Source: Frankia nepalensis (GTDB taxonomy: Bacteria > Actinomycetota > Actinomycetes > Frankiales > Frankiaceae). From it: 44,956 nucleotides of DNA. Position numbers and translations under genes: made by a program. Each line of letters starts with the position of its first letter. Position 1 is the first letter of the stretch. The notes beneath the pieces were generated by a model. It was not told where the DNA came from, ran no database searches, and worked only from the letters and a program-made list of their open reading frames with translations. This document shows, piece by piece, positions 1 to 44,956 of the stretch. The DNA lies in assembly GCF_016786325.1 (NCBI RefSeq), contig NZ_JADWYU010000112.1, forward strand, positions 1 to 44,956, given 5' to 3'.

Positions 1-72
1 ACCTGGGACACCAGCGACCTCTCCTACGCGCGCCCGCTGACCATGGAGACCGAGCCCGCCACCCGCTGGTAG
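1..72 (+). CDS. C-terminal tail of an unrecognised protein (partial)
   Basis: Frame 1 is open from the window edge and stops at TAG (70-72). It encodes 23 residues ending in ETEPATRW. The fragment is too short to assign to a family. It lies directly upstream of an SDR remnant and could belong to the same former oxidative operon. Low confidence because only codon frame and position support it. Confidence 0.35.
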   Translation, partial: TWDTSDLSYARPLTMETEPATRW

Positions 73-79
73 CGCCCAG

Positions 80-385
80 TTGATGACCACTACTCGACGG
101 CGAAAGCCGGCGTCGTCGGGTTGCCAACGCCCTCACGCTCGAACTGGGATCGCAGGGCATCACGGTCAACACGATCCCGTCAGGCTTCGTCGACACCCGA
201 TGCTGCGCAGGTCTGAATCCCGTGGCGTCCTCGGGAAGGGCGTCGGCCAACACGAGGCGACCACTTCCGTCCGCCGAGTCGGCCAGCCCGAAGACATCGC
301 CGCGGCGTGCGCGTTCCTGGCCCGTGCGGACGCCGGCTACATCACCGGCCAGGTCATCGCGCGCAACTGCGGAAGGACCACCTGA
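80..385 (+). pseudogene. Short-chain dehydrogenase/reductase (SDR) C-terminal remnant, frameshifted
   Basis: Three consecutive pieces of a classical SDR are readable in three different frames. First comes the active-site helix HYSTAKAGVVGL from about position 88. Then ANALTLELGSQGITVNTIPS follows from about 126. Then MLRR and VGQPEDIAAACAFLARADAG-YITGQV run to the stop at 385. The usual SDR order (YxxxK, then GITVN, then PEDIA and GYITGQ) is kept, so this is one gene with two indels. The N-terminal Rossmann half (TGxxxGxG) is missing, so it is also truncated at the 5' end. It is non-functional as it stands. The downstream gene starts one base after its stop, which suggests the two were once co-transcribed. 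Confidence 0.75.
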
Positions 386-386
386 C

Positions 387-1025
387 ATGGCACGCATCGA
401 ACCGCTCACGATCAAGCAGTGGCCGCCGCAGATGCGGGAGGCTCTGGCCGCGATGCTTCCACCCGAGCCGCGCCACCCACGTCCCGTCCGCGAGGACCGG
501 CCGATGTCGAGGAACACGCTCGGAACGCTCGCGCACCACCCGGCGCTGAGCCGGGCGTTCTTCACCTTCAACGGCCACGTCATCATGGCGACCACCCTGT
601 CCGAGCGGCAGCGCGAGTTGCTCGTCCTGCGGGTCGCGACACTGCGACAGTCCGCCTACGAATGGGCGCAGCACATCTACATGGGTCGTGACGCCGGGCT
701 GACCGACGAGGAGATCAGTCGGATCGCCTACGGGCCGGACGCACCCTTCTGGACTCCGCTGGAATCGGCGCTCCTACGCTGCGTCGACGAACTGGTCCGC
801 GACGGCGCGATAAGCGAGCCGACCTGGACCGTGCTCGCCGGCGAACTCGACGCCCAGCAACTGCTCGACGTGATCTTCACCGTGGGCGCCTACGAGACGA
901 TCGCCTGGATGATGCGCTCGTTCGACCTTGACCTCGACCCCGAACTGGTCGAGCTGCGGTCGAAGCCCTACGTGGCCCCCGTTCACACCCCCGTCGGGGC
1001 TCCCATAGAAAGGCAGGATCTGTGA
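387..1025 (+). CDS. Carboxymuconolactone decarboxylase / AhpD-like family protein
   Basis: A 212-residue protein starting MARIEPLTIKQWPPQM. The central part (about residues 45-110) has the CMD/AhpD-like helical repeat pattern: LGTLAHHPALSRAFFTFNGH, then LSERQRELLVLRVATLRQSAYEWAQH. The family's catalytic CxxC-type pair is not present: the position after the RVATLRQS helix reads AYEWAQH. This matches the many CMD-like proteins annotated next to dehydrogenases and oxygenases, whose function is mostly unknown. ATG at 387 is chosen because it follows the SDR stop by one base and gives the typical family N-terminus; the frame is open further upstream. The stop overlaps the GTG of the dioxygenase gene by 4 bases (GTGA), so translational coupling is likely. 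Confidence 0.8.
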   Translation: MARIEPLTIKQWPPQMREALAAMLPPEPRHPRPVREDRPMSRNTLGTLAHHPALSRAFFTFNGHVIMATTLSERQRELLVLRVATLRQSAYEWAQHIYMGRDAGLTDEEISRIAYGPDAPFWTPLESALLRCVDELVRDGAISEPTWTVLAGELDAQQLLDVIFTVGAYETIAWMMRSFDLDLDPELVELRSKPYVAPVHTPVGAPIERQDL

Positions 1026-1855
1026 GCGTCACCGCTACTCCGGTCACCCCTGAGGTCGGCGTTGAGATCACCGGGCTGACCGGTCGCCAGTTCGTCGCCC
1101 CGCGCGTCGCCGCCGACTGCCAGGCCGCTCTGGACATCTACGGCGTGGTGGTCTACCGCGAGGCGCATATCGACGATGATGACCTCGTGACCTTCAGCCG
1201 GCTGCTCGGCGAGGTCATCCTGGCCCCCATGGGCGGCCTCAAGACCCACCCCGCGATCTCGCCGATCAGCCTCGACCCGACCAACAGCGAGCTGGCCAAC
1301 TACCGGAGGAGCACGTTCTTCTGGCATATCGACGGCGTCAACGACGACGTGCCGCAGAAGGCGAGCCTCCTCGCCGCGCGCCGCGTCGCTGATGAGGGAG
1401 GCGACACCGAGTTCGCCAACACCTAAGCCGCCTACGACGCCCTGCCCGACGACGAAAAGGAGCACCTGGCCGCCCTTCGCGTCGTGCACAGCATGGCCGC
1501 GACCCAGCTGCTGTCGTATCCCAACCCCTCCGACAAGCAGCGGGCTGCCTGGGACCAGGTGCCCTCCCGCGAACACCCGCTGGTCTGGACCCGCCGCAGC
1601 GGACGCAAGTCGCTGCTCATCGGAGCCACCACCGAGCACGTTGTCGGCCTGCCACCTGACGAAGGCCGCGCCCTGCTCGACCGGCTCCTCGTGTGGTCCG
1701 CCCAACCGCGGTTCGTACTCCGTCACCGGTGGCACCCAGGCGACCTGGTGATCTGGGACAACACCGGCATGCTTCACCGAGCCCTGCCCTACGAACCGAC
1801 TTCCCCTCGGCTGTTGCACCGCACGACCCTGGCTGGCGTCGAGACCATCGCTTGA
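1022..1855 (+). pseudogene. TauD/TfdA-family Fe(II)/2-oxoglutarate dioxygenase interrupted by an in-frame TAA
   Basis: The reading frame from GTG 1022 to TGA 1855 encodes a nearly full TauD/TfdA dioxygenase (277 codons) except for one TAA at 1424-1426 (codon 135). Upstream of the stop are the HxD iron-binding motif (FWHIDG, His about 102) and GGDTEFANT. Immediately downstream, in the same frame, it continues AAYDALPDDEKEHL and ends with the distal segment DLVIWDNTGMLHRALPYE, which supplies the second iron His and the arginine region. The family usually has an aromatic residue (Tyr) at the stop position, so a TAC or TAT to TAA change explains it. No other frameshift is visible, so the lesion looks recent. 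The gene is coupled to the CMD-like gene by a 4-base overlap. If the stop is real, only a short inactive fragment is made. Confidence 0.85.
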
Positions 1856-1934
1856 GCGGACCGGGCCGATGTCTTCGGTGCGGTCTTCGCCTACCTGGAC
1901 AAGATCCTTCTGATGGCCAGCGAGTGTCTGCGGC

Positions 1935-2635
1935 GCTGTCTGCTGCATCGGCTGGTTGAAGCGTGCAAATACCTGCCCGGCCGGCGGTCGAGCGCGACAA
2001 GGAGGGTGGGGCGCGGCGCGGAAGGACGAGGTGCGCCCGGCGGCACAGGATGACGGGCGACCTGGGTGCCTGGCTGTGCCTCCGGAGGGCAAAGCCGGCT
2101 AGGAGCTGAAGCCGCCCAGGGCGGACCTGGGGCCGACGCGGGGTCACTGTGTTAGTGCGGTGACCCCGCATCGGCATCCAGAGGAACTTGCTGGTCGGAC
2201 TGATGGGCACCCGGCCGGCCGGATGCCCCACCTGCTGTCTTGCACCCATCTGTCCCGCGGCCCCCGTTGCAGCCAGCGAGCTTGACACGAACGACTACGC
2301 CAGGCTCCTGGACAGGCGCCTACCAGTAGCCCGGCGCGCCGATCGTGCTGGTCCACAACAACCTAAGCACCCACCGCAGCGCCGCGATGCACGGCTGATC
2401 GACGCCCGGCCTGAGCAGACCGCCTACCAGCTTCGGCCAACGGCTCCGAGCTCCACCCTTGTCGAGCGGTCTGGGCCAGATGAAAAGGTCCCTGGCCAAC
2501 CTGGTCAGCCAGCGTCGATCAGCTCGACGCCCTCGTGGTTAACACCTCGAGTGGATGCAGTACCGTCCACAGCTCTTGGCCGGTTTCGTCGCCAGAACTG
2601 GCCTGGACCTCCAACCGCCGACCATCATGGGTTAA
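1935..2635 (+). pseudogene. IS630-family transposase remnant (multiple frameshifts)
   Basis: Fragments typical of IS630 DDE transposases occur in the correct order but in several frames. ELKPPRA and RTWGRRG lie near 2105-2140. A VGLMGTRPAG-like strand lies near 2190, and TNDYARLLD near 2290. PIVLVHNNLSTHRSAAMH near 2335-2390 corresponds to the family's PIVLVWDNLNTH motif with the catalytic Asp changed. MKRSLANLV lies near 2480, and the C-terminus MQYRPQLLAGFVARTGLDL ends at TAA 2633-2635. An in-frame TAG precedes ELKPP. Terminal inverted repeats were not identified. The element is clearly inactive. It separates the broken dioxygenase from SBP1 and suggests the left edge is an old insertion zone. 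Confidence 0.6.
2138..2169. repeat. Perfect 10-bp inverted repeat
   Basis: GCGGGGTCAC (2138-2147) and GTGACCCCGC (2160-2169) are separated by 12 bases. The hairpin lies inside the IS630 remnant and has no T-tract. It could be a chance palindrome, a relic of insertion, or a weak terminator for the upstream operon. Confidence 0.4.
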
Positions 2636-2636
2636 A

Positions 2637-2670
2637 GATCTCCAGTGATGGAGCTGGACTGGATCTTTTT
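2637..2670 (+). terminator. Possible intrinsic terminator
   Basis: GATCTCCAGT (2637-2646) can pair with ACTGGATC (2658-2665), with a two-base bulge, and is followed by TTTTT (2666-2670). It sits between the end of the IS630 remnant and the 3' end of SBP1, which converge here. A run of T is unusual in this GC-rich window. Confidence 0.4.
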
Positions 2671-2679
2671 CGTCGCCCG

Positions 2680-4011
2680 TCAGTCCGCGATTGGAGTGTT
2701 GCCGAGGACCTTGTACTCGGCGGGCTGGCCTTTGCTGTCCAGGGTCGTGGACAAGCCGCCAAGGACGCAGACGGCTGGCGCCCCCGGGACGGCCTTGCCG
2801 TTGCAACGGTACTTGATTCCGCCGCCGCCGGGCAGGTCCGTCTCTTTCATAGCTTTGATCGTCGACGCGATAGCCGTCGAGGTGATGTCACCGGAGATGC
2901 CTTCGACCGCCTGCTGGAAACCGGCAGCGATCATGAACATGATCATGCCGTCCTGGGTGCTGAGGTCGATGTCCTCGCCGTAGGTCTCGGCGACCTGAGT
3001 GTAGAGACGCATTGACGGGCTGTCCGGGCCGATCGGCGCGGAGGCGGAAACGATCACGCCATCAAGCGTGCTGCCAGAAACGGCTGCGCGGGTGGCGTCG
3101 GTGACGCACTGGGAGATCGCGCTGATGGTGCCAGTGAAACCGACAGCCTTGAGGCCGTTGATCGCGCTGATGCAGAACGAGTCGTTGCCGAGGATGAAGA
3201 CCTGATCGGAGCCGTTGCCGACGATCTGCTGCATCTGGGGCGTCATGTCGGCTGTGCCGGGTGCGATCCGGAGCAACTCGTAGTCAACGCCGGCCTTCTG
3301 GAACAGGGGCGGCGCGACCTCCTGGGCGGAGCGCAGCGCGGCAGGGACGTCGATGACGATCGCGGTGACCTTCTTGTTGCCCATGTCCTTGGCGACCTGG
3401 ATCGGGAGGTCGATAACGGAGAAGGTTGGGTTTCCTAGTGAGAAGGTCGTCGGGCTGGCGAGGAGATCGGGATCGTCCGAGCCGTAGAGCATGACGGGGA
3501 TGTGGGCGTCGTTCAGCGGTTTCCAAGCGCTCTCGATGACGGCTGACGTGCCGATGAGGGCGGCGGTGACGCCGTCGTGAACCAGTTCGTTGCCGCAGTC
3601 GGTGGCCTTGGACGGGTCCCCCAAGGTTTCGCAGATCGTCAACTCGATGGGGTGGCCGCCGAGCCCCGACTTGTGCTCGTTGATCCACTTGGCGGTGGCC
3701 TCGGCCACCCTGTTGTCGTTTCGATGATCAGCGATTGGGCTGGCCCCGTCCGTGATCACGCCGATCTTGACTGGCGTACCAGTGGCCTTCGCGATTGGAC
3801 CGAGCAGGTCCTCGGAACTCGCGGAGCCGTTGGCCGTGGGGGTGGAGTCGCTCTGCTCGTCGGAGCCGCAGGCCGAGGTGAGGGCCAGTGTCGCGGTCAG
3901 GAGGGCGACCAGCGGTAAACCCGCCGCACGGGTGCGCTTCTGCGGGGCTGCGACGGATCGCAGCGATGCGGCCAATGCCCGGTGGGTGACCAGTCTCCTG
4001 ATGTCTAGCAT
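2680..4011 (-). CDS. ABC-type solute-binding lipoprotein, Leu/Ile/Val (type I periplasmic) fold (SBP1)
   Basis: A 443-residue secreted lipoprotein. The N-terminus MLDIRRLVTHRALAASLRS leads into a hydrophobic stretch and the lipobox LTSAC, followed by an acidic/Ser-rich linker. The mature part begins TPVKIGVITDGASP and continues with ATAKWINEHKSGLGGHPIEL, ATDCGNELV and LGNDSFCISAINGLKAVGFTG, the pattern of Peripla_BP_6/LivK proteins. The start is ATG at 4011, preceded by AAGGCGG, although the frame is open further upstream. It closely resembles SBP2 (40092-41426) over its whole length, including the conserved Cys positions. No permease or ATPase genes lie beside it, so it is either an orphan receptor or uses a transporter encoded elsewhere. 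A tandem 15-bp motif lies about 550 bp upstream. The ligand is unknown. Confidence 0.9.
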   Translation of the reverse strand: MLDIRRLVTHRALAASLRSVAAPQKRTRAAGLPLVALLTATLALTSACGSDEQSDSTPTANGSASSEDLLGPIAKATGTPVKIGVITDGASPIADHRNDNRVAEATAKWINEHKSGLGGHPIELTICETLGDPSKATDCGNELVHDGVTAALIGTSAVIESAWKPLNDAHIPVMLYGSDDPDLLASPTTFSLGNPTFSVIDLPIQVAKDMGNKKVTAIVIDVPAALRSAQEVAPPLFQKAGVDYELLRIAPGTADMTPQMQQIVGNGSDQVFILGNDSFCISAINGLKAVGFTGTISAISQCVTDATRAAVSGSTLDGVIVSASAPIGPDSPSMRLYTQVAETYGEDIDLSTQDGMIMFMIAAGFQQAVEGISGDITSTAIASTIKAMKETDLPGGGGIKYRCNGKAVPGAPAVCVLGGLSTTLDSKGQPAEYKVLGNTPIAD

Positions 4012-4869
4012 GTTCCGCCTTGTCGCCAGATGGTATGACTTCGACGAAAGCCGAACCGTGAACGAAAACTGGCTGACGGTTCGGCTGGGAAACTTTTTAA
4101 ACTCAGGACGGCCTCGAACGTCGCCCAAAGTGGCGCGATCAAAGGCGCTGGAGGCTTGGCGCCTTGAGTCTTGGCGCACCAGAAAGGCCGCGCAGGCCAA
4201 TTGGAGATGATCGCCAGGTCGAGCGACACCCTACGTGCGCGGTCGAGGAAATCGCCTCAACACGCCTTGGTGGCGCCGAGTGTCATGGCTGTCGGTGAAG
4301 GTGCGTCAAACTGGCAGTAGTGCGCCGAGCGGCGGGTCCTCGTGCCGGACGCCACCCATGATTTCCGTCTCGTTGTCAACGCCGAATCACCCACGTCGCC
4401 AGTGCCGATCGTTGTCATGACCATCCCCTCTGACGCGCTCCTATAACGTGCGGACGCCCATGCTGTTGTCCGTGGGTCGACGCCGAGCCTCCAGTAGGCG
4501 GGCAGGTGAACGGGCAGACAGTCGATTTTCCTCACACTCGCAGCAGGATGTTGCACGTCTGTATAGCAGGATTTTGCGCTACTGTACAGCAGCTGTCGCG
4601 GACGCGGTGGAGGACGCCGCATGGCACTGGGGCGGGCGGGCCGAGTGCGGCGCGCGGTCCCTACGAGGACGATGGCATCGGTGAGATGCCCAGCGCCGAC
4701 CTCCTTGCCGCTGTCGGACTCCGGGCGGCCTGGTCGTCGCGATCGACCTGTTCGAGATCGAAGGCCGCCCGGCCGGCCCGGGCCAGCCCACCGTCGTCGA
4801 CCTGCGCGACAAGCGCCACCGCCGTACCGCCGCCACAGGCTAGGGCGCCGCCGGCCACGCGTCAGACGG
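4012..4869. other. Intergenic stretch without a convincing gene
   Basis: Apart from the tandem motif at 4553-4590, nothing recognisable was found here. A short frame before the exporter gene end (about 4729-4848, reading GLVVAIDLFEIEGRP) could be a gene relic but has no plausible start and was not assigned. Confidence 0.5.
4553..4590. promoter_or_regulatory. Tandem 15-bp operator-like motif upstream of SBP1
   Basis: GCACGTCTGTATAGC (4553-4567) and GCGCTACTGTACAGC (4576-4590) are two similar 15-mers 23 bp apart, about two helical turns. A matching pair with almost the same spacing lies upstream of the paralogous SBP2 gene (39311-39349), and a single copy precedes the P450 gene (41901-41915). 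This suggests a shared transcription factor whose gene is not in the window. The strand and distance to the SBP1 start (about 540 bp) leave the target promoter uncertain. Confidence 0.5.
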
Positions 4870-6819
4870 TCAGCGGAGGGCGGACGCCGGGTCACCAAAC
4901 TGGGCCACGTGCAGGCGCGCGTAGGAGCCGCCCGCGGCCAGAAGTGTTTCGTGCGTGCCCTGCTCGACTATGGTGCCCTCTTCCATGACGACGATGGTGT
5001 CGGCGTCGCGGATCGTGGACAGGCGGTGCGCGATGACGAACGCCGTACGGCCTTCGCGCAGCCTGGCCATGGCCTGCTGGATGAGGACTTCGGTGCGGGT
5101 GTCGACGGAGCTGGTCGCCTCGTCGAGCACGAGGATCGTGGGCTCGACGAGGAATGCTCGGGCGATAGTGAGCAGCTGCTTCTCTCCGGCGCTGACGCCG
5201 GAACCGTCCTCGTCGATCACTGTGTCGTAGCCGGCGGGCAGGGTGCGGATGAACCGGTCGGCGTGGGCTGCTCGCGCCGCGGCGACGATCTGCTCCCGGG
5301 TGGCGTCGTGGGCGCCGTAGGCGATGTTGTCGGCGATGGTGCCGCCGAACAGCCAGGTGTCCTGCAGGACCATGCCGATACAAGAACGCAGCCGCTCGCG
5401 TGGCAGGACGGCGATGTCGACGCCGTCCAGGGTGATGCGCCCCGCGTCGAGGTCGTAGAACCGCAGGAGCAGGTTGACCAGGGTGGTCTTGCCGGCGCCC
5501 GTGGGGCCGACGACGGCGATGGTGTGGCCGGGCTCGGCAACCAGTGACAGGTTCTCGATGAGCGGCCGGGCGGAGCTGTAGCCGAAGGTTACGTCCTCGA
5601 ACGCCACCCGACCGGTGACCGGCGTCGCCAGAAGGTTCGGCTCGGCGGGGTCCGGCGTCTGCTCGGGCGCGTCGAGGATCTCGTAGATCCGTTCAGCCGA
5701 GGCGAGGCCGGACTGCACCATGCCGGCCATGCTCGCCAGATAGACAAGTGGCTGGCTGTACTGGCGCGAGTACTGGATGAACGCCTGGATGTCGCCGACC
5801 GTCAGCGCGCCGGCGGCGATCCGTATCCCGCCGACGACCGCCACGAGGACGTAGTTGAGGTTGCTCAGGAACACCATCGCCGGCTGGATGAAGCTTGAGA
5901 CGGACTGTGCCCGGTAGGCCGTCTCGGTCACCTTGTCGTTTCCCTCGGCGAAGACCTCGGCCGCCTGCCGCTCGCGCCCGAAGGCCTTGACCACCGCGTG
6001 GCCGGTGTACATCTCCTCGATGTGGCCGCCCAGGCGCCCGGTCTGTTTCCACTGCTCCTGGTAGAGCGGTTGCGCGCGTCGGGCGACCAGCATCACGACG
6101 AGCAGGGACAGCGGGGCGGTGACGAGTGTGATCAGCGCCAGCAGCCACGAGATCCAGAACATCGCGGCCAGCATGCCCGCGATGCTGAACAGCGGGATGA
6201 CGAGCTGGCTGAGTGTCTGCTGGAGGCTCTGGCTGAGGTTGTCGATGTCGTTGGTGACCCGGCTGAGGATGTCGCCGCGGCGGTGCTGGTCGAAATACGA
6301 GACGGGTACCCGCGAGATCTTGACCTCGATCTCTTGGCGGAGCGCGCGGATGACGCGCTGCACGGCGAGGTTGGCCATCCATCCCTGGACGAAGGCGCAC
6401 AGACCGGCACCCAGGTAGACCAGCGTCGCGTACAGCAGCGTGCGCCCGAGTGTTTCGGTGTCGACGCCGTGACCGGGGACGAAGTCCACGGTGCGCAGCA
6501 TCCGCGCGATGGTGTCGTGGCCCTGCGCGTTCAGGTCGTCGACGACCTCGGCCCTGGTAGTGCCCGCATCGAGCTCGCGCCCGATGGCGCCGGCCAGCAC
6601 GAGGTCGGTCGCGCGGCCGAGCAGCCAGGGGCCGGCGGCTGTCAGGACGACGCTGGCGACGGCGAAAACGCCGGTTCCCGCGAGCAAGGCACGCTGCTGG
6701 CGTACCGCGTGCCACAGGCGACGGGCCACGGCGCGCGTGTCGGTGGACCGGTCGGGCTGGCGGGGGGCGGGAACCGCGGCGGCCGCGGCTCGGTCGCGGG
6801 AGTGTCGGGTCCCTCTCAT
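4870..6819 (-). CDS. ABC exporter half-transporter, catalytic partner (subunit B)
   Basis: A 649-residue type IV ABC exporter with a membrane domain (about residues 45-370) fused to an ATPase domain. The ATPase has Walker A GPTGAGKTT (Lys about 444), Walker B ILVLDEATSSVD with the catalytic Glu, and the switch His in IAHRLSTI. The signature motif is degenerate: GVSAGEKQ instead of LSGGQ. The partner has the complementary defects, so the pair fits a heterodimeric exporter with one active ATP site (TmrAB, TM287/288 and LmrCD type). The start ATG (6819) overlaps the partner's TGA by 4 bases, so expression is coupled. The membrane part carries an extended loop (about residues 80-115) between the first two helices. 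Substrate unknown; drug or lipid export is the family's usual role. Confidence 0.9.
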   Translation of the reverse strand: MRGTRHSRDRAAAAAVPAPRQPDRSTDTRAVARRLWHAVRQQRALLAGTGVFAVASVVLTAAGPWLLGRATDLVLAGAIGRELDAGTTRAEVVDDLNAQGHDTIARMLRTVDFVPGHGVDTETLGRTLLYATLVYLGAGLCAFVQGWMANLAVQRVIRALRQEIEVKISRVPVSYFDQHRRGDILSRVTNDIDNLSQSLQQTLSQLVIPLFSIAGMLAAMFWISWLLALITLVTAPLSLLVVMLVARRAQPLYQEQWKQTGRLGGHIEEMYTGHAVVKAFGRERQAAEVFAEGNDKVTETAYRAQSVSSFIQPAMVFLSNLNYVLVAVVGGIRIAAGALTVGDIQAFIQYSRQYSQPLVYLASMAGMVQSGLASAERIYEILDAPEQTPDPAEPNLLATPVTGRVAFEDVTFGYSSARPLIENLSLVAEPGHTIAVVGPTGAGKTTLVNLLLRFYDLDAGRITLDGVDIAVLPRERLRSCIGMVLQDTWLFGGTIADNIAYGAHDATREQIVAAARAAHADRFIRTLPAGYDTVIDEDGSGVSAGEKQLLTIARAFLVEPTILVLDEATSSVDTRTEVLIQQAMARLREGRTAFVIAHRLSTIRDADTIVVMEEGTIVEQGTHETLLAAGGSYARLHVAQFGDPASALR

Positions 6820-8549
6820 GCCGCTTCCGCCTCGGTGAGCTGGGACAGCACGATTTCGCGGTAGGTCGCGTTGCCGGCGAACAGCTCGCCGTGGGTGCCG
6901 GTACCGACGACCCGGCCCTCGTCGAGCACGACGATGCGGTCGGCGCCGCGGATCGTGTTCACGCGCTGGGCCACGATGATGACAGCCGACCCGGACGTGT
7001 GCCGGACCAGGGCCGCCCGCAGTCGCGCGTCGGTCGAGTAGTCCAGGGCGGAGAAAGAGTCGTCGAACAGGTACACGTCGGGCCGGCCGACCAGGGCGCG
7101 CGCGATCGCGAGTCGTTGGCGCTGTCCGCCGGACAGGTTCGTGCCGCCCTGCGCGACCGGTGTGTCGAGGCCCTGGGGGAGGGCCTCGACGAACGCGCGT
7201 GCCTGGGCGATGTCCAGAGCCCACCATAGGTCGTCGTCGGTGGCGTCGGGATCGCCGTAGCGCAGGTTCGTGGCGACGGTGCCCGAGAACAGGTAAGGGC
7301 GCTGGGGGACGTATCCGATGGTCCTGCTCAGCAGGGTCTGGTCGAGGGACCGCGCGTCGACGCCACCGATCAGCACCGCGCCCTCGGAGGGATCAGCCAG
7401 TCGGGGGATCAGGCTGAGCAGGGTGCTCTTGCCGCTGCCGGTGCTGCCGATGACCGCGACGGTCTCGCCCCGGCCCGCGGTGATGCTGATGTCGTCGAGG
7501 ACGGGTGCCTCCGCGCCCGGGTAGCGGAATCCGACGTCACGCAGTTCGACATGCGCGGGGCGGGGGAGAGCAGCTACCGCGGACATGGGCGGGACGACGG
7601 TGCTGGCGGTGTCGAGGACCTCGCCGATGCGGCGGGCGCAGACCTGCGCGCGTGGCAGCATCCGCAGCAGGTAGGTCATCATGACGGCGGCCCCGAGGAT
7701 CTGCAGGACGTAGCCGAGAAACGCCGACAGCGCGCCGACCCCGATCGCGCCCGTCTCGACCCGCGCGGCGCCGAACCAGACCACGGCGACGCTGGCGACG
7801 CTGGCGACCGCGGTGACCAGGGGGAACATCAGCGCCATGAGCAGGCCGACGCGCGCGGAGACGTCGGTGAGCCGCGCGTTGGCGGCGTCGAAGCGCGCGT
7901 TCTCGCGCTCCTCCTGGACGAAGGCGCGGATGACCCGCAGCCCGATGATCTGCTCGCGCATGATCCGGTTTACCGAGTCTGTCGTGTCCTGCAGGGTGGC
8001 CGACAGCGGGGCCATGCGGCGCAGAATCCCCCAGGCCAACCCGCCGAGCACCGGCGCGACCACCGCGAGCAGGAGCGATAGCGGCGCGTCCTGAGCGAGG
8101 GCGAACACGACCCCGCCGACGCACATGATCGGCGCGGTGACCATGAACGTGAGCGTCGTCTGTACCAGCATCTGGACCTGTTGGACGTCGTTGGTCGTGC
8201 GGACCGTCAGGGACGCGGCCCCGAACCGGTTCAGCTCCCGGGCGGAGAAGGACTGCACCCGGGTGAACAACGACACGCGCAGGTCGCGCGCAAGGTACGA
8301 GCCAACCCGCGCCGCGACCCGCGCGGCACCGACGGTGCAGACCAGTTGCGCGAGCGACACGGCGGTCATGAGCGCGCCGAGGCGCCAGATGTAGGCCGTG
8401 TCGCCGGTCAGCACGCCTTTGTCGATCACGTCGGCGCTCAGGTCGGGCAGATAGAGCGCGGCGGCGGTCTGGGCGACCTGGAGTAGCGCCACGAGGATCA
8501 CGGCCCGCTGGTACGGGCGTGTGTAGGGCAGCAGCAGACGAAGCAGCAC
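6816..8549 (-). CDS. ABC exporter half-transporter, degenerate partner (subunit A)
   Basis: A 577-residue ABC exporter with six predicted membrane helices (about residues 15-310) followed by an ATPase domain. Walker A is GSTGSGKST (Lys about 374) and the signature LSGGQRQR is canonical. Walker B reads LFDDSFSALD, so the catalytic Glu is Asp, and the H-loop reads VAQRVNTI, with Gln replacing the switch His. These two changes mark the non-hydrolytic site of heterodimeric exporters. The start is GTG at 8549, with GAGG five bases upstream. It is the first gene of a two-gene operon and is divergent from the MarR gene at 8671, which probably controls it. Confidence 0.9.
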   Translation of the reverse strand: MLLRLLLPYTRPYQRAVILVALLQVAQTAAALYLPDLSADVIDKGVLTGDTAYIWRLGALMTAVSLAQLVCTVGAARVAARVGSYLARDLRVSLFTRVQSFSARELNRFGAASLTVRTTNDVQQVQMLVQTTLTFMVTAPIMCVGGVVFALAQDAPLSLLLAVVAPVLGGLAWGILRRMAPLSATLQDTTDSVNRIMREQIIGLRVIRAFVQEERENARFDAANARLTDVSARVGLLMALMFPLVTAVASVASVAVVWFGAARVETGAIGVGALSAFLGYVLQILGAAVMMTYLLRMLPRAQVCARRIGEVLDTASTVVPPMSAVAALPRPAHVELRDVGFRYPGAEAPVLDDISITAGRGETVAVIGSTGSGKSTLLSLIPRLADPSEGAVLIGGVDARSLDQTLLSRTIGYVPQRPYLFSGTVATNLRYGDPDATDDDLWWALDIAQARAFVEALPQGLDTPVAQGGTNLSGGQRQRLAIARALVGRPDVYLFDDSFSALDYSTDARLRAALVRHTSGSAVIIVAQRVNTIRGADRIVVLDEGRVVGTGTHGELFAGNATYREIVLSQLTEAEAA

Positions 8550-8574
8550 GGGGCCTCACATCGGCCGTCGGGTA

Positions 8575-8603
8575 GCGCCCAGACCTCGGTGTGGGCTGGG
8601 CGC
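8575..8603. repeat. Inverted repeat in the exporter/marR intergenic region
   Basis: GCGCCCAG (8575-8582) and CTGGGCGC (8596-8603) form perfect 8-bp arms 13 bases apart, just upstream of the exporter GTG. It may be an operator or a leader hairpin; the sequence alone cannot decide. Confidence 0.4.
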
Positions 8604-8632
8604 CTGCGAGACTAGGCCCACGAGGCGGGTTC

Positions 8633-8660
8633 CATCAAGTTAGATGTATCGTGATTGATG
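8633..8660. promoter_or_regulatory. AT-rich palindromic site, candidate MarR operator
   Basis: CATCAA (8633-8638) and TTGATG (8655-8660) are inverted arms 16 bases apart in an unusually AT-rich patch (about 8633-8665). The patch also carries the direct repeat GATGTA (8643-8648 and 8657-8662). It lies 10 bases before the marR start and between the two divergent units, the usual place for MarR autoregulation. Confidence 0.45.
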
Positions 8661-8670
8661 TAAGGTTGGC

Positions 8671-9255
8671 ATGGACGGATTCGAACTGTTCCAGCTCGGT
8701 CGCCGGCTGATGAAGCTCGGCGAGCAGGCGATCCCGGAGATCGGGCTCCACCAGATGTCCGCCCCGACCCGTGCGGTCATCTTCGATGTCTTCGCCAACC
8801 CCGGCAGCTCGATCTCGGACATCACGGCGCGGGTCCGGTTCCCGCAGAGCCAGGTCTCGGCCTGCGTGGCCCGCCTGCGCGAGGCCGGCGCCGTCGAGAC
8901 GATCACCGATCCCGCCGACCGCCGCCGGACGCTCGTGCGCCCCACGCAGGAGGCCCTGCGGCGCGCCGAGGACCGGCCCCCCGCCGAGGTCGACGAGGCG
9001 CTCGCCGGGGCGATCGGCAGCACCGACCCGGTCGAGATCCAACGGGTGCAGGACGCTCTGGAGACGCTGGCCGGCCTGCTTAACCCGCGTGATCCACGCG
9101 GTGACGCGGAGGTTGTCCCAGGGCAGGCGGAGATACCTGCGACCGATACCACCGGTCAGAAGAGTCGCGTCGAGCGGCGCCCTGTCGGCACGCGTCGGGC
9201 GGACACGCCCCAGGGCACTCCGCCCGGCGCGCCGTCGGATAGGCGAACAGGCTGA
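8671..9255 (+). CDS. MarR-family transcriptional regulator
   Basis: A 194-residue protein with a winged-helix DNA-binding domain at about residues 35-95. Recognition helix region FPQSQVSACVARLREAG is followed by the wing ITDPADRRRTLVRPT, whose DxRR motif is typical of MarR proteins. The C-terminal third (from about residue 140) is Pro/Arg/Thr-rich and looks unstructured, longer than most family members. The start is ATG 8671, with only a weak AAGG upstream. It is divergent from the heterodimeric ABC exporter, so it is most likely that exporter's ligand-responsive repressor. Confidence 0.85.
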   Translation: MDGFELFQLGRRLMKLGEQAIPEIGLHQMSAPTRAVIFDVFANPGSSISDITARVRFPQSQVSACVARLREAGAVETITDPADRRRTLVRPTQEALRRAEDRPPAEVDEALAGAIGSTDPVEIQRVQDALETLAGLLNPRDPRGDAEVVPGQAEIPATDTTGQKSRVERRPVGTRRADTPQGTPPGAPSDRRTG

Positions 9256-9334
9256 CCTCGCCTCTGTGCCGGCCGCAGCCGCGGTAGCGGCGCGCTGAAG
9301 CCACCTCATCACCCTTGGCGGGATGAGACCGGCA

Positions 9335-11218
<1,884 letters not shown>

Positions 11219-11236
11219 TCACATGGCCATCCGGGG

Positions 11237-11260
11237 GGCAATCGGTTGCCAGCAGTTGCC
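11237..11260 (-). promoter_or_regulatory. Operator A of the proposed LacI regulon (uidA/lacI)
   Basis: Read on the minus strand, toward uidA, this is GGCAAC, 4 nt (TGCT), GGCAAC, then CGATTGCC. It is a direct repeat with a 10-bp period followed by an inverted TTGCC half. The inner 14 bp (GGCAATCGGTTGCC on the plus strand) form a near-perfect LacI-type palindrome. The same architecture recurs before uxaC and, in weaker form, before larA-like, lacZ and the transporter. Confidence 0.75.
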
Positions 11261-11300
11261 GTAGGCGTCGCGGAAACGTGCCGTGGGCTGCGGGTTCTCC

Positions 11301-11344
11301 GCGGGAACCAGTTGCCGCGATGGCCGCGGGCGCATACCGTTGCC
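11301..11344. promoter_or_regulatory. Additional operator half-sites before lacI
   Basis: Two further GTTGCC half-sites (11311-11316 and 11339-11344) lie between operator A and lacI. The first is preceded by GGGAACCA, a degenerate inverted partner. Their position suits autoregulation of lacI or cooperative looping with operator A. Weaker evidence than for operator A. Confidence 0.4.
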
Positions 11345-11433
11345 GCCCTAGGCCCCAGCCGAAGGGCACGCGGCGACGGCAAAGCCCCGTATGCCCGGAG
11401 GCTCTACGACCACGAGGCCTCGGGAGTCCAACG

Positions 11434-12501
11434 ATGGCAGACTTAAGCGCGCCGTCAGCACCGCGCGTTGTGACGATCTACGATGTGGCCCGAAGCGCGG
11501 GTGTTGCCGCCTCGACCGTCTCTCGCGCCTTCTCTCGCCCGGGTCGGGTGAACGCCGCGACCGCCGAACGCATCCGGCGCATCGCCGACGAGCTCGGCTA
11601 CCGCGCGAACCCGGTCGCGCGGGCGCTGTCCACCGCCCGCACCAACATGATCGCCGTGGTCATCCTGGACATCGCCAACCCCTTTTACGCGGAGATTGTC
11701 CGCGGCGCGCAGGCCGCGGCCGCGGCCGCCGGCTATACGGTTGTCCTGGCCGACGCTCAGGAGTCGGACCGGCTGGAGCGCTCCGCGCTGGAGCGCGCGG
11801 TGACCGCGGTGGACGGGATCGTCCTCGCAAGTTCCCGGATGTCCGACTCGGCCATCCGAATGATTTCCAAGCAGAAGCCGGTGGTGGTGCTCAACCGGGC
11901 GGTCGTGGATGTCCCGTGTGTGGTGACGGACAACGCACGCGGGGCGCGCCTCGCCTTGGAGCACCTCGGCGCGCTCGGGCACGACCACGTCACCTACGTC
12001 GCCGGGCCGGAGGCGTCCTGGGCGGACGGGATGCGCTGGCGGTCGTTACGGGAGGCGGCCGCCGAGCTGTCGCTCCGCGTCCGCCGGATCGGCCCTTTCG
12101 CTCCCGATGTGCCCGGCGGCATTCGTGCCGCCGAACAGCTGGCCGCCGCGCCGGTGTCCGCGGTGGTCGCCTACAACGACCAGCTGGCCATCGGCCTCGT
12201 CCAGGGCCTGGCCACCCGCGGGATACGGGTCCCAGGGGAGGTCAGCGTGATCGGCTTCGACAACATCGCCGCCGCGGGCCTCGTCACTCCCGGGCTCACG
12301 ACGGTGGCCGCGCCTCTCTATGCCCTCGGGGTTACGGCGACCCGGCACGTCCTTTCAATGATCGAGGGTGGTCGTGGTCACACTGGCCCGCCGGCTGTAC
12401 TGCCGGTACGCCTGATGGCCCGCTCCTCCACCGCCGAGCCATACCGTGTCACCTCTCCCCGCCGCCGTGAGCGAGCCGTGGCCGCCGCACCGCTGGCCTA
12501 G
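11434..12501 (+). CDS. LacI-family transcriptional repressor
   Basis: A 355-residue LacI/GalR regulator. The N-terminal helix-turn-helix and hinge are clear: TIYDVARSAGVAASTVSRAF, then a hinge region ADELGYRANPVARAL (about residues 12-65). The periplasmic-binding-like core follows, with NMIAVVILDIANPFYAEIVRG, VVAYNDQLAIGL and VSVIGFDNIA. ATG 11434 is chosen because it leaves 13 residues before the HTH; the frame is open upstream. It is divergent from uidA and convergent with the larA-like gene (3-base gap). The repeated GGCAAC-based elements near this gene and the other catabolic promoters are its likely operators. The inducer is probably a sugar or uronate from the pathway, which is an inference. 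Confidence 0.93.
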   Translation: MADLSAPSAPRVVTIYDVARSAGVAASTVSRAFSRPGRVNAATAERIRRIADELGYRANPVARALSTARTNMIAVVILDIANPFYAEIVRGAQAAAAAAGYTVVLADAQESDRLERSALERAVTAVDGIVLASSRMSDSAIRMISKQKPVVVLNRAVVDVPCVVTDNARGARLALEHLGALGHDHVTYVAGPEASWADGMRWRSLREAAAELSLRVRRIGPFAPDVPGGIRAAEQLAAAPVSAVVAYNDQLAIGLVQGLATRGIRVPGEVSVIGFDNIAAAGLVTPGLTTVAAPLYALGVTATRHVLSMIEGGRGHTGPPAVLPVRLMARSSTAEPYRVTSPRRRERAVAAAPLA

Positions 12502-12504
12502 CGT

Positions 12505-13830
12505 CTAGCGCAGCCGGAAGAGGATCTCGCCGGCGTCGGGGACGACGAACGTCGCCGGGTCGGCGTGCGCGGCGGTGACGTCCACCGCGGCCGGGTTCAC
12601 ATAGTCGAGGTTCACCGCGCGGACCACGTCCTCGGGAATGCCGGTCGCCAGGGTCACCCGCACCCGGCATCTTTCTCCGACAAGCTCGTCGTAGGTACCG
12701 GCGCCCCGCAGATGGGTGGAGTGAGCGAGCACGCCCCGAGGCACGTGCCGGTAGCGGTCCCACTGCTTCACGAAGTAGTCGCGGCAGTGGTAGCCGATGT
12801 CCAGGATCTCCGGATGCGTGCCGGCGACCTGCGTGATGTGCGGGGCGTAGAGGATGACCTCGCCGCCGTCGGCGACGACGGGCTCGAGCTTGTAGAAGCC
12901 CTTGGCCGCGGTCCAGATGTCGTCGTACTTCTCGGGCATGACGGCCAGCACCCGCTGGACGGGAGCGTCCAGATACTGGACGTGGGTCTCGGCGGAGACC
13001 TGCGCGGCCGCCGCCCATGCCGCCTTTGGCTCGCCGAAGGCCGCCGCGTGCAGCGCCCCGCTGCCGGACCGCGCCACGACGCAGAGCGCCAGGGTCGTGG
13101 CCGGGATCAGCGCCGCCGCCTCGTCGATGAGTGCGCGGACGGGCGTCGTCCCAGGTGTGCCGATGATGCCGGCGCTGGTGATCAGGGCGCCCAGCCAGTG
13201 GGAGAGGTCGATCACCTCCGGCCCCGCGACTCCGGGGAAGAAGTACTTGTTGCCGCCGGAGAAGCCCACGACCTCATGCGGGAAGACCGGGCCGACCACG
13301 AGGGCGACCTCGTGCTCCACGACGGCCCGGTTCAGCCGCACGGTCACGCTCTCGCGCAGCCGCCCCTGGGAAAGTTCCGCCACCCGCTTTGCGGGGATCG
13401 TGCCAAGGGAGACGAACGTCCGGGGATCCCACCACTCGTGGTTGTGGACGCTCATTCCCGGATAGCGGGCACCGATGTCCCCAGGTGGGTGGCCCAGGTG
13501 ACGGGCAAGCTGGGCCTCGGACATCGCCGCGTGAGTACCAAGCGCGACGAGCACGGTCAGCCGGCTCACCCGGCCGGCCAGCGCCCCGTGCACCGCCGAG
13601 AGCAGGAGTGGCAGCGGGCAGCTGCGGGTCCCGTCCGGGACGATGACGCAGACGCTCCGCCCCTCGAGGTCACACGCGTCGAGCTGGGCGTGGACGAACG
13701 CGGTGACCCGGTCCTCGGAGAGCGACTCGCCGACGCCTCCAAGAACCGCCACTGTGCCGGGTTGGAGGCAGCCCGGGGCGCTGGTTCCTGGAGCGGCTGG
13801 CTCCGCCGTGGGAGTGATGGTCGGGGCCAT
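12505..13830 (-). CDS. LarA-superfamily nickel-dependent hydroxyacid racemase/epimerase
   Basis: A 441-residue LarA homologue. Family motifs are PDGTR (about residue 66), ALGTHA and HNHEWWD. The cofactor-anchoring block PHEVVGFSGGNKYFFPG has Lys195 at the position that binds the nickel-pincer cofactor in lactate racemase. Members of this superfamily are known to act on lactate, malate, hydroxyglutarate, phenyllactate and gluconate (2-epimerase). It sits beside uronate isomerase and fructuronate reductase, while mannonate dehydratase is absent. I therefore infer a D-mannonate/D-gluconate 2-epimerase role. The cofactor enzymes LarB, LarC and LarE are not in the window and would have to be encoded elsewhere. 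ATG 13830 is preferred over GTG 13839, which would sit inside the likely ribosome-binding site. Confidence 0.85.
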   Translation of the reverse strand: MAPTITPTAEPAAPGTSAPGCLQPGTVAVLGGVGESLSEDRVTAFVHAQLDACDLEGRSVCVIVPDGTRSCPLPLLLSAVHGALAGRVSRLTVLVALGTHAAMSEAQLARHLGHPPGDIGARYPGMSVHNHEWWDPRTFVSLGTIPAKRVAELSQGRLRESVTVRLNRAVVEHEVALVVGPVFPHEVVGFSGGNKYFFPGVAGPEVIDLSHWLGALITSAGIIGTPGTTPVRALIDEAAALIPATTLALCVVARSGSGALHAAAFGEPKAAWAAAAQVSAETHVQYLDAPVQRVLAVMPEKYDDIWTAAKGFYKLEPVVADGGEVILYAPHITQVAGTHPEILDIGYHCRDYFVKQWDRYRHVPRGVLAHSTHLRGAGTYDELVGERCRVRVTLATGIPEDVVRAVNLDYVNPAAVDVTAAHADPATFVVPDAGEILFRLR

Positions 13831-13875
13831 GTCTCTCACCGTGCGCCGGGTCTACGGCCAAGACAAGGAGGTGAT

Positions 13876-13899
13876 GGCAACAGACGGCAACCCACGCTG
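13876..13899. promoter_or_regulatory. Operator C of the proposed LacI regulon (larA-like/uxaC)
   Basis: GGCAAC (13876-13881), AGAC, GGCAAC (13886-13891) repeats with a 10-bp period. The inverted third half is not conserved. It lies 45 bp before the larA-like start and before uxaC, in the divergent intergenic region. Confidence 0.6.
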
Positions 13900-13954
13900 T
13901 CACCGTCACCCGCGGTCGACCGCGCCGCCGCCACCACCGCGTCGCCATGGCAGA

Positions 13955-13978
13955 GACAACAGGTGGCAATCCATTGCC
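13955..13978. promoter_or_regulatory. Operator E of the proposed LacI regulon (uxaC)
   Basis: GACAAC (13955-13960), AGGT, GGCAAT (13965-13970), then CCATTGCC (13971-13978). It has the full direct-plus-inverted architecture of operator A. GGCAATCCATTGCC is a LacI-type palindrome about 30 bp before the uxaC ATG. Its presence argues against the in-frame start at 13947. Confidence 0.7.
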
Positions 13979-14009
13979 GCCCGTTTCGACAGGCCCCAAC
14001 GATGCCGCT

Positions 14010-15428
14010 ATGTCCGTCTCCGCCGGCCTGGTTCGGCATCCCGACCGGCTGTTGCCAGTAGAACCGAGTGTCCGCGCCATCGCCCGGCGGCTGTATGGCT
14101 CCGTCCGCGACCTGCCGATCGTGTCTCCGCACGGCCACGTCGACGCCCGGCTGCTCGCTGACGATGCGCCGTTCCCGGACCCGTCGGCGCTGCTGGTCAC
14201 TCCCGACCACTACGTGACCCGGTTGCTGCACGCCAGTGGCGTTCCGCTGGGCGATCTCGGTGTCGGGCGTGGGCCGCTGCCGGAGGAGGAGTCCAGGCGG
14301 GTCTGGCGCCGGGTCTGCGCGCGCTGGCACGTCTTCCGGGGCACGCCCGTCCGGTACTGGCTTGAGGCGGAGCTCGCCGAGGTCTTCGACGTCCAGGAAC
14401 GCCCCACCGCCGAGAACGCGGACGCGATCTACGACCAGGTCGCCACCTGCCTGGCCAAGGACACGTACCGCCCACGGGGCCTGTTCGAACGATTCGGCAT
14501 CGAGGTGCTCGCCACGACCGACGACCCGTGCGACGACCTTGCGCCGCATGCGCGGCTGGCCGCTGACCCTGCCTTCACCGGCAGGGTGCTGCCCGCCTTC
14601 CGCCCCGACCGCTACCTGGAGGCCACGCGGCCCGACTGGCTGGCGGCCGTCGCGCGGCTGGGCGAGGTCGCCGACACCGACACCGGCAGCTACCGCGGCT
14701 GGGTGGCGGCCATGGAACAGCGACGGGCCTACTTCGTCCGCCACGGGGCGACCTCGACCGACCACAGCCACGACGACGTCGGCACCGAGCCGCTCGCGGC
14801 TGCCGAGGCCGAGCGGATCTACCGCGCCGCGCTGACCGGGAACGCCACGGCGAGGGAGGGTGCCGCGTTGCGGCGGCACATGCTGCTGGAGATGGCGCGC
14901 ATGTCGTGCGACGACGGGCTGACGATGATGCTGCACCCGGCGGTGCGTCGCGGCCATCATCGACCGACGCTTACGGCCTACGGCCCGGACACCGGGCATG
15001 ACATCCCGATCCGCGTCGAGTTCACCGACGCGCTGCGGCCACTGCTGGAACGGTTCGGAACCCATCCGAACCTGCGCCTGGTGCTGTTCACCCTCGACGA
15101 GACGACGTACTCCCGCGAACTCGCCCCGCTGGCCGGCTTCTACCCGTCGGTCTACCTGGGGGCCCCCTGGTGGTTCCTGGACGCGCCCGACGCCGTGCTG
15201 CGCTTCCGCGCCGCGGTCACCGAGACGACCGGGTTCACCCGCACCGCGGGCTTTATCGACGACGCCCGCGGCTTCTGCTCGATCCCGGTCCGCCACGACA
15301 TGGCCCGGCGCCTCGACAGCGGCTTCCTCGCCCGGCTCGTCGCCGAGCACCGGCTGGACGAGGACGAGGCGCTTGACGTCCTCGCCGACCTCGTCACCGG
15401 CCGGCCGCGCGCCGTCTTCCGGCTGTGA
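14010..15428 (+). CDS. uxaC: Uronate isomerase (glucuronate isomerase)
   Basis: A 472-residue amidohydrolase-fold enzyme that isomerises D-glucuronate to D-fructuronate. The N-terminus HPDRLLPVEPSVRAIARRLY leads to the metal-binding SPHGHVDARLL (about residues 35-45). Further UxaC blocks are PVRYWLEAELAEVF, VLATTDDPCDDL, LPAFRPDRYLE and the C-terminal FYPSVYLGAPWWFLDAPDA and RGFCSIPVRHDMARR. ATG 14010 is chosen over the open frame upstream because it gives the normal family length and leaves operator E in the promoter. The stop overlaps the uxuB GTG (GTGA), so the two are coupled. It acts downstream of the beta-glucuronidase. Confidence 0.95.
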   Translation: MSVSAGLVRHPDRLLPVEPSVRAIARRLYGSVRDLPIVSPHGHVDARLLADDAPFPDPSALLVTPDHYVTRLLHASGVPLGDLGVGRGPLPEEESRRVWRRVCARWHVFRGTPVRYWLEAELAEVFDVQERPTAENADAIYDQVATCLAKDTYRPRGLFERFGIEVLATTDDPCDDLAPHARLAADPAFTGRVLPAFRPDRYLEATRPDWLAAVARLGEVADTDTGSYRGWVAAMEQRRAYFVRHGATSTDHSHDDVGTEPLAAAEAERIYRAALTGNATAREGAALRRHMLLEMARMSCDDGLTMMLHPAVRRGHHRPTLTAYGPDTGHDIPIRVEFTDALRPLLERFGTHPNLRLVLFTLDETTYSRELAPLAGFYPSVYLGAPWWFLDAPDAVLRFRAAVTETTGFTRTAGFIDDARGFCSIPVRHDMARRLDSGFLARLVAEHRLDEDEALDVLADLVTGRPRAVFRL

Positions 15429-16810
15429 CCGGCGCGGCGCGGCGGCTACGCCGCGACGGCCCGGCGGCGCCGGTCAGAATCGTGCACCTTGGCCTGGGCA
15501 GCTTCTTCCGCGCCCACCAGGCCTGGTACACCGACCGGGCGAGCGACGCGGACGGCTGGGGCATCGCCGCGTTCACCGGCCGGCGCCCGGACGTCGCCGA
15601 CGCGCTGGCCGCCCAGGACGGCCTCTACACCCTGGTGACCCGCGGCGCCGACACCGACGACTTCGCCGTGGTCCGTTCGGTTTCCCGGGCGTACCCCGGC
15701 ACTGACCACGAGGCGTGGCTCCACCACCTTGGCACCCCGGACGTGCGGGTTGTCACCCTCACCGTCACTGAGGCCGGCTACCGGCGCGGCGTGGGCGGCG
15801 GTCTCGACACCGCCGACCCGCGCATCGTCGCCGACCTCGCGGCGCTGCGCGCCGACCCAGCCGCCCCCGTCTCGTCGGCGCCCGCCCGCCTCGTGGCCGG
15901 CCTGCTGGCACGGCGGTACCGGGACGCCGGGCCGCTGACCCTCGTACCCTGCGACAACCTGCCAGGCGCCGGTTCCGTGCTGGCCGCCGCGCTGCGCGAT
16001 CTTGCGGCCGACGTCGACAGCAGCCTGCCCGTATGGATCGACGGGCAGATCCGTGTGGCGACGACGGTGGTCGACCGGATCACCCCCCGGCCGACCGACG
16101 CCGACCGGCGGGCGGTGCTGTCCGTCACCGGGGTGGACGACCGCGGCCCCGTGGTGACGGAGCCGTTCAGCGAGTGGGTGCTGGCGGGGGAGTTCCCTGG
16201 CGGGCGGCCCGCCTGGGAGAGTGCCGGGGCGGTGTTCACCGACGACGTCACCCCGTTCGAGGACCGCAAGCTCTGGCTGCTCAACGGAGCTCACTCGCTG
16301 CTGGCCTACGCTGGCCCGGCGCGAGGCCACGCCACCGTCGCCGAGGCCGTGGCCGACCCGGTCTGCCGCGGCTGGCTGGGTCAGTGGTGGGACACCTGCG
16401 GGCCGCACCTGGCGCTGCCGGCAGCGGATGTCGCCGTCTACCGGGAGGCGCTGCTCGCGCGGTTCGCCAACCCCCGGATCCGCCACGAGCTGGCGCAGAT
16501 CGCCGCCGACGGCTCGCAGAAGCTCCCCGCGCGCATCCTGCCCGTGCTGCGGCGCGAGCGTGCGCACGGCCGGCTGCCAGGCGTCGCCGTCACCGCGCTC
16601 GCCGCCTGGGTCGCGCACCTGCGGGGAGCCGGCCCGCCGGTCACCGACGTCCGCGCCGCCCAGCTCGTGCCGCTGGCCGCCGACGTCCTCACCGACGCCG
16701 TGCCCAGGCTGCTCGCGACCCTCGACCCGGCTCTGCCGGACGACGCGGACCTTGTCGGCGCCGTGAAGGTCCGAGCGTCGTCCCTCGCCGCTCGGGCGGG
16801 GGCGGCGTAG
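15425..16810 (+). CDS. uxuB: Fructuronate reductase (mannitol dehydrogenase family)
   Basis: A 461-residue long-chain polyol dehydrogenase that should reduce D-fructuronate to D-mannonate with NAD(P)H. The N-terminal Rossmann motif reads VHLGLGSFFRAHQAWYTD. The middle has PCDNLPGAG and VVDRITPRPT. The C-terminal catalytic block KLWLLNGAHSLLAYAG (about residues 282-297) carries the conserved Lys, Asn and His. A role as uxuB rather than mannitol dehydrogenase is inferred from the coupled uxaC. The GTG start overlaps the uxaC stop by 4 bases. The next pathway enzyme, mannonate dehydratase (UxuA), is not encoded here. Confidence 0.9.
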   Translation: MTGAARRLRRDGPAAPVRIVHLGLGSFFRAHQAWYTDRASDADGWGIAAFTGRRPDVADALAAQDGLYTLVTRGADTDDFAVVRSVSRAYPGTDHEAWLHHLGTPDVRVVTLTVTEAGYRRGVGGGLDTADPRIVADLAALRADPAAPVSSAPARLVAGLLARRYRDAGPLTLVPCDNLPGAGSVLAAALRDLAADVDSSLPVWIDGQIRVATTVVDRITPRPTDADRRAVLSVTGVDDRGPVVTEPFSEWVLAGEFPGGRPAWESAGAVFTDDVTPFEDRKLWLLNGAHSLLAYAGPARGHATVAEAVADPVCRGWLGQWWDTCGPHLALPAADVAVYREALLARFANPRIRHELAQIAADGSQKLPARILPVLRRERAHGRLPGVAVTALAAWVAHLRGAGPPVTDVRAAQLVPLAADVLTDAVPRLLATLDPALPDDADLVGAVKVRASSLAARAGAA

Positions 16811-16862
16811 ACCAGATGCCGGGGCCGGCGTGCTCGACGGCTCGGCAGGCCACAGGGTCGGT

Positions 16863-16886
16863 AGGCAACTGGCGGCAACCGCTTGG
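16863..16886 (+). promoter_or_regulatory. Operator B of the proposed LacI regulon (lacZ)
   Basis: GGCAAC (16863-16868), TGGC, GGCAAC (16874-16879 after one base overlap adjustment), then CGCTTGGT, a degraded form of the inverted TTGCC half. It shares 10 of its first 16 bases in order with operator A as read toward uidA, and lies in the 133-bp gap before lacZ. Position suggests a second regulated promoter inside the uxaC-galK run. Confidence 0.6.
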
Positions 16887-16943
16887 TACGACGGGCAGGT
16901 GTGCGGGCCAATGAGGTCGGGTCAACGTGGATCGAGAGGTGAC

Positions 16944-19900
16944 ATGACCAGGACCGACTTCACCGCGCTGCCGGCCGACGACTCCGGGTTCAACGCCCTT
17001 GGGCGGCTGCCCATGCACGCGCTGCGGCGGGCGCCCGAGGTCGAGCTCGACGGCACGTGGGAGTTCCAGCTCCTCGACAGCCCGACCGCGCCGATCAGCG
17101 AAACCTGGAAGACCGTGGAAGTGCCCGGCCTATGGACCATGTGGGAGGACGCCGACCCGCCGCACTACACCAACGTCCAGATGCCGTTCGACGACATGCC
17201 GCCGCGTGTGCCCGCGCGCAACCCCACGGGGATCTACCGGCGCTCCTTCGAGCTGCGCCCGGCCGAGGGCCGCCGCGTCGTGCTGCACGTCGGCGCCGCC
17301 GAGGGACTGCTGCGGGCGTTCGTGAACGGGCGTCCGGTCGGGGTCAGCGCCGACTCGCATCTGGCAGCCGAGTTCGACGTCACCGAGGCATGCGCGGCGA
17401 GCCCCGCTGGGCCGCACACGGTCGAGCTGGTGGTATCCAAGTGGTCGTCGGTCTCCTACCTGGAGGACCAGGACCAGTGGTGGCAGTCGGGCCTGTCCCG
17501 CTCGGTGTACCTCTACACCGTGCCGGAGACCCGGCTGGCCGACCTCACGGTCGTCGCCGACTTCGACCCGGCCACCCGGCGCGGTGCGCTGCGCGTCGAG
17601 GTGTCCACCGCCGGGCTGGAATACCTGGACGAGGGCGGCTGGTCGATATGCGTCGACGTCCTCGGCCGTGACGAGACCGTGCCGGTCGCCCCGCGCCGCC
17701 CCGCGCCGCGGCTCCCACCACTCACGGACGACCGGACGAGCCGACCGGCGACGATGATCCCGCCCGACCTCATGGACCTGCCGTCGCTGCTCGCCGCGGA
17801 CGCCCCCATCCCGCCGGCCTGGGTGCCGGCGGCTCCGATGATGCGCCAGTCCCTCGCGCCGGCGCCCGTGGCCGGGACCGCCGTCCTCGACCTCGACGAC
17901 CTGGCCGTCGAGCCCTGGTCGGCGGAGAACCCTCACCTGGAGGAGATCGTGGTCCGGCTCGCGGGGCCGGACGACACCGTCGTGGACGAGGTTGCCACGC
18001 GGGTCGGCTTCCGCCGGGTGCGGGTCGAGGGCCGCGACCTGCTGGTCAACGGTCGGCGGATCCTGGTCCAGGGCGTGAACCGGCACGACATCGACCCCAG
18101 GACCGGGCGTGTCGTCACGGCGGAGCGGATGCTCGCCGAGCTGTCGCTGCTTAAGCGATTCAACGTCAACGCGATCCGCACGTCGCACTACCCGAATGAC
18201 CCGCTCTTCCTCGACCTCTGCGACGAGATCGGTTTCTACGTGGTCGACGAAGCGGACATCGAGGCCCACGCCTTCGCCCCCGCGGTCTGCGACGACCCGC
18301 GCTACCTGCCAGCCTTCCTCGAGCGGGTGTCGAGGATGGTGCTGCGCGACCGCAACCACCCGTGCGTCATCGCCTGGTCCCTGGGCAACGAGACCGGCTA
18401 TGGCGCGAACCACGACGCCGCGGCCGGCTGGCTGCGCCGCTTCGAGCCGACCCGGCCGCTGCACTACGAGGGTGCGATCTCGCTGGACTGGCACGGCGGG
18501 CACGCCGCGACCGACCTCGTGTGCCCGATGTACCCGTCATTCGAGAGCCTGGCGGCGTACTGCGCCGACCCGCGCGCGGACCGGCCCGTCATCCTGTGCG
18601 AGTACGCGCACTCCCAGGGCAACTCCACCGGCGGCCTCGCCGACTACTGGGACCTGTTCGAGACGCTGCCCGGCCTGCAGGGCGGCTTCCTCTGGCAGTT
18701 CACCGACCACGCCCTCGACCCCGACGGCGACGGCCGGTACCGCTACGGCGGCGACTTCGGCGACGTACCCAACGACGGGACCATATTGCTCAACGGAGTC
18801 GTCTTCGCCGACCTCACGCCCCAACCCGCCCTGTACGAGGCGCGCGGCCTGTTCAGCCCGGTGCGGATCGTCTCCGACGCCGCGGCGGCGCTCGCCGGGA
18901 CCGTCACGATCCGCAACCGTCAGACGTTCAACGACCTGAGCGCCTACACCTTCGAGCTTCACGTGGAGACCGGCGAGCCACCGGACCCTGTGGCCATAGA
19001 GGTGGGCGAGGTCCCCGCCGGAGCGGCGGCGACTGTCGACCTCCCCGAGGCGGTCCGCGAGCAGCTCAAGACATCGTCGTCGCCGCCGCTGGCCCTGACC
19101 CTGACCGCGCGGACCAGGAACGCCGCGCGGTGGGCACCGGCGGAAACGGCCGTCGCCATCCACCAGGTGGTTTTTCCGCGTCCCGCGCCGCCGGTCGCCA
19201 CGGCCGTGCCCGCCGCGCTTCCCGAGGACGGCGACGGGGAGCTCGCGCACCCGCTGCTGCGGGCCGCGCCACGCCTGTGCCTGTGGCGGGCGCTCACCGA
19301 CACCGACCGGTCCTTCGCGCTCGACCAGCGTTTCGTCCGCTCCGGCTTCTTCCGGCTCACCCCGGCGAGCGTCACCGTCGAGGCGGCCGGGAAGGGCCTG
19401 GTGGTCGCCACCACCGTCTACCGCACCGCGTTCGACACGGAGATCGTGCACCGCCGCGAGATCGTCGCCCTCGCCGAACCGGGCCGGCCGTTCGCCGAGT
19501 ACCAGCTCACCGAGCAGGTCCGCCTGCCCGACGACACCGAGGACGCGCTCCGGGTGGGTGTCGAGTTCGAGCTGGTCGACGGCTTCGACGAGGCCCGATG
19601 GGTGGGCCTCGGGCCGTGGGAGAACTACCCGGACCGCCGCGCGTCCGCCCTGCTCGGCCACTGGCGCAGCCGGATCGACGACCTCGCCGTGCCCTACGTG
19701 TGGCCACAGGAGAACGGCGGGCGCGGCGAGGTCACCGAACTGCGACTGACCGGCCCCGCGGGCACGGTCAGCACCATCCACGAGACCCCGCTGCAGATGG
19801 CCGTGAGCCGCTACCGCGTCGAACAGTTCGAAGCGGCGCGGCACTGGTGGCGGCTCCCGCCCAGTGGCGCCACGGTGGTGCACCTCGACGTCGCGCATCG

Positions 19901-20012
19901 CGGGCTGGGGACCGCCGTGGTCGGTCCCGACACCCGGCCCCGGCACCGGCTGACCGGTCACGAGTACGCCTGGGTATGGCGCCTGCGCCTCGAGGCGACG
20001 CCACCGCGCTGA
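16944..20012 (+). CDS. lacZ: LacZ-type beta-galactosidase (GH2)
   Basis: A 1022-residue, five-domain GH2 enzyme hydrolysing terminal beta-galactosides. The sugar-binding domain has NPTGIYRR and YLEDQDQWW. The TIM barrel has GVNRHDIDPRTGR, NAIRTSHYPND, acid/base Glu483 in SLGNETGYG and nucleophile Glu553 in ILCEYAHSQGNSTGG. The small C-terminal domain has GLGPWENYPDRRASA and QENGGRGEV. Residues about 248-310 form a Pro/Ala-rich insertion in the second domain that E. coli LacZ lacks. There is no signal peptide, so it is cytoplasmic. The start is ATG 16944, preceded by GAGAGG. galT and galK downstream would take the galactose onward. Confidence 0.95.
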   Translation: MTRTDFTALPADDSGFNALGRLPMHALRRAPEVELDGTWEFQLLDSPTAPISETWKTVEVPGLWTMWEDADPPHYTNVQMPFDDMPPRVPARNPTGIYRRSFELRPAEGRRVVLHVGAAEGLLRAFVNGRPVGVSADSHLAAEFDVTEACAASPAGPHTVELVVSKWSSVSYLEDQDQWWQSGLSRSVYLYTVPETRLADLTVVADFDPATRRGALRVEVSTAGLEYLDEGGWSICVDVLGRDETVPVAPRRPAPRLPPLTDDRTSRPATMIPPDLMDLPSLLAADAPIPPAWVPAAPMMRQSLAPAPVAGTAVLDLDDLAVEPWSAENPHLEEIVVRLAGPDDTVVDEVATRVGFRRVRVEGRDLLVNGRRILVQGVNRHDIDPRTGRVVTAERMLAELSLLKRFNVNAIRTSHYPNDPLFLDLCDEIGFYVVDEADIEAHAFAPAVCDDPRYLPAFLERVSRMVLRDRNHPCVIAWSLGNETGYGANHDAAAGWLRRFEPTRPLHYEGAISLDWHGGHAATDLVCPMYPSFESLAAYCADPRADRPVILCEYAHSQGNSTGGLADYWDLFETLPGLQGGFLWQFTDHALDPDGDGRYRYGGDFGDVPNDGTILLNGVVFADLTPQPALYEARGLFSPVRIVSDAAAALAGTVTIRNRQTFNDLSAYTFELHVETGEPPDPVAIEVGEVPAGAAATVDLPEAVREQLKTSSSPPLALTLTARTRNAARWAPAETAVAIHQVVFPRPAPPVATAVPAALPEDGDGELAHPLLRAAPRLCLWRALTDTDRSFALDQRFVRSGFFRLTPASVTVEAAGKGLVVATTVYRTAFDTEIVHRREIVALAEPGRPFAEYQLTEQVRLPDDTEDALRVGVEFELVDGFDEARWVGLGPWENYPDRRASALLGHWRSRIDDLAVPYVWPQENGGRGEVTELRLTGPAGTVSTIHETPLQMAVSRYRVEQFEAARHWWRLPPSGATVVHLDVAHRGLGTAVVGPDTRPRHRLTGHEYAWVWRLRLEATPPR

Positions 20013-20165
20013 CGCGGCGCGGCGGCGGGCGTCACGCCGGTGCCGGACCACGCGACCGGCCCAGCAGCCCTGCCGACCCTCGTCTTCGGGAGGAGACGCG
20101 GCGCTCGAAGCCGGCGGCGGGACGGTGTAACCAACAAAGATCCAGACTCAGGAGGCCAGCCGGCC

Positions 20166-21392
20166 ATGTCTTCCTTTCCCAAGGGGTTCCTCTGGGGCGC
20201 CGCCACCGCGCCGCACCAGGTCGAAGGCGGCAACATCGCCAGCGACATGTGGCGCAGCGAGTGGTCGGAGGGCTCGCCGTTCCACGAGCCGTCGGGGGAT
20301 GCCTGCGACCACTACCACCGCTATCCCGAGGACATCGCCACCCTCGCCGGGCTGGGCCTGAACGCCTACCGGTTCGGCGTCGAGTGGGCGCGGATCGAGC
20401 CGGAGGACGGGTTCTTCTCCCGGGCCGCGCTCGACCACTACCGGCGGATGGTCGGCACCTGCCTGGAGCAGGGCGTCAAGCCGGTCGTGACGTACAACCA
20501 CTTCACCACGCCCCGCTGGTTCGCCTCGGCCGGCGGCTGGGACGGCCCCGGCGCGGCCGACCGGTTCGCCCGGTACGCGGCTCGGGTGACCGAGCACATC
20601 GGTGACCTGGTGCCGTGGGTGTGCACCATCAACGAGGCGAACCTGATCTCCCTGATGGTGCACACCCGGTTCGCTCCGGCCGCGTCCCGGGAGGACAGCC
20701 TGGGCCTGTCGGAACACACCGGGCTCCCGGACCCGCAGGCGCCGGCGCCCCCGCCCGTCGGCTGGCCCTCCTACAACCTTGAGGTGATGGCCAAGGCACA
20801 CCGCAAGGCGGTCGATGCCATCAAGTCCGGACCGGGTAACCCCGCGGTCGGCTGGACACTGGCCCTCGTCGACCTGCAGGCCGCCGAAGGCGGCGAGGCC
20901 CGCTGCGCGGCCGCGCGCCAGGCGACGCTGCTCGACTGGCTCCAGGTGTCCCGAGACGACGACTTCGTCGGCGTCCAGTCCTACACCAGGGAGCGGATCG
21001 GGCCTGGTGGGCTGCTGCCGGTCCCGGAGGGGGCGGCCACGACGCAGACCGGCTGGGAGGTCTACCCGCCGGCCCTCGGGCACTCCGTACGGCTCGCGGC
21101 GGAGCAGACCGGGGTGCCCGTGCTCGTGACCGAGAACGGGATGGCCACCGACGACGACGACGCCAGGATCTCCTACACCCGGGCCGCCCTGGAGGGGCTC
21201 GCCGGCTGCGTCGCCGACGGCGTCGACGTGCGCGGCTACCTGCACTGGACGCTGCTGGACAACTTCGAGTGGACGTCGGGCTACGCGATGACCTTCGGAC
21301 TGATCGCCGTCGACCGGACGACGTTCGCGCGCACGGTCAAGCCCTCCGCCCGCTGGCTCGGCGAGGTCGCCCGCGCGGGCGGCCCGTTCTGA
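20166..21392 (+). CDS. GH1 family beta-glycosidase (beta-glucosidase)
   Basis: A 408-residue TIM-barrel enzyme. Family blocks are FPKGFLWGAATAPHQVEG at the N-terminus, LGLNAYRFGVEWARIEP, the nucleophile motif LVTENGMA and the substrate-binding LDNFEWTSGYAMTFGL. The acid/base motif is TINEAN instead of the usual TFNEP; the Glu is kept. It probably cleaves beta-glucosides or beta-galactosides, and the aglycone preference is unknown. It is shorter than the usual 440-480 residues. The start is ATG 20166, with AGGAGG 9 bases upstream. galT begins 2 bases after its stop, so it is in the lacZ-galK operon. Confidence 0.92.
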   Translation: MSSFPKGFLWGAATAPHQVEGGNIASDMWRSEWSEGSPFHEPSGDACDHYHRYPEDIATLAGLGLNAYRFGVEWARIEPEDGFFSRAALDHYRRMVGTCLEQGVKPVVTYNHFTTPRWFASAGGWDGPGAADRFARYAARVTEHIGDLVPWVCTINEANLISLMVHTRFAPAASREDSLGLSEHTGLPDPQAPAPPPVGWPSYNLEVMAKAHRKAVDAIKSGPGNPAVGWTLALVDLQAAEGGEARCAAARQATLLDWLQVSRDDDFVGVQSYTRERIGPGGLLPVPEGAATTQTGWEVYPPALGHSVRLAAEQTGVPVLVTENGMATDDDDARISYTRAALEGLAGCVADGVDVRGYLHWTLLDNFEWTSGYAMTFGLIAVDRTTFARTVKPSARWLGEVARAGGPF

Positions 21393-21394
21393 TC

Positions 21395-22621
21395 ATGAAG
21401 GTGTCGAAGACCACGCCAACGGCTGGGCGGCACCGTGGAGCGGAGACGCTCTCGGGTCCGGACACACCGGGCATGGCTGTGCCGGGGGGTGAACCGGGGA
21501 CGCACCGGCGGTTCAACCCGCTGACGGGCCGGTGGGTGCTCGTCTCGGCCGGGCGGGACGGCCGGCCCTGGCAGGGCGGCCGGGAGGTGCCGGCGGCGCC
21601 TCCCGGCACCGCCCACGACCCAGGCTGTCACCTCTGCCCGGGCAACGCCCGCGCCGGCGGCGCGCATAACCCCGACTACCAGGGCCCGTTCGTCTTCACC
21701 AACGATTTCCCAGCGCTCCGGCCGGTCAGACCAGACACGGGCGTGGCTGGAACGGGTCCATCACCGCTGTTGGCCAACCGACTGCTGCACGCCGAGCCGG
21801 AGACCGGGACCTGCCGGGTGATCTGCTTCAGCCCGCGCCACGACGCGAGCCTCGGCTCGCTGCCGCTGGCGGGCATCCGGGCGGTGGTCGACACCTGGGC
21901 GGCGCAGGATCGGGAGCTGGGCCGCGACTGGCGGTGGGTGCAGGTCTTCGAGAACCGCGGCGCGCTCATGGGAGCCTCGAGCCCGCACCCGCACGGCCAG
22001 GTGTGGGCGTCGTCGTCACTGCCCGACGAGCCGGCGGCCGAGGACGCCCGGCAACGGGCGTACCTCGCCGAGCACGGCGCGCCGCTGCTCGCCGACTACG
22101 CCGACCTGGAGGCCGCGGCCGGCGAGCGGGTGGTGCTCGAAGGTGAGCACTGGCTGGTCGTCGTGCCGTTCTGGGCGGTCTGGCCGTTCGAGACGCTCCT
22201 GCTGCCGCGGCGCCAGGTGGCCCGGCTGGCCGACTTGTCCGAGGCCGAGCGGAACAGCCTGGCCGACACGCTGCGCCGGCTGCTGAACTGCTACGACGCG
22301 GTGTTCGGCTGTCCCTTCCCGTACTCCATGGGCTGGCACGGCGTCCCCGGCCCGTGGCCCGCTCCGAGCGGCGACGTTTCCGGCCCGTCGGGTGCCGGCG
22401 CATACTGGCAGCTGCATGCCCACTTCTACCCGCCGCTGCTGCGGTCCCCGACGGTGCGCAAGTTCCTGGTCGGCTACGAGATGCTCGCCGGCGTCCAGCG
22501 CGACCTCACCCCCGAGACCGCCGCGACCCGCCTGCGCGCCTGCCTGCACTCCCCGGCGGCGCCCGCCGGCCAGGACCCGGCCGGGCAGACCGGCCTGGCC
22601 CGGCCGAAGGCTGACCGGTGA
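21395..22621 (+). CDS. galT: Galactose-1-phosphate uridylyltransferase
   Basis: A 408-residue Leloir-pathway enzyme exchanging UMP between UDP-glucose and galactose-1-phosphate. Visible blocks are FNPLTGRWVLVSAGR, the zinc-type CHLCPGN, YQGPFVFTNDFPAL and FENRGALMGASSPHPHGQVW, where HPHGQ holds the catalytic His. The C-terminal domain has WQLHAHFYPPLLRS. A 38-residue N-terminal extension precedes the conserved start; ATG 21395 is used because it follows the GH1 stop by 2 bases. The stop overlaps the galK ATG by one base. UDP-galactose epimerase (galE) is not in the window. Confidence 0.95.
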   Translation: MKVSKTTPTAGRHRGAETLSGPDTPGMAVPGGEPGTHRRFNPLTGRWVLVSAGRDGRPWQGGREVPAAPPGTAHDPGCHLCPGNARAGGAHNPDYQGPFVFTNDFPALRPVRPDTGVAGTGPSPLLANRLLHAEPETGTCRVICFSPRHDASLGSLPLAGIRAVVDTWAAQDRELGRDWRWVQVFENRGALMGASSPHPHGQVWASSSLPDEPAAEDARQRAYLAEHGAPLLADYADLEAAAGERVVLEGEHWLVVVPFWAVWPFETLLLPRRQVARLADLSEAERNSLADTLRRLLNCYDAVFGCPFPYSMGWHGVPGPWPAPSGDVSGPSGAGAYWQLHAHFYPPLLRSPTVRKFLVGYEMLAGVQRDLTPETAATRLRACLHSPAAPAGQDPAGQTGLARPKADR

Positions 22622-23889
22622 TGGGCCCAGGGCCGGAGCCCGCGCCCGGGCGGCCGCCGGCGCGGGAACGCGCGATCGCGGGCTTCGCCGCGGCCTTCGG
22701 CGGCCACCCGACGGCGCTGGTCCGCTCGCCGGCGCGGGTCAACCTGATCGGCGAGCACACCGACTACAACGATGGCTTCTGCCTGCCCGTCGCGGTCGAC
22801 CGGGAGCTGTGGATCGCGCTGCGGCCGTCGCCAGGCGACGCCGACGACGCGATCGAACTGGTTTCCGAGCAGGAGGCCCGGGCAGCGCGGGTTACTCTTC
22901 CTCCCCCAGACGTGCCGCCGCCCGCCGCCGCACAGCGGCGGACAACGGAGGGCTGGGCCGGCTACGTCGAGGGGACGGCGGTCATGCTCGCCGCGGCCCA
23001 CGGCCCCCTCGCCGGCTGGCAGGGCGTAGTGGCCAGCGACATTCCGACGGGCGCCGGGTTGTCCTCGTCGGCGGCGTTGGAGCTCGCGGTCGCCGCGGCC
23101 TGCGCACACATCGCAGGGCTGCCATGGGACGCATTGGCGATGGCCCGGCTCGCGCACCGGGCGGAGAACGAGTGGGTGGGCGCGGCGACCGGGCTGTTGG
23201 ACCAACTTGCCTGCGTCAGCGGAGTCGCCGGCCATGCGCTGCTGGTGGACTGCCGGCACGGCACCGTCGAGCCAGTTCCCCTGCCGGCCCACGTCGCCGT
23301 CGTCGTCCTCGACACATCCACCCGTCGGCGAATCGTGACCAGCGCCTACGCCGACCGACGCGTTGAATGCGCCAGAGCCACCCGGCTGCTCGGCGTACCC
23401 GCGCTGCGGGATGTCGGCCCGTCGCTGTTGGCCGAGGCTGCCGGGCGGCTCGACCCGGTGGCGCTCGCCCGGGCCCGGCATGTCGTCACCGAGAACCAAC
23501 GGGTACTCGACGTCGCGGCTGCGCTACGGGCTGGCGACGTGGCCACGGCCGGCGCGCTGCTGACCGAGGGACACCGCAGCATCCGGGACGACTTCGCCGT
23601 GTCCAGCGCTGAGCTGGACGCGATGGTCGAGGCCGCGCTCGCGGCACCCGGCTGCCTGGGAGCCCGGATGACCGGTGGCGGGTTCGCCGGCTGCGCGGCT
23701 GCGCTCGTGGACCGGGCGCTACTCGACGCGTTCGCCGCGGCGGCCCTTGACGGCTACCACGCGGCGACCGGGCTCACCGGATCAGTCCTGCCCTGCTCGG
23801 CGGTCGCCGGCACCGTGGCCGAACCCTGCCCGGGCGTCTCCTCACCTGGGCATGACCGTCAGGAGGCGCATCGCGACAACCGTCCGTAA
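22621..23889 (+). CDS. galK: Galactokinase
   Basis: A 422-residue GHMP-superfamily kinase that phosphorylates D-galactose at C1. The galactokinase signature SPARVNLIGEHTDYNDGF lies near residue 40. The GHMP ATP-binding loop SDIPTGAGLSSSAALELAVA is near residue 145, and the third motif MTGGGFAGCAAALV near 350. ATG 22621 overlaps the galT stop (TGATG); an in-frame GTG at 22618 is an alternative. It is the last gene of the uxaC-galK run. Confidence 0.96.
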   Translation: MGPGPEPAPGRPPARERAIAGFAAAFGGHPTALVRSPARVNLIGEHTDYNDGFCLPVAVDRELWIALRPSPGDADDAIELVSEQEARAARVTLPPPDVPPPAAAQRRTTEGWAGYVEGTAVMLAAAHGPLAGWQGVVASDIPTGAGLSSSAALELAVAAACAHIAGLPWDALAMARLAHRAENEWVGAATGLLDQLACVSGVAGHALLVDCRHGTVEPVPLPAHVAVVVLDTSTRRRIVTSAYADRRVECARATRLLGVPALRDVGPSLLAEAAGRLDPVALARARHVVTENQRVLDVAAALRAGDVATAGALLTEGHRSIRDDFAVSSAELDAMVEAALAAPGCLGARMTGGGFAGCAAALVDRALLDAFAAAALDGYHAATGLTGSVLPCSAVAGTVAEPCPGVSSPGHDRQEAHRDNRP

Positions 23890-24456
23890 CCGTGGCTCCG
23901 TCGACGGAACGACTCCCCGCTGGATCACCTGATCGGCGCATTGGTGCTGGAGCCGTCGGCGCACCGTTCGTGTCCGTGCTGGCGAAGTGCCCGTCCCCGC
24001 CCACCGCGGTGCGTCGCCCGACGCGCCTGACCGACGCCTCGGGTCGCCCGGCCACCCATGACTCGCCGCACACGAGCCCGCGGGCGCTGGCAACTCCTGG
24101 CAACATCTCGTTCACCGCGGTGACGAACCCCAGTATGGCGAGGTGAGCACCGGCCGCCCACTCGTTCCCGTACCACGATCTCTTTTCTCTCGGCGGGCTC
24201 CAGCACCGGTTCTGTCCTCGTGGGCTGGTCGTCGGCGGGCTCATATGTTGGTGCGGCCGGGACACGGTGGACCAACCCGAACGGCCCGCCTTCCGCTGAA
24301 AGACGAGCAGCGGCCCTCCACCCTCTCGATCACGCCGCGCGGGCGTGGACGCATCTTGGTCACCACGGCGATCCGCCGCTCGCGATTACCTGTATTTGCG
24401 GAGAGTTGTATGAAGAAGAACGCCGCCGGTTCCCCCCGTTCTGATCGGCTCCGGCC
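23890..24456. other. Intergenic stretch before the transporter operon
   Basis: No convincing gene was found over 567 bases. It contains operator D (24089-24112) and an AT-richer patch (about 24370-24420) that could hold the transporter promoter. Confidence 0.6.
24089..24112 (+). promoter_or_regulatory. Operator D of the proposed LacI regulon (transporter operon)
   Basis: GGCAAC (24089-24094), TCCT, GGCAAC (24099-24104) repeats with a 10-bp period as in operators A, B and C. The inverted third half is not conserved. It lies about 345 bp before the transporter start, suggesting that transport and rhamnosidase genes share control with the uronate/galactose genes. Confidence 0.5.
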
Positions 24457-26697
24457 TTGAGCCGATCATCCGCTTCGGTGCCGAGCGTCCCCGAGGCGGC
24501 GAACTCCGCGCCGTCGACGGCGGCCGGTCTGGCCTCCGGGTTGATCGCGGCGGAGGCCGAGCGCCAGCAGCGGCAGGCGGATGCGCAGCGTGAGGTGCTG
24601 TTCGCGGACGAGCTGCTGCCAGGGGTCGGAGATGAGCGGCTGTCGCTGCGTGAGGGCCTTGCCGCGGGCGGTTCACTGACCTTCACGACGCTGGTGGTGT
24701 TGTCGGCGCTTGACGAGCTGGAGTCGGCGTCGGTGTCGGTGCTGTCGCCGGAGATCCGGGACGCGTTCGGGATGAGCGACGGGATGATGGTGTTCGTCGC
24801 GTCGGCGTCGAGCGCGTTCCTGGTGCTTGGCGCGTTGCCGATGGGCTGGCTCGCTGATCGGTATCGCCGTAGCCGGATCATCGGGTGGGCCGGCGCGGTC
24901 TTCTCCGTCATGGTGTTCGCGAGCGGGTTCGCGGCGAACGCTCTGTTGTTCTTCCTGGCTCGGTTCGGCGTGGGGATCGCGAAGTCAAGCAACACCACTG
25001 CGCACGTATCGCTGTTAGCCGACACCTATCCGATAGGCGTGCGAGGGCGTATCTCGGCGTTCACCTACGGCGCCGCGCGGATCGCGGGCACCATCAGTCC
25101 GCTGGTCGTGGGCGGTATCGCCACGTTGGCCGGTGGCGAGGACGGCTGGCGGTGGCCGTTTATCATCCTGGGTCTGCCCGCGTTGGCTGTGGCGCTGTGG
25201 GCGTTTAGACTTCCCGAGCCCCCGCGTGGTCAGCACGAGATGAAATCGGTGCTGGGAAATGTCATCAAGGACGAGAATCCGCTGCCGATATCGATGGAGT
25301 CGGCGTTCGCGCGGTTGATGCGCATCCACACGGTCAAGAGCGCGATCCTGGCCTTCTCTGCCCTGGGGTTCGGGCTTTTCGCGACAGGTATTCTGGGAAG
25401 CCTGTGGGCAGAGGACCACTACGGTATGTCAGCCTTCCAGCGTGGCCTCATGGGCACGTTGGGTGGCGTAGCACTGTTGTTTACCCTACCGGTGGTAGCG
25501 CCGCGATACGACCGTCTGTACCACCGGGATCCGGCAAAGGCGCTTCGCCTTCTGGGCCTTTGCATCCTTCCGGCCTCGGTGCTGCTGCCAATCCAGTGGT
25601 TCATGCCGAACTGGATCGCCTTCATGATAGCGGGCGTCCCCGCCGCGGCGCTGTCCTCCGTGGCGTTCGCCATGATAGGTCCGATCATGCAGTCGATCGT
25701 CCCGTACCGCCTGCGTGGCATGGGCGTGGCGCTCGGCGCGGTCTACGTCTTCTTCATCGGCGGAACCGGCGGTGCGGTGCTCGCCGCCCTGCTCGCCGAT
25801 GCCTACGATCCGCGGGTGGCCGTGCTGGTCATCGGGATTCCGTCGCACGCGCTCGGCGGCTATCTGCTGATCCGTGGGGCGTCCTTCATCAGGAACGACC
25901 TGTCGCTGGTGGTGGCCGACCTGCGCGAGGAACTCGCGGAACACGACCGTCAGCAGGCGGATCCGGCGAACATCCCGGTCTTGCAGGTCAATGACATCGA
26001 CTTCTCCTACGGGCACGTGCAGGTGCTCTTCGACGTCGGATTCGAGGTCAGGCGGGGAGAGACCCTGGCATTGCTGGGCACGAACGGCGCCGGCAAATCG
26101 ACCATCCTGAAGGTGATCTGCGGTCTCGGCACGCCCTCGAGAGGGGTGGTGCGGCTGAACGGCCGGACGATGACCTATGTACCTCCCGAGCAGCGGGGCC
26201 GATACGGCGTGCACCTGCTGCCGGGCGGAAACGGCGTGTTCCCGGCGATGACGGTCCGGGAGAACCTGGAGATGAGCGCGTTCCGGATGCGCCGGGACGG
26301 CGCCGACCGCGACCGCCGGTTCGCCTACGTGCTCGACCTGTTCCCCGACCTGGCAAGCCGGCTGGGGCAGCAGGCGGGGTCGCTGTCAGGAGGGCAGCAG
26401 CAGATGCTCGCGCTCGCGGCGGTCCTCCTGCATGACCCCGAGGTGCTCCTGATCGACGAACTGTCGCTGGGACTGGCGCCGGTGGTGGTACAGGACCTGC
26501 TCGCCGTCCTGGAGCGGCTCAAGAACGACGGTCTGACGATCATCGTGGTGGAACAGTCGCTGAACATCGCGCTGGCGATCGCCGATCGGGCGGTGTTCCT
26601 GGAGAAGGGCCAGGTCCGCTTCGTCGGACCGGCCCGCGAGCTGGCTGAACGCGACGACCTGGCACGCGCGGTGTTCCTCGGCCGGGAAGGCGGCTGA
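24457..26697 (+). CDS. MFS-type membrane domain fused to a LivF-type ABC ATPase
   Basis: A 746-residue fusion. After a hydrophilic tail (1-70), residues about 75-480 look like a 12-helix major facilitator protein, with the loop signature GWLADRYRRSRIIG. Residues about 505-746 are an ABC ATPase of the LivF type: VLQVNDIDFSYGHVQVL, Walker A LLGTNGAGKST (about 539-549), signature LSGGQQQ, Walker B VLLIDELSLGLAP and the LivF ending VEQSLNIALAIADRAVFLEKG. The frame is uninterrupted, so the fusion is real in this sequence. The next gene supplies LivH, LivM and LivG, so the ATPase probably completes that transporter. The start is uncertain: TTG 24457 or GTG 24478, neither with a good ribosome-binding site. 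Substrate unknown. Confidence 0.85.
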   Translation: MSRSSASVPSVPEAANSAPSTAAGLASGLIAAEAERQQRQADAQREVLFADELLPGVGDERLSLREGLAAGGSLTFTTLVVLSALDELESASVSVLSPEIRDAFGMSDGMMVFVASASSAFLVLGALPMGWLADRYRRSRIIGWAGAVFSVMVFASGFAANALLFFLARFGVGIAKSSNTTAHVSLLADTYPIGVRGRISAFTYGAARIAGTISPLVVGGIATLAGGEDGWRWPFIILGLPALAVALWAFRLPEPPRGQHEMKSVLGNVIKDENPLPISMESAFARLMRIHTVKSAILAFSALGFGLFATGILGSLWAEDHYGMSAFQRGLMGTLGGVALLFTLPVVAPRYDRLYHRDPAKALRLLGLCILPASVLLPIQWFMPNWIAFMIAGVPAAALSSVAFAMIGPIMQSIVPYRLRGMGVALGAVYVFFIGGTGGAVLAALLADAYDPRVAVLVIGIPSHALGGYLLIRGASFIRNDLSLVVADLREELAEHDRQQADPANIPVLQVNDIDFSYGHVQVLFDVGFEVRRGETLALLGTNGAGKSTILKVICGLGTPSRGVVRLNGRTMTYVPPEQRGRYGVHLLPGGNGVFPAMTVRENLEMSAFRMRRDGADRDRRFAYVLDLFPDLASRLGQQAGSLSGGQQQMLALAAVLLHDPEVLLIDELSLGLAPVVVQDLLAVLERLKNDGLTIIVVEQSLNIALAIADRAVFLEKGQVRFVGPARELAERDDLARAVFLGREGG

Positions 26698-26703
26698 ACG
26701 GCC

Positions 26704-29571
26704 ATGGAGATACCCACCACGCAGGTGTTGTTCGACGGCGCCGTCACCGGTCTGGTGATCGGCCTGCTGGCAGTCGGGATCGTGCTCGTGTACCGCTCGA
26801 CCCGAGTCATCAACTTCGCTGTGGCGAACATGGGCCTGGTCGGCTCCGTGCTGTTCGCGCTCCTCGTAGTCCGCTACAACGTGCCGTACTGGGTCGGCCT
26901 CCCCATCTCACTGCTGGCGGGGGCAGTGTTCGGGGCCGTCGTGGAACTGGTCGTGGTGCGCCGACTGTTCACCGCCCCACGAGTGATCGTCCTGGTCGCC
27001 ACCATCGGGGTTTCCCAACTCGCGCTCATGATCGTCACGGCGTATCCGGACCTAAAGGACTACGCCGACCGGTCCTATCCCGTGCCTTGGGGAGGGCGGT
27101 GGTCTCCGCTCAGCGGCCTGCAGGTCACCGGTGCACAGATCAGCATCCTCGTGGTCGTTCCGCTGATCACGACCTTGCTGGCGCTGTTCCTGAGCCGCAC
27201 GGTGCTCGGAAAGACCGTGAAGGCATCGGCGGACAATCCCGAGCTCGCCCGCCTGCGGGGCATCAATCCGAAGATTGTCTCCGCCGTCGTGTGGACGGTG
27301 GCGGGTTTCATCGGCACTCTGTGTCTGATCCTGATCTCCGCGCAGAACGCGTCACTGGCGCAGATCACCACGCTGGGACCGACCACTTTGCTTCGGGCGC
27401 TGGCCGCCGCGGTGCTCGCCCGGATGGCCTCGCTACGTGTCGCGCTGGCGGCCGGGGTGGGACTGGGTATCGGGCAGTCGTTCATCCAGTTCAACTGGCT
27501 CGACCAGCCAGGTCTGACCGACGCCGTCATCCTGCTCCTGGTCCTCGGCGCGGTGTTCTTCGTCAGCCGTGGACGCGAGACTGAGACCTCGTCGTTCTCG
27601 TTCGCGCCGAAGGTCCGGCCGATCCCCGAGCGCCTACGCGAGATGTGGTGGGTCCGCCACCTCGAACGTGCCCCGTTGCTGGTCCTCGGGCTGTCCGCGC
27701 TCTTCCTGCCGCTGGTGATCACCCAGCCTTCCCGGCACCTGCTCTACACGATCATCATGGCCTACGCCATCTGTGCCACCTCCATCACCATCCTCACCGG
27801 CTGGGCCGGCCAGCTCTCCCTGGGCCAGATGGCCTTTGCCGGGCTGGGCGCGCTCACGACGGCGACACTGGGCCGCGGGCTGCGCTTGGAGATCGGCAGT
27901 GTCACGGTGGCTGTCAACCCGCTGCCATTTCCCGCCGCCGTGCTCACCGCCGCCGTGCTCACCGCTGCCCTGGCCGCAGTGATCGGTACGGGCGCGCTAC
28001 GGGTACGGGGACTGCTGCTCGCGGTCAGCACCTTCGCGTTCGCGATCGCCGCCGAACAGTTCCTCTACCGGCGCGAGATCTTTCACGACGAGGGGTCGAC
28101 CACCGCGTCACTTACTCGCGACTCTGTCTTCGGCCTCGACGTCTCGTCCCAGCGCGCCTACTACTACGTGGTCCTGACCGTTCTCGCCGTCGTGCTGGCC
28201 GTCGTGGCCCGCCTGCGCAGGTCCGGAATCGCCCGAACCACCATCGGGGTACGGGACAACCCAGCCGCGGCGGCTGCCTACACCGTTGTGGGCACCGGGG
28301 TGAAACTGCGCGCTTTCGCGCTCGCCGGGGGGCTGGCGGGCCTTGGCGGTTCTCTGCTCGCCGGAGCCGTGCAGGCCGTCCCGTATACGGACAGGTACTT
28401 CCTCAGCAACGACTCCCTCGTCCTGGTCTCCATCGTGGTCATTGGTGGTCTCGGCTCGGTCTACGGTCCCGTGCTTGGCTCACTGTGGGTAATCGGCCTG
28501 CCGTCCTTCATGCCCAACAACGAACTCGTCCCGCTGCTGACGTCCAGCCTGGGCCTGCTCATCCTGCTCCTATATTTCCCAGGGGGCCTGATCCAGGTCG
28601 GCTATGCCGCCCGCGACGCCGTCCTTGCCTGGGCTGACCGGCGGCTCGGGGAGGCACCGCCGGTCAAGACCGTCACCTCCGCGGCCGTGGTGCTCACCCA
28701 TGGCACGCGCGACCCGGCTCCGGCCGGCCAGCCCGTCCTGACCGTCCAGGACGTCCGCGTCCGCTTCGGCGGCCGAGCCGCCGTCGACGGTGTCTCCCTG
28801 GAGGTCATGCCTGACGAAATCGTCGGGCTTATCGGCACCAACGGCGCGGGAAAGTCGACGTTGATGAACGCCATCGGCGGCTTCGCTCCCGCTACGGGCA
28901 CGGTGACGCTCCTCGGCCAGGACGTCTCCCGGTCCTCTCCGGAGAAACGAGCGCGCGCGGGACTCGGCCGCACCTTCCAGGCCGCCACCCTCTTCCCCGA
29001 GCTCACCGTTCGCCAGACCGTCCAGGTCGCCCTTGAGGCTCGGATTCGGACCGGGTTCCTTGCCACAGCGCTCCACCTTCCCCACACATTTCGGGCCGAA
29101 CGAGCAAAACGCGCCGAAGCGAACGAGCTCATCGACTTTCTTGGTCTCGGCCGCTACGCCGACGCCTTCATCGCGGACCTCTCCACGGGTACGCGGCGCA
29201 TCGTCGAACTCGCGGGGCTGCTCGCCCTCGATGCCCGGGTCCTATGCCTAGACGAGCCGACTGCCGGCGTCGCCCAACGGGAGACAGAGGCGTTCGGTCC
29301 TCTGCTCCAGGAAATCCGCCGTGAACTCGGCGCAGCGATCCTCGTCATCGAACACGACATGCCACTCGTCATGGGTATCAGTGATCGCGTCTACTGCCTC
29401 GAGATCGGCAGGGTCATCGCCTCTGGCCCACCCGACGCCGTCCGCGGCGATCCCAAGGTCATCGCCAGCTACCTGGGCACCGACGAGCGCGCCATCCAAC
29501 GCAGTGGAACGTCCCAGACGGCCGTCGAGACGAATGACGGATTCTCCGCCGGTGCCACGGTCGTGCTGTGA
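26704..29571 (+). CDS. LivH-LivM-LivG triple fusion: ABC permeases plus ATPase (HAAT family)
   Basis: A 955-residue protein joining three normally separate subunits. Residues 1-290 are a LivH permease (GLVIGLLAVGIVLVYRSTRV, FAVANMG). Residues about 320-640 are a LivM permease (SITILTGWAGQLSLGQMAFA, and the cytoplasmic EAA-like VRDNPAAAAAY). Residues about 677-935 are a LivG ATPase with Walker A LIGTNGAGKST and Walker B VLCLDEPTAGVAQ. The LivG signature is unusual, LSTGTRRIVELA rather than LSYGQQR. A 15-bp tandem repeat (27934-27963) duplicates AAVLT in the LivM part. It starts 6 bases after the MFS-LivF gene and is followed by a binding lipoprotein. The three genes can thus form a complete importer from three polypeptides. 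The HAAT family takes amino acids, but context suggests a glycoside or aglycone. Confidence 0.9.
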   Translation: MEIPTTQVLFDGAVTGLVIGLLAVGIVLVYRSTRVINFAVANMGLVGSVLFALLVVRYNVPYWVGLPISLLAGAVFGAVVELVVVRRLFTAPRVIVLVATIGVSQLALMIVTAYPDLKDYADRSYPVPWGGRWSPLSGLQVTGAQISILVVVPLITTLLALFLSRTVLGKTVKASADNPELARLRGINPKIVSAVVWTVAGFIGTLCLILISAQNASLAQITTLGPTTLLRALAAAVLARMASLRVALAAGVGLGIGQSFIQFNWLDQPGLTDAVILLLVLGAVFFVSRGRETETSSFSFAPKVRPIPERLREMWWVRHLERAPLLVLGLSALFLPLVITQPSRHLLYTIIMAYAICATSITILTGWAGQLSLGQMAFAGLGALTTATLGRGLRLEIGSVTVAVNPLPFPAAVLTAAVLTAALAAVIGTGALRVRGLLLAVSTFAFAIAAEQFLYRREIFHDEGSTTASLTRDSVFGLDVSSQRAYYYVVLTVLAVVLAVVARLRRSGIARTTIGVRDNPAAAAAYTVVGTGVKLRAFALAGGLAGLGGSLLAGAVQAVPYTDRYFLSNDSLVLVSIVVIGGLGSVYGPVLGSLWVIGLPSFMPNNELVPLLTSSLGLLILLLYFPGGLIQVGYAARDAVLAWADRRLGEAPPVKTVTSAAVVLTHGTRDPAPAGQPVLTVQDVRVRFGGRAAVDGVSLEVMPDEIVGLIGTNGAGKSTLMNAIGGFAPATGTVTLLGQDVSRSSPEKRARAGLGRTFQAATLFPELTVRQTVQVALEARIRTGFLATALHLPHTFRAERAKRAEANELIDFLGLGRYADAFIADLSTGTRRIVELAGLLALDARVLCLDEPTAGVAQRETEAFGPLLQEIRRELGAAILVIEHDMPLVMGISDRVYCLEIGRVIASGPPDAVRGDPKVIASYLGTDERAIQRSGTSQTAVETNDGFSAGATVVL

Positions 29572-29608
29572 GCTCGGTCGGACACATTACAGAACGACAG
29601 GAGTGACC

Positions 29609-30919
29609 ATGCGGAATCTCAGACGCGGCGCCGGATTACTGGCCACCGCCGTCGCGATCGCCCTCGCCGGGTGCAGCGTCGAATCAAGCGACAAGGCGGA
29701 CCCTCAAGCAGGCGCGGAGGCGAGCCCGGAAGCCTTCCCGGCCCCACCGGCGCCGGCGATATCCCCGGGTGTCACCGACGACGAGATAAAGATCGGATTC
29801 GTCTACCCAGACCTCGAGAAGGTCAGGCAGTACATCGCCATCGACCACGGGGACTACGAGGCGACGTTCACCGCGCTCGTCGACAAGGTGAACGAGGCGG
29901 GGGGCGTCAACGGTCGCAAGCTCGTGCCGGTCTTCGGCGCGGTCAACACCCTCTCGCCCGCCGGCGCGCAGGAGACCTGCGTCCGTCTCACCCAGGACGA
30001 GAAGGTCTTCGCCGTAGTCGGCAGCCTCAATGCCGACGAGCCGCTCTGCTACCTCCAGACCCACCAGACGGCGGTCATCGGGGGTCCCCTCACCGCGGCC
30101 CGCTACGCCAAGGCGAAGGCACCCTGGTTCTCTGACCAACGCGGCGGCGACGAGGTGGAGGGCGGCATCGAACAGTACGCCGCCGGCGGCGCACTGAACG
30201 GCAAGAAAGTCGCGGTCATCGCCACGGCGGATGACAAGGACACGGTCGACTCCATTGTCCTCCCAGCCCTGAAGCGGGCCGGCGTGACACCGACGGAGGT
30301 CTCGGTCGTCGCGGTGGACCTGAACGACGAGGCCGCGACGAACCAGCAGTTCAACGTCTCCATCGAGAAGTTCCAGACCGCCGGGGTGGATACCGTCATC
30401 GTCGCGACTCGTGCCACGGTCCAGTTCTCCAGGCAGCTGGCGAAGACGGCCTACCGGCCGACTCTGCTGTTCACCGACCGAAACTCAGTGGCGAGCTTCG
30501 TTCGCGCCAAGGAGAACGAACCGAACCTGGTGGCCCTGCAGAATTCCACCGGCATCGGAACCTACGCGGACATCACCGAGAAGGGCTTTGCTGAGTGTGC
30601 CCGGATCGCCGAGGAAGCCATTCCTGAGATTCGCGGAAAGATCGTCGATCCCAACAACGTGCCCCGCGGGGCGCCGAACTACGCGATCTCGGTCGGCGTC
30701 TCGTGCACCGCGCTCCGGCTCTTCCAGGCGATAGCGGGTAAGGCAGGGCGGGACCTCACCTACCAGACCTTCCAGGAGGCGGGATTCTCGCTCGGGCCGT
30801 TCCGGACGCCCGCAGCCGCCGACGAGGCCACCTACGGGCCTCAGACCCCACACGGCAACATTCCGCCCCACCTGTTCGACTTCGACTCGAAGACCGGAAC
30901 CTTCGTCCTTCGCGACTGA
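29609..30919 (+). CDS. ABC-type solute-binding lipoprotein, LivK/Peripla_BP_6 family (SBP3)
   Basis: A 436-residue secreted lipoprotein. The signal peptide MRNLRRGAGLLATAVAIALA ends in the lipobox ALAGC, followed by a Pro/Ala/Glu linker. The mature part starts VTDDEIKIGFVYPDLEK and includes VNEAGGVNGRKLVPVFG and VFAVVGSLNADEPLCYL. It is not closely similar to SBP1 or SBP2. The start is ATG 29609, with AGGAG at 29599-29603. It is the third gene of the transporter operon, 37 bases after the triple fusion, and is followed by a strong hairpin. Ligand unknown, probably the substrate of the downstream glycosidases. Confidence 0.92.
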   Translation: MRNLRRGAGLLATAVAIALAGCSVESSDKADPQAGAEASPEAFPAPPAPAISPGVTDDEIKIGFVYPDLEKVRQYIAIDHGDYEATFTALVDKVNEAGGVNGRKLVPVFGAVNTLSPAGAQETCVRLTQDEKVFAVVGSLNADEPLCYLQTHQTAVIGGPLTAARYAKAKAPWFSDQRGGDEVEGGIEQYAAGGALNGKKVAVIATADDKDTVDSIVLPALKRAGVTPTEVSVVAVDLNDEAATNQQFNVSIEKFQTAGVDTVIVATRATVQFSRQLAKTAYRPTLLFTDRNSVASFVRAKENEPNLVALQNSTGIGTYADITEKGFAECARIAEEAIPEIRGKIVDPNNVPRGAPNYAISVGVSCTALRLFQAIAGKAGRDLTYQTFQEAGFSLGPFRTPAAADEATYGPQTPHGNIPPHLFDFDSKTGTFVLRD

Positions 30920-30941
30920 GCGCGGTTCGTCAGCTGTCGTG

Positions 30942-30974
30942 GGAGCTGGGCCCTGCCTACGCGGGTCCAGCTCC
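30942..30974 (+). terminator. Hairpin terminator after the transporter operon
   Basis: GGAGCTGGGCCC (30942-30953) pairs with GGGTCCAGCTCC (30963-30974) with one G-T pair and a 9-base loop. There is no T-tract, as is common in actinomycetes. It lies 23 bases after the SBP3 stop and just before the rhamnosidase ribosome-binding site, so it may terminate or attenuate transcription into the glycosidase genes. Confidence 0.65.
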
Positions 30975-30999
30975 TGACCGACTAGTCTTGGAGGTTTCG

Positions 31000-33507
31000 T
31001 TGTCCCCTGTCTGGCAGGCTTCCTTCGTCGCCGCGCCAGCCCACGCCTCGGGGCGAGCCCGCGGCGCCGCGCCCTACCTGCGGACCGAGTTCGCCGTCGA
31101 CGTACCGCCGCGGCACGCCACCCTGCACGTCACCGCGCTAGGTCTGATCGAGCCCCACGTCAACGGCGTCCGGGTGAGCGAGGAGGTGCTCATTCCGGGG
31201 TGGACGTCCTACCGGCATCGCCTTGCAGTGAGCAGCGCCGATGTCACCGCGCTCGTCGTGCCAGGCCGCAACGCGCTGGGCGCCGTGCTTGGTGAGGGAT
31301 GGGCCGTCGGCAGGCTGACCTCCGACCCGCAGCGCCTCGGGTTGTGGGCGGACCGCCCGGCCGCTTTCCTCCAGCTCGAACTGGACTACGGCGATCGGGT
31401 CGAGCTGGTCACCAGCGACGGCAACTGGCGCGCGTCCACCGGCGCGGTACTGGCCAACAGCATCTACGACGGCGAGGCCCACGACGCGCGGCTCGAACCG
31501 ATCGGCTGGAGCACCGCCGGCTTCGACGACCGGGCATGGTCGGCCGTCGAAGCCGTCGACGTGGACCTCGACACGCTGATTGTCCCGTCGCGCCCACCGA
31601 TCCGGCGCATCGAGGAACTCCCCAGTAAGGAGATCATCACCACCCCTTCGGGGCGCACGATCGTCGACTTCGGCCAGAACCTGGCGGGGTGGGTGCGGCT
31701 CACGGTGACCGGAGCCCCCGGCACGACGATCACGCTGCGGCACGCGGAGACGCTCACCGGTGGTGAGGCAAACTTCGTAACCAATCGTGGTGCCCATGCC
31801 ACCGATAGCTACACGCTGTCCGGTGGTGGAACGGAGACCTGGGAACCAAGGTTCACCTTCCACGGATTCCGCTATGTCGACGTGGAGGGCTGGCCCGGGC
31901 CGCTCGACCCTGGGTCGCTGACGGCCGTCGTCGTGCACAGCGACATGGCCAGGACCGGATGGTTCGAGACCTCCCACGAACTGATCAACCGGCTCCACCG
32001 CAACGTCGTGTGGTCCATGCGTGGCAACTTCGTCGGCCTGCCCACCGACTGCCCGCAACGCGACGAGCGCCTCGGCTGGACGGGCGACATCAACGCCTTC
32101 GGCCCCGTGGCGGTCTTCCTGTACGACGCCCGCGGCGTGTTGGAGTCCTGGCTCGAGGACGTCGCGGCCGAGCAGCGGGAGAAGGGATTCGTGCCGCACA
32201 CCGTCCCGGACGCGTTGGGCACGCCCTCCCCACCGGCCGCGCTGTGGTCGGACGTCGTTGTCGGCCTGCCGTGGACGCTGTACTGGGAATGCGGAGACCA
32301 GGACGTGCTCGCCCGCATGTACCCGGCGATGACCGCCTTTGTCGACGACGTCGCGGCGCGGCTCGACGACCGTGGGCTGTGGAACCGCGGCTTCCAGTTC
32401 GGCGACTGGCTCGACCCGGACGCGCCGGCCCACGACGCCGCCGCGGGCAAGACAGACCGGTACCTGGTCGCGACCGCGTTCTTCTGCAGAACCACCAACC
32501 GGCTGGCGCGTATCGCCGAGATCCTGGCGCGACCCCAGGACGCCGCTCGGTACGCGGCCCTGCACACCCGCGTCCGCGAGGCCTTCCGGCACGAGTGGGT
32601 CACACCGGCCGGGCTCCTCGGCGTCGGCACGGCCACCGCCTACGCGCTGGCCATCTGTTTTGACCTGCTCGACGCGTCGCAGGAGCGCCGCGCCGGTGAC
32701 CAGCTCGCCGACCTCGTCGCGAAGGCCGACTACCGGATCACCACCGGGTTCGCGGGCACGCCCTTCGTGACGCACGCCCTTAGCCGCACGAACCATCTGG
32801 ACACGGCCTACCGGTTGCTGCTGCAGACCGAGTGCCCGTCGTTCCTTTACCCGGTGACGGCGGGCGCGACAACGATGTGGGAGCGATGGGACGCTCTCCT
32901 GCCCGACGGCAGCGTCCACGACACCGGAATGACATCCCTGAACCACTACGCGTTCGGAGCGGTCGCTGACTGGCTGCATCAAGTGGTCGGCGGTCTGAGC
33001 CCGGCTGAACCGGGCTATCGGCGGATACGCGTCGCACCGCGACCGGGCGGCGGGCTGACCCATGCCACGACCACGCACGACACCCCCCACGGCCGCATCC
33101 AGGTCGCCTGGCGGCGAGTGACCGACCATCGAATGGCCCTTGAGGTCGACGTTCCACCGGGAACCAGCGCGGACGTGCTCCTGCCAGAGCACCCGGACCA
33201 CCGACTCGAGCAGGTGGGCGGGGGACGGCACCGGTGGGAGTACGAGGTGCCAGCGTCGGACCCCGCCGCCTACGACTTTGACACCCCGATGGCCGCCCTC
33301 GCGGCGGACCCGGCGGTGTGGGCCGCCGTCTCCGAGGTCCTGCATCGGCACCTGTCGCAGTACGCGGAACGGTGGACGAGCGACGCCCCGCCGCCCCAGC
33401 TACCCAACCTGCGGGCCTTCCTCACCATCTTCGCCGGTCGCGCTCCCTCGATGGAGACCGACCTCGTCGCCGCGCTCAAATCCCGGCCGCTTGTCGCGGA
33501 TCGATGA
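31000..33507 (+). CDS. GH78 alpha-L-rhamnosidase (1)
   Basis: An 835-residue enzyme that should release terminal alpha-L-rhamnose. The catalytic (alpha/alpha)6 barrel has the acidic motif DCPQRDERLGWTGD and the late block GATTMWERWDALLPDGS with its conserved Glu. The preceding beta-domains have NGVRVSEEVLIPGWTSY and IVDFGQNLAGWV. The usual N-terminal Ig-like domain seen in the second copy (35883-38627) is missing. TTG 31000 is chosen because GGAGG (30990-30994) sits five bases upstream; another TTG at 30988 lies inside that site. The last 80 residues after the C-terminal beta-domain form an extra helical tail. There is no signal peptide, so it is cytoplasmic. Confidence 0.93.
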   Translation: MSPVWQASFVAAPAHASGRARGAAPYLRTEFAVDVPPRHATLHVTALGLIEPHVNGVRVSEEVLIPGWTSYRHRLAVSSADVTALVVPGRNALGAVLGEGWAVGRLTSDPQRLGLWADRPAAFLQLELDYGDRVELVTSDGNWRASTGAVLANSIYDGEAHDARLEPIGWSTAGFDDRAWSAVEAVDVDLDTLIVPSRPPIRRIEELPSKEIITTPSGRTIVDFGQNLAGWVRLTVTGAPGTTITLRHAETLTGGEANFVTNRGAHATDSYTLSGGGTETWEPRFTFHGFRYVDVEGWPGPLDPGSLTAVVVHSDMARTGWFETSHELINRLHRNVVWSMRGNFVGLPTDCPQRDERLGWTGDINAFGPVAVFLYDARGVLESWLEDVAAEQREKGFVPHTVPDALGTPSPPAALWSDVVVGLPWTLYWECGDQDVLARMYPAMTAFVDDVAARLDDRGLWNRGFQFGDWLDPDAPAHDAAAGKTDRYLVATAFFCRTTNRLARIAEILARPQDAARYAALHTRVREAFRHEWVTPAGLLGVGTATAYALAICFDLLDASQERRAGDQLADLVAKADYRITTGFAGTPFVTHALSRTNHLDTAYRLLLQTECPSFLYPVTAGATTMWERWDALLPDGSVHDTGMTSLNHYAFGAVADWLHQVVGGLSPAEPGYRRIRVAPRPGGGLTHATTTHDTPHGRIQVAWRRVTDHRMALEVDVPPGTSADVLLPEHPDHRLEQVGGGRHRWEYEVPASDPAAYDFDTPMAALAADPAVWAAVSEVLHRHLSQYAERWTSDAPPPQLPNLRAFLTIFAGRAPSMETDLVAALKSRPLVADR

Positions 33508-33598
33508 CCGGGCGCGCGCCCACACGGCAGTGGCCAGCCGGCGGCTGTTCCCAGACCGCTTGGCCCAGGTTGAGCCGGAAGACGAAGGAGGTTTCGCC

Positions 33599-35836
33599 GT
33601 GGCGCGGGTCGACATCGCCTTGCTGACACTCGAGCAGAAGGCGTCCCTGCTGTCGGGTCAGGACCAGCAGTTCACCAAGGCGCTGCCCGAGGCCGGTGTG
33701 GCCGCGATGCTGCTGTGCGACGGTCCCTACGGGGTCCGCTTCCTGCCGCCGGGAGAGTACGAGGACCTGGAGAGCTGGCTGGACATCGCACGGCCGGCGA
33801 CGTGTTTCCCGGCCGGGGCGGGGGTGGGTAACAGCTGGAGCCCTGAGGTCGCAGCCGAGATCGGTGCCGCGGTGGGCCGGGAGGCACGCGCCTACGGCGT
33901 CACCGTGAACCTGGCGCCAGCGATGAACATCAAACGCTCCCCGTTGTGCGGGCGGAACTTCGAGTACTACTCGGAGGACCCGCTGCTGACCGGTGTGCTC
34001 GCGGCGGCGTATGTGCGCGCCGTCCAGAGCGAGGGCGTCGGGGCTTCGGTCAAGCACTTCGCCGCGAACAACCAGGAGACCTCGCGCATGGAAATCAGTG
34101 CCGAGGTCGACGAACGGACGCTGCGCGAGATATATCTCCGCGCCTTCGAACTCGTCGTCACGCAGGCCCAGCCGGCGACGGTGATGGCTGCCTACAACCG
34201 TGTGAACGGGGTCTGGGTGTCCGAGAACAGCTGGCTGCTGCGGACGGTGCTGCGTACCGAATGGGGGTTCACCGGACTGGTCGTGTCCGACTGGGGTGCC
34301 GTGAACGATCGCGTAGCAGCCCTGCGAGCTGGCCTGGACCTGGAGATGCCCGGACGCGGCGAGGCACAGCAACGGGTGATCGTCGACGCTGTGCGCAGTG
34401 GCGACCTGGACGAGGCGATGGTGGACGAGAGCGTCGGTAGGGTGCTGGCGCTGACCGAGTTCGTCACGGCGGCCGAGGGCTCGTTCGACGTCGACGCCCA
34501 CCACGCTCTGGCGCGCAAAGTCGCGACCGAGTGCGTGGTGCTGCTGAAGAACGACAACGAGACACTTCCGCTTGACGACGCACGGCGTATCGCCGTGATC
34601 GGGACTTTCGCCTCCGAACCCCGCTACCGCGGGGGCGGAAGCTCCCGTGTCCGCCCCACGCGGGTCGACGTATCTATCGATGCTATCCGCGCGATCACAA
34701 TGAAACGCGGGCAACGCGTTTCCTTCGCCCCGGGATTCACCCTCGACGGCAGCGGCGACGAGGAATCCCTGCAGGCCGCCGCGGTCACGCTCGCCCGCGA
34801 ATGCGACGTGAGTGTGGTGTTCGCTGGCCTCGCCGAGCAGGACGAGTCAGAGGGCTTCGACCGCGCCCGCCTCGAGCTGCCCGCGGCGCAGGTGGCCCTT
34901 ATCCGGGCGGTGGCCACGGCCAGTCCGCGGACGGTGGTCGTGCTCGCCCATGGTGGAGTCGTCAGTCTCGAGGGATGGCACGACGACGTCGAGGCGATCC
35001 TCGACGGCTCGCTGATCGGCCAGGGAGCCGGGGGTGCCCTGGCCGATCTGCTCTTCGGGATCGAGAATCCCTCTGGGCGCCTCGCGGAGACCATCCCCGT
35101 GCGGCTGCAGGACAACCCGAGCTACCTCAACTTTCCGGGAGAACTTGGCCAGGTCCGCTACGGCGAGGGTGTCATGGTGGGCTACCGCTACTACGAGACC
35201 GCGGACGTGGCCGTGCGCTACCCCTTCGGACATGGCCTGAGCTACACGACGTTCGAGACGAGCGACCTGACGGTCACTTCCATCGGCGTGGACACCGTCG
35301 AGGTATCGGTCACCGTAGCGAACACCGGCCGGCGGGCAGGTAGACACGTGGTACAGATCTACGTCTCCAGCGAGGCCGGACCGGTCCGCCGACCCGTCCG
35401 CGAACTTCGCGCATTCAAGAAGATCTCTCTGCTGCCCGGCGCTGTCGAGACCGCGACATTCATCCTGGATCACCGCTCGTTCGCCTACTACGACGTGCGA
35501 GAGGGCGACTGGGTCGTGGCCGGTGGCCAGTACACGATCCAGGTCGGTGACAGCGCGGCCGAGATCGTCGCCGAGGCGACCGTGACGCTGACCGGCCACG
35601 CCACCCTGTCCGCTCTCACGCTCAATTCCACGGTCGGCGACTGGCTGCGGCATCCCGTCGCCGGTCCCCGCCTGCTTGAGGTTCTCGGCGCGAGGAGTCC
35701 GATGGGCGAGGCGGACGCCAGCGTGCCGGATCCGACCGAGCTGAGCAGAGCGGTCGGGTCGATGAGGATCCGGGACTTCGCGAACCATCCCAAGGTGGGC
35801 ATCCCACCGGAGGTGCTCTCCAAGGTTCTGGGATGA
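33599..35836 (+). CDS. GH3 family beta-glycosidase
   Basis: A 745-residue enzyme with the GH3 TIM barrel, alpha/beta sandwich and C-terminal fibronectin-III-like domain. Blocks are LLCDGPYGVRF, NLAPAMNIKRSPLCGRNFEY, SVKHFAANNQE and the nucleophile Asp in VVSDWGAVNDR. The sandwich domain has VVLLKNDNETLPL and GGGSSRV, and the Fn3 domain has VANTGRRAGRHVVQIYVS. Activity is probably beta-glucosidase, though beta-xylosidase or arabinosidase cannot be excluded. The start is GTG 33599, with GAAGGAGG upstream; the frame is open further 5'. A tail of about 75 residues after the Fn3 domain resembles the tails of the flanking GH78 enzymes. It lies between the two rhamnosidases in one transcription unit. 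Confidence 0.93.
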   Translation: MARVDIALLTLEQKASLLSGQDQQFTKALPEAGVAAMLLCDGPYGVRFLPPGEYEDLESWLDIARPATCFPAGAGVGNSWSPEVAAEIGAAVGREARAYGVTVNLAPAMNIKRSPLCGRNFEYYSEDPLLTGVLAAAYVRAVQSEGVGASVKHFAANNQETSRMEISAEVDERTLREIYLRAFELVVTQAQPATVMAAYNRVNGVWVSENSWLLRTVLRTEWGFTGLVVSDWGAVNDRVAALRAGLDLEMPGRGEAQQRVIVDAVRSGDLDEAMVDESVGRVLALTEFVTAAEGSFDVDAHHALARKVATECVVLLKNDNETLPLDDARRIAVIGTFASEPRYRGGGSSRVRPTRVDVSIDAIRAITMKRGQRVSFAPGFTLDGSGDEESLQAAAVTLARECDVSVVFAGLAEQDESEGFDRARLELPAAQVALIRAVATASPRTVVVLAHGGVVSLEGWHDDVEAILDGSLIGQGAGGALADLLFGIENPSGRLAETIPVRLQDNPSYLNFPGELGQVRYGEGVMVGYRYYETADVAVRYPFGHGLSYTTFETSDLTVTSIGVDTVEVSVTVANTGRRAGRHVVQIYVSSEAGPVRRPVRELRAFKKISLLPGAVETATFILDHRSFAYYDVREGDWVVAGGQYTIQVGDSAAEIVAEATVTLTGHATLSALTLNSTVGDWLRHPVAGPRLLEVLGARSPMGEADASVPDPTELSRAVGSMRIRDFANHPKVGIPPEVLSKVLG

Positions 35837-35882
35837 GCGGGCGGACCGCCCAAGCCCGACCCCGACATGTATGAGGTAGAAA

Positions 35883-38627
35883 ATGTCCGCGATCATCAGT
35901 CGTCTCACCTTCGAGTACCTGCGCAACCCGCTCGGCGTCGGCGTGTCTCGCCCTCGTCTGTCCTGGATCGTCGAGACCACGACGCCGAACTGGATCCAGA
36001 GCGCCTACGAGATCGAGGCGCGAGGGATGGTGGTCCGCGCAGAGTCATCGGACTCTGTCCTGGTGGACTGGCCGTTCGCGCCGCTCGGGTCACGGGAGCG
36101 CCTCACCATCGGGGTCCGGGTCGCCGGGCCGGGCGGGGAGTGGACCGAGTGGATCCACGCCGACGTCGAGGCCGCGCTGCTGCGCGCCGCCGACTGGAGT
36201 GCCGCGTTCGTCAGCCCGGGGCAGGGGTCGCTCGTACGCGGCGAGTTCTTGGCGCGACCGGGCCTGCGGTCCGCCCGGCTGTACGCGACAGCGCTCGGCG
36301 TGTACGAGGCGTGCCTCAACGGGTCCGTGGTCGGCGACCACGTCCTGGCACCGGGCTGGACCGCCTACCACCAGCGCCTGCGCTACCAGACGTTCGACGT
36401 CACGGGCCTGATCGTGGAAGGGCCTAACTGTCTCGGCGCGACCGTGGGCGACGGCTGGTACCGGGGAAGGCTCGGCTTCGAGGGCAAACGCGCGCACTAC
36501 GGCGACCACGTGGCCTTCCTCGCCCAGTTGGAGCTCACCTACCAGGACGGCACCGTCGAACGCATCGTCACCGACGAGACCTGGATGGCCCGGTCGGGGC
36601 CGCTGCTGTCCAGCGACCTCTACGACGGCGAGCACCACGACGCCCGGCTGGAGCCGCCTGACTGGTCCACGACCTCCTGCGACGACGCCGGTTGGGAACC
36701 CGTCCGCGTCATCCAGCACGACCTCGGCACGCTGTTCGCCGCCGGCAGCCCGCCCGTGCGCCGAACCGAGATCCTCGCGCCGGTGGCCACCACGGTCGCA
36801 CCGTCCGGCGCCACGATTCTGGACTTCGGCCAGAACCTGGTCGGCCGCCTGCGTGTCACCGTCCGCGGCGAGGCCGGCGAGAAGGTGATCCTGCGCCACG
36901 CCGAGGTTCTCCAGGACGGCGAGCTGTGCACGGCGCCGCTGCGCACCGCGCAGGCGACGGACACCTATGTGCTGGCCGACGGCGGCCCGCGGACCTGGGA
37001 GCCGCGCTTCACGTTTCATGGCTTCCGCTACGCGGAGGTGACCGGTCCCGTCGAGTCGGCCGTCGCGGTCGTCTGCCACTCCGACCTCGAACGCACCGGC
37101 TGGTTCAGTTGCTCCGACCCGCTGGTGGAGCGGCTGCACGACAACGTGGTCTGGAGCATGCGGGGCAACTTCCTCGACGTACCGACCGACTGTCCGCAGC
37201 GTGACGAGCGGCTCGGCTGGACGGGCGACCTCCAGGTCTTCGCCCCCACCGCTTCCTTCCTGCACGACAGCGCCGGGTTCCTCGCGTCGTGGCTCGCCGA
37301 CCTCGCCGTGGAGCAGGGCGACGACGGCGTGGTGCCGTTTACCGTCCCCAACATCGTGGGATCATCGACACCAGCCGCCGCGTGGGGCGACGCGGCGGTG
37401 ATCGTGCCCTGGACCATCTACCAGCGCTACGGCGATCGTGGCGTGCTGGCGGCCCAGTTCCCGAGCATGTGTGCCTGGGTCGACAGGCTGCGCTCCCTGG
37501 CCGGCGAGAACCGGCTGTGGGACACCGGCTTCCAATTCGGGGACTGGTTGGACCCGACCGTGCCAGGCGAACGGTCGGACCTCGCCAGGACCTACCCCGA
37601 GATCGTCGCCACCGCCTACGTCGCGCGCTCCGCCGAGTTGGTGAGCCGCGCGGCCGAGGTGCTCGGCCGGCGGGAGGACGCCGAAAAGTACTCGGCGCTC
37701 GCCGAGGAGGTACGCGCCGCCTTCCGCGCCGAGTACGTCACGCCCGCGGGCCGGCTGCTGTCCGACTCCCAGACCGCCTATGCCCTCGCGCTCACATTCC
37801 GGCTCATCGCCGACGAACGCATCCGCTGCCACGCCGGACAACGGCTGACCGACCTGGTCCGCGGCAGCGGCCACACGATCGCGACCGGTTTCGTCGGTAC
37901 CCCACTGATCTGCGACGCGCTCACCGACGCGGGCTCCGTGGAGACCGCGTACCGGCTACTGCTGCAACGCGGCTACCCCTCCTGGCTCTACCCCGTCACC
38001 CAGGGCGCGACCACCATCTGGGAGCGCTGGAACAGCCTGCTGCCCGACGGAAGGGTCAACCCGAATGGCATGACCTCGTTCAACCACTACGCCCTGGGAG
38101 CAGTCGCCGACTGGCTGCACCGGGTCGTGGGAGGGCTGGCCCCGGCCGAGCCCGGCTACCAGCGGCTGCGCGTGGCGCCCCGGCCCGGCGCAGACCTGAC
38201 CAGCGCGGGTGCGCGATTGCGCACCCCGTACGGCCTCGCGGCCTGTTCCTGGAAACTCGATAGGGAGATCCTCACGGTCGATGTCGTCGTCCCCGCCAAC
38301 ACCACCGCCGAGCTCGACCTGCCCGGCTGCGCCCAGGAGACCATCGGCTCGGGCAGCCATCGCCGGAGCGTTCCGTTCACGGGACATAGCGGCGCAACAT
38401 CCGCCCTCACTCTCGACAGCACCATGCGGGAGGTCGGAGACCGACCCGAGGCCATGAAGGCGATCAATGACGTAATCATCGCGTGGCGGCCGGAGATCGC
38501 CGATCTTGTCGCTACAGGGCCGTCCGCCATCTCCCCGGAGACAACGGTCCGTGATGCCCTGGCCATCCTACGTAACGACGCGCTCCTCGCCGACGTCGAG
38601 GCGGCCTTCGCTGCACTTTCACCCTGA
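35883..38627 (+). CDS. GH78 alpha-L-rhamnosidase (2)
   Basis: A 914-residue full-length GH78 enzyme. The N-terminal Ig-like domain (residues 1-90: LTFEYLRNPLGVGVSRPRLS) is followed by the rhamnosidase beta-domains (NGSVVGDHVLAPGWTAY, ILDFGQNLVGRL). The catalytic barrel has DCPQRDERLGWTGD and GATTIWERWNSLLPDGR, then a C-terminal beta-domain. It is clearly paralogous to the 31000-33507 gene. The last 75 residues are a helical tail starting LTLDSTMREVGDRPEAM. ATG 35883 is preceded by GAGGTAG. It is cytoplasmic. Two rhamnosidases in one operon point to substrates with several rhamnose linkages. Confidence 0.94.
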   Translation: MSAIISRLTFEYLRNPLGVGVSRPRLSWIVETTTPNWIQSAYEIEARGMVVRAESSDSVLVDWPFAPLGSRERLTIGVRVAGPGGEWTEWIHADVEAALLRAADWSAAFVSPGQGSLVRGEFLARPGLRSARLYATALGVYEACLNGSVVGDHVLAPGWTAYHQRLRYQTFDVTGLIVEGPNCLGATVGDGWYRGRLGFEGKRAHYGDHVAFLAQLELTYQDGTVERIVTDETWMARSGPLLSSDLYDGEHHDARLEPPDWSTTSCDDAGWEPVRVIQHDLGTLFAAGSPPVRRTEILAPVATTVAPSGATILDFGQNLVGRLRVTVRGEAGEKVILRHAEVLQDGELCTAPLRTAQATDTYVLADGGPRTWEPRFTFHGFRYAEVTGPVESAVAVVCHSDLERTGWFSCSDPLVERLHDNVVWSMRGNFLDVPTDCPQRDERLGWTGDLQVFAPTASFLHDSAGFLASWLADLAVEQGDDGVVPFTVPNIVGSSTPAAAWGDAAVIVPWTIYQRYGDRGVLAAQFPSMCAWVDRLRSLAGENRLWDTGFQFGDWLDPTVPGERSDLARTYPEIVATAYVARSAELVSRAAEVLGRREDAEKYSALAEEVRAAFRAEYVTPAGRLLSDSQTAYALALTFRLIADERIRCHAGQRLTDLVRGSGHTIATGFVGTPLICDALTDAGSVETAYRLLLQRGYPSWLYPVTQGATTIWERWNSLLPDGRVNPNGMTSFNHYALGAVADWLHRVVGGLAPAEPGYQRLRVAPRPGADLTSAGARLRTPYGLAACSWKLDREILTVDVVVPANTTAELDLPGCAQETIGSGSHRRSVPFTGHSGATSALTLDSTMREVGDRPEAMKAINDVIIAWRPEIADLVATGPSAISPETTVRDALAILRNDALLADVEAAFAALSP

Positions 38628-38884
38628 AGGCGCCAAGGCGCCGTGCCGGGCGCGAGCCCAACTGTGGATGCTGAACTTGCGTGGTTTATGGTCACGCATG
38701 GGCAAGCTACGGGTCGGCGATCTTGGTGTGCGTGGCACGGGAGGCGAGCTCGAACTCCAAGCGGTTCGCCGGTGACGCCATCCTGTGGCCGAAGATCTAG
38801 CAAAGCGCCGTGACTCGGTGGCGCAAGGTCCGTGGGTGGATGTGCAGGACTTGGCCATTAGCCGCCTAACTACGCGGCATCGCC

Positions 38885-39112
38885 CCGCAGGGTTCGGCGA
38901 TATCGACCGTGCTCGCCAACCTGTTTAGCGCTACGCGTTCGAAGTGTTCCTGGTCCGAAAGTTCCCGGATGGGCAGTTCGAGCGGTGTGCGGACAGCGCG
39001 ATCGTGCACTGCACGTCGGAACCGGAGGCCCGCGAAGTGCTGGCCGCGCCTACTGGCTGGATGAAGGGGGTCGGGCTGCGGCTGCACCCGACCAAAACTT
39101 TCGTGCACTGGC
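38885..39112 (+). pseudogene. Group II intron reverse transcriptase/maturase fragment
   Basis: PQGSAISTVLANLFS (from 38885) shifts frame into RYAFEVFLVRKFPDGQFERC, then ADSAIVHCTSEPEAREVLAA and GVGLRLHPTKT. This is the order of the palm region of group II intron reverse transcriptases (PQGSAISPxLANL, FERYADDAVVHC, GLxLHPxKT). The catalytic YADD reads CADS, and a frameshift lies near 38920. N- and C-terminal parts are missing, and no domain V/VI RNA was recognised. It is an inactive relic. Confidence 0.75.
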
Positions 39113-39310
39113 CTGAGAGCGCACGCCTGAATACGACAAGAAAAACGGCGTGGACCGAGAGGCCTTTACACGCCAGGTGGCGGTCGACGGCCAGAACCGG
39201 CCACCGGTCCCGATGGCCGTCTTGTCATGTCGCGCGTTCCTTTCTCGGCCGGGACCCCACCGGCCGGAATGAGTCAAGCGGGCCTGACGGCAACCGTGTC
39301 ACCCGATGCT

Positions 39311-39349
39311 GCTCGTTTGTATAGCACGTCCATCGTACGTCTGTACAGC
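39311..39349. promoter_or_regulatory. Tandem 15-bp operator-like motif upstream of SBP2
   Basis: GCTCGTTTGTATAGC (39311-39325) and GTACGTCTGTACAGC (39335-39349) lie 24 bp apart, matching the pair at 4553-4590 upstream of SBP1. The order is conserved: first TGTATAGC, then TGTACAGC. The distance to the SBP2 start is about 740 bp. Confidence 0.5.
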
Positions 39350-40091
39350 TTCTGGCCGCAGGGGCAGGCATCGCCGACGATGCCGCGGAAACTCGGACCG
39401 AAGCGGCATCCGCCGTCCAGCGGATACAGGTCAGCTCGATCACCCTGCGAAGCGGGTCGGTACGGGATCTGCATGCCCAGGGCCTCGCCCGCGAAGGGGG
39501 CTGCCGGTCGATGCCGCCCGTAGGGCGCCCGCCGAGCCGAGGCGGCCGGCGAGCGGCTCGATGATCGGCTGCGCGACGGCGCCGGCCCGTAACAGTCAGT
39601 TCCGATGCCTAGGTGGCCAAGACCTGGCGCAGGTCACCTTTCGGACGCGCAATGTGGATGCCGTCCAAGACATCTGGAGCCTTGGGCAGGGCTTGGTGGT
39701 CCACGACTCCGCCTGGGCGTCGCCTCGACAGACCACCTTCTCGGCGTGCTTGGCCTCTCGACCGCGCCGCAGAGTTGTCACGGCGAACCGTCCAGTAGAA
39801 CGAGACTCTCGACATTTCGGACACAGCCGTTCGGGTCTCAGTAGAACTTGACATCCTCATCGAAGGCTGCGAGCATGCGGCCACTCCCGTGCCGGACCGC
39901 CCGAGCCGGCGCCGAAGCCCCGTTCGGCAGCCAACTCCGGCCGCTCGTACTCCTGCGGCGAGTCTCCGATGCTGTGGAACATTGCCGAACTTTCCTACGA
40001 CGGCCGCAGCGTGCCCGTGGCGCCATAGCTCGCGTGCCCGTCATTCCAAATCAACCGCCGCTGGGCGGGCTTCTACCACGAGGTGAGGCAA

Positions 40092-41426
40092 GTGGCACAT
40101 ACGAGAGTCCTGTTGAGCAGGCCGAACCGTCGATGTGCATGGCGGGTGACTGGTCGGTTATCTGGCTTGTCCCGGTCCTCAGGATTATCTGGTCTGGTCC
40201 TGATGTTTGCGGCGACCGGGGGCCTTCTCGCGGCCTGTGGAAGCGACGGCGACAGCAACGGCAGCGTGTCAGCCGCCTCGGCGAGTGCCGCGGCCTCGAT
40301 ACTCGGCCCATCCGCGCCCGCCACGGGCGCACCGGTCAAGATCGGAATCGTCTCCGAGGGCAAGTCCGCGGTCTCGGACATGTCCGCGCAGAACACCGTC
40401 GCCGACGCCACCGCGAAGTGGCTCAACGAGCACCGTACCGGGATCGCCGGCCGGCCGATCGAGCTGATCAAATGTGATGCCCTCGGCGACCCCGGCAAGG
40501 CGACCGACTGCGGCAACCAACTGGTCGAAGCCGGGGTCGTCGCCGCCGTGTTCGGCGAGTCCGCCGTCATGCAGGACGCCTGGAGGCCACTGCACGAAGC
40601 CGGCATCCCGGTGATGCTCTACGGCACCACCGAGCCAGCGCTGCTGGCCGACAAGGACTCGACGTTCATCCTGTCCGACCCATCGGCCGGGCCCATCGGC
40701 CTGCCGATCTCGGTGGCCAAGGACAAGGGCTACAAGAAGGTGACGTCGATCGTCATCGACGTTCCGGCCGCGCTTGGCCTGGAGACGACGGTGGCACCCG
40801 CCAAATACAAGGAAGCGGGCCTGGAACACCAGCTCGTCCGGATCCCGCCGGGCACCGCCGACATGACACCACAGCTGGGACCCGTCGTCGCGGACGACCC
40901 CGGCATGGTGTTCGTGCTCGGCAACGACTCGTTCTGCATCAGCGCCTTCAACGGTCTGCGCGCGGTCGGATACACCGGCCAGGTCACCAGCATCGCCCAG
41001 TGCATCACCGACGCCACCCGCACGGCGGTGCCCGGCGACGTCCTCAACGGCATGGAGATCACGGCGTCGGCGCCGATCGGGACCGACAACCCCTCCACGC
41101 AGCTCTACCAGGCCGTCGTCGACACCTACAGCAAGGGTGTGGACACCAGCCAGATCGGCGGGATGAGCATGTTCACCGCGCTCGCCGGCTTCCAAGTGGC
41201 GGTTGCCAAGATCAGTGGTGAGATCACGCCCGCCACCATCATCTCCGCCGTCCGAGCGATGCCGGAGGCGGAGCTGCCCGGCTCCGGTGGCCTGAAGTTC
41301 CAGTGCGACGGCAAGGCCAGCCCGCTGTCGAGTGCGATTTGCGGCCATGGCTCGCTGGCCGCGACCTTGGATGCCAACGGCCAGCCGCGCAGCTACGAGG
41401 TGGTCGACGCCACCGCCGGAGGCTGA
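40092..41426 (+). CDS. ABC-type solute-binding lipoprotein (SBP2), paralogue of SBP1
   Basis: A 444-residue secreted lipoprotein of the LivK/Peripla_BP_6 family. The long signal region ends in the lipobox GLLAAC, and the mature part begins APVKIGIVSEGKSAV. Blocks shared with SBP1 include ATDCGNQLV, IPVMLYG, PGTADMTPQ, LGNDSFCISAFNGL and the C-terminal Cys pair. By eye roughly half or more of the residues are identical. GTG 40092 and GTG 40083 are both possible; GAGG lies upstream. There is no permease or ATPase beside it. It is followed by a perfect terminator hairpin, so it is probably monocistronic. Confidence 0.9.
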   Translation: MAHTRVLLSRPNRRCAWRVTGRLSGLSRSSGLSGLVLMFAATGGLLAACGSDGDSNGSVSAASASAAASILGPSAPATGAPVKIGIVSEGKSAVSDMSAQNTVADATAKWLNEHRTGIAGRPIELIKCDALGDPGKATDCGNQLVEAGVVAAVFGESAVMQDAWRPLHEAGIPVMLYGTTEPALLADKDSTFILSDPSAGPIGLPISVAKDKGYKKVTSIVIDVPAALGLETTVAPAKYKEAGLEHQLVRIPPGTADMTPQLGPVVADDPGMVFVLGNDSFCISAFNGLRAVGYTGQVTSIAQCITDATRTAVPGDVLNGMEITASAPIGTDNPSTQLYQAVVDTYSKGVDTSQIGGMSMFTALAGFQVAVAKISGEITPATIISAVRAMPEAELPGSGGLKFQCDGKASPLSSAICGHGSLAATLDANGQPRSYEVVDATAGG

Positions 41427-41436
41427 TTCGGCCAGC

Positions 41437-41472
41437 GACCCTGGGGCCGGGAACCGTCACGGCCCCAGGGTC
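41437..41472 (+). terminator. Perfect hairpin terminator after SBP2
   Basis: GACCCTGGGGCC (41437-41448) and GGCCCCAGGGTC (41461-41472) are perfect 12-bp arms with a 12-base loop, starting 10 bases after the SBP2 stop. There is no T-tract, which is usual for GC-rich actinomycetes. Confidence 0.8.
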
Positions 41473-41897
41473 CACGCCGTCGGCGGCGAACCGGGCGGCG
41501 AGACCTCCAACCAACTGCCGGCGAAGTTGTCACGCTCCGCGGAACGATGAGCCCCGCAGTGAGAAGTCCTGAGTTGGGAATCCGGACCGGGCGGCGGACG
41601 GAGGACACAACGGCCCAGCCGATTCGATCAAATAGTTCGTCCGCGGCGCCTGACACTACCGCACCGTCCAGATCCGGGCCAACCGACGCCTACTCGCTGT
41701 TAAGGGTCGACTCCCGATCGACGTCCGCACCGCGCTCGCAATCATCAGCTGAACACGGCATGTGTCTTGTCCTGACAAGAGTCGAATTCCAGCGGAGGCG
41801 CGACCCTCGAGGACAACGGCTCAACAGAGCCGGTGCCGGGCCAAAACCTCAGGACCTTGACGCGGCTACGGCGTTTGTGCTAAACCATGGAACGTCA
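41473..41897. other. Intergenic stretch between SBP2 and the P450
   Basis: The P450 frame is open through most of this stretch, but the translated sequence is Ser/Arg-rich and unlike any P450. I see no independent gene, and it is probably leader DNA. Confidence 0.5.
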
Positions 41898-41915
41898 GCA
41901 ATACGATCGTATAGC
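41898..41915. promoter_or_regulatory. Palindromic operator-like site at the P450 start
   Basis: GCAATACGATCGTATAGC is an 18-bp palindrome with one mismatched pair and a perfect 12-bp core (41901-41912). Its right half (CGTATAGC) matches the TGTATAGC half of the tandem motifs before SBP1 and SBP2. It is directly followed by an ATG at 41916. Confidence 0.55.
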
Positions 41916-41981
41916 ATGCGGCTTCGCTGGCTCGTGGGACACCGGGCCGGTAAGCGTCATGACGCTCGAAGGGAGAGGGAG

Positions 41982-43265
41982 TTGCCCGACTGGAAGGCGG
42001 TCGACTACTTCGGCGATGAGTCACTCCTTGAGAATCCATACCCCTACTTCGATGAGCTGCGCGCGGTGAGTCCGGTGCTGCCGCTACCTCACTTGGGGGT
42101 GGTCGCCGTCACCGGCTACGACGAGACGATCGAGGTGTACCGCGACGCCGAGAACTTCTCCTCGTGCAATTCGCCGGTCGGGCCGTTCGCGCCGTTTCCC
42201 GTCCCGCTCGAAGGTGAGGACGTCAGCGAGCTCATCGACCGATATCGTGACCGTCTTCCGCTGAACGAGCACATGGTCACGATGGACCCGCCCACGCACA
42301 CCCGCGAACGAGGGCTGCTGATGCGGCTTCTCACCCCCAAACGACTCCAGGAGAACGAGGACTCCATCTGGCGCCTGGCCGACCAGCAACTCGACGAGTT
42401 CACCGCGGATGGCAGGTGTGAGTTCATCGGGGCATACGCCCAGCCGTTCGCCATGCTCGTCATAGCCGACCTGCTCGGCGTGCCCGAGGCCGACCACCAG
42501 CGGTTCCGCGAAGGTTTCGGTCTCACTGTCAGCCCCGGCCAGATCGGCTCCGACCAAAGCGACCGAGAGCCAAACTCGCTAGGGTGGCTCGACGCCGAGT
42601 TCACCCATTACATCGAAGACCGCCGGCGCGAGCCACGCAACGACGTGCTCACCAGCTTGGCACTGGCAACCTATCCGGACGGGAGCACGCCGGACGTGAC
42701 CGCGGTGGTCCGGGCATCCTCATTCCTGTTCGCCGCCGGCCAGGACACCACTGCACGCCTGCTCGCCGCCGCGTTGAAATACCTTGCCGAGCACCCCGAG
42801 GCCCAAGACGAGCTTCGGGCACGTCGCGAGTTGATTCCGCACCTAATTGAGGAGACACTGCGGGTCGAGAGCCCGGTCAAGGCGGATTTCCGTCTGGCCA
42901 GGCGCGCGACGACCATAGCCGGCGTCGAGATCGCGGCGGGGACACCAGTCATGCTGCTCAACGGTGCGGCCAACCGAGACCCACGGCATTTCGAATGCCC
43001 GGCCGAGTTTCGCGTCGACCGCGACAACGTCCGCCAGCAGATAGCATTCGGCCGAGGGATCCACTCCTGCCCCGGAGGCCCGTTGGCGCGCGTCGAGGGC
43101 CGAATTAGCCTTGAGCGTATCCTCGACCGCACCCGTGATATTCGGCTTTCTGAAGAGCATCACGGGCCGACAGACGCCCAGCACTTCAACTACCAGCGCT
43201 CCTGGCTCCAACGGGGTCTCACCGAGCTGCACCTGGAGTTCACGCCCGTTGCTAGTGACCGATGA
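41982..43265 (+). CDS. Cytochrome P450 monooxygenase
   Basis: A soluble bacterial P450 of 427 residues from TTG 41982. The I-helix oxygen-binding motif is FAAGQDTTARLL, the ExxR motif is in EETLRVESP, and the heme loop is FGRGIHSCPGG with the ligand Cys near residue 363. The C-terminus LTELHLEFTPV is typical. TTG 41982 is preferred because GGGAGAGG precedes it and the protein then begins at the usual WKAVDYF..NPYPYFDELR; ATG 41916, abutting the palindrome, would add 22 residues. No ferredoxin or reductase gene is adjacent. Its stop overlaps the ATG of a truncated SDR (ATGA), so the two were once an operon. Substrate unknown, possibly a terpenoid or aromatic aglycone. Confidence 0.93.
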   Translation: MPDWKAVDYFGDESLLENPYPYFDELRAVSPVLPLPHLGVVAVTGYDETIEVYRDAENFSSCNSPVGPFAPFPVPLEGEDVSELIDRYRDRLPLNEHMVTMDPPTHTRERGLLMRLLTPKRLQENEDSIWRLADQQLDEFTADGRCEFIGAYAQPFAMLVIADLLGVPEADHQRFREGFGLTVSPGQIGSDQSDREPNSLGWLDAEFTHYIEDRRREPRNDVLTSLALATYPDGSTPDVTAVVRASSFLFAAGQDTTARLLAAALKYLAEHPEAQDELRARRELIPHLIEETLRVESPVKADFRLARRATTIAGVEIAAGTPVMLLNGAANRDPRHFECPAEFRVDRDNVRQQIAFGRGIHSCPGGPLARVEGRISLERILDRTRDIRLSEEHHGPTDAQHFNYQRSWLQRGLTELHLEFTPVASDR

Positions 43266-43549
43266 GCCGCACCGCCATCGTCACCGGTGGCGAATCCGGC
43301 ATGGGGCCGGTGTTGTCCCATGGACCTGTCGCGGGCGGTCGCCACATCGGCGTGGGCGATCGGGACGAGCTGACGGCCAGATCGCTCGTACTGCATCCGG
43401 AAGAGGAGGAGACGCCGAACTTCTATTGGAATGTTGTGTTGCGCGGAGGCCAGCACCGAGCTGCTGTGCTAGGTCGCTCCGCAGATCGCATGAAAGAACT
43501 CGGCGAAGGTAACCGATCTTCGCCCCCGAGGGCATGTTCGGATCGATGA
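43262..43549 (+). pseudogene. Short-chain dehydrogenase (SDR) N-terminal fragment
   Basis: The first 38 residues fit an SDR: MSRTAIVTGGESGMG carries the TGxxxGxG cofactor loop, and HIGVGDRD the end of the second strand. After that the sequence no longer resembles SDRs and there is no YxxxK site before the stop at 43549. It is therefore a truncated gene fused to unrelated DNA. ATG overlaps the P450 stop by 4 bases, showing a former P450-SDR operon. Confidence 0.65.
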
Positions 43550-43962
43550 CATCCGACCCGCCAGCTGGACCCTGGCGATCGACGGTTCGCCAACGAGACC
43601 TAGGTAAGGTTGCTGGCTGATTGACTGAGATACTTGGTCCGGGAGTTTGACCAGCACAGCAGGTCTGCAATGTCTCCGCCAGCGATCAATCGGATCAGAT
43701 GCGGCCCTCAGGTTCTTTACCACGGCTATGTCCCACCGCCGCCGGCTGGATGGGCCAACATCGGGAAGATCCTTTCTGCCGGCGGATTCTCGACCAGCGG
43801 CGCCCTAAAGCCAGCCAGCTCGACGCACGGCGGGACAGTAACCGGATCAACTCCAACCGCGGCCGGTTCAGAGCCGGGCTCAGCGCAACGCGGGCTGAAA
43901 CGCCCCCTTTCAGCCCGAAGATCCATGATCAAAGTGATGCCGATCGAATGGAGGATTAGTCG
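43550..43962. other. Intergenic stretch, nothing recognised
   Basis: No gene, repeat or RNA could be supported here apart from the ribosome-binding site GGAGG just before the next gene. The patch 43890-43920 contains a short inverted repeat (GGGCTGAAACG / CCTTTCAGCCC) that may form a hairpin. Confidence 0.45.
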
Positions 43963-44433
43963 ATGGAACTACGGGAAGTGCGCGACGTCGTTGGGGATTA
44001 CACCGGGAACGCCCGCGCTGTGCTGGAGTACAGCCTGATGGTGAAGGGTTTACTGGACAGCGCGAAGGAGCCCGGTTTCTCGGTCGAGAGCTGGGCGCCG
44101 CTCGCCGAGCTGGTCGAGGTCGACGAGTTCGAGCGCGTCGGCAACTTCAAAGAAGTCATGACCTGGCGGGACTACGTCAACTTCCTCACGCCCTGGGCGA
44201 TCTCGGCCAACTGGGAGTGCTCGTTCAAGCGCCTCACCGAGCGGCCGGGGGTAGTATATCTTGAGCTCGAGGAACGCAGCCGCGTCAATGGCAACCTGCG
44301 GGCTATTAACTCGCTGTCGGTCTACGAGTTCAATGAAACCGGTAAGATCCGGCACCTCGACGTGTACCTCCAGATGCCGCTTCCTGGGCCGGACATGCTC
44401 CTGAGGTATGAGGGTATCAAGATCGCTAATTAG
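43963..44433 (+). CDS. SnoaL-like / NTF2-fold protein
   Basis: A 156-residue protein starting MELREVRDVVGDYTGNARA. Length and pattern suggest a SnoaL-like (NTF2-fold) protein: an N-terminal helical part, WRDYVNFLTPWA, then beta-strands VVYLELEERSRVNGNLRAI and SVYEFNETGKIRHLDVYLQM, the last being typical of the family (function is often isomerase, cyclase or hydratase of polyketide or steroid-like substrates). The start is ATG 43963, with a good GGAGG eight bases upstream. It stands alone downstream of the P450/SDR remnant and may belong to the same degradation set. The family call rests on the pattern, not on a search. Confidence 0.75.
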   Translation: MELREVRDVVGDYTGNARAVLEYSLMVKGLLDSAKEPGFSVESWAPLAELVEVDEFERVGNFKEVMTWRDYVNFLTPWAISANWECSFKRLTERPGVVYLELEERSRVNGNLRAINSLSVYEFNETGKIRHLDVYLQMPLPGPDMLLRYEGIKIAN

Positions 44434-44638
44434 CGGGCATCCTCAAGTAGTACTCCAGCCGGACTTCTGTGGTCGTTTGGATCTGGTGGGCTGGGATTGG
44501 GCGGCCGGGCTGTCCTGAGTGGTGTGGCGATCCCGGGCGTGAAGGGCCACCGGTCGATCGTGGCGGGTTGTGTGGACTCTCGAAGATCAGCCGGTGGCCG
44601 CATGCCCCAGCGAAGACCCTGACCCTTGGCGGTCCGGA
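44434..44638. other. Intergenic stretch, nothing recognised
   Basis: No supported gene, repeat or RNA between the SnoaL-like gene and the transposase fragment. A minus-strand frame here has Arg/Pro-rich composition typical of spurious frames. Confidence 0.4.
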
Positions 44639-44730
44639 TTCGAAGCTCTCGCGGCCCGGGTCGACTGTCGCTTCGCCGACGCCGAGTCCCGGAAGCGGGC
44701 ACGGTCGTTCCTAGCGGTCTGATAGCAGGG
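44639..44730 (+). pseudogene. IS701-like transposase N-terminal fragment
   Basis: FEALAARVDCRFADAESRKR followed by ARSFLA resembles the conserved N-terminus of IS701-type transposases (F..L..R...RF...E.R.RA..YL.GL). An in-frame stop follows, and in the next frame GLIAGLL continues the pattern. The remainder to the window end shows no further match. Only the start of the element survives or is visible. Confidence 0.45.
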
Positions 44731-44956
44731 CTGCTGCGAGTGAACTGCAGGTGGACGTCATGTCGGATGGAGATGACGACGGCCGGGGAGGGGGCGATAT
44801 CAACGGGCGGGGCACTGCACCGGCTGGGCCGATCCGGGTTGCTGCGTGCGGCGAGGAACGTGCCGGGAGGCGTGGTGTACTAAGCGCGTATCCAGAAGTC
44901 CTGCACGTAACCCGGAGTGAGGTCGCGGGCGTGGAGGAGTGGCGACACCGGCCTCG

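Follow-up and report, generated by a model that had tools for sequence, protein, structure and literature searches.

The glucuronide gene cluster and its operators

The window analyzed here, a stretch of 44,956 nucleotides of the Frankia nepalensis genome (hereafter the host genome), contains a larA homologue that is divergent from uxaC and a uxuB-like gene and adjoined by uidA and a LacI-type regulator gene. The cluster comprises the following genes and operator sites:

9335–11113, minus strand: uidA, beta-glucuronidase (GH2); NF007538, 895 bits, cut-off 544
11237–11258, minus strand: operator between uidA and lacI; matrix score 33.4, exact palindrome
11278–12501, plus strand: LacI-family regulator; Pfam LacI, 51 bits, cut-off 27
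12505–13839, minus strand: larA homologue of GntE type, 444 amino acids; Pfam Lar_N, PDB sequence match, Foldseek, VIA
13947–15428, plus strand: uxaC, glucuronate isomerase; NF002794, 530 bits, cut-off 387
13957–13978, plus strand: operator between larA and uxaC; matrix score 34.2, exact palindrome
15425–16810, plus strand: uxuB-like reductase, predicted to convert D-fructuronate to D-mannonate; Mannitol_dh domains (mannitol-dehydrogenase family)
16830–20012, plus strand: GH2 beta-galactosidase (lacZ); Pfam Glyco_hydro_2_C and Bgal_small_N; operator
16866–16887, plus strand: operator 3' of uxuB, preceding the beta-galactosidase gene; matrix score 25.6

The first-pass annotation had placed larA, uxaC, and uxuB correctly, and its identification of uidA and uxaC is borne out by profile scores above both cut-offs. 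For uxuB, the family and the context hold but the fructuronate reductase cut-off is not reached: the product scores best with the models for D-arabinitol dehydrogenase (247 bits) and fructuronate reductase (230 bits) but stays well below the cut-off of each, so that the name UxuB rests on family and context. Because an operator sits between the listed start of uxaC and an in-frame ATG at 14010, the latter is the likelier start, as is the in-frame ATG at 11434 for the LacI-family gene. The listed start of the beta-galactosidase ORF is also upstream of an operator, and its true start is therefore likely later. No sugar-acid kinase was seen in the host cluster, and the window proteins that were scanned or read include no KDG kinase, as the first-pass annotation had noted.

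Operators were scored with a 22-bp matrix trained on 11 palindrome-like sites from relatives, excluding the window's own sites, three GGCAAGCGCTTyCC sites (G017 and G032), and the sites of G020, which score at most 17.9 on it; the matrix core is not wholly independent of the window because the training sites were picked via a palindrome first seen there. The sites at uidA/lacI, larA/uxaC, and lacZ scored 25.6 to 34.2, compared with at most 16.8 in 40 random Markov sequences as long as the window. A chance origin of these three matches was thus rejected, in agreement with the earlier claim that larA shares the regulon operators, and the beta-galactosidase gene is probably in the same regulon as the larA cluster. 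The bare palindrome is weaker evidence than the matrix: GGCAAnnnnTTGCC, allowing for at most 1 mismatch, matches the window 4 times, a number reached by 3 of 100 shuffles. Across the 10.7-Mb genome it is found 5 times, twice within the window, versus 13 matches for the reversed control pattern. A second larA is present in the host genome. In the stretches taken around this gene, gntK, and larB/C/E of the host, no site scored 8 or more, which puts them outside the cluster regulon by that test. Homologues of the LacI regulator (74–88% identity) occur in the clusters of three genomes (G017, G029, and G033); the larA region of G029 has no operator site above the random range, and larA (1.73 Mb) is unlinked to uxaC (6.94 Mb) in this genome.

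Sequence and predicted fold of the larA product

The larA product carries the Lar_N domain of the LarA superfamily (Pfam, 75.6 bits versus a cut-off of 23.3). Its top PDB sequence match is 4nar (E = 1.6e-61, 212 bits; runner-up 28 bits), the structure of Thermotoga maritima GntE2 (LarAH20), a proven D-mannonate/D-gluconate epimerase (PMC7583248). Foldseek with the predicted fold also matched 4nar (E = 3.7e-39), and VIA aligned the two over 403 residues with a Z score of 47.7 and 33% identity, the next entry having a Z score of 34.9. By both sequence and predicted fold, a proven GntE is therefore the nearest of the solved LarA enzymes. In the alignment to 4nar, the catalytic residues D72, H108, H174, and K298 of LarA correspond to D69, H103, H188, and K313, and the cofactor residues R75, K184, and H200 to R72, K198, and H214. 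GntE enzymes are marked by an E-V/S loop after the catalytic histidine and a tryptophan in helix 11 (PMC7583248), which in the larA product are E189-V190 and W309. Ten positions (D69, R72, H103, H188, E189, V190, K198, H214, W309, and K313) are invariant in alignments of 16 (A2) and 34 (A3) sequences that include the larA product, A2 consisting of 16 of the 18 class-sample larA matches (the partial G049 and the weak G360 sequences were omitted).

None of the NCBIfam equivalog cut-offs was reached, the best model being NF052594 (LarAH18 putative hexonate epimerase) with 159 bits versus 500, and the substrate is thus not nameable from these models. Instead, the residues and fold lead us to predict that the product is a D-mannonate/D-gluconate 2-epimerase using the nickel-pincer nucleotide. 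An ordinary lactate-type racemase located in the cluster by chance would also carry Lar_N, but we rejected this extremely improbable reading on the loop residues, which are E-V as in GntE-type groups and F-F in lactate racemases (PMC7583248), and on the predicted fold, which is nearer to GntE2; larA also co-occurs with uxaC.

Mannonate dehydratase, larA, and cofactor genes across genomes

The first-pass annotation had reported no UxuA nearby, and none was found elsewhere in the host genome or in any of the 35 family genomes, host included. The host, whose assembly is 96.8% complete, has no ManD match at 1e-10 either, and since these two families were searched without a match we reject a missed mannonate dehydratase in the host. 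As a detection control, the ManD query recovers the G034 gene at 61% identity. Eight of the 35 family genomes contain uxaC, and these carry either larA (6 genomes) or a full-length ManD (the other 2). Weak partial ManD matches (29–38% identity) in G009, G017, G018, G019, G020, G021, and G026, of which G017 and G018 are larA genomes, were taken for other enolase-superfamily proteins. In G020, ManD adjoins a GntK-type kinase gene, a point against the proposed role of larA.

Among 393 genomes of the class, with at most 4 candidates scored per genome in the larA search, a strong larA was detected in 17; UxaC was present in 14 of these and absent from 3, the p values for co-occurrence ignoring shared descent. 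UxuA was found in none of the 17, so that no class genome has both genes; it exceeded its cut-off in 20 genomes, and G235 and G254, where it remained below, are both without larA. The match in G360 (105 bits, 29% identity), a genome with UxaC and without UxuA, was kept outside the 17. Neither a strong larA nor UxuA was found in 28 of the 53 UxaC genomes of the class, ManD accounting for two, both family genomes. In G316, the Gnd gene directly adjoins larA.

Gene neighborhoods were compared in named loci, the best 80 of at least 586 relatives, which overlap in genomes with the class sample (the two counts are not added). In these best 80, larA had UxaC or UxuB genes nearby in at least 53 loci, lar genes in at least 34, and gluconokinase or Gnd in at least 27, these counts being lower bounds because 23 of the loci are shorter than 21 kb. 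UxuA was near larA in none of the 80, and ManD in one (L143, with both genes). Each of three UxuA references recovers other UxuA loci (34–79% identity), and hence the zero is not due to a dead query. In 22 of the 80 loci, those of Kribbella included, the sequence in reach lacked uronate genes, gluconokinase, gnd, and uidA alike. The same loci gave 16 FGGY kinase matches, of which 15 had at least 40% identity; the match in L192 (25% identity) was excluded from the neighbor tally. A profile check covered 4 FGGY, 4 Gnd, and 1 GntK proteins, and the best model for the FGGY kinases was gluconokinase, with scores under its cut-off. Both the swap of larA for ManD in two relatives and the gluconokinase/gnd neighbors in other genomes further support the proposal, made in the first-pass annotation, that larA would replace mannonate dehydratase.

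Of the outcomes that the annotation had named as refuting, the two open to computation, a uxuA gene elsewhere in the regulon and a genome without larB/C/E, did not occur. It had also called for a check of the genome for gluconokinase, which the host encodes along with larB/C/E: LarB (237 bits, cut-off 175), LarC (LarC1, 189.5 bits versus 90; LarC2, 112 versus 50), LarE (273 bits, cut-off 150), and a gluconokinase, gntK, unlinked to the cluster (TIGR01313, 167 bits, or 169 on the protein, cut-off 113.75).

The proposed route and known mannonate pathways

Gene content, linkage, operator sites, residues, predicted fold, and the lack of a match to either dehydratase were established directly. Building on them, we consider it very likely that a GntE-type nickel-pincer epimerase, converting D-mannonate to D-gluconate at C2, stands in for UxuA/ManD in glucuronide breakdown. 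UidA would release free D-glucuronate from glucuronides, UxaC would convert it to D-fructuronate, and the UxuB-like reductase would form D-mannonate. The LarA homologue would then epimerize D-mannonate to D-gluconate, in this presumed direction of flux, and the unlinked gluconokinase may pass the latter as 6-phosphogluconate to the pentose-phosphate pathway. The LacI protein would repress the cluster. As in LarA, the cofactor would be made by LarB, LarE, and LarC, held by K198 and H214, and accept the C2 hydride, with H103 and H188 alternating as base and acid.

The LarA homologue might act on another acid of the cluster, such as an aldarate, a uronate (at C5, next to the carboxylate), or altronate. 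C. glutamicum GntE1 has a KM for mannonate of 120 mM, and the authors of that study questioned whether mannonate is the native substrate, suggesting another acid partly for this related group 19 with its uronic-acid context (PMC7583248); these data, from the sole assayed actinobacterial relative known to us, count against mannonate, and no uronate genes are within reach in the Kribbella loci. Such a substrate would, however, leave the six family genomes lacking UxuA and full-length ManD with no known outlet for mannonate, and the gluconokinase and gnd neighbors indicate gluconate, so we regard it as very unlikely. We also hold it very unlikely that the substrate is phosphorylated, with a kinase making 6-phosphomannonate and the LarA homologue yielding 6-phosphogluconate. 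Lactobacillus suebicus extracts provide a precedent for both activities (PMC6978723), and the FGGY kinases in the clusters of relatives could be mannonate kinases, since gluconokinase is their best model yet the scores are under its cut-off; but GntE2, the nearest proven relative, uses free D-mannonate (kcat 197 per s; PMC7583248), and the host cluster shows no sugar-acid kinase.

Returning to epimerization of free mannonate, we think it likely that in Actinobacteria the nickel-pincer epimerase is a third way of processing mannonate, generally not found together with UxuA or ManD, that carbon flows via gluconate and 6-phosphogluconate, bypassing KDG, and that D-mannonate is the native substrate of actinobacterial GntE. 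This would offer a candidate native role for a nickel-enzyme group of uncertain substrate and make growth of larA bacteria on glucuronides dependent on nickel and larB/C/E. Along this route, UxuB would consume one NAD(P)H and 6-phosphogluconate dehydrogenase would give one back. Pathway tools seeking only UxuA/ManD and KdgK would score such genomes as glucuronate non-users.

Earlier publications describe GntE enzymes as well as a route from mannonate to gluconate (PMC7583248, PMC6978723, and PMC3750489), which makes the proposal less new than the first-pass annotation supposed. New here is the comparative-genomic evidence suggesting that a GntE-type larA replaces mannonate dehydratase; the enzyme type and a similar Thermotoga route were known. 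Judged by title and abstract start, none of the open-access papers searched except PMC7583248 (uronic-acid context of group 19) describes a LarA homologue as part of a glucuronate cluster in actinobacteria, and none of them combined 'lactate racemase' with 'uxaC'; the acI-lineage genome paper PMC5301498 contains 'glucuronate' and 'mannonate'.

GntE2 of T. maritima shares with the larA product the fold, the cofactor and catalytic residues, and the glutamate after the catalytic histidine, and differs at S156, G286, and N348, which are V190, A312, and G369 in the larA product (read by hand from the alignment). According to PMC3750489, its gene shares a uronate operon with gnd, uxaE, uxaD, and gntK. 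That operon serves galacturonate, whereas the Frankia cluster would serve beta-glucuronides and is adjoined by a LacI-type regulator gene; Thermotoga also keeps uxuA, which doubled as a control for the UxuA search, whereas no UxuA or ManD was found in the host. The gluconokinase that the proposed Thermotoga route requires is encoded in the host genome. By its description, C. glutamicum GntE1 (LarAH19) is likewise an actinobacterial GntE with a uronate context and activity on D-mannonate (PMC7583248). The L. suebicus route also joins mannonate from the isomerase pathway to 6-phosphogluconate, but there the kinase precedes the epimerase and the genes are unassigned (PMC6978723), whereas in Frankia the epimerase would precede the kinase. 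With the Ashwell pathway through UxuA or ManD, the proposed route has the UxaC and UxuB steps in common, the mannonate dehydratase being replaced in Frankia by the predicted epimerase.

The LarA homologue and its gene cluster

The window with the LarA homologue is the whole of contig C379 in a host genome of 10.7 Mb (398 contigs, 96.8% complete), which its relatives suggest to be actinobacterial. The genes around the LarA homologue are as follows.

9335-11113, (-) strand: uidA, curated cut-off passed
11278-12501, (+) strand: lacI
12505-13839, (-) strand: larA, Pfam Lar_N
13947-15428, (+) strand: uxaC, curated cut-off passed
15425-16810, (+) strand: uxuB, mannitol-dehydrogenase family

The UxuB protein was above no equivalog cut-off, and the fructuronate reductase model was its second-best match (230 bits, cut-off 603). 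Genes for a GH2 beta-galactosidase and a GH1 glucosidase follow uxuB, then galT and galK, and after these a transporter operon. The glycoside hydrolase run at 16830-38627 (GH2, GH1, GH78, and GH3 by Pfam) also holds galT and galK and, by eye, another GH78-like gene at 35883; it looks like an island for breaking down plant glycosides, perhaps flavonoid ones. Within it, 24457-26697(+) encodes a single 746-aa protein in which an MFS transporter is fused to an ABC ATPase domain, which looks unusual, and the product of the following gene (26704-29571) combines an ABC ATPase with permease domains of the branched-chain type. The relative G029 has an MFS-ABC fusion 70% identical to that of the host, with an operator ahead of the gene.

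In the LarA homologue, Pfam Lar_N spans residues 52-216. The NCBIfam model that it matched best, for a putative hexonate epimerase dependent on nickel, scored 159 bits against a cut-off of 500, and the protein was therefore left outside that family. Among solved structures, its sequence matched 4nar with 212 bits, followed by a broad lactate racemase with 28 bits; 4nar is T. maritima GntE2, for which interconversion of D-mannonate and D-gluconate has been demonstrated (PMC7583248). An AlphaFold model built from 34 input sequences (mean pLDDT 89.6) matched 4nar in Foldseek with E 3.7e-39, and structure comparison gave Z 47.7 over 403 residues (next entry, Z 34.9). Residues were mapped by hand from the sequence alignment to 4nar: R72, E189, K198, and H214 correspond to R41, E155, K164, and H180 of PMC7583248, and D69, H103, H188, and K313 to other residues named there, whereas S156, G286, and N348 of GntE2 are replaced by V190, A312, and G369. 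The catalytic and cofactor residues, with E189, V190, and W309, were invariant in 16/16 and 34/34 aligned sequences, that of the window included. An E-V/S loop and a W in helix 11 are described as features of groups 18-20 (PMC7583248).

Mannonate dehydratases, cofactor genes, and gluconate genes

The first-pass annotation had placed a LarA-type epimerase where a mannonate dehydratase is usual, and we searched for both dehydratase families. UxuA (PF03786) matched in none of the 35 family genomes; the control gave matches in 5 of 14 control genomes, including E. coli, B. subtilis, and T. maritima. The ManD query, the protein of genome G020 (694 bits, ManD equivalog cut-off 550), found nothing in the host genome at 1e-10. 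Full-length family matches were confined to G020 and G034; the others were partial and weak (29-38% identity) and look like other enolase-superfamily proteins. UxaC was present in 8/35 family genomes, 6 of them with a larA orthologue (71-84% identity in the five other than the host) and the remaining 2 being G020 and G034, so that every family UxaC genome has exactly one of larA and ManD. In G020, manD shares a contig with uidA, uxaC, and uxuB homologues. At this G020 locus (L050 3085-4863), the neighboring kinase is of the GntK type (TIGR01313, 175 bits), an odd fit to a KDG route. Of the 6 family larA genomes, 5 have larA and uxaC arranged divergently; in G029 the two genes are unlinked (1.73 and 6.94 Mb).

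The larA profile matched in 18 of 393 class genomes, 17 strongly, and UxuA and UxaC were above cut-off in 20 and 53, respectively. UxaC occurred in 14 of the 17 (Fisher p 6e-11, relatedness ignored). No class genome had both larA and UxuA; within the 53 UxaC genomes, 2.9 would be expected if independent, with a 0.02 chance of zero. UxuA and UxaC co-occurred in 11 genomes, and 28 further UxaC genomes had neither strong larA nor UxuA.

Host larB and larC adjoin on contig C356, with larE approximately 26 kb away, all above cut-off; a GntK-type gluconokinase lies on contig C360. LarC and LarE were above cut-off in 6/6 family larA genomes and GntK in 5/6; in the sixth (G018), an FGGY kinase adjoins uxuB (best model gluconokinase, 469 bits, cut-off 648). 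GntK also occurs in some family genomes without larA. In the class sample, larE and larC adjoin larA and uxaC-uxuB (G095), larE and larB directly follow larA (G246), a 6-phosphogluconate dehydrogenase gene (TIGR00872, 391 bits, cut-off 297) lies tail to tail with larA (G316), and an FGGY gluconokinase-like gene sits between uxaC and larA (G228). The host has a second LarA homologue (contig C162, L028 144-1724(-)) of the LarAH14/15/16 family (NF052592, 908 bits, cut-off 740), which by eye seems to have Asn in place of the second catalytic His; the host lar cofactor genes may serve both.

A GTDB genome scan gave 586 relatives, of which the best 80 were used, counting neighbors up to 10 kb each side. 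Their titles were actinobacterial (Geodermatophilus, Blastococcus, Modestobacter, Kribbella, Actinoplanes, Nocardia, Cellulomonas, Knoellia, and others) except L193 (a MAG labelled Acidobacteria) and L177 (labelled only bacterium).

Neighbors of larA at the best 80 of 586 loci
UxaC 47; UxuB 49; either 53; both 43
uxaC divergent from larA within 700 bp 34
UidA 18
LarE 32; LarC 30; LarB 29; any lar gene 34
FGGY gluconokinase-like 16; GntK 6; Gnd 11; gluconokinase or Gnd 27
ManD 1; UxuA 0

On profile check, 4/4 Gnd proteins were above the gnd cut-off, and gluconokinase was the best model for 4/4 FGGY proteins, all under cut-off. Counting against the epimerase reading are the 22 of these 80 loci with no uronate, kinase, gnd, or uidA gene in the stretches of up to 10 kb on each side, Kribbella included (L126, L128, L137, L144, L145, L147, L148, and L151 lack uronate, gluconokinase, and gnd genes in reach), and the ManD locus, L143 (ManD at 59% identity), where a sugar kinase and an aldolase of the KDPG type, both judged by eye, stand beside ManD.

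Candidate operators

The 22-bp operator matrix was trained on eleven sites, contributed by five relatives (G017, G018, G029, G032, and G033), with the common sequence CAACnnnnGGCAAnnnnTTGCC or near it. They lie at the promoters of uidA and of uxaC or uxaC/larA; in G029, the gene for the MFS-ABC transporter is likewise preceded by such a site. Window matches at 13957-13978, 11237-11258, and 16866-16887 were far above random. A weak one-sided version ahead of the transporter operon (24091-24112) scored 9.7, inside the random range, and a similar broken site at 13878-13899 scored 12.3. Exact palindromes beyond the window lay on other contigs and scored at most 10.8, and no operator-like site scoring at least 8 was found in the stretches with host larB/larC/larE and GntK. 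We infer that the neighboring LacI-type protein would bind these candidate operators, given where its gene lies and that the clusters of three of the relatives also have it.

Probable route and published precedents

The most likely working route is that UidA, UxaC, and UxuB together would yield D-mannonate, the LarA homologue would invert its C2 by proton-coupled hydride transfer, as described for LarA (PMC7583248; PMC12611868), and gluconokinase would then feed the pentose-phosphate pathway. The mannonate-to-gluconate proposal is credited to Rodionova et al. 2012 by PMC6978723, which also reports a kinase-first variant, and an oomycete GntE is a further published case (PMC11770544). For the C. 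glutamicum group, PMC7583248 left the native substrate open because of a high KM. T. maritima, the GntE2 host, differs in having uxuA as well. What is added here is a predicted epimerase alone at the mannonate step in 6/6 family larA genomes, and 17/17 class larA genomes without UxuA.
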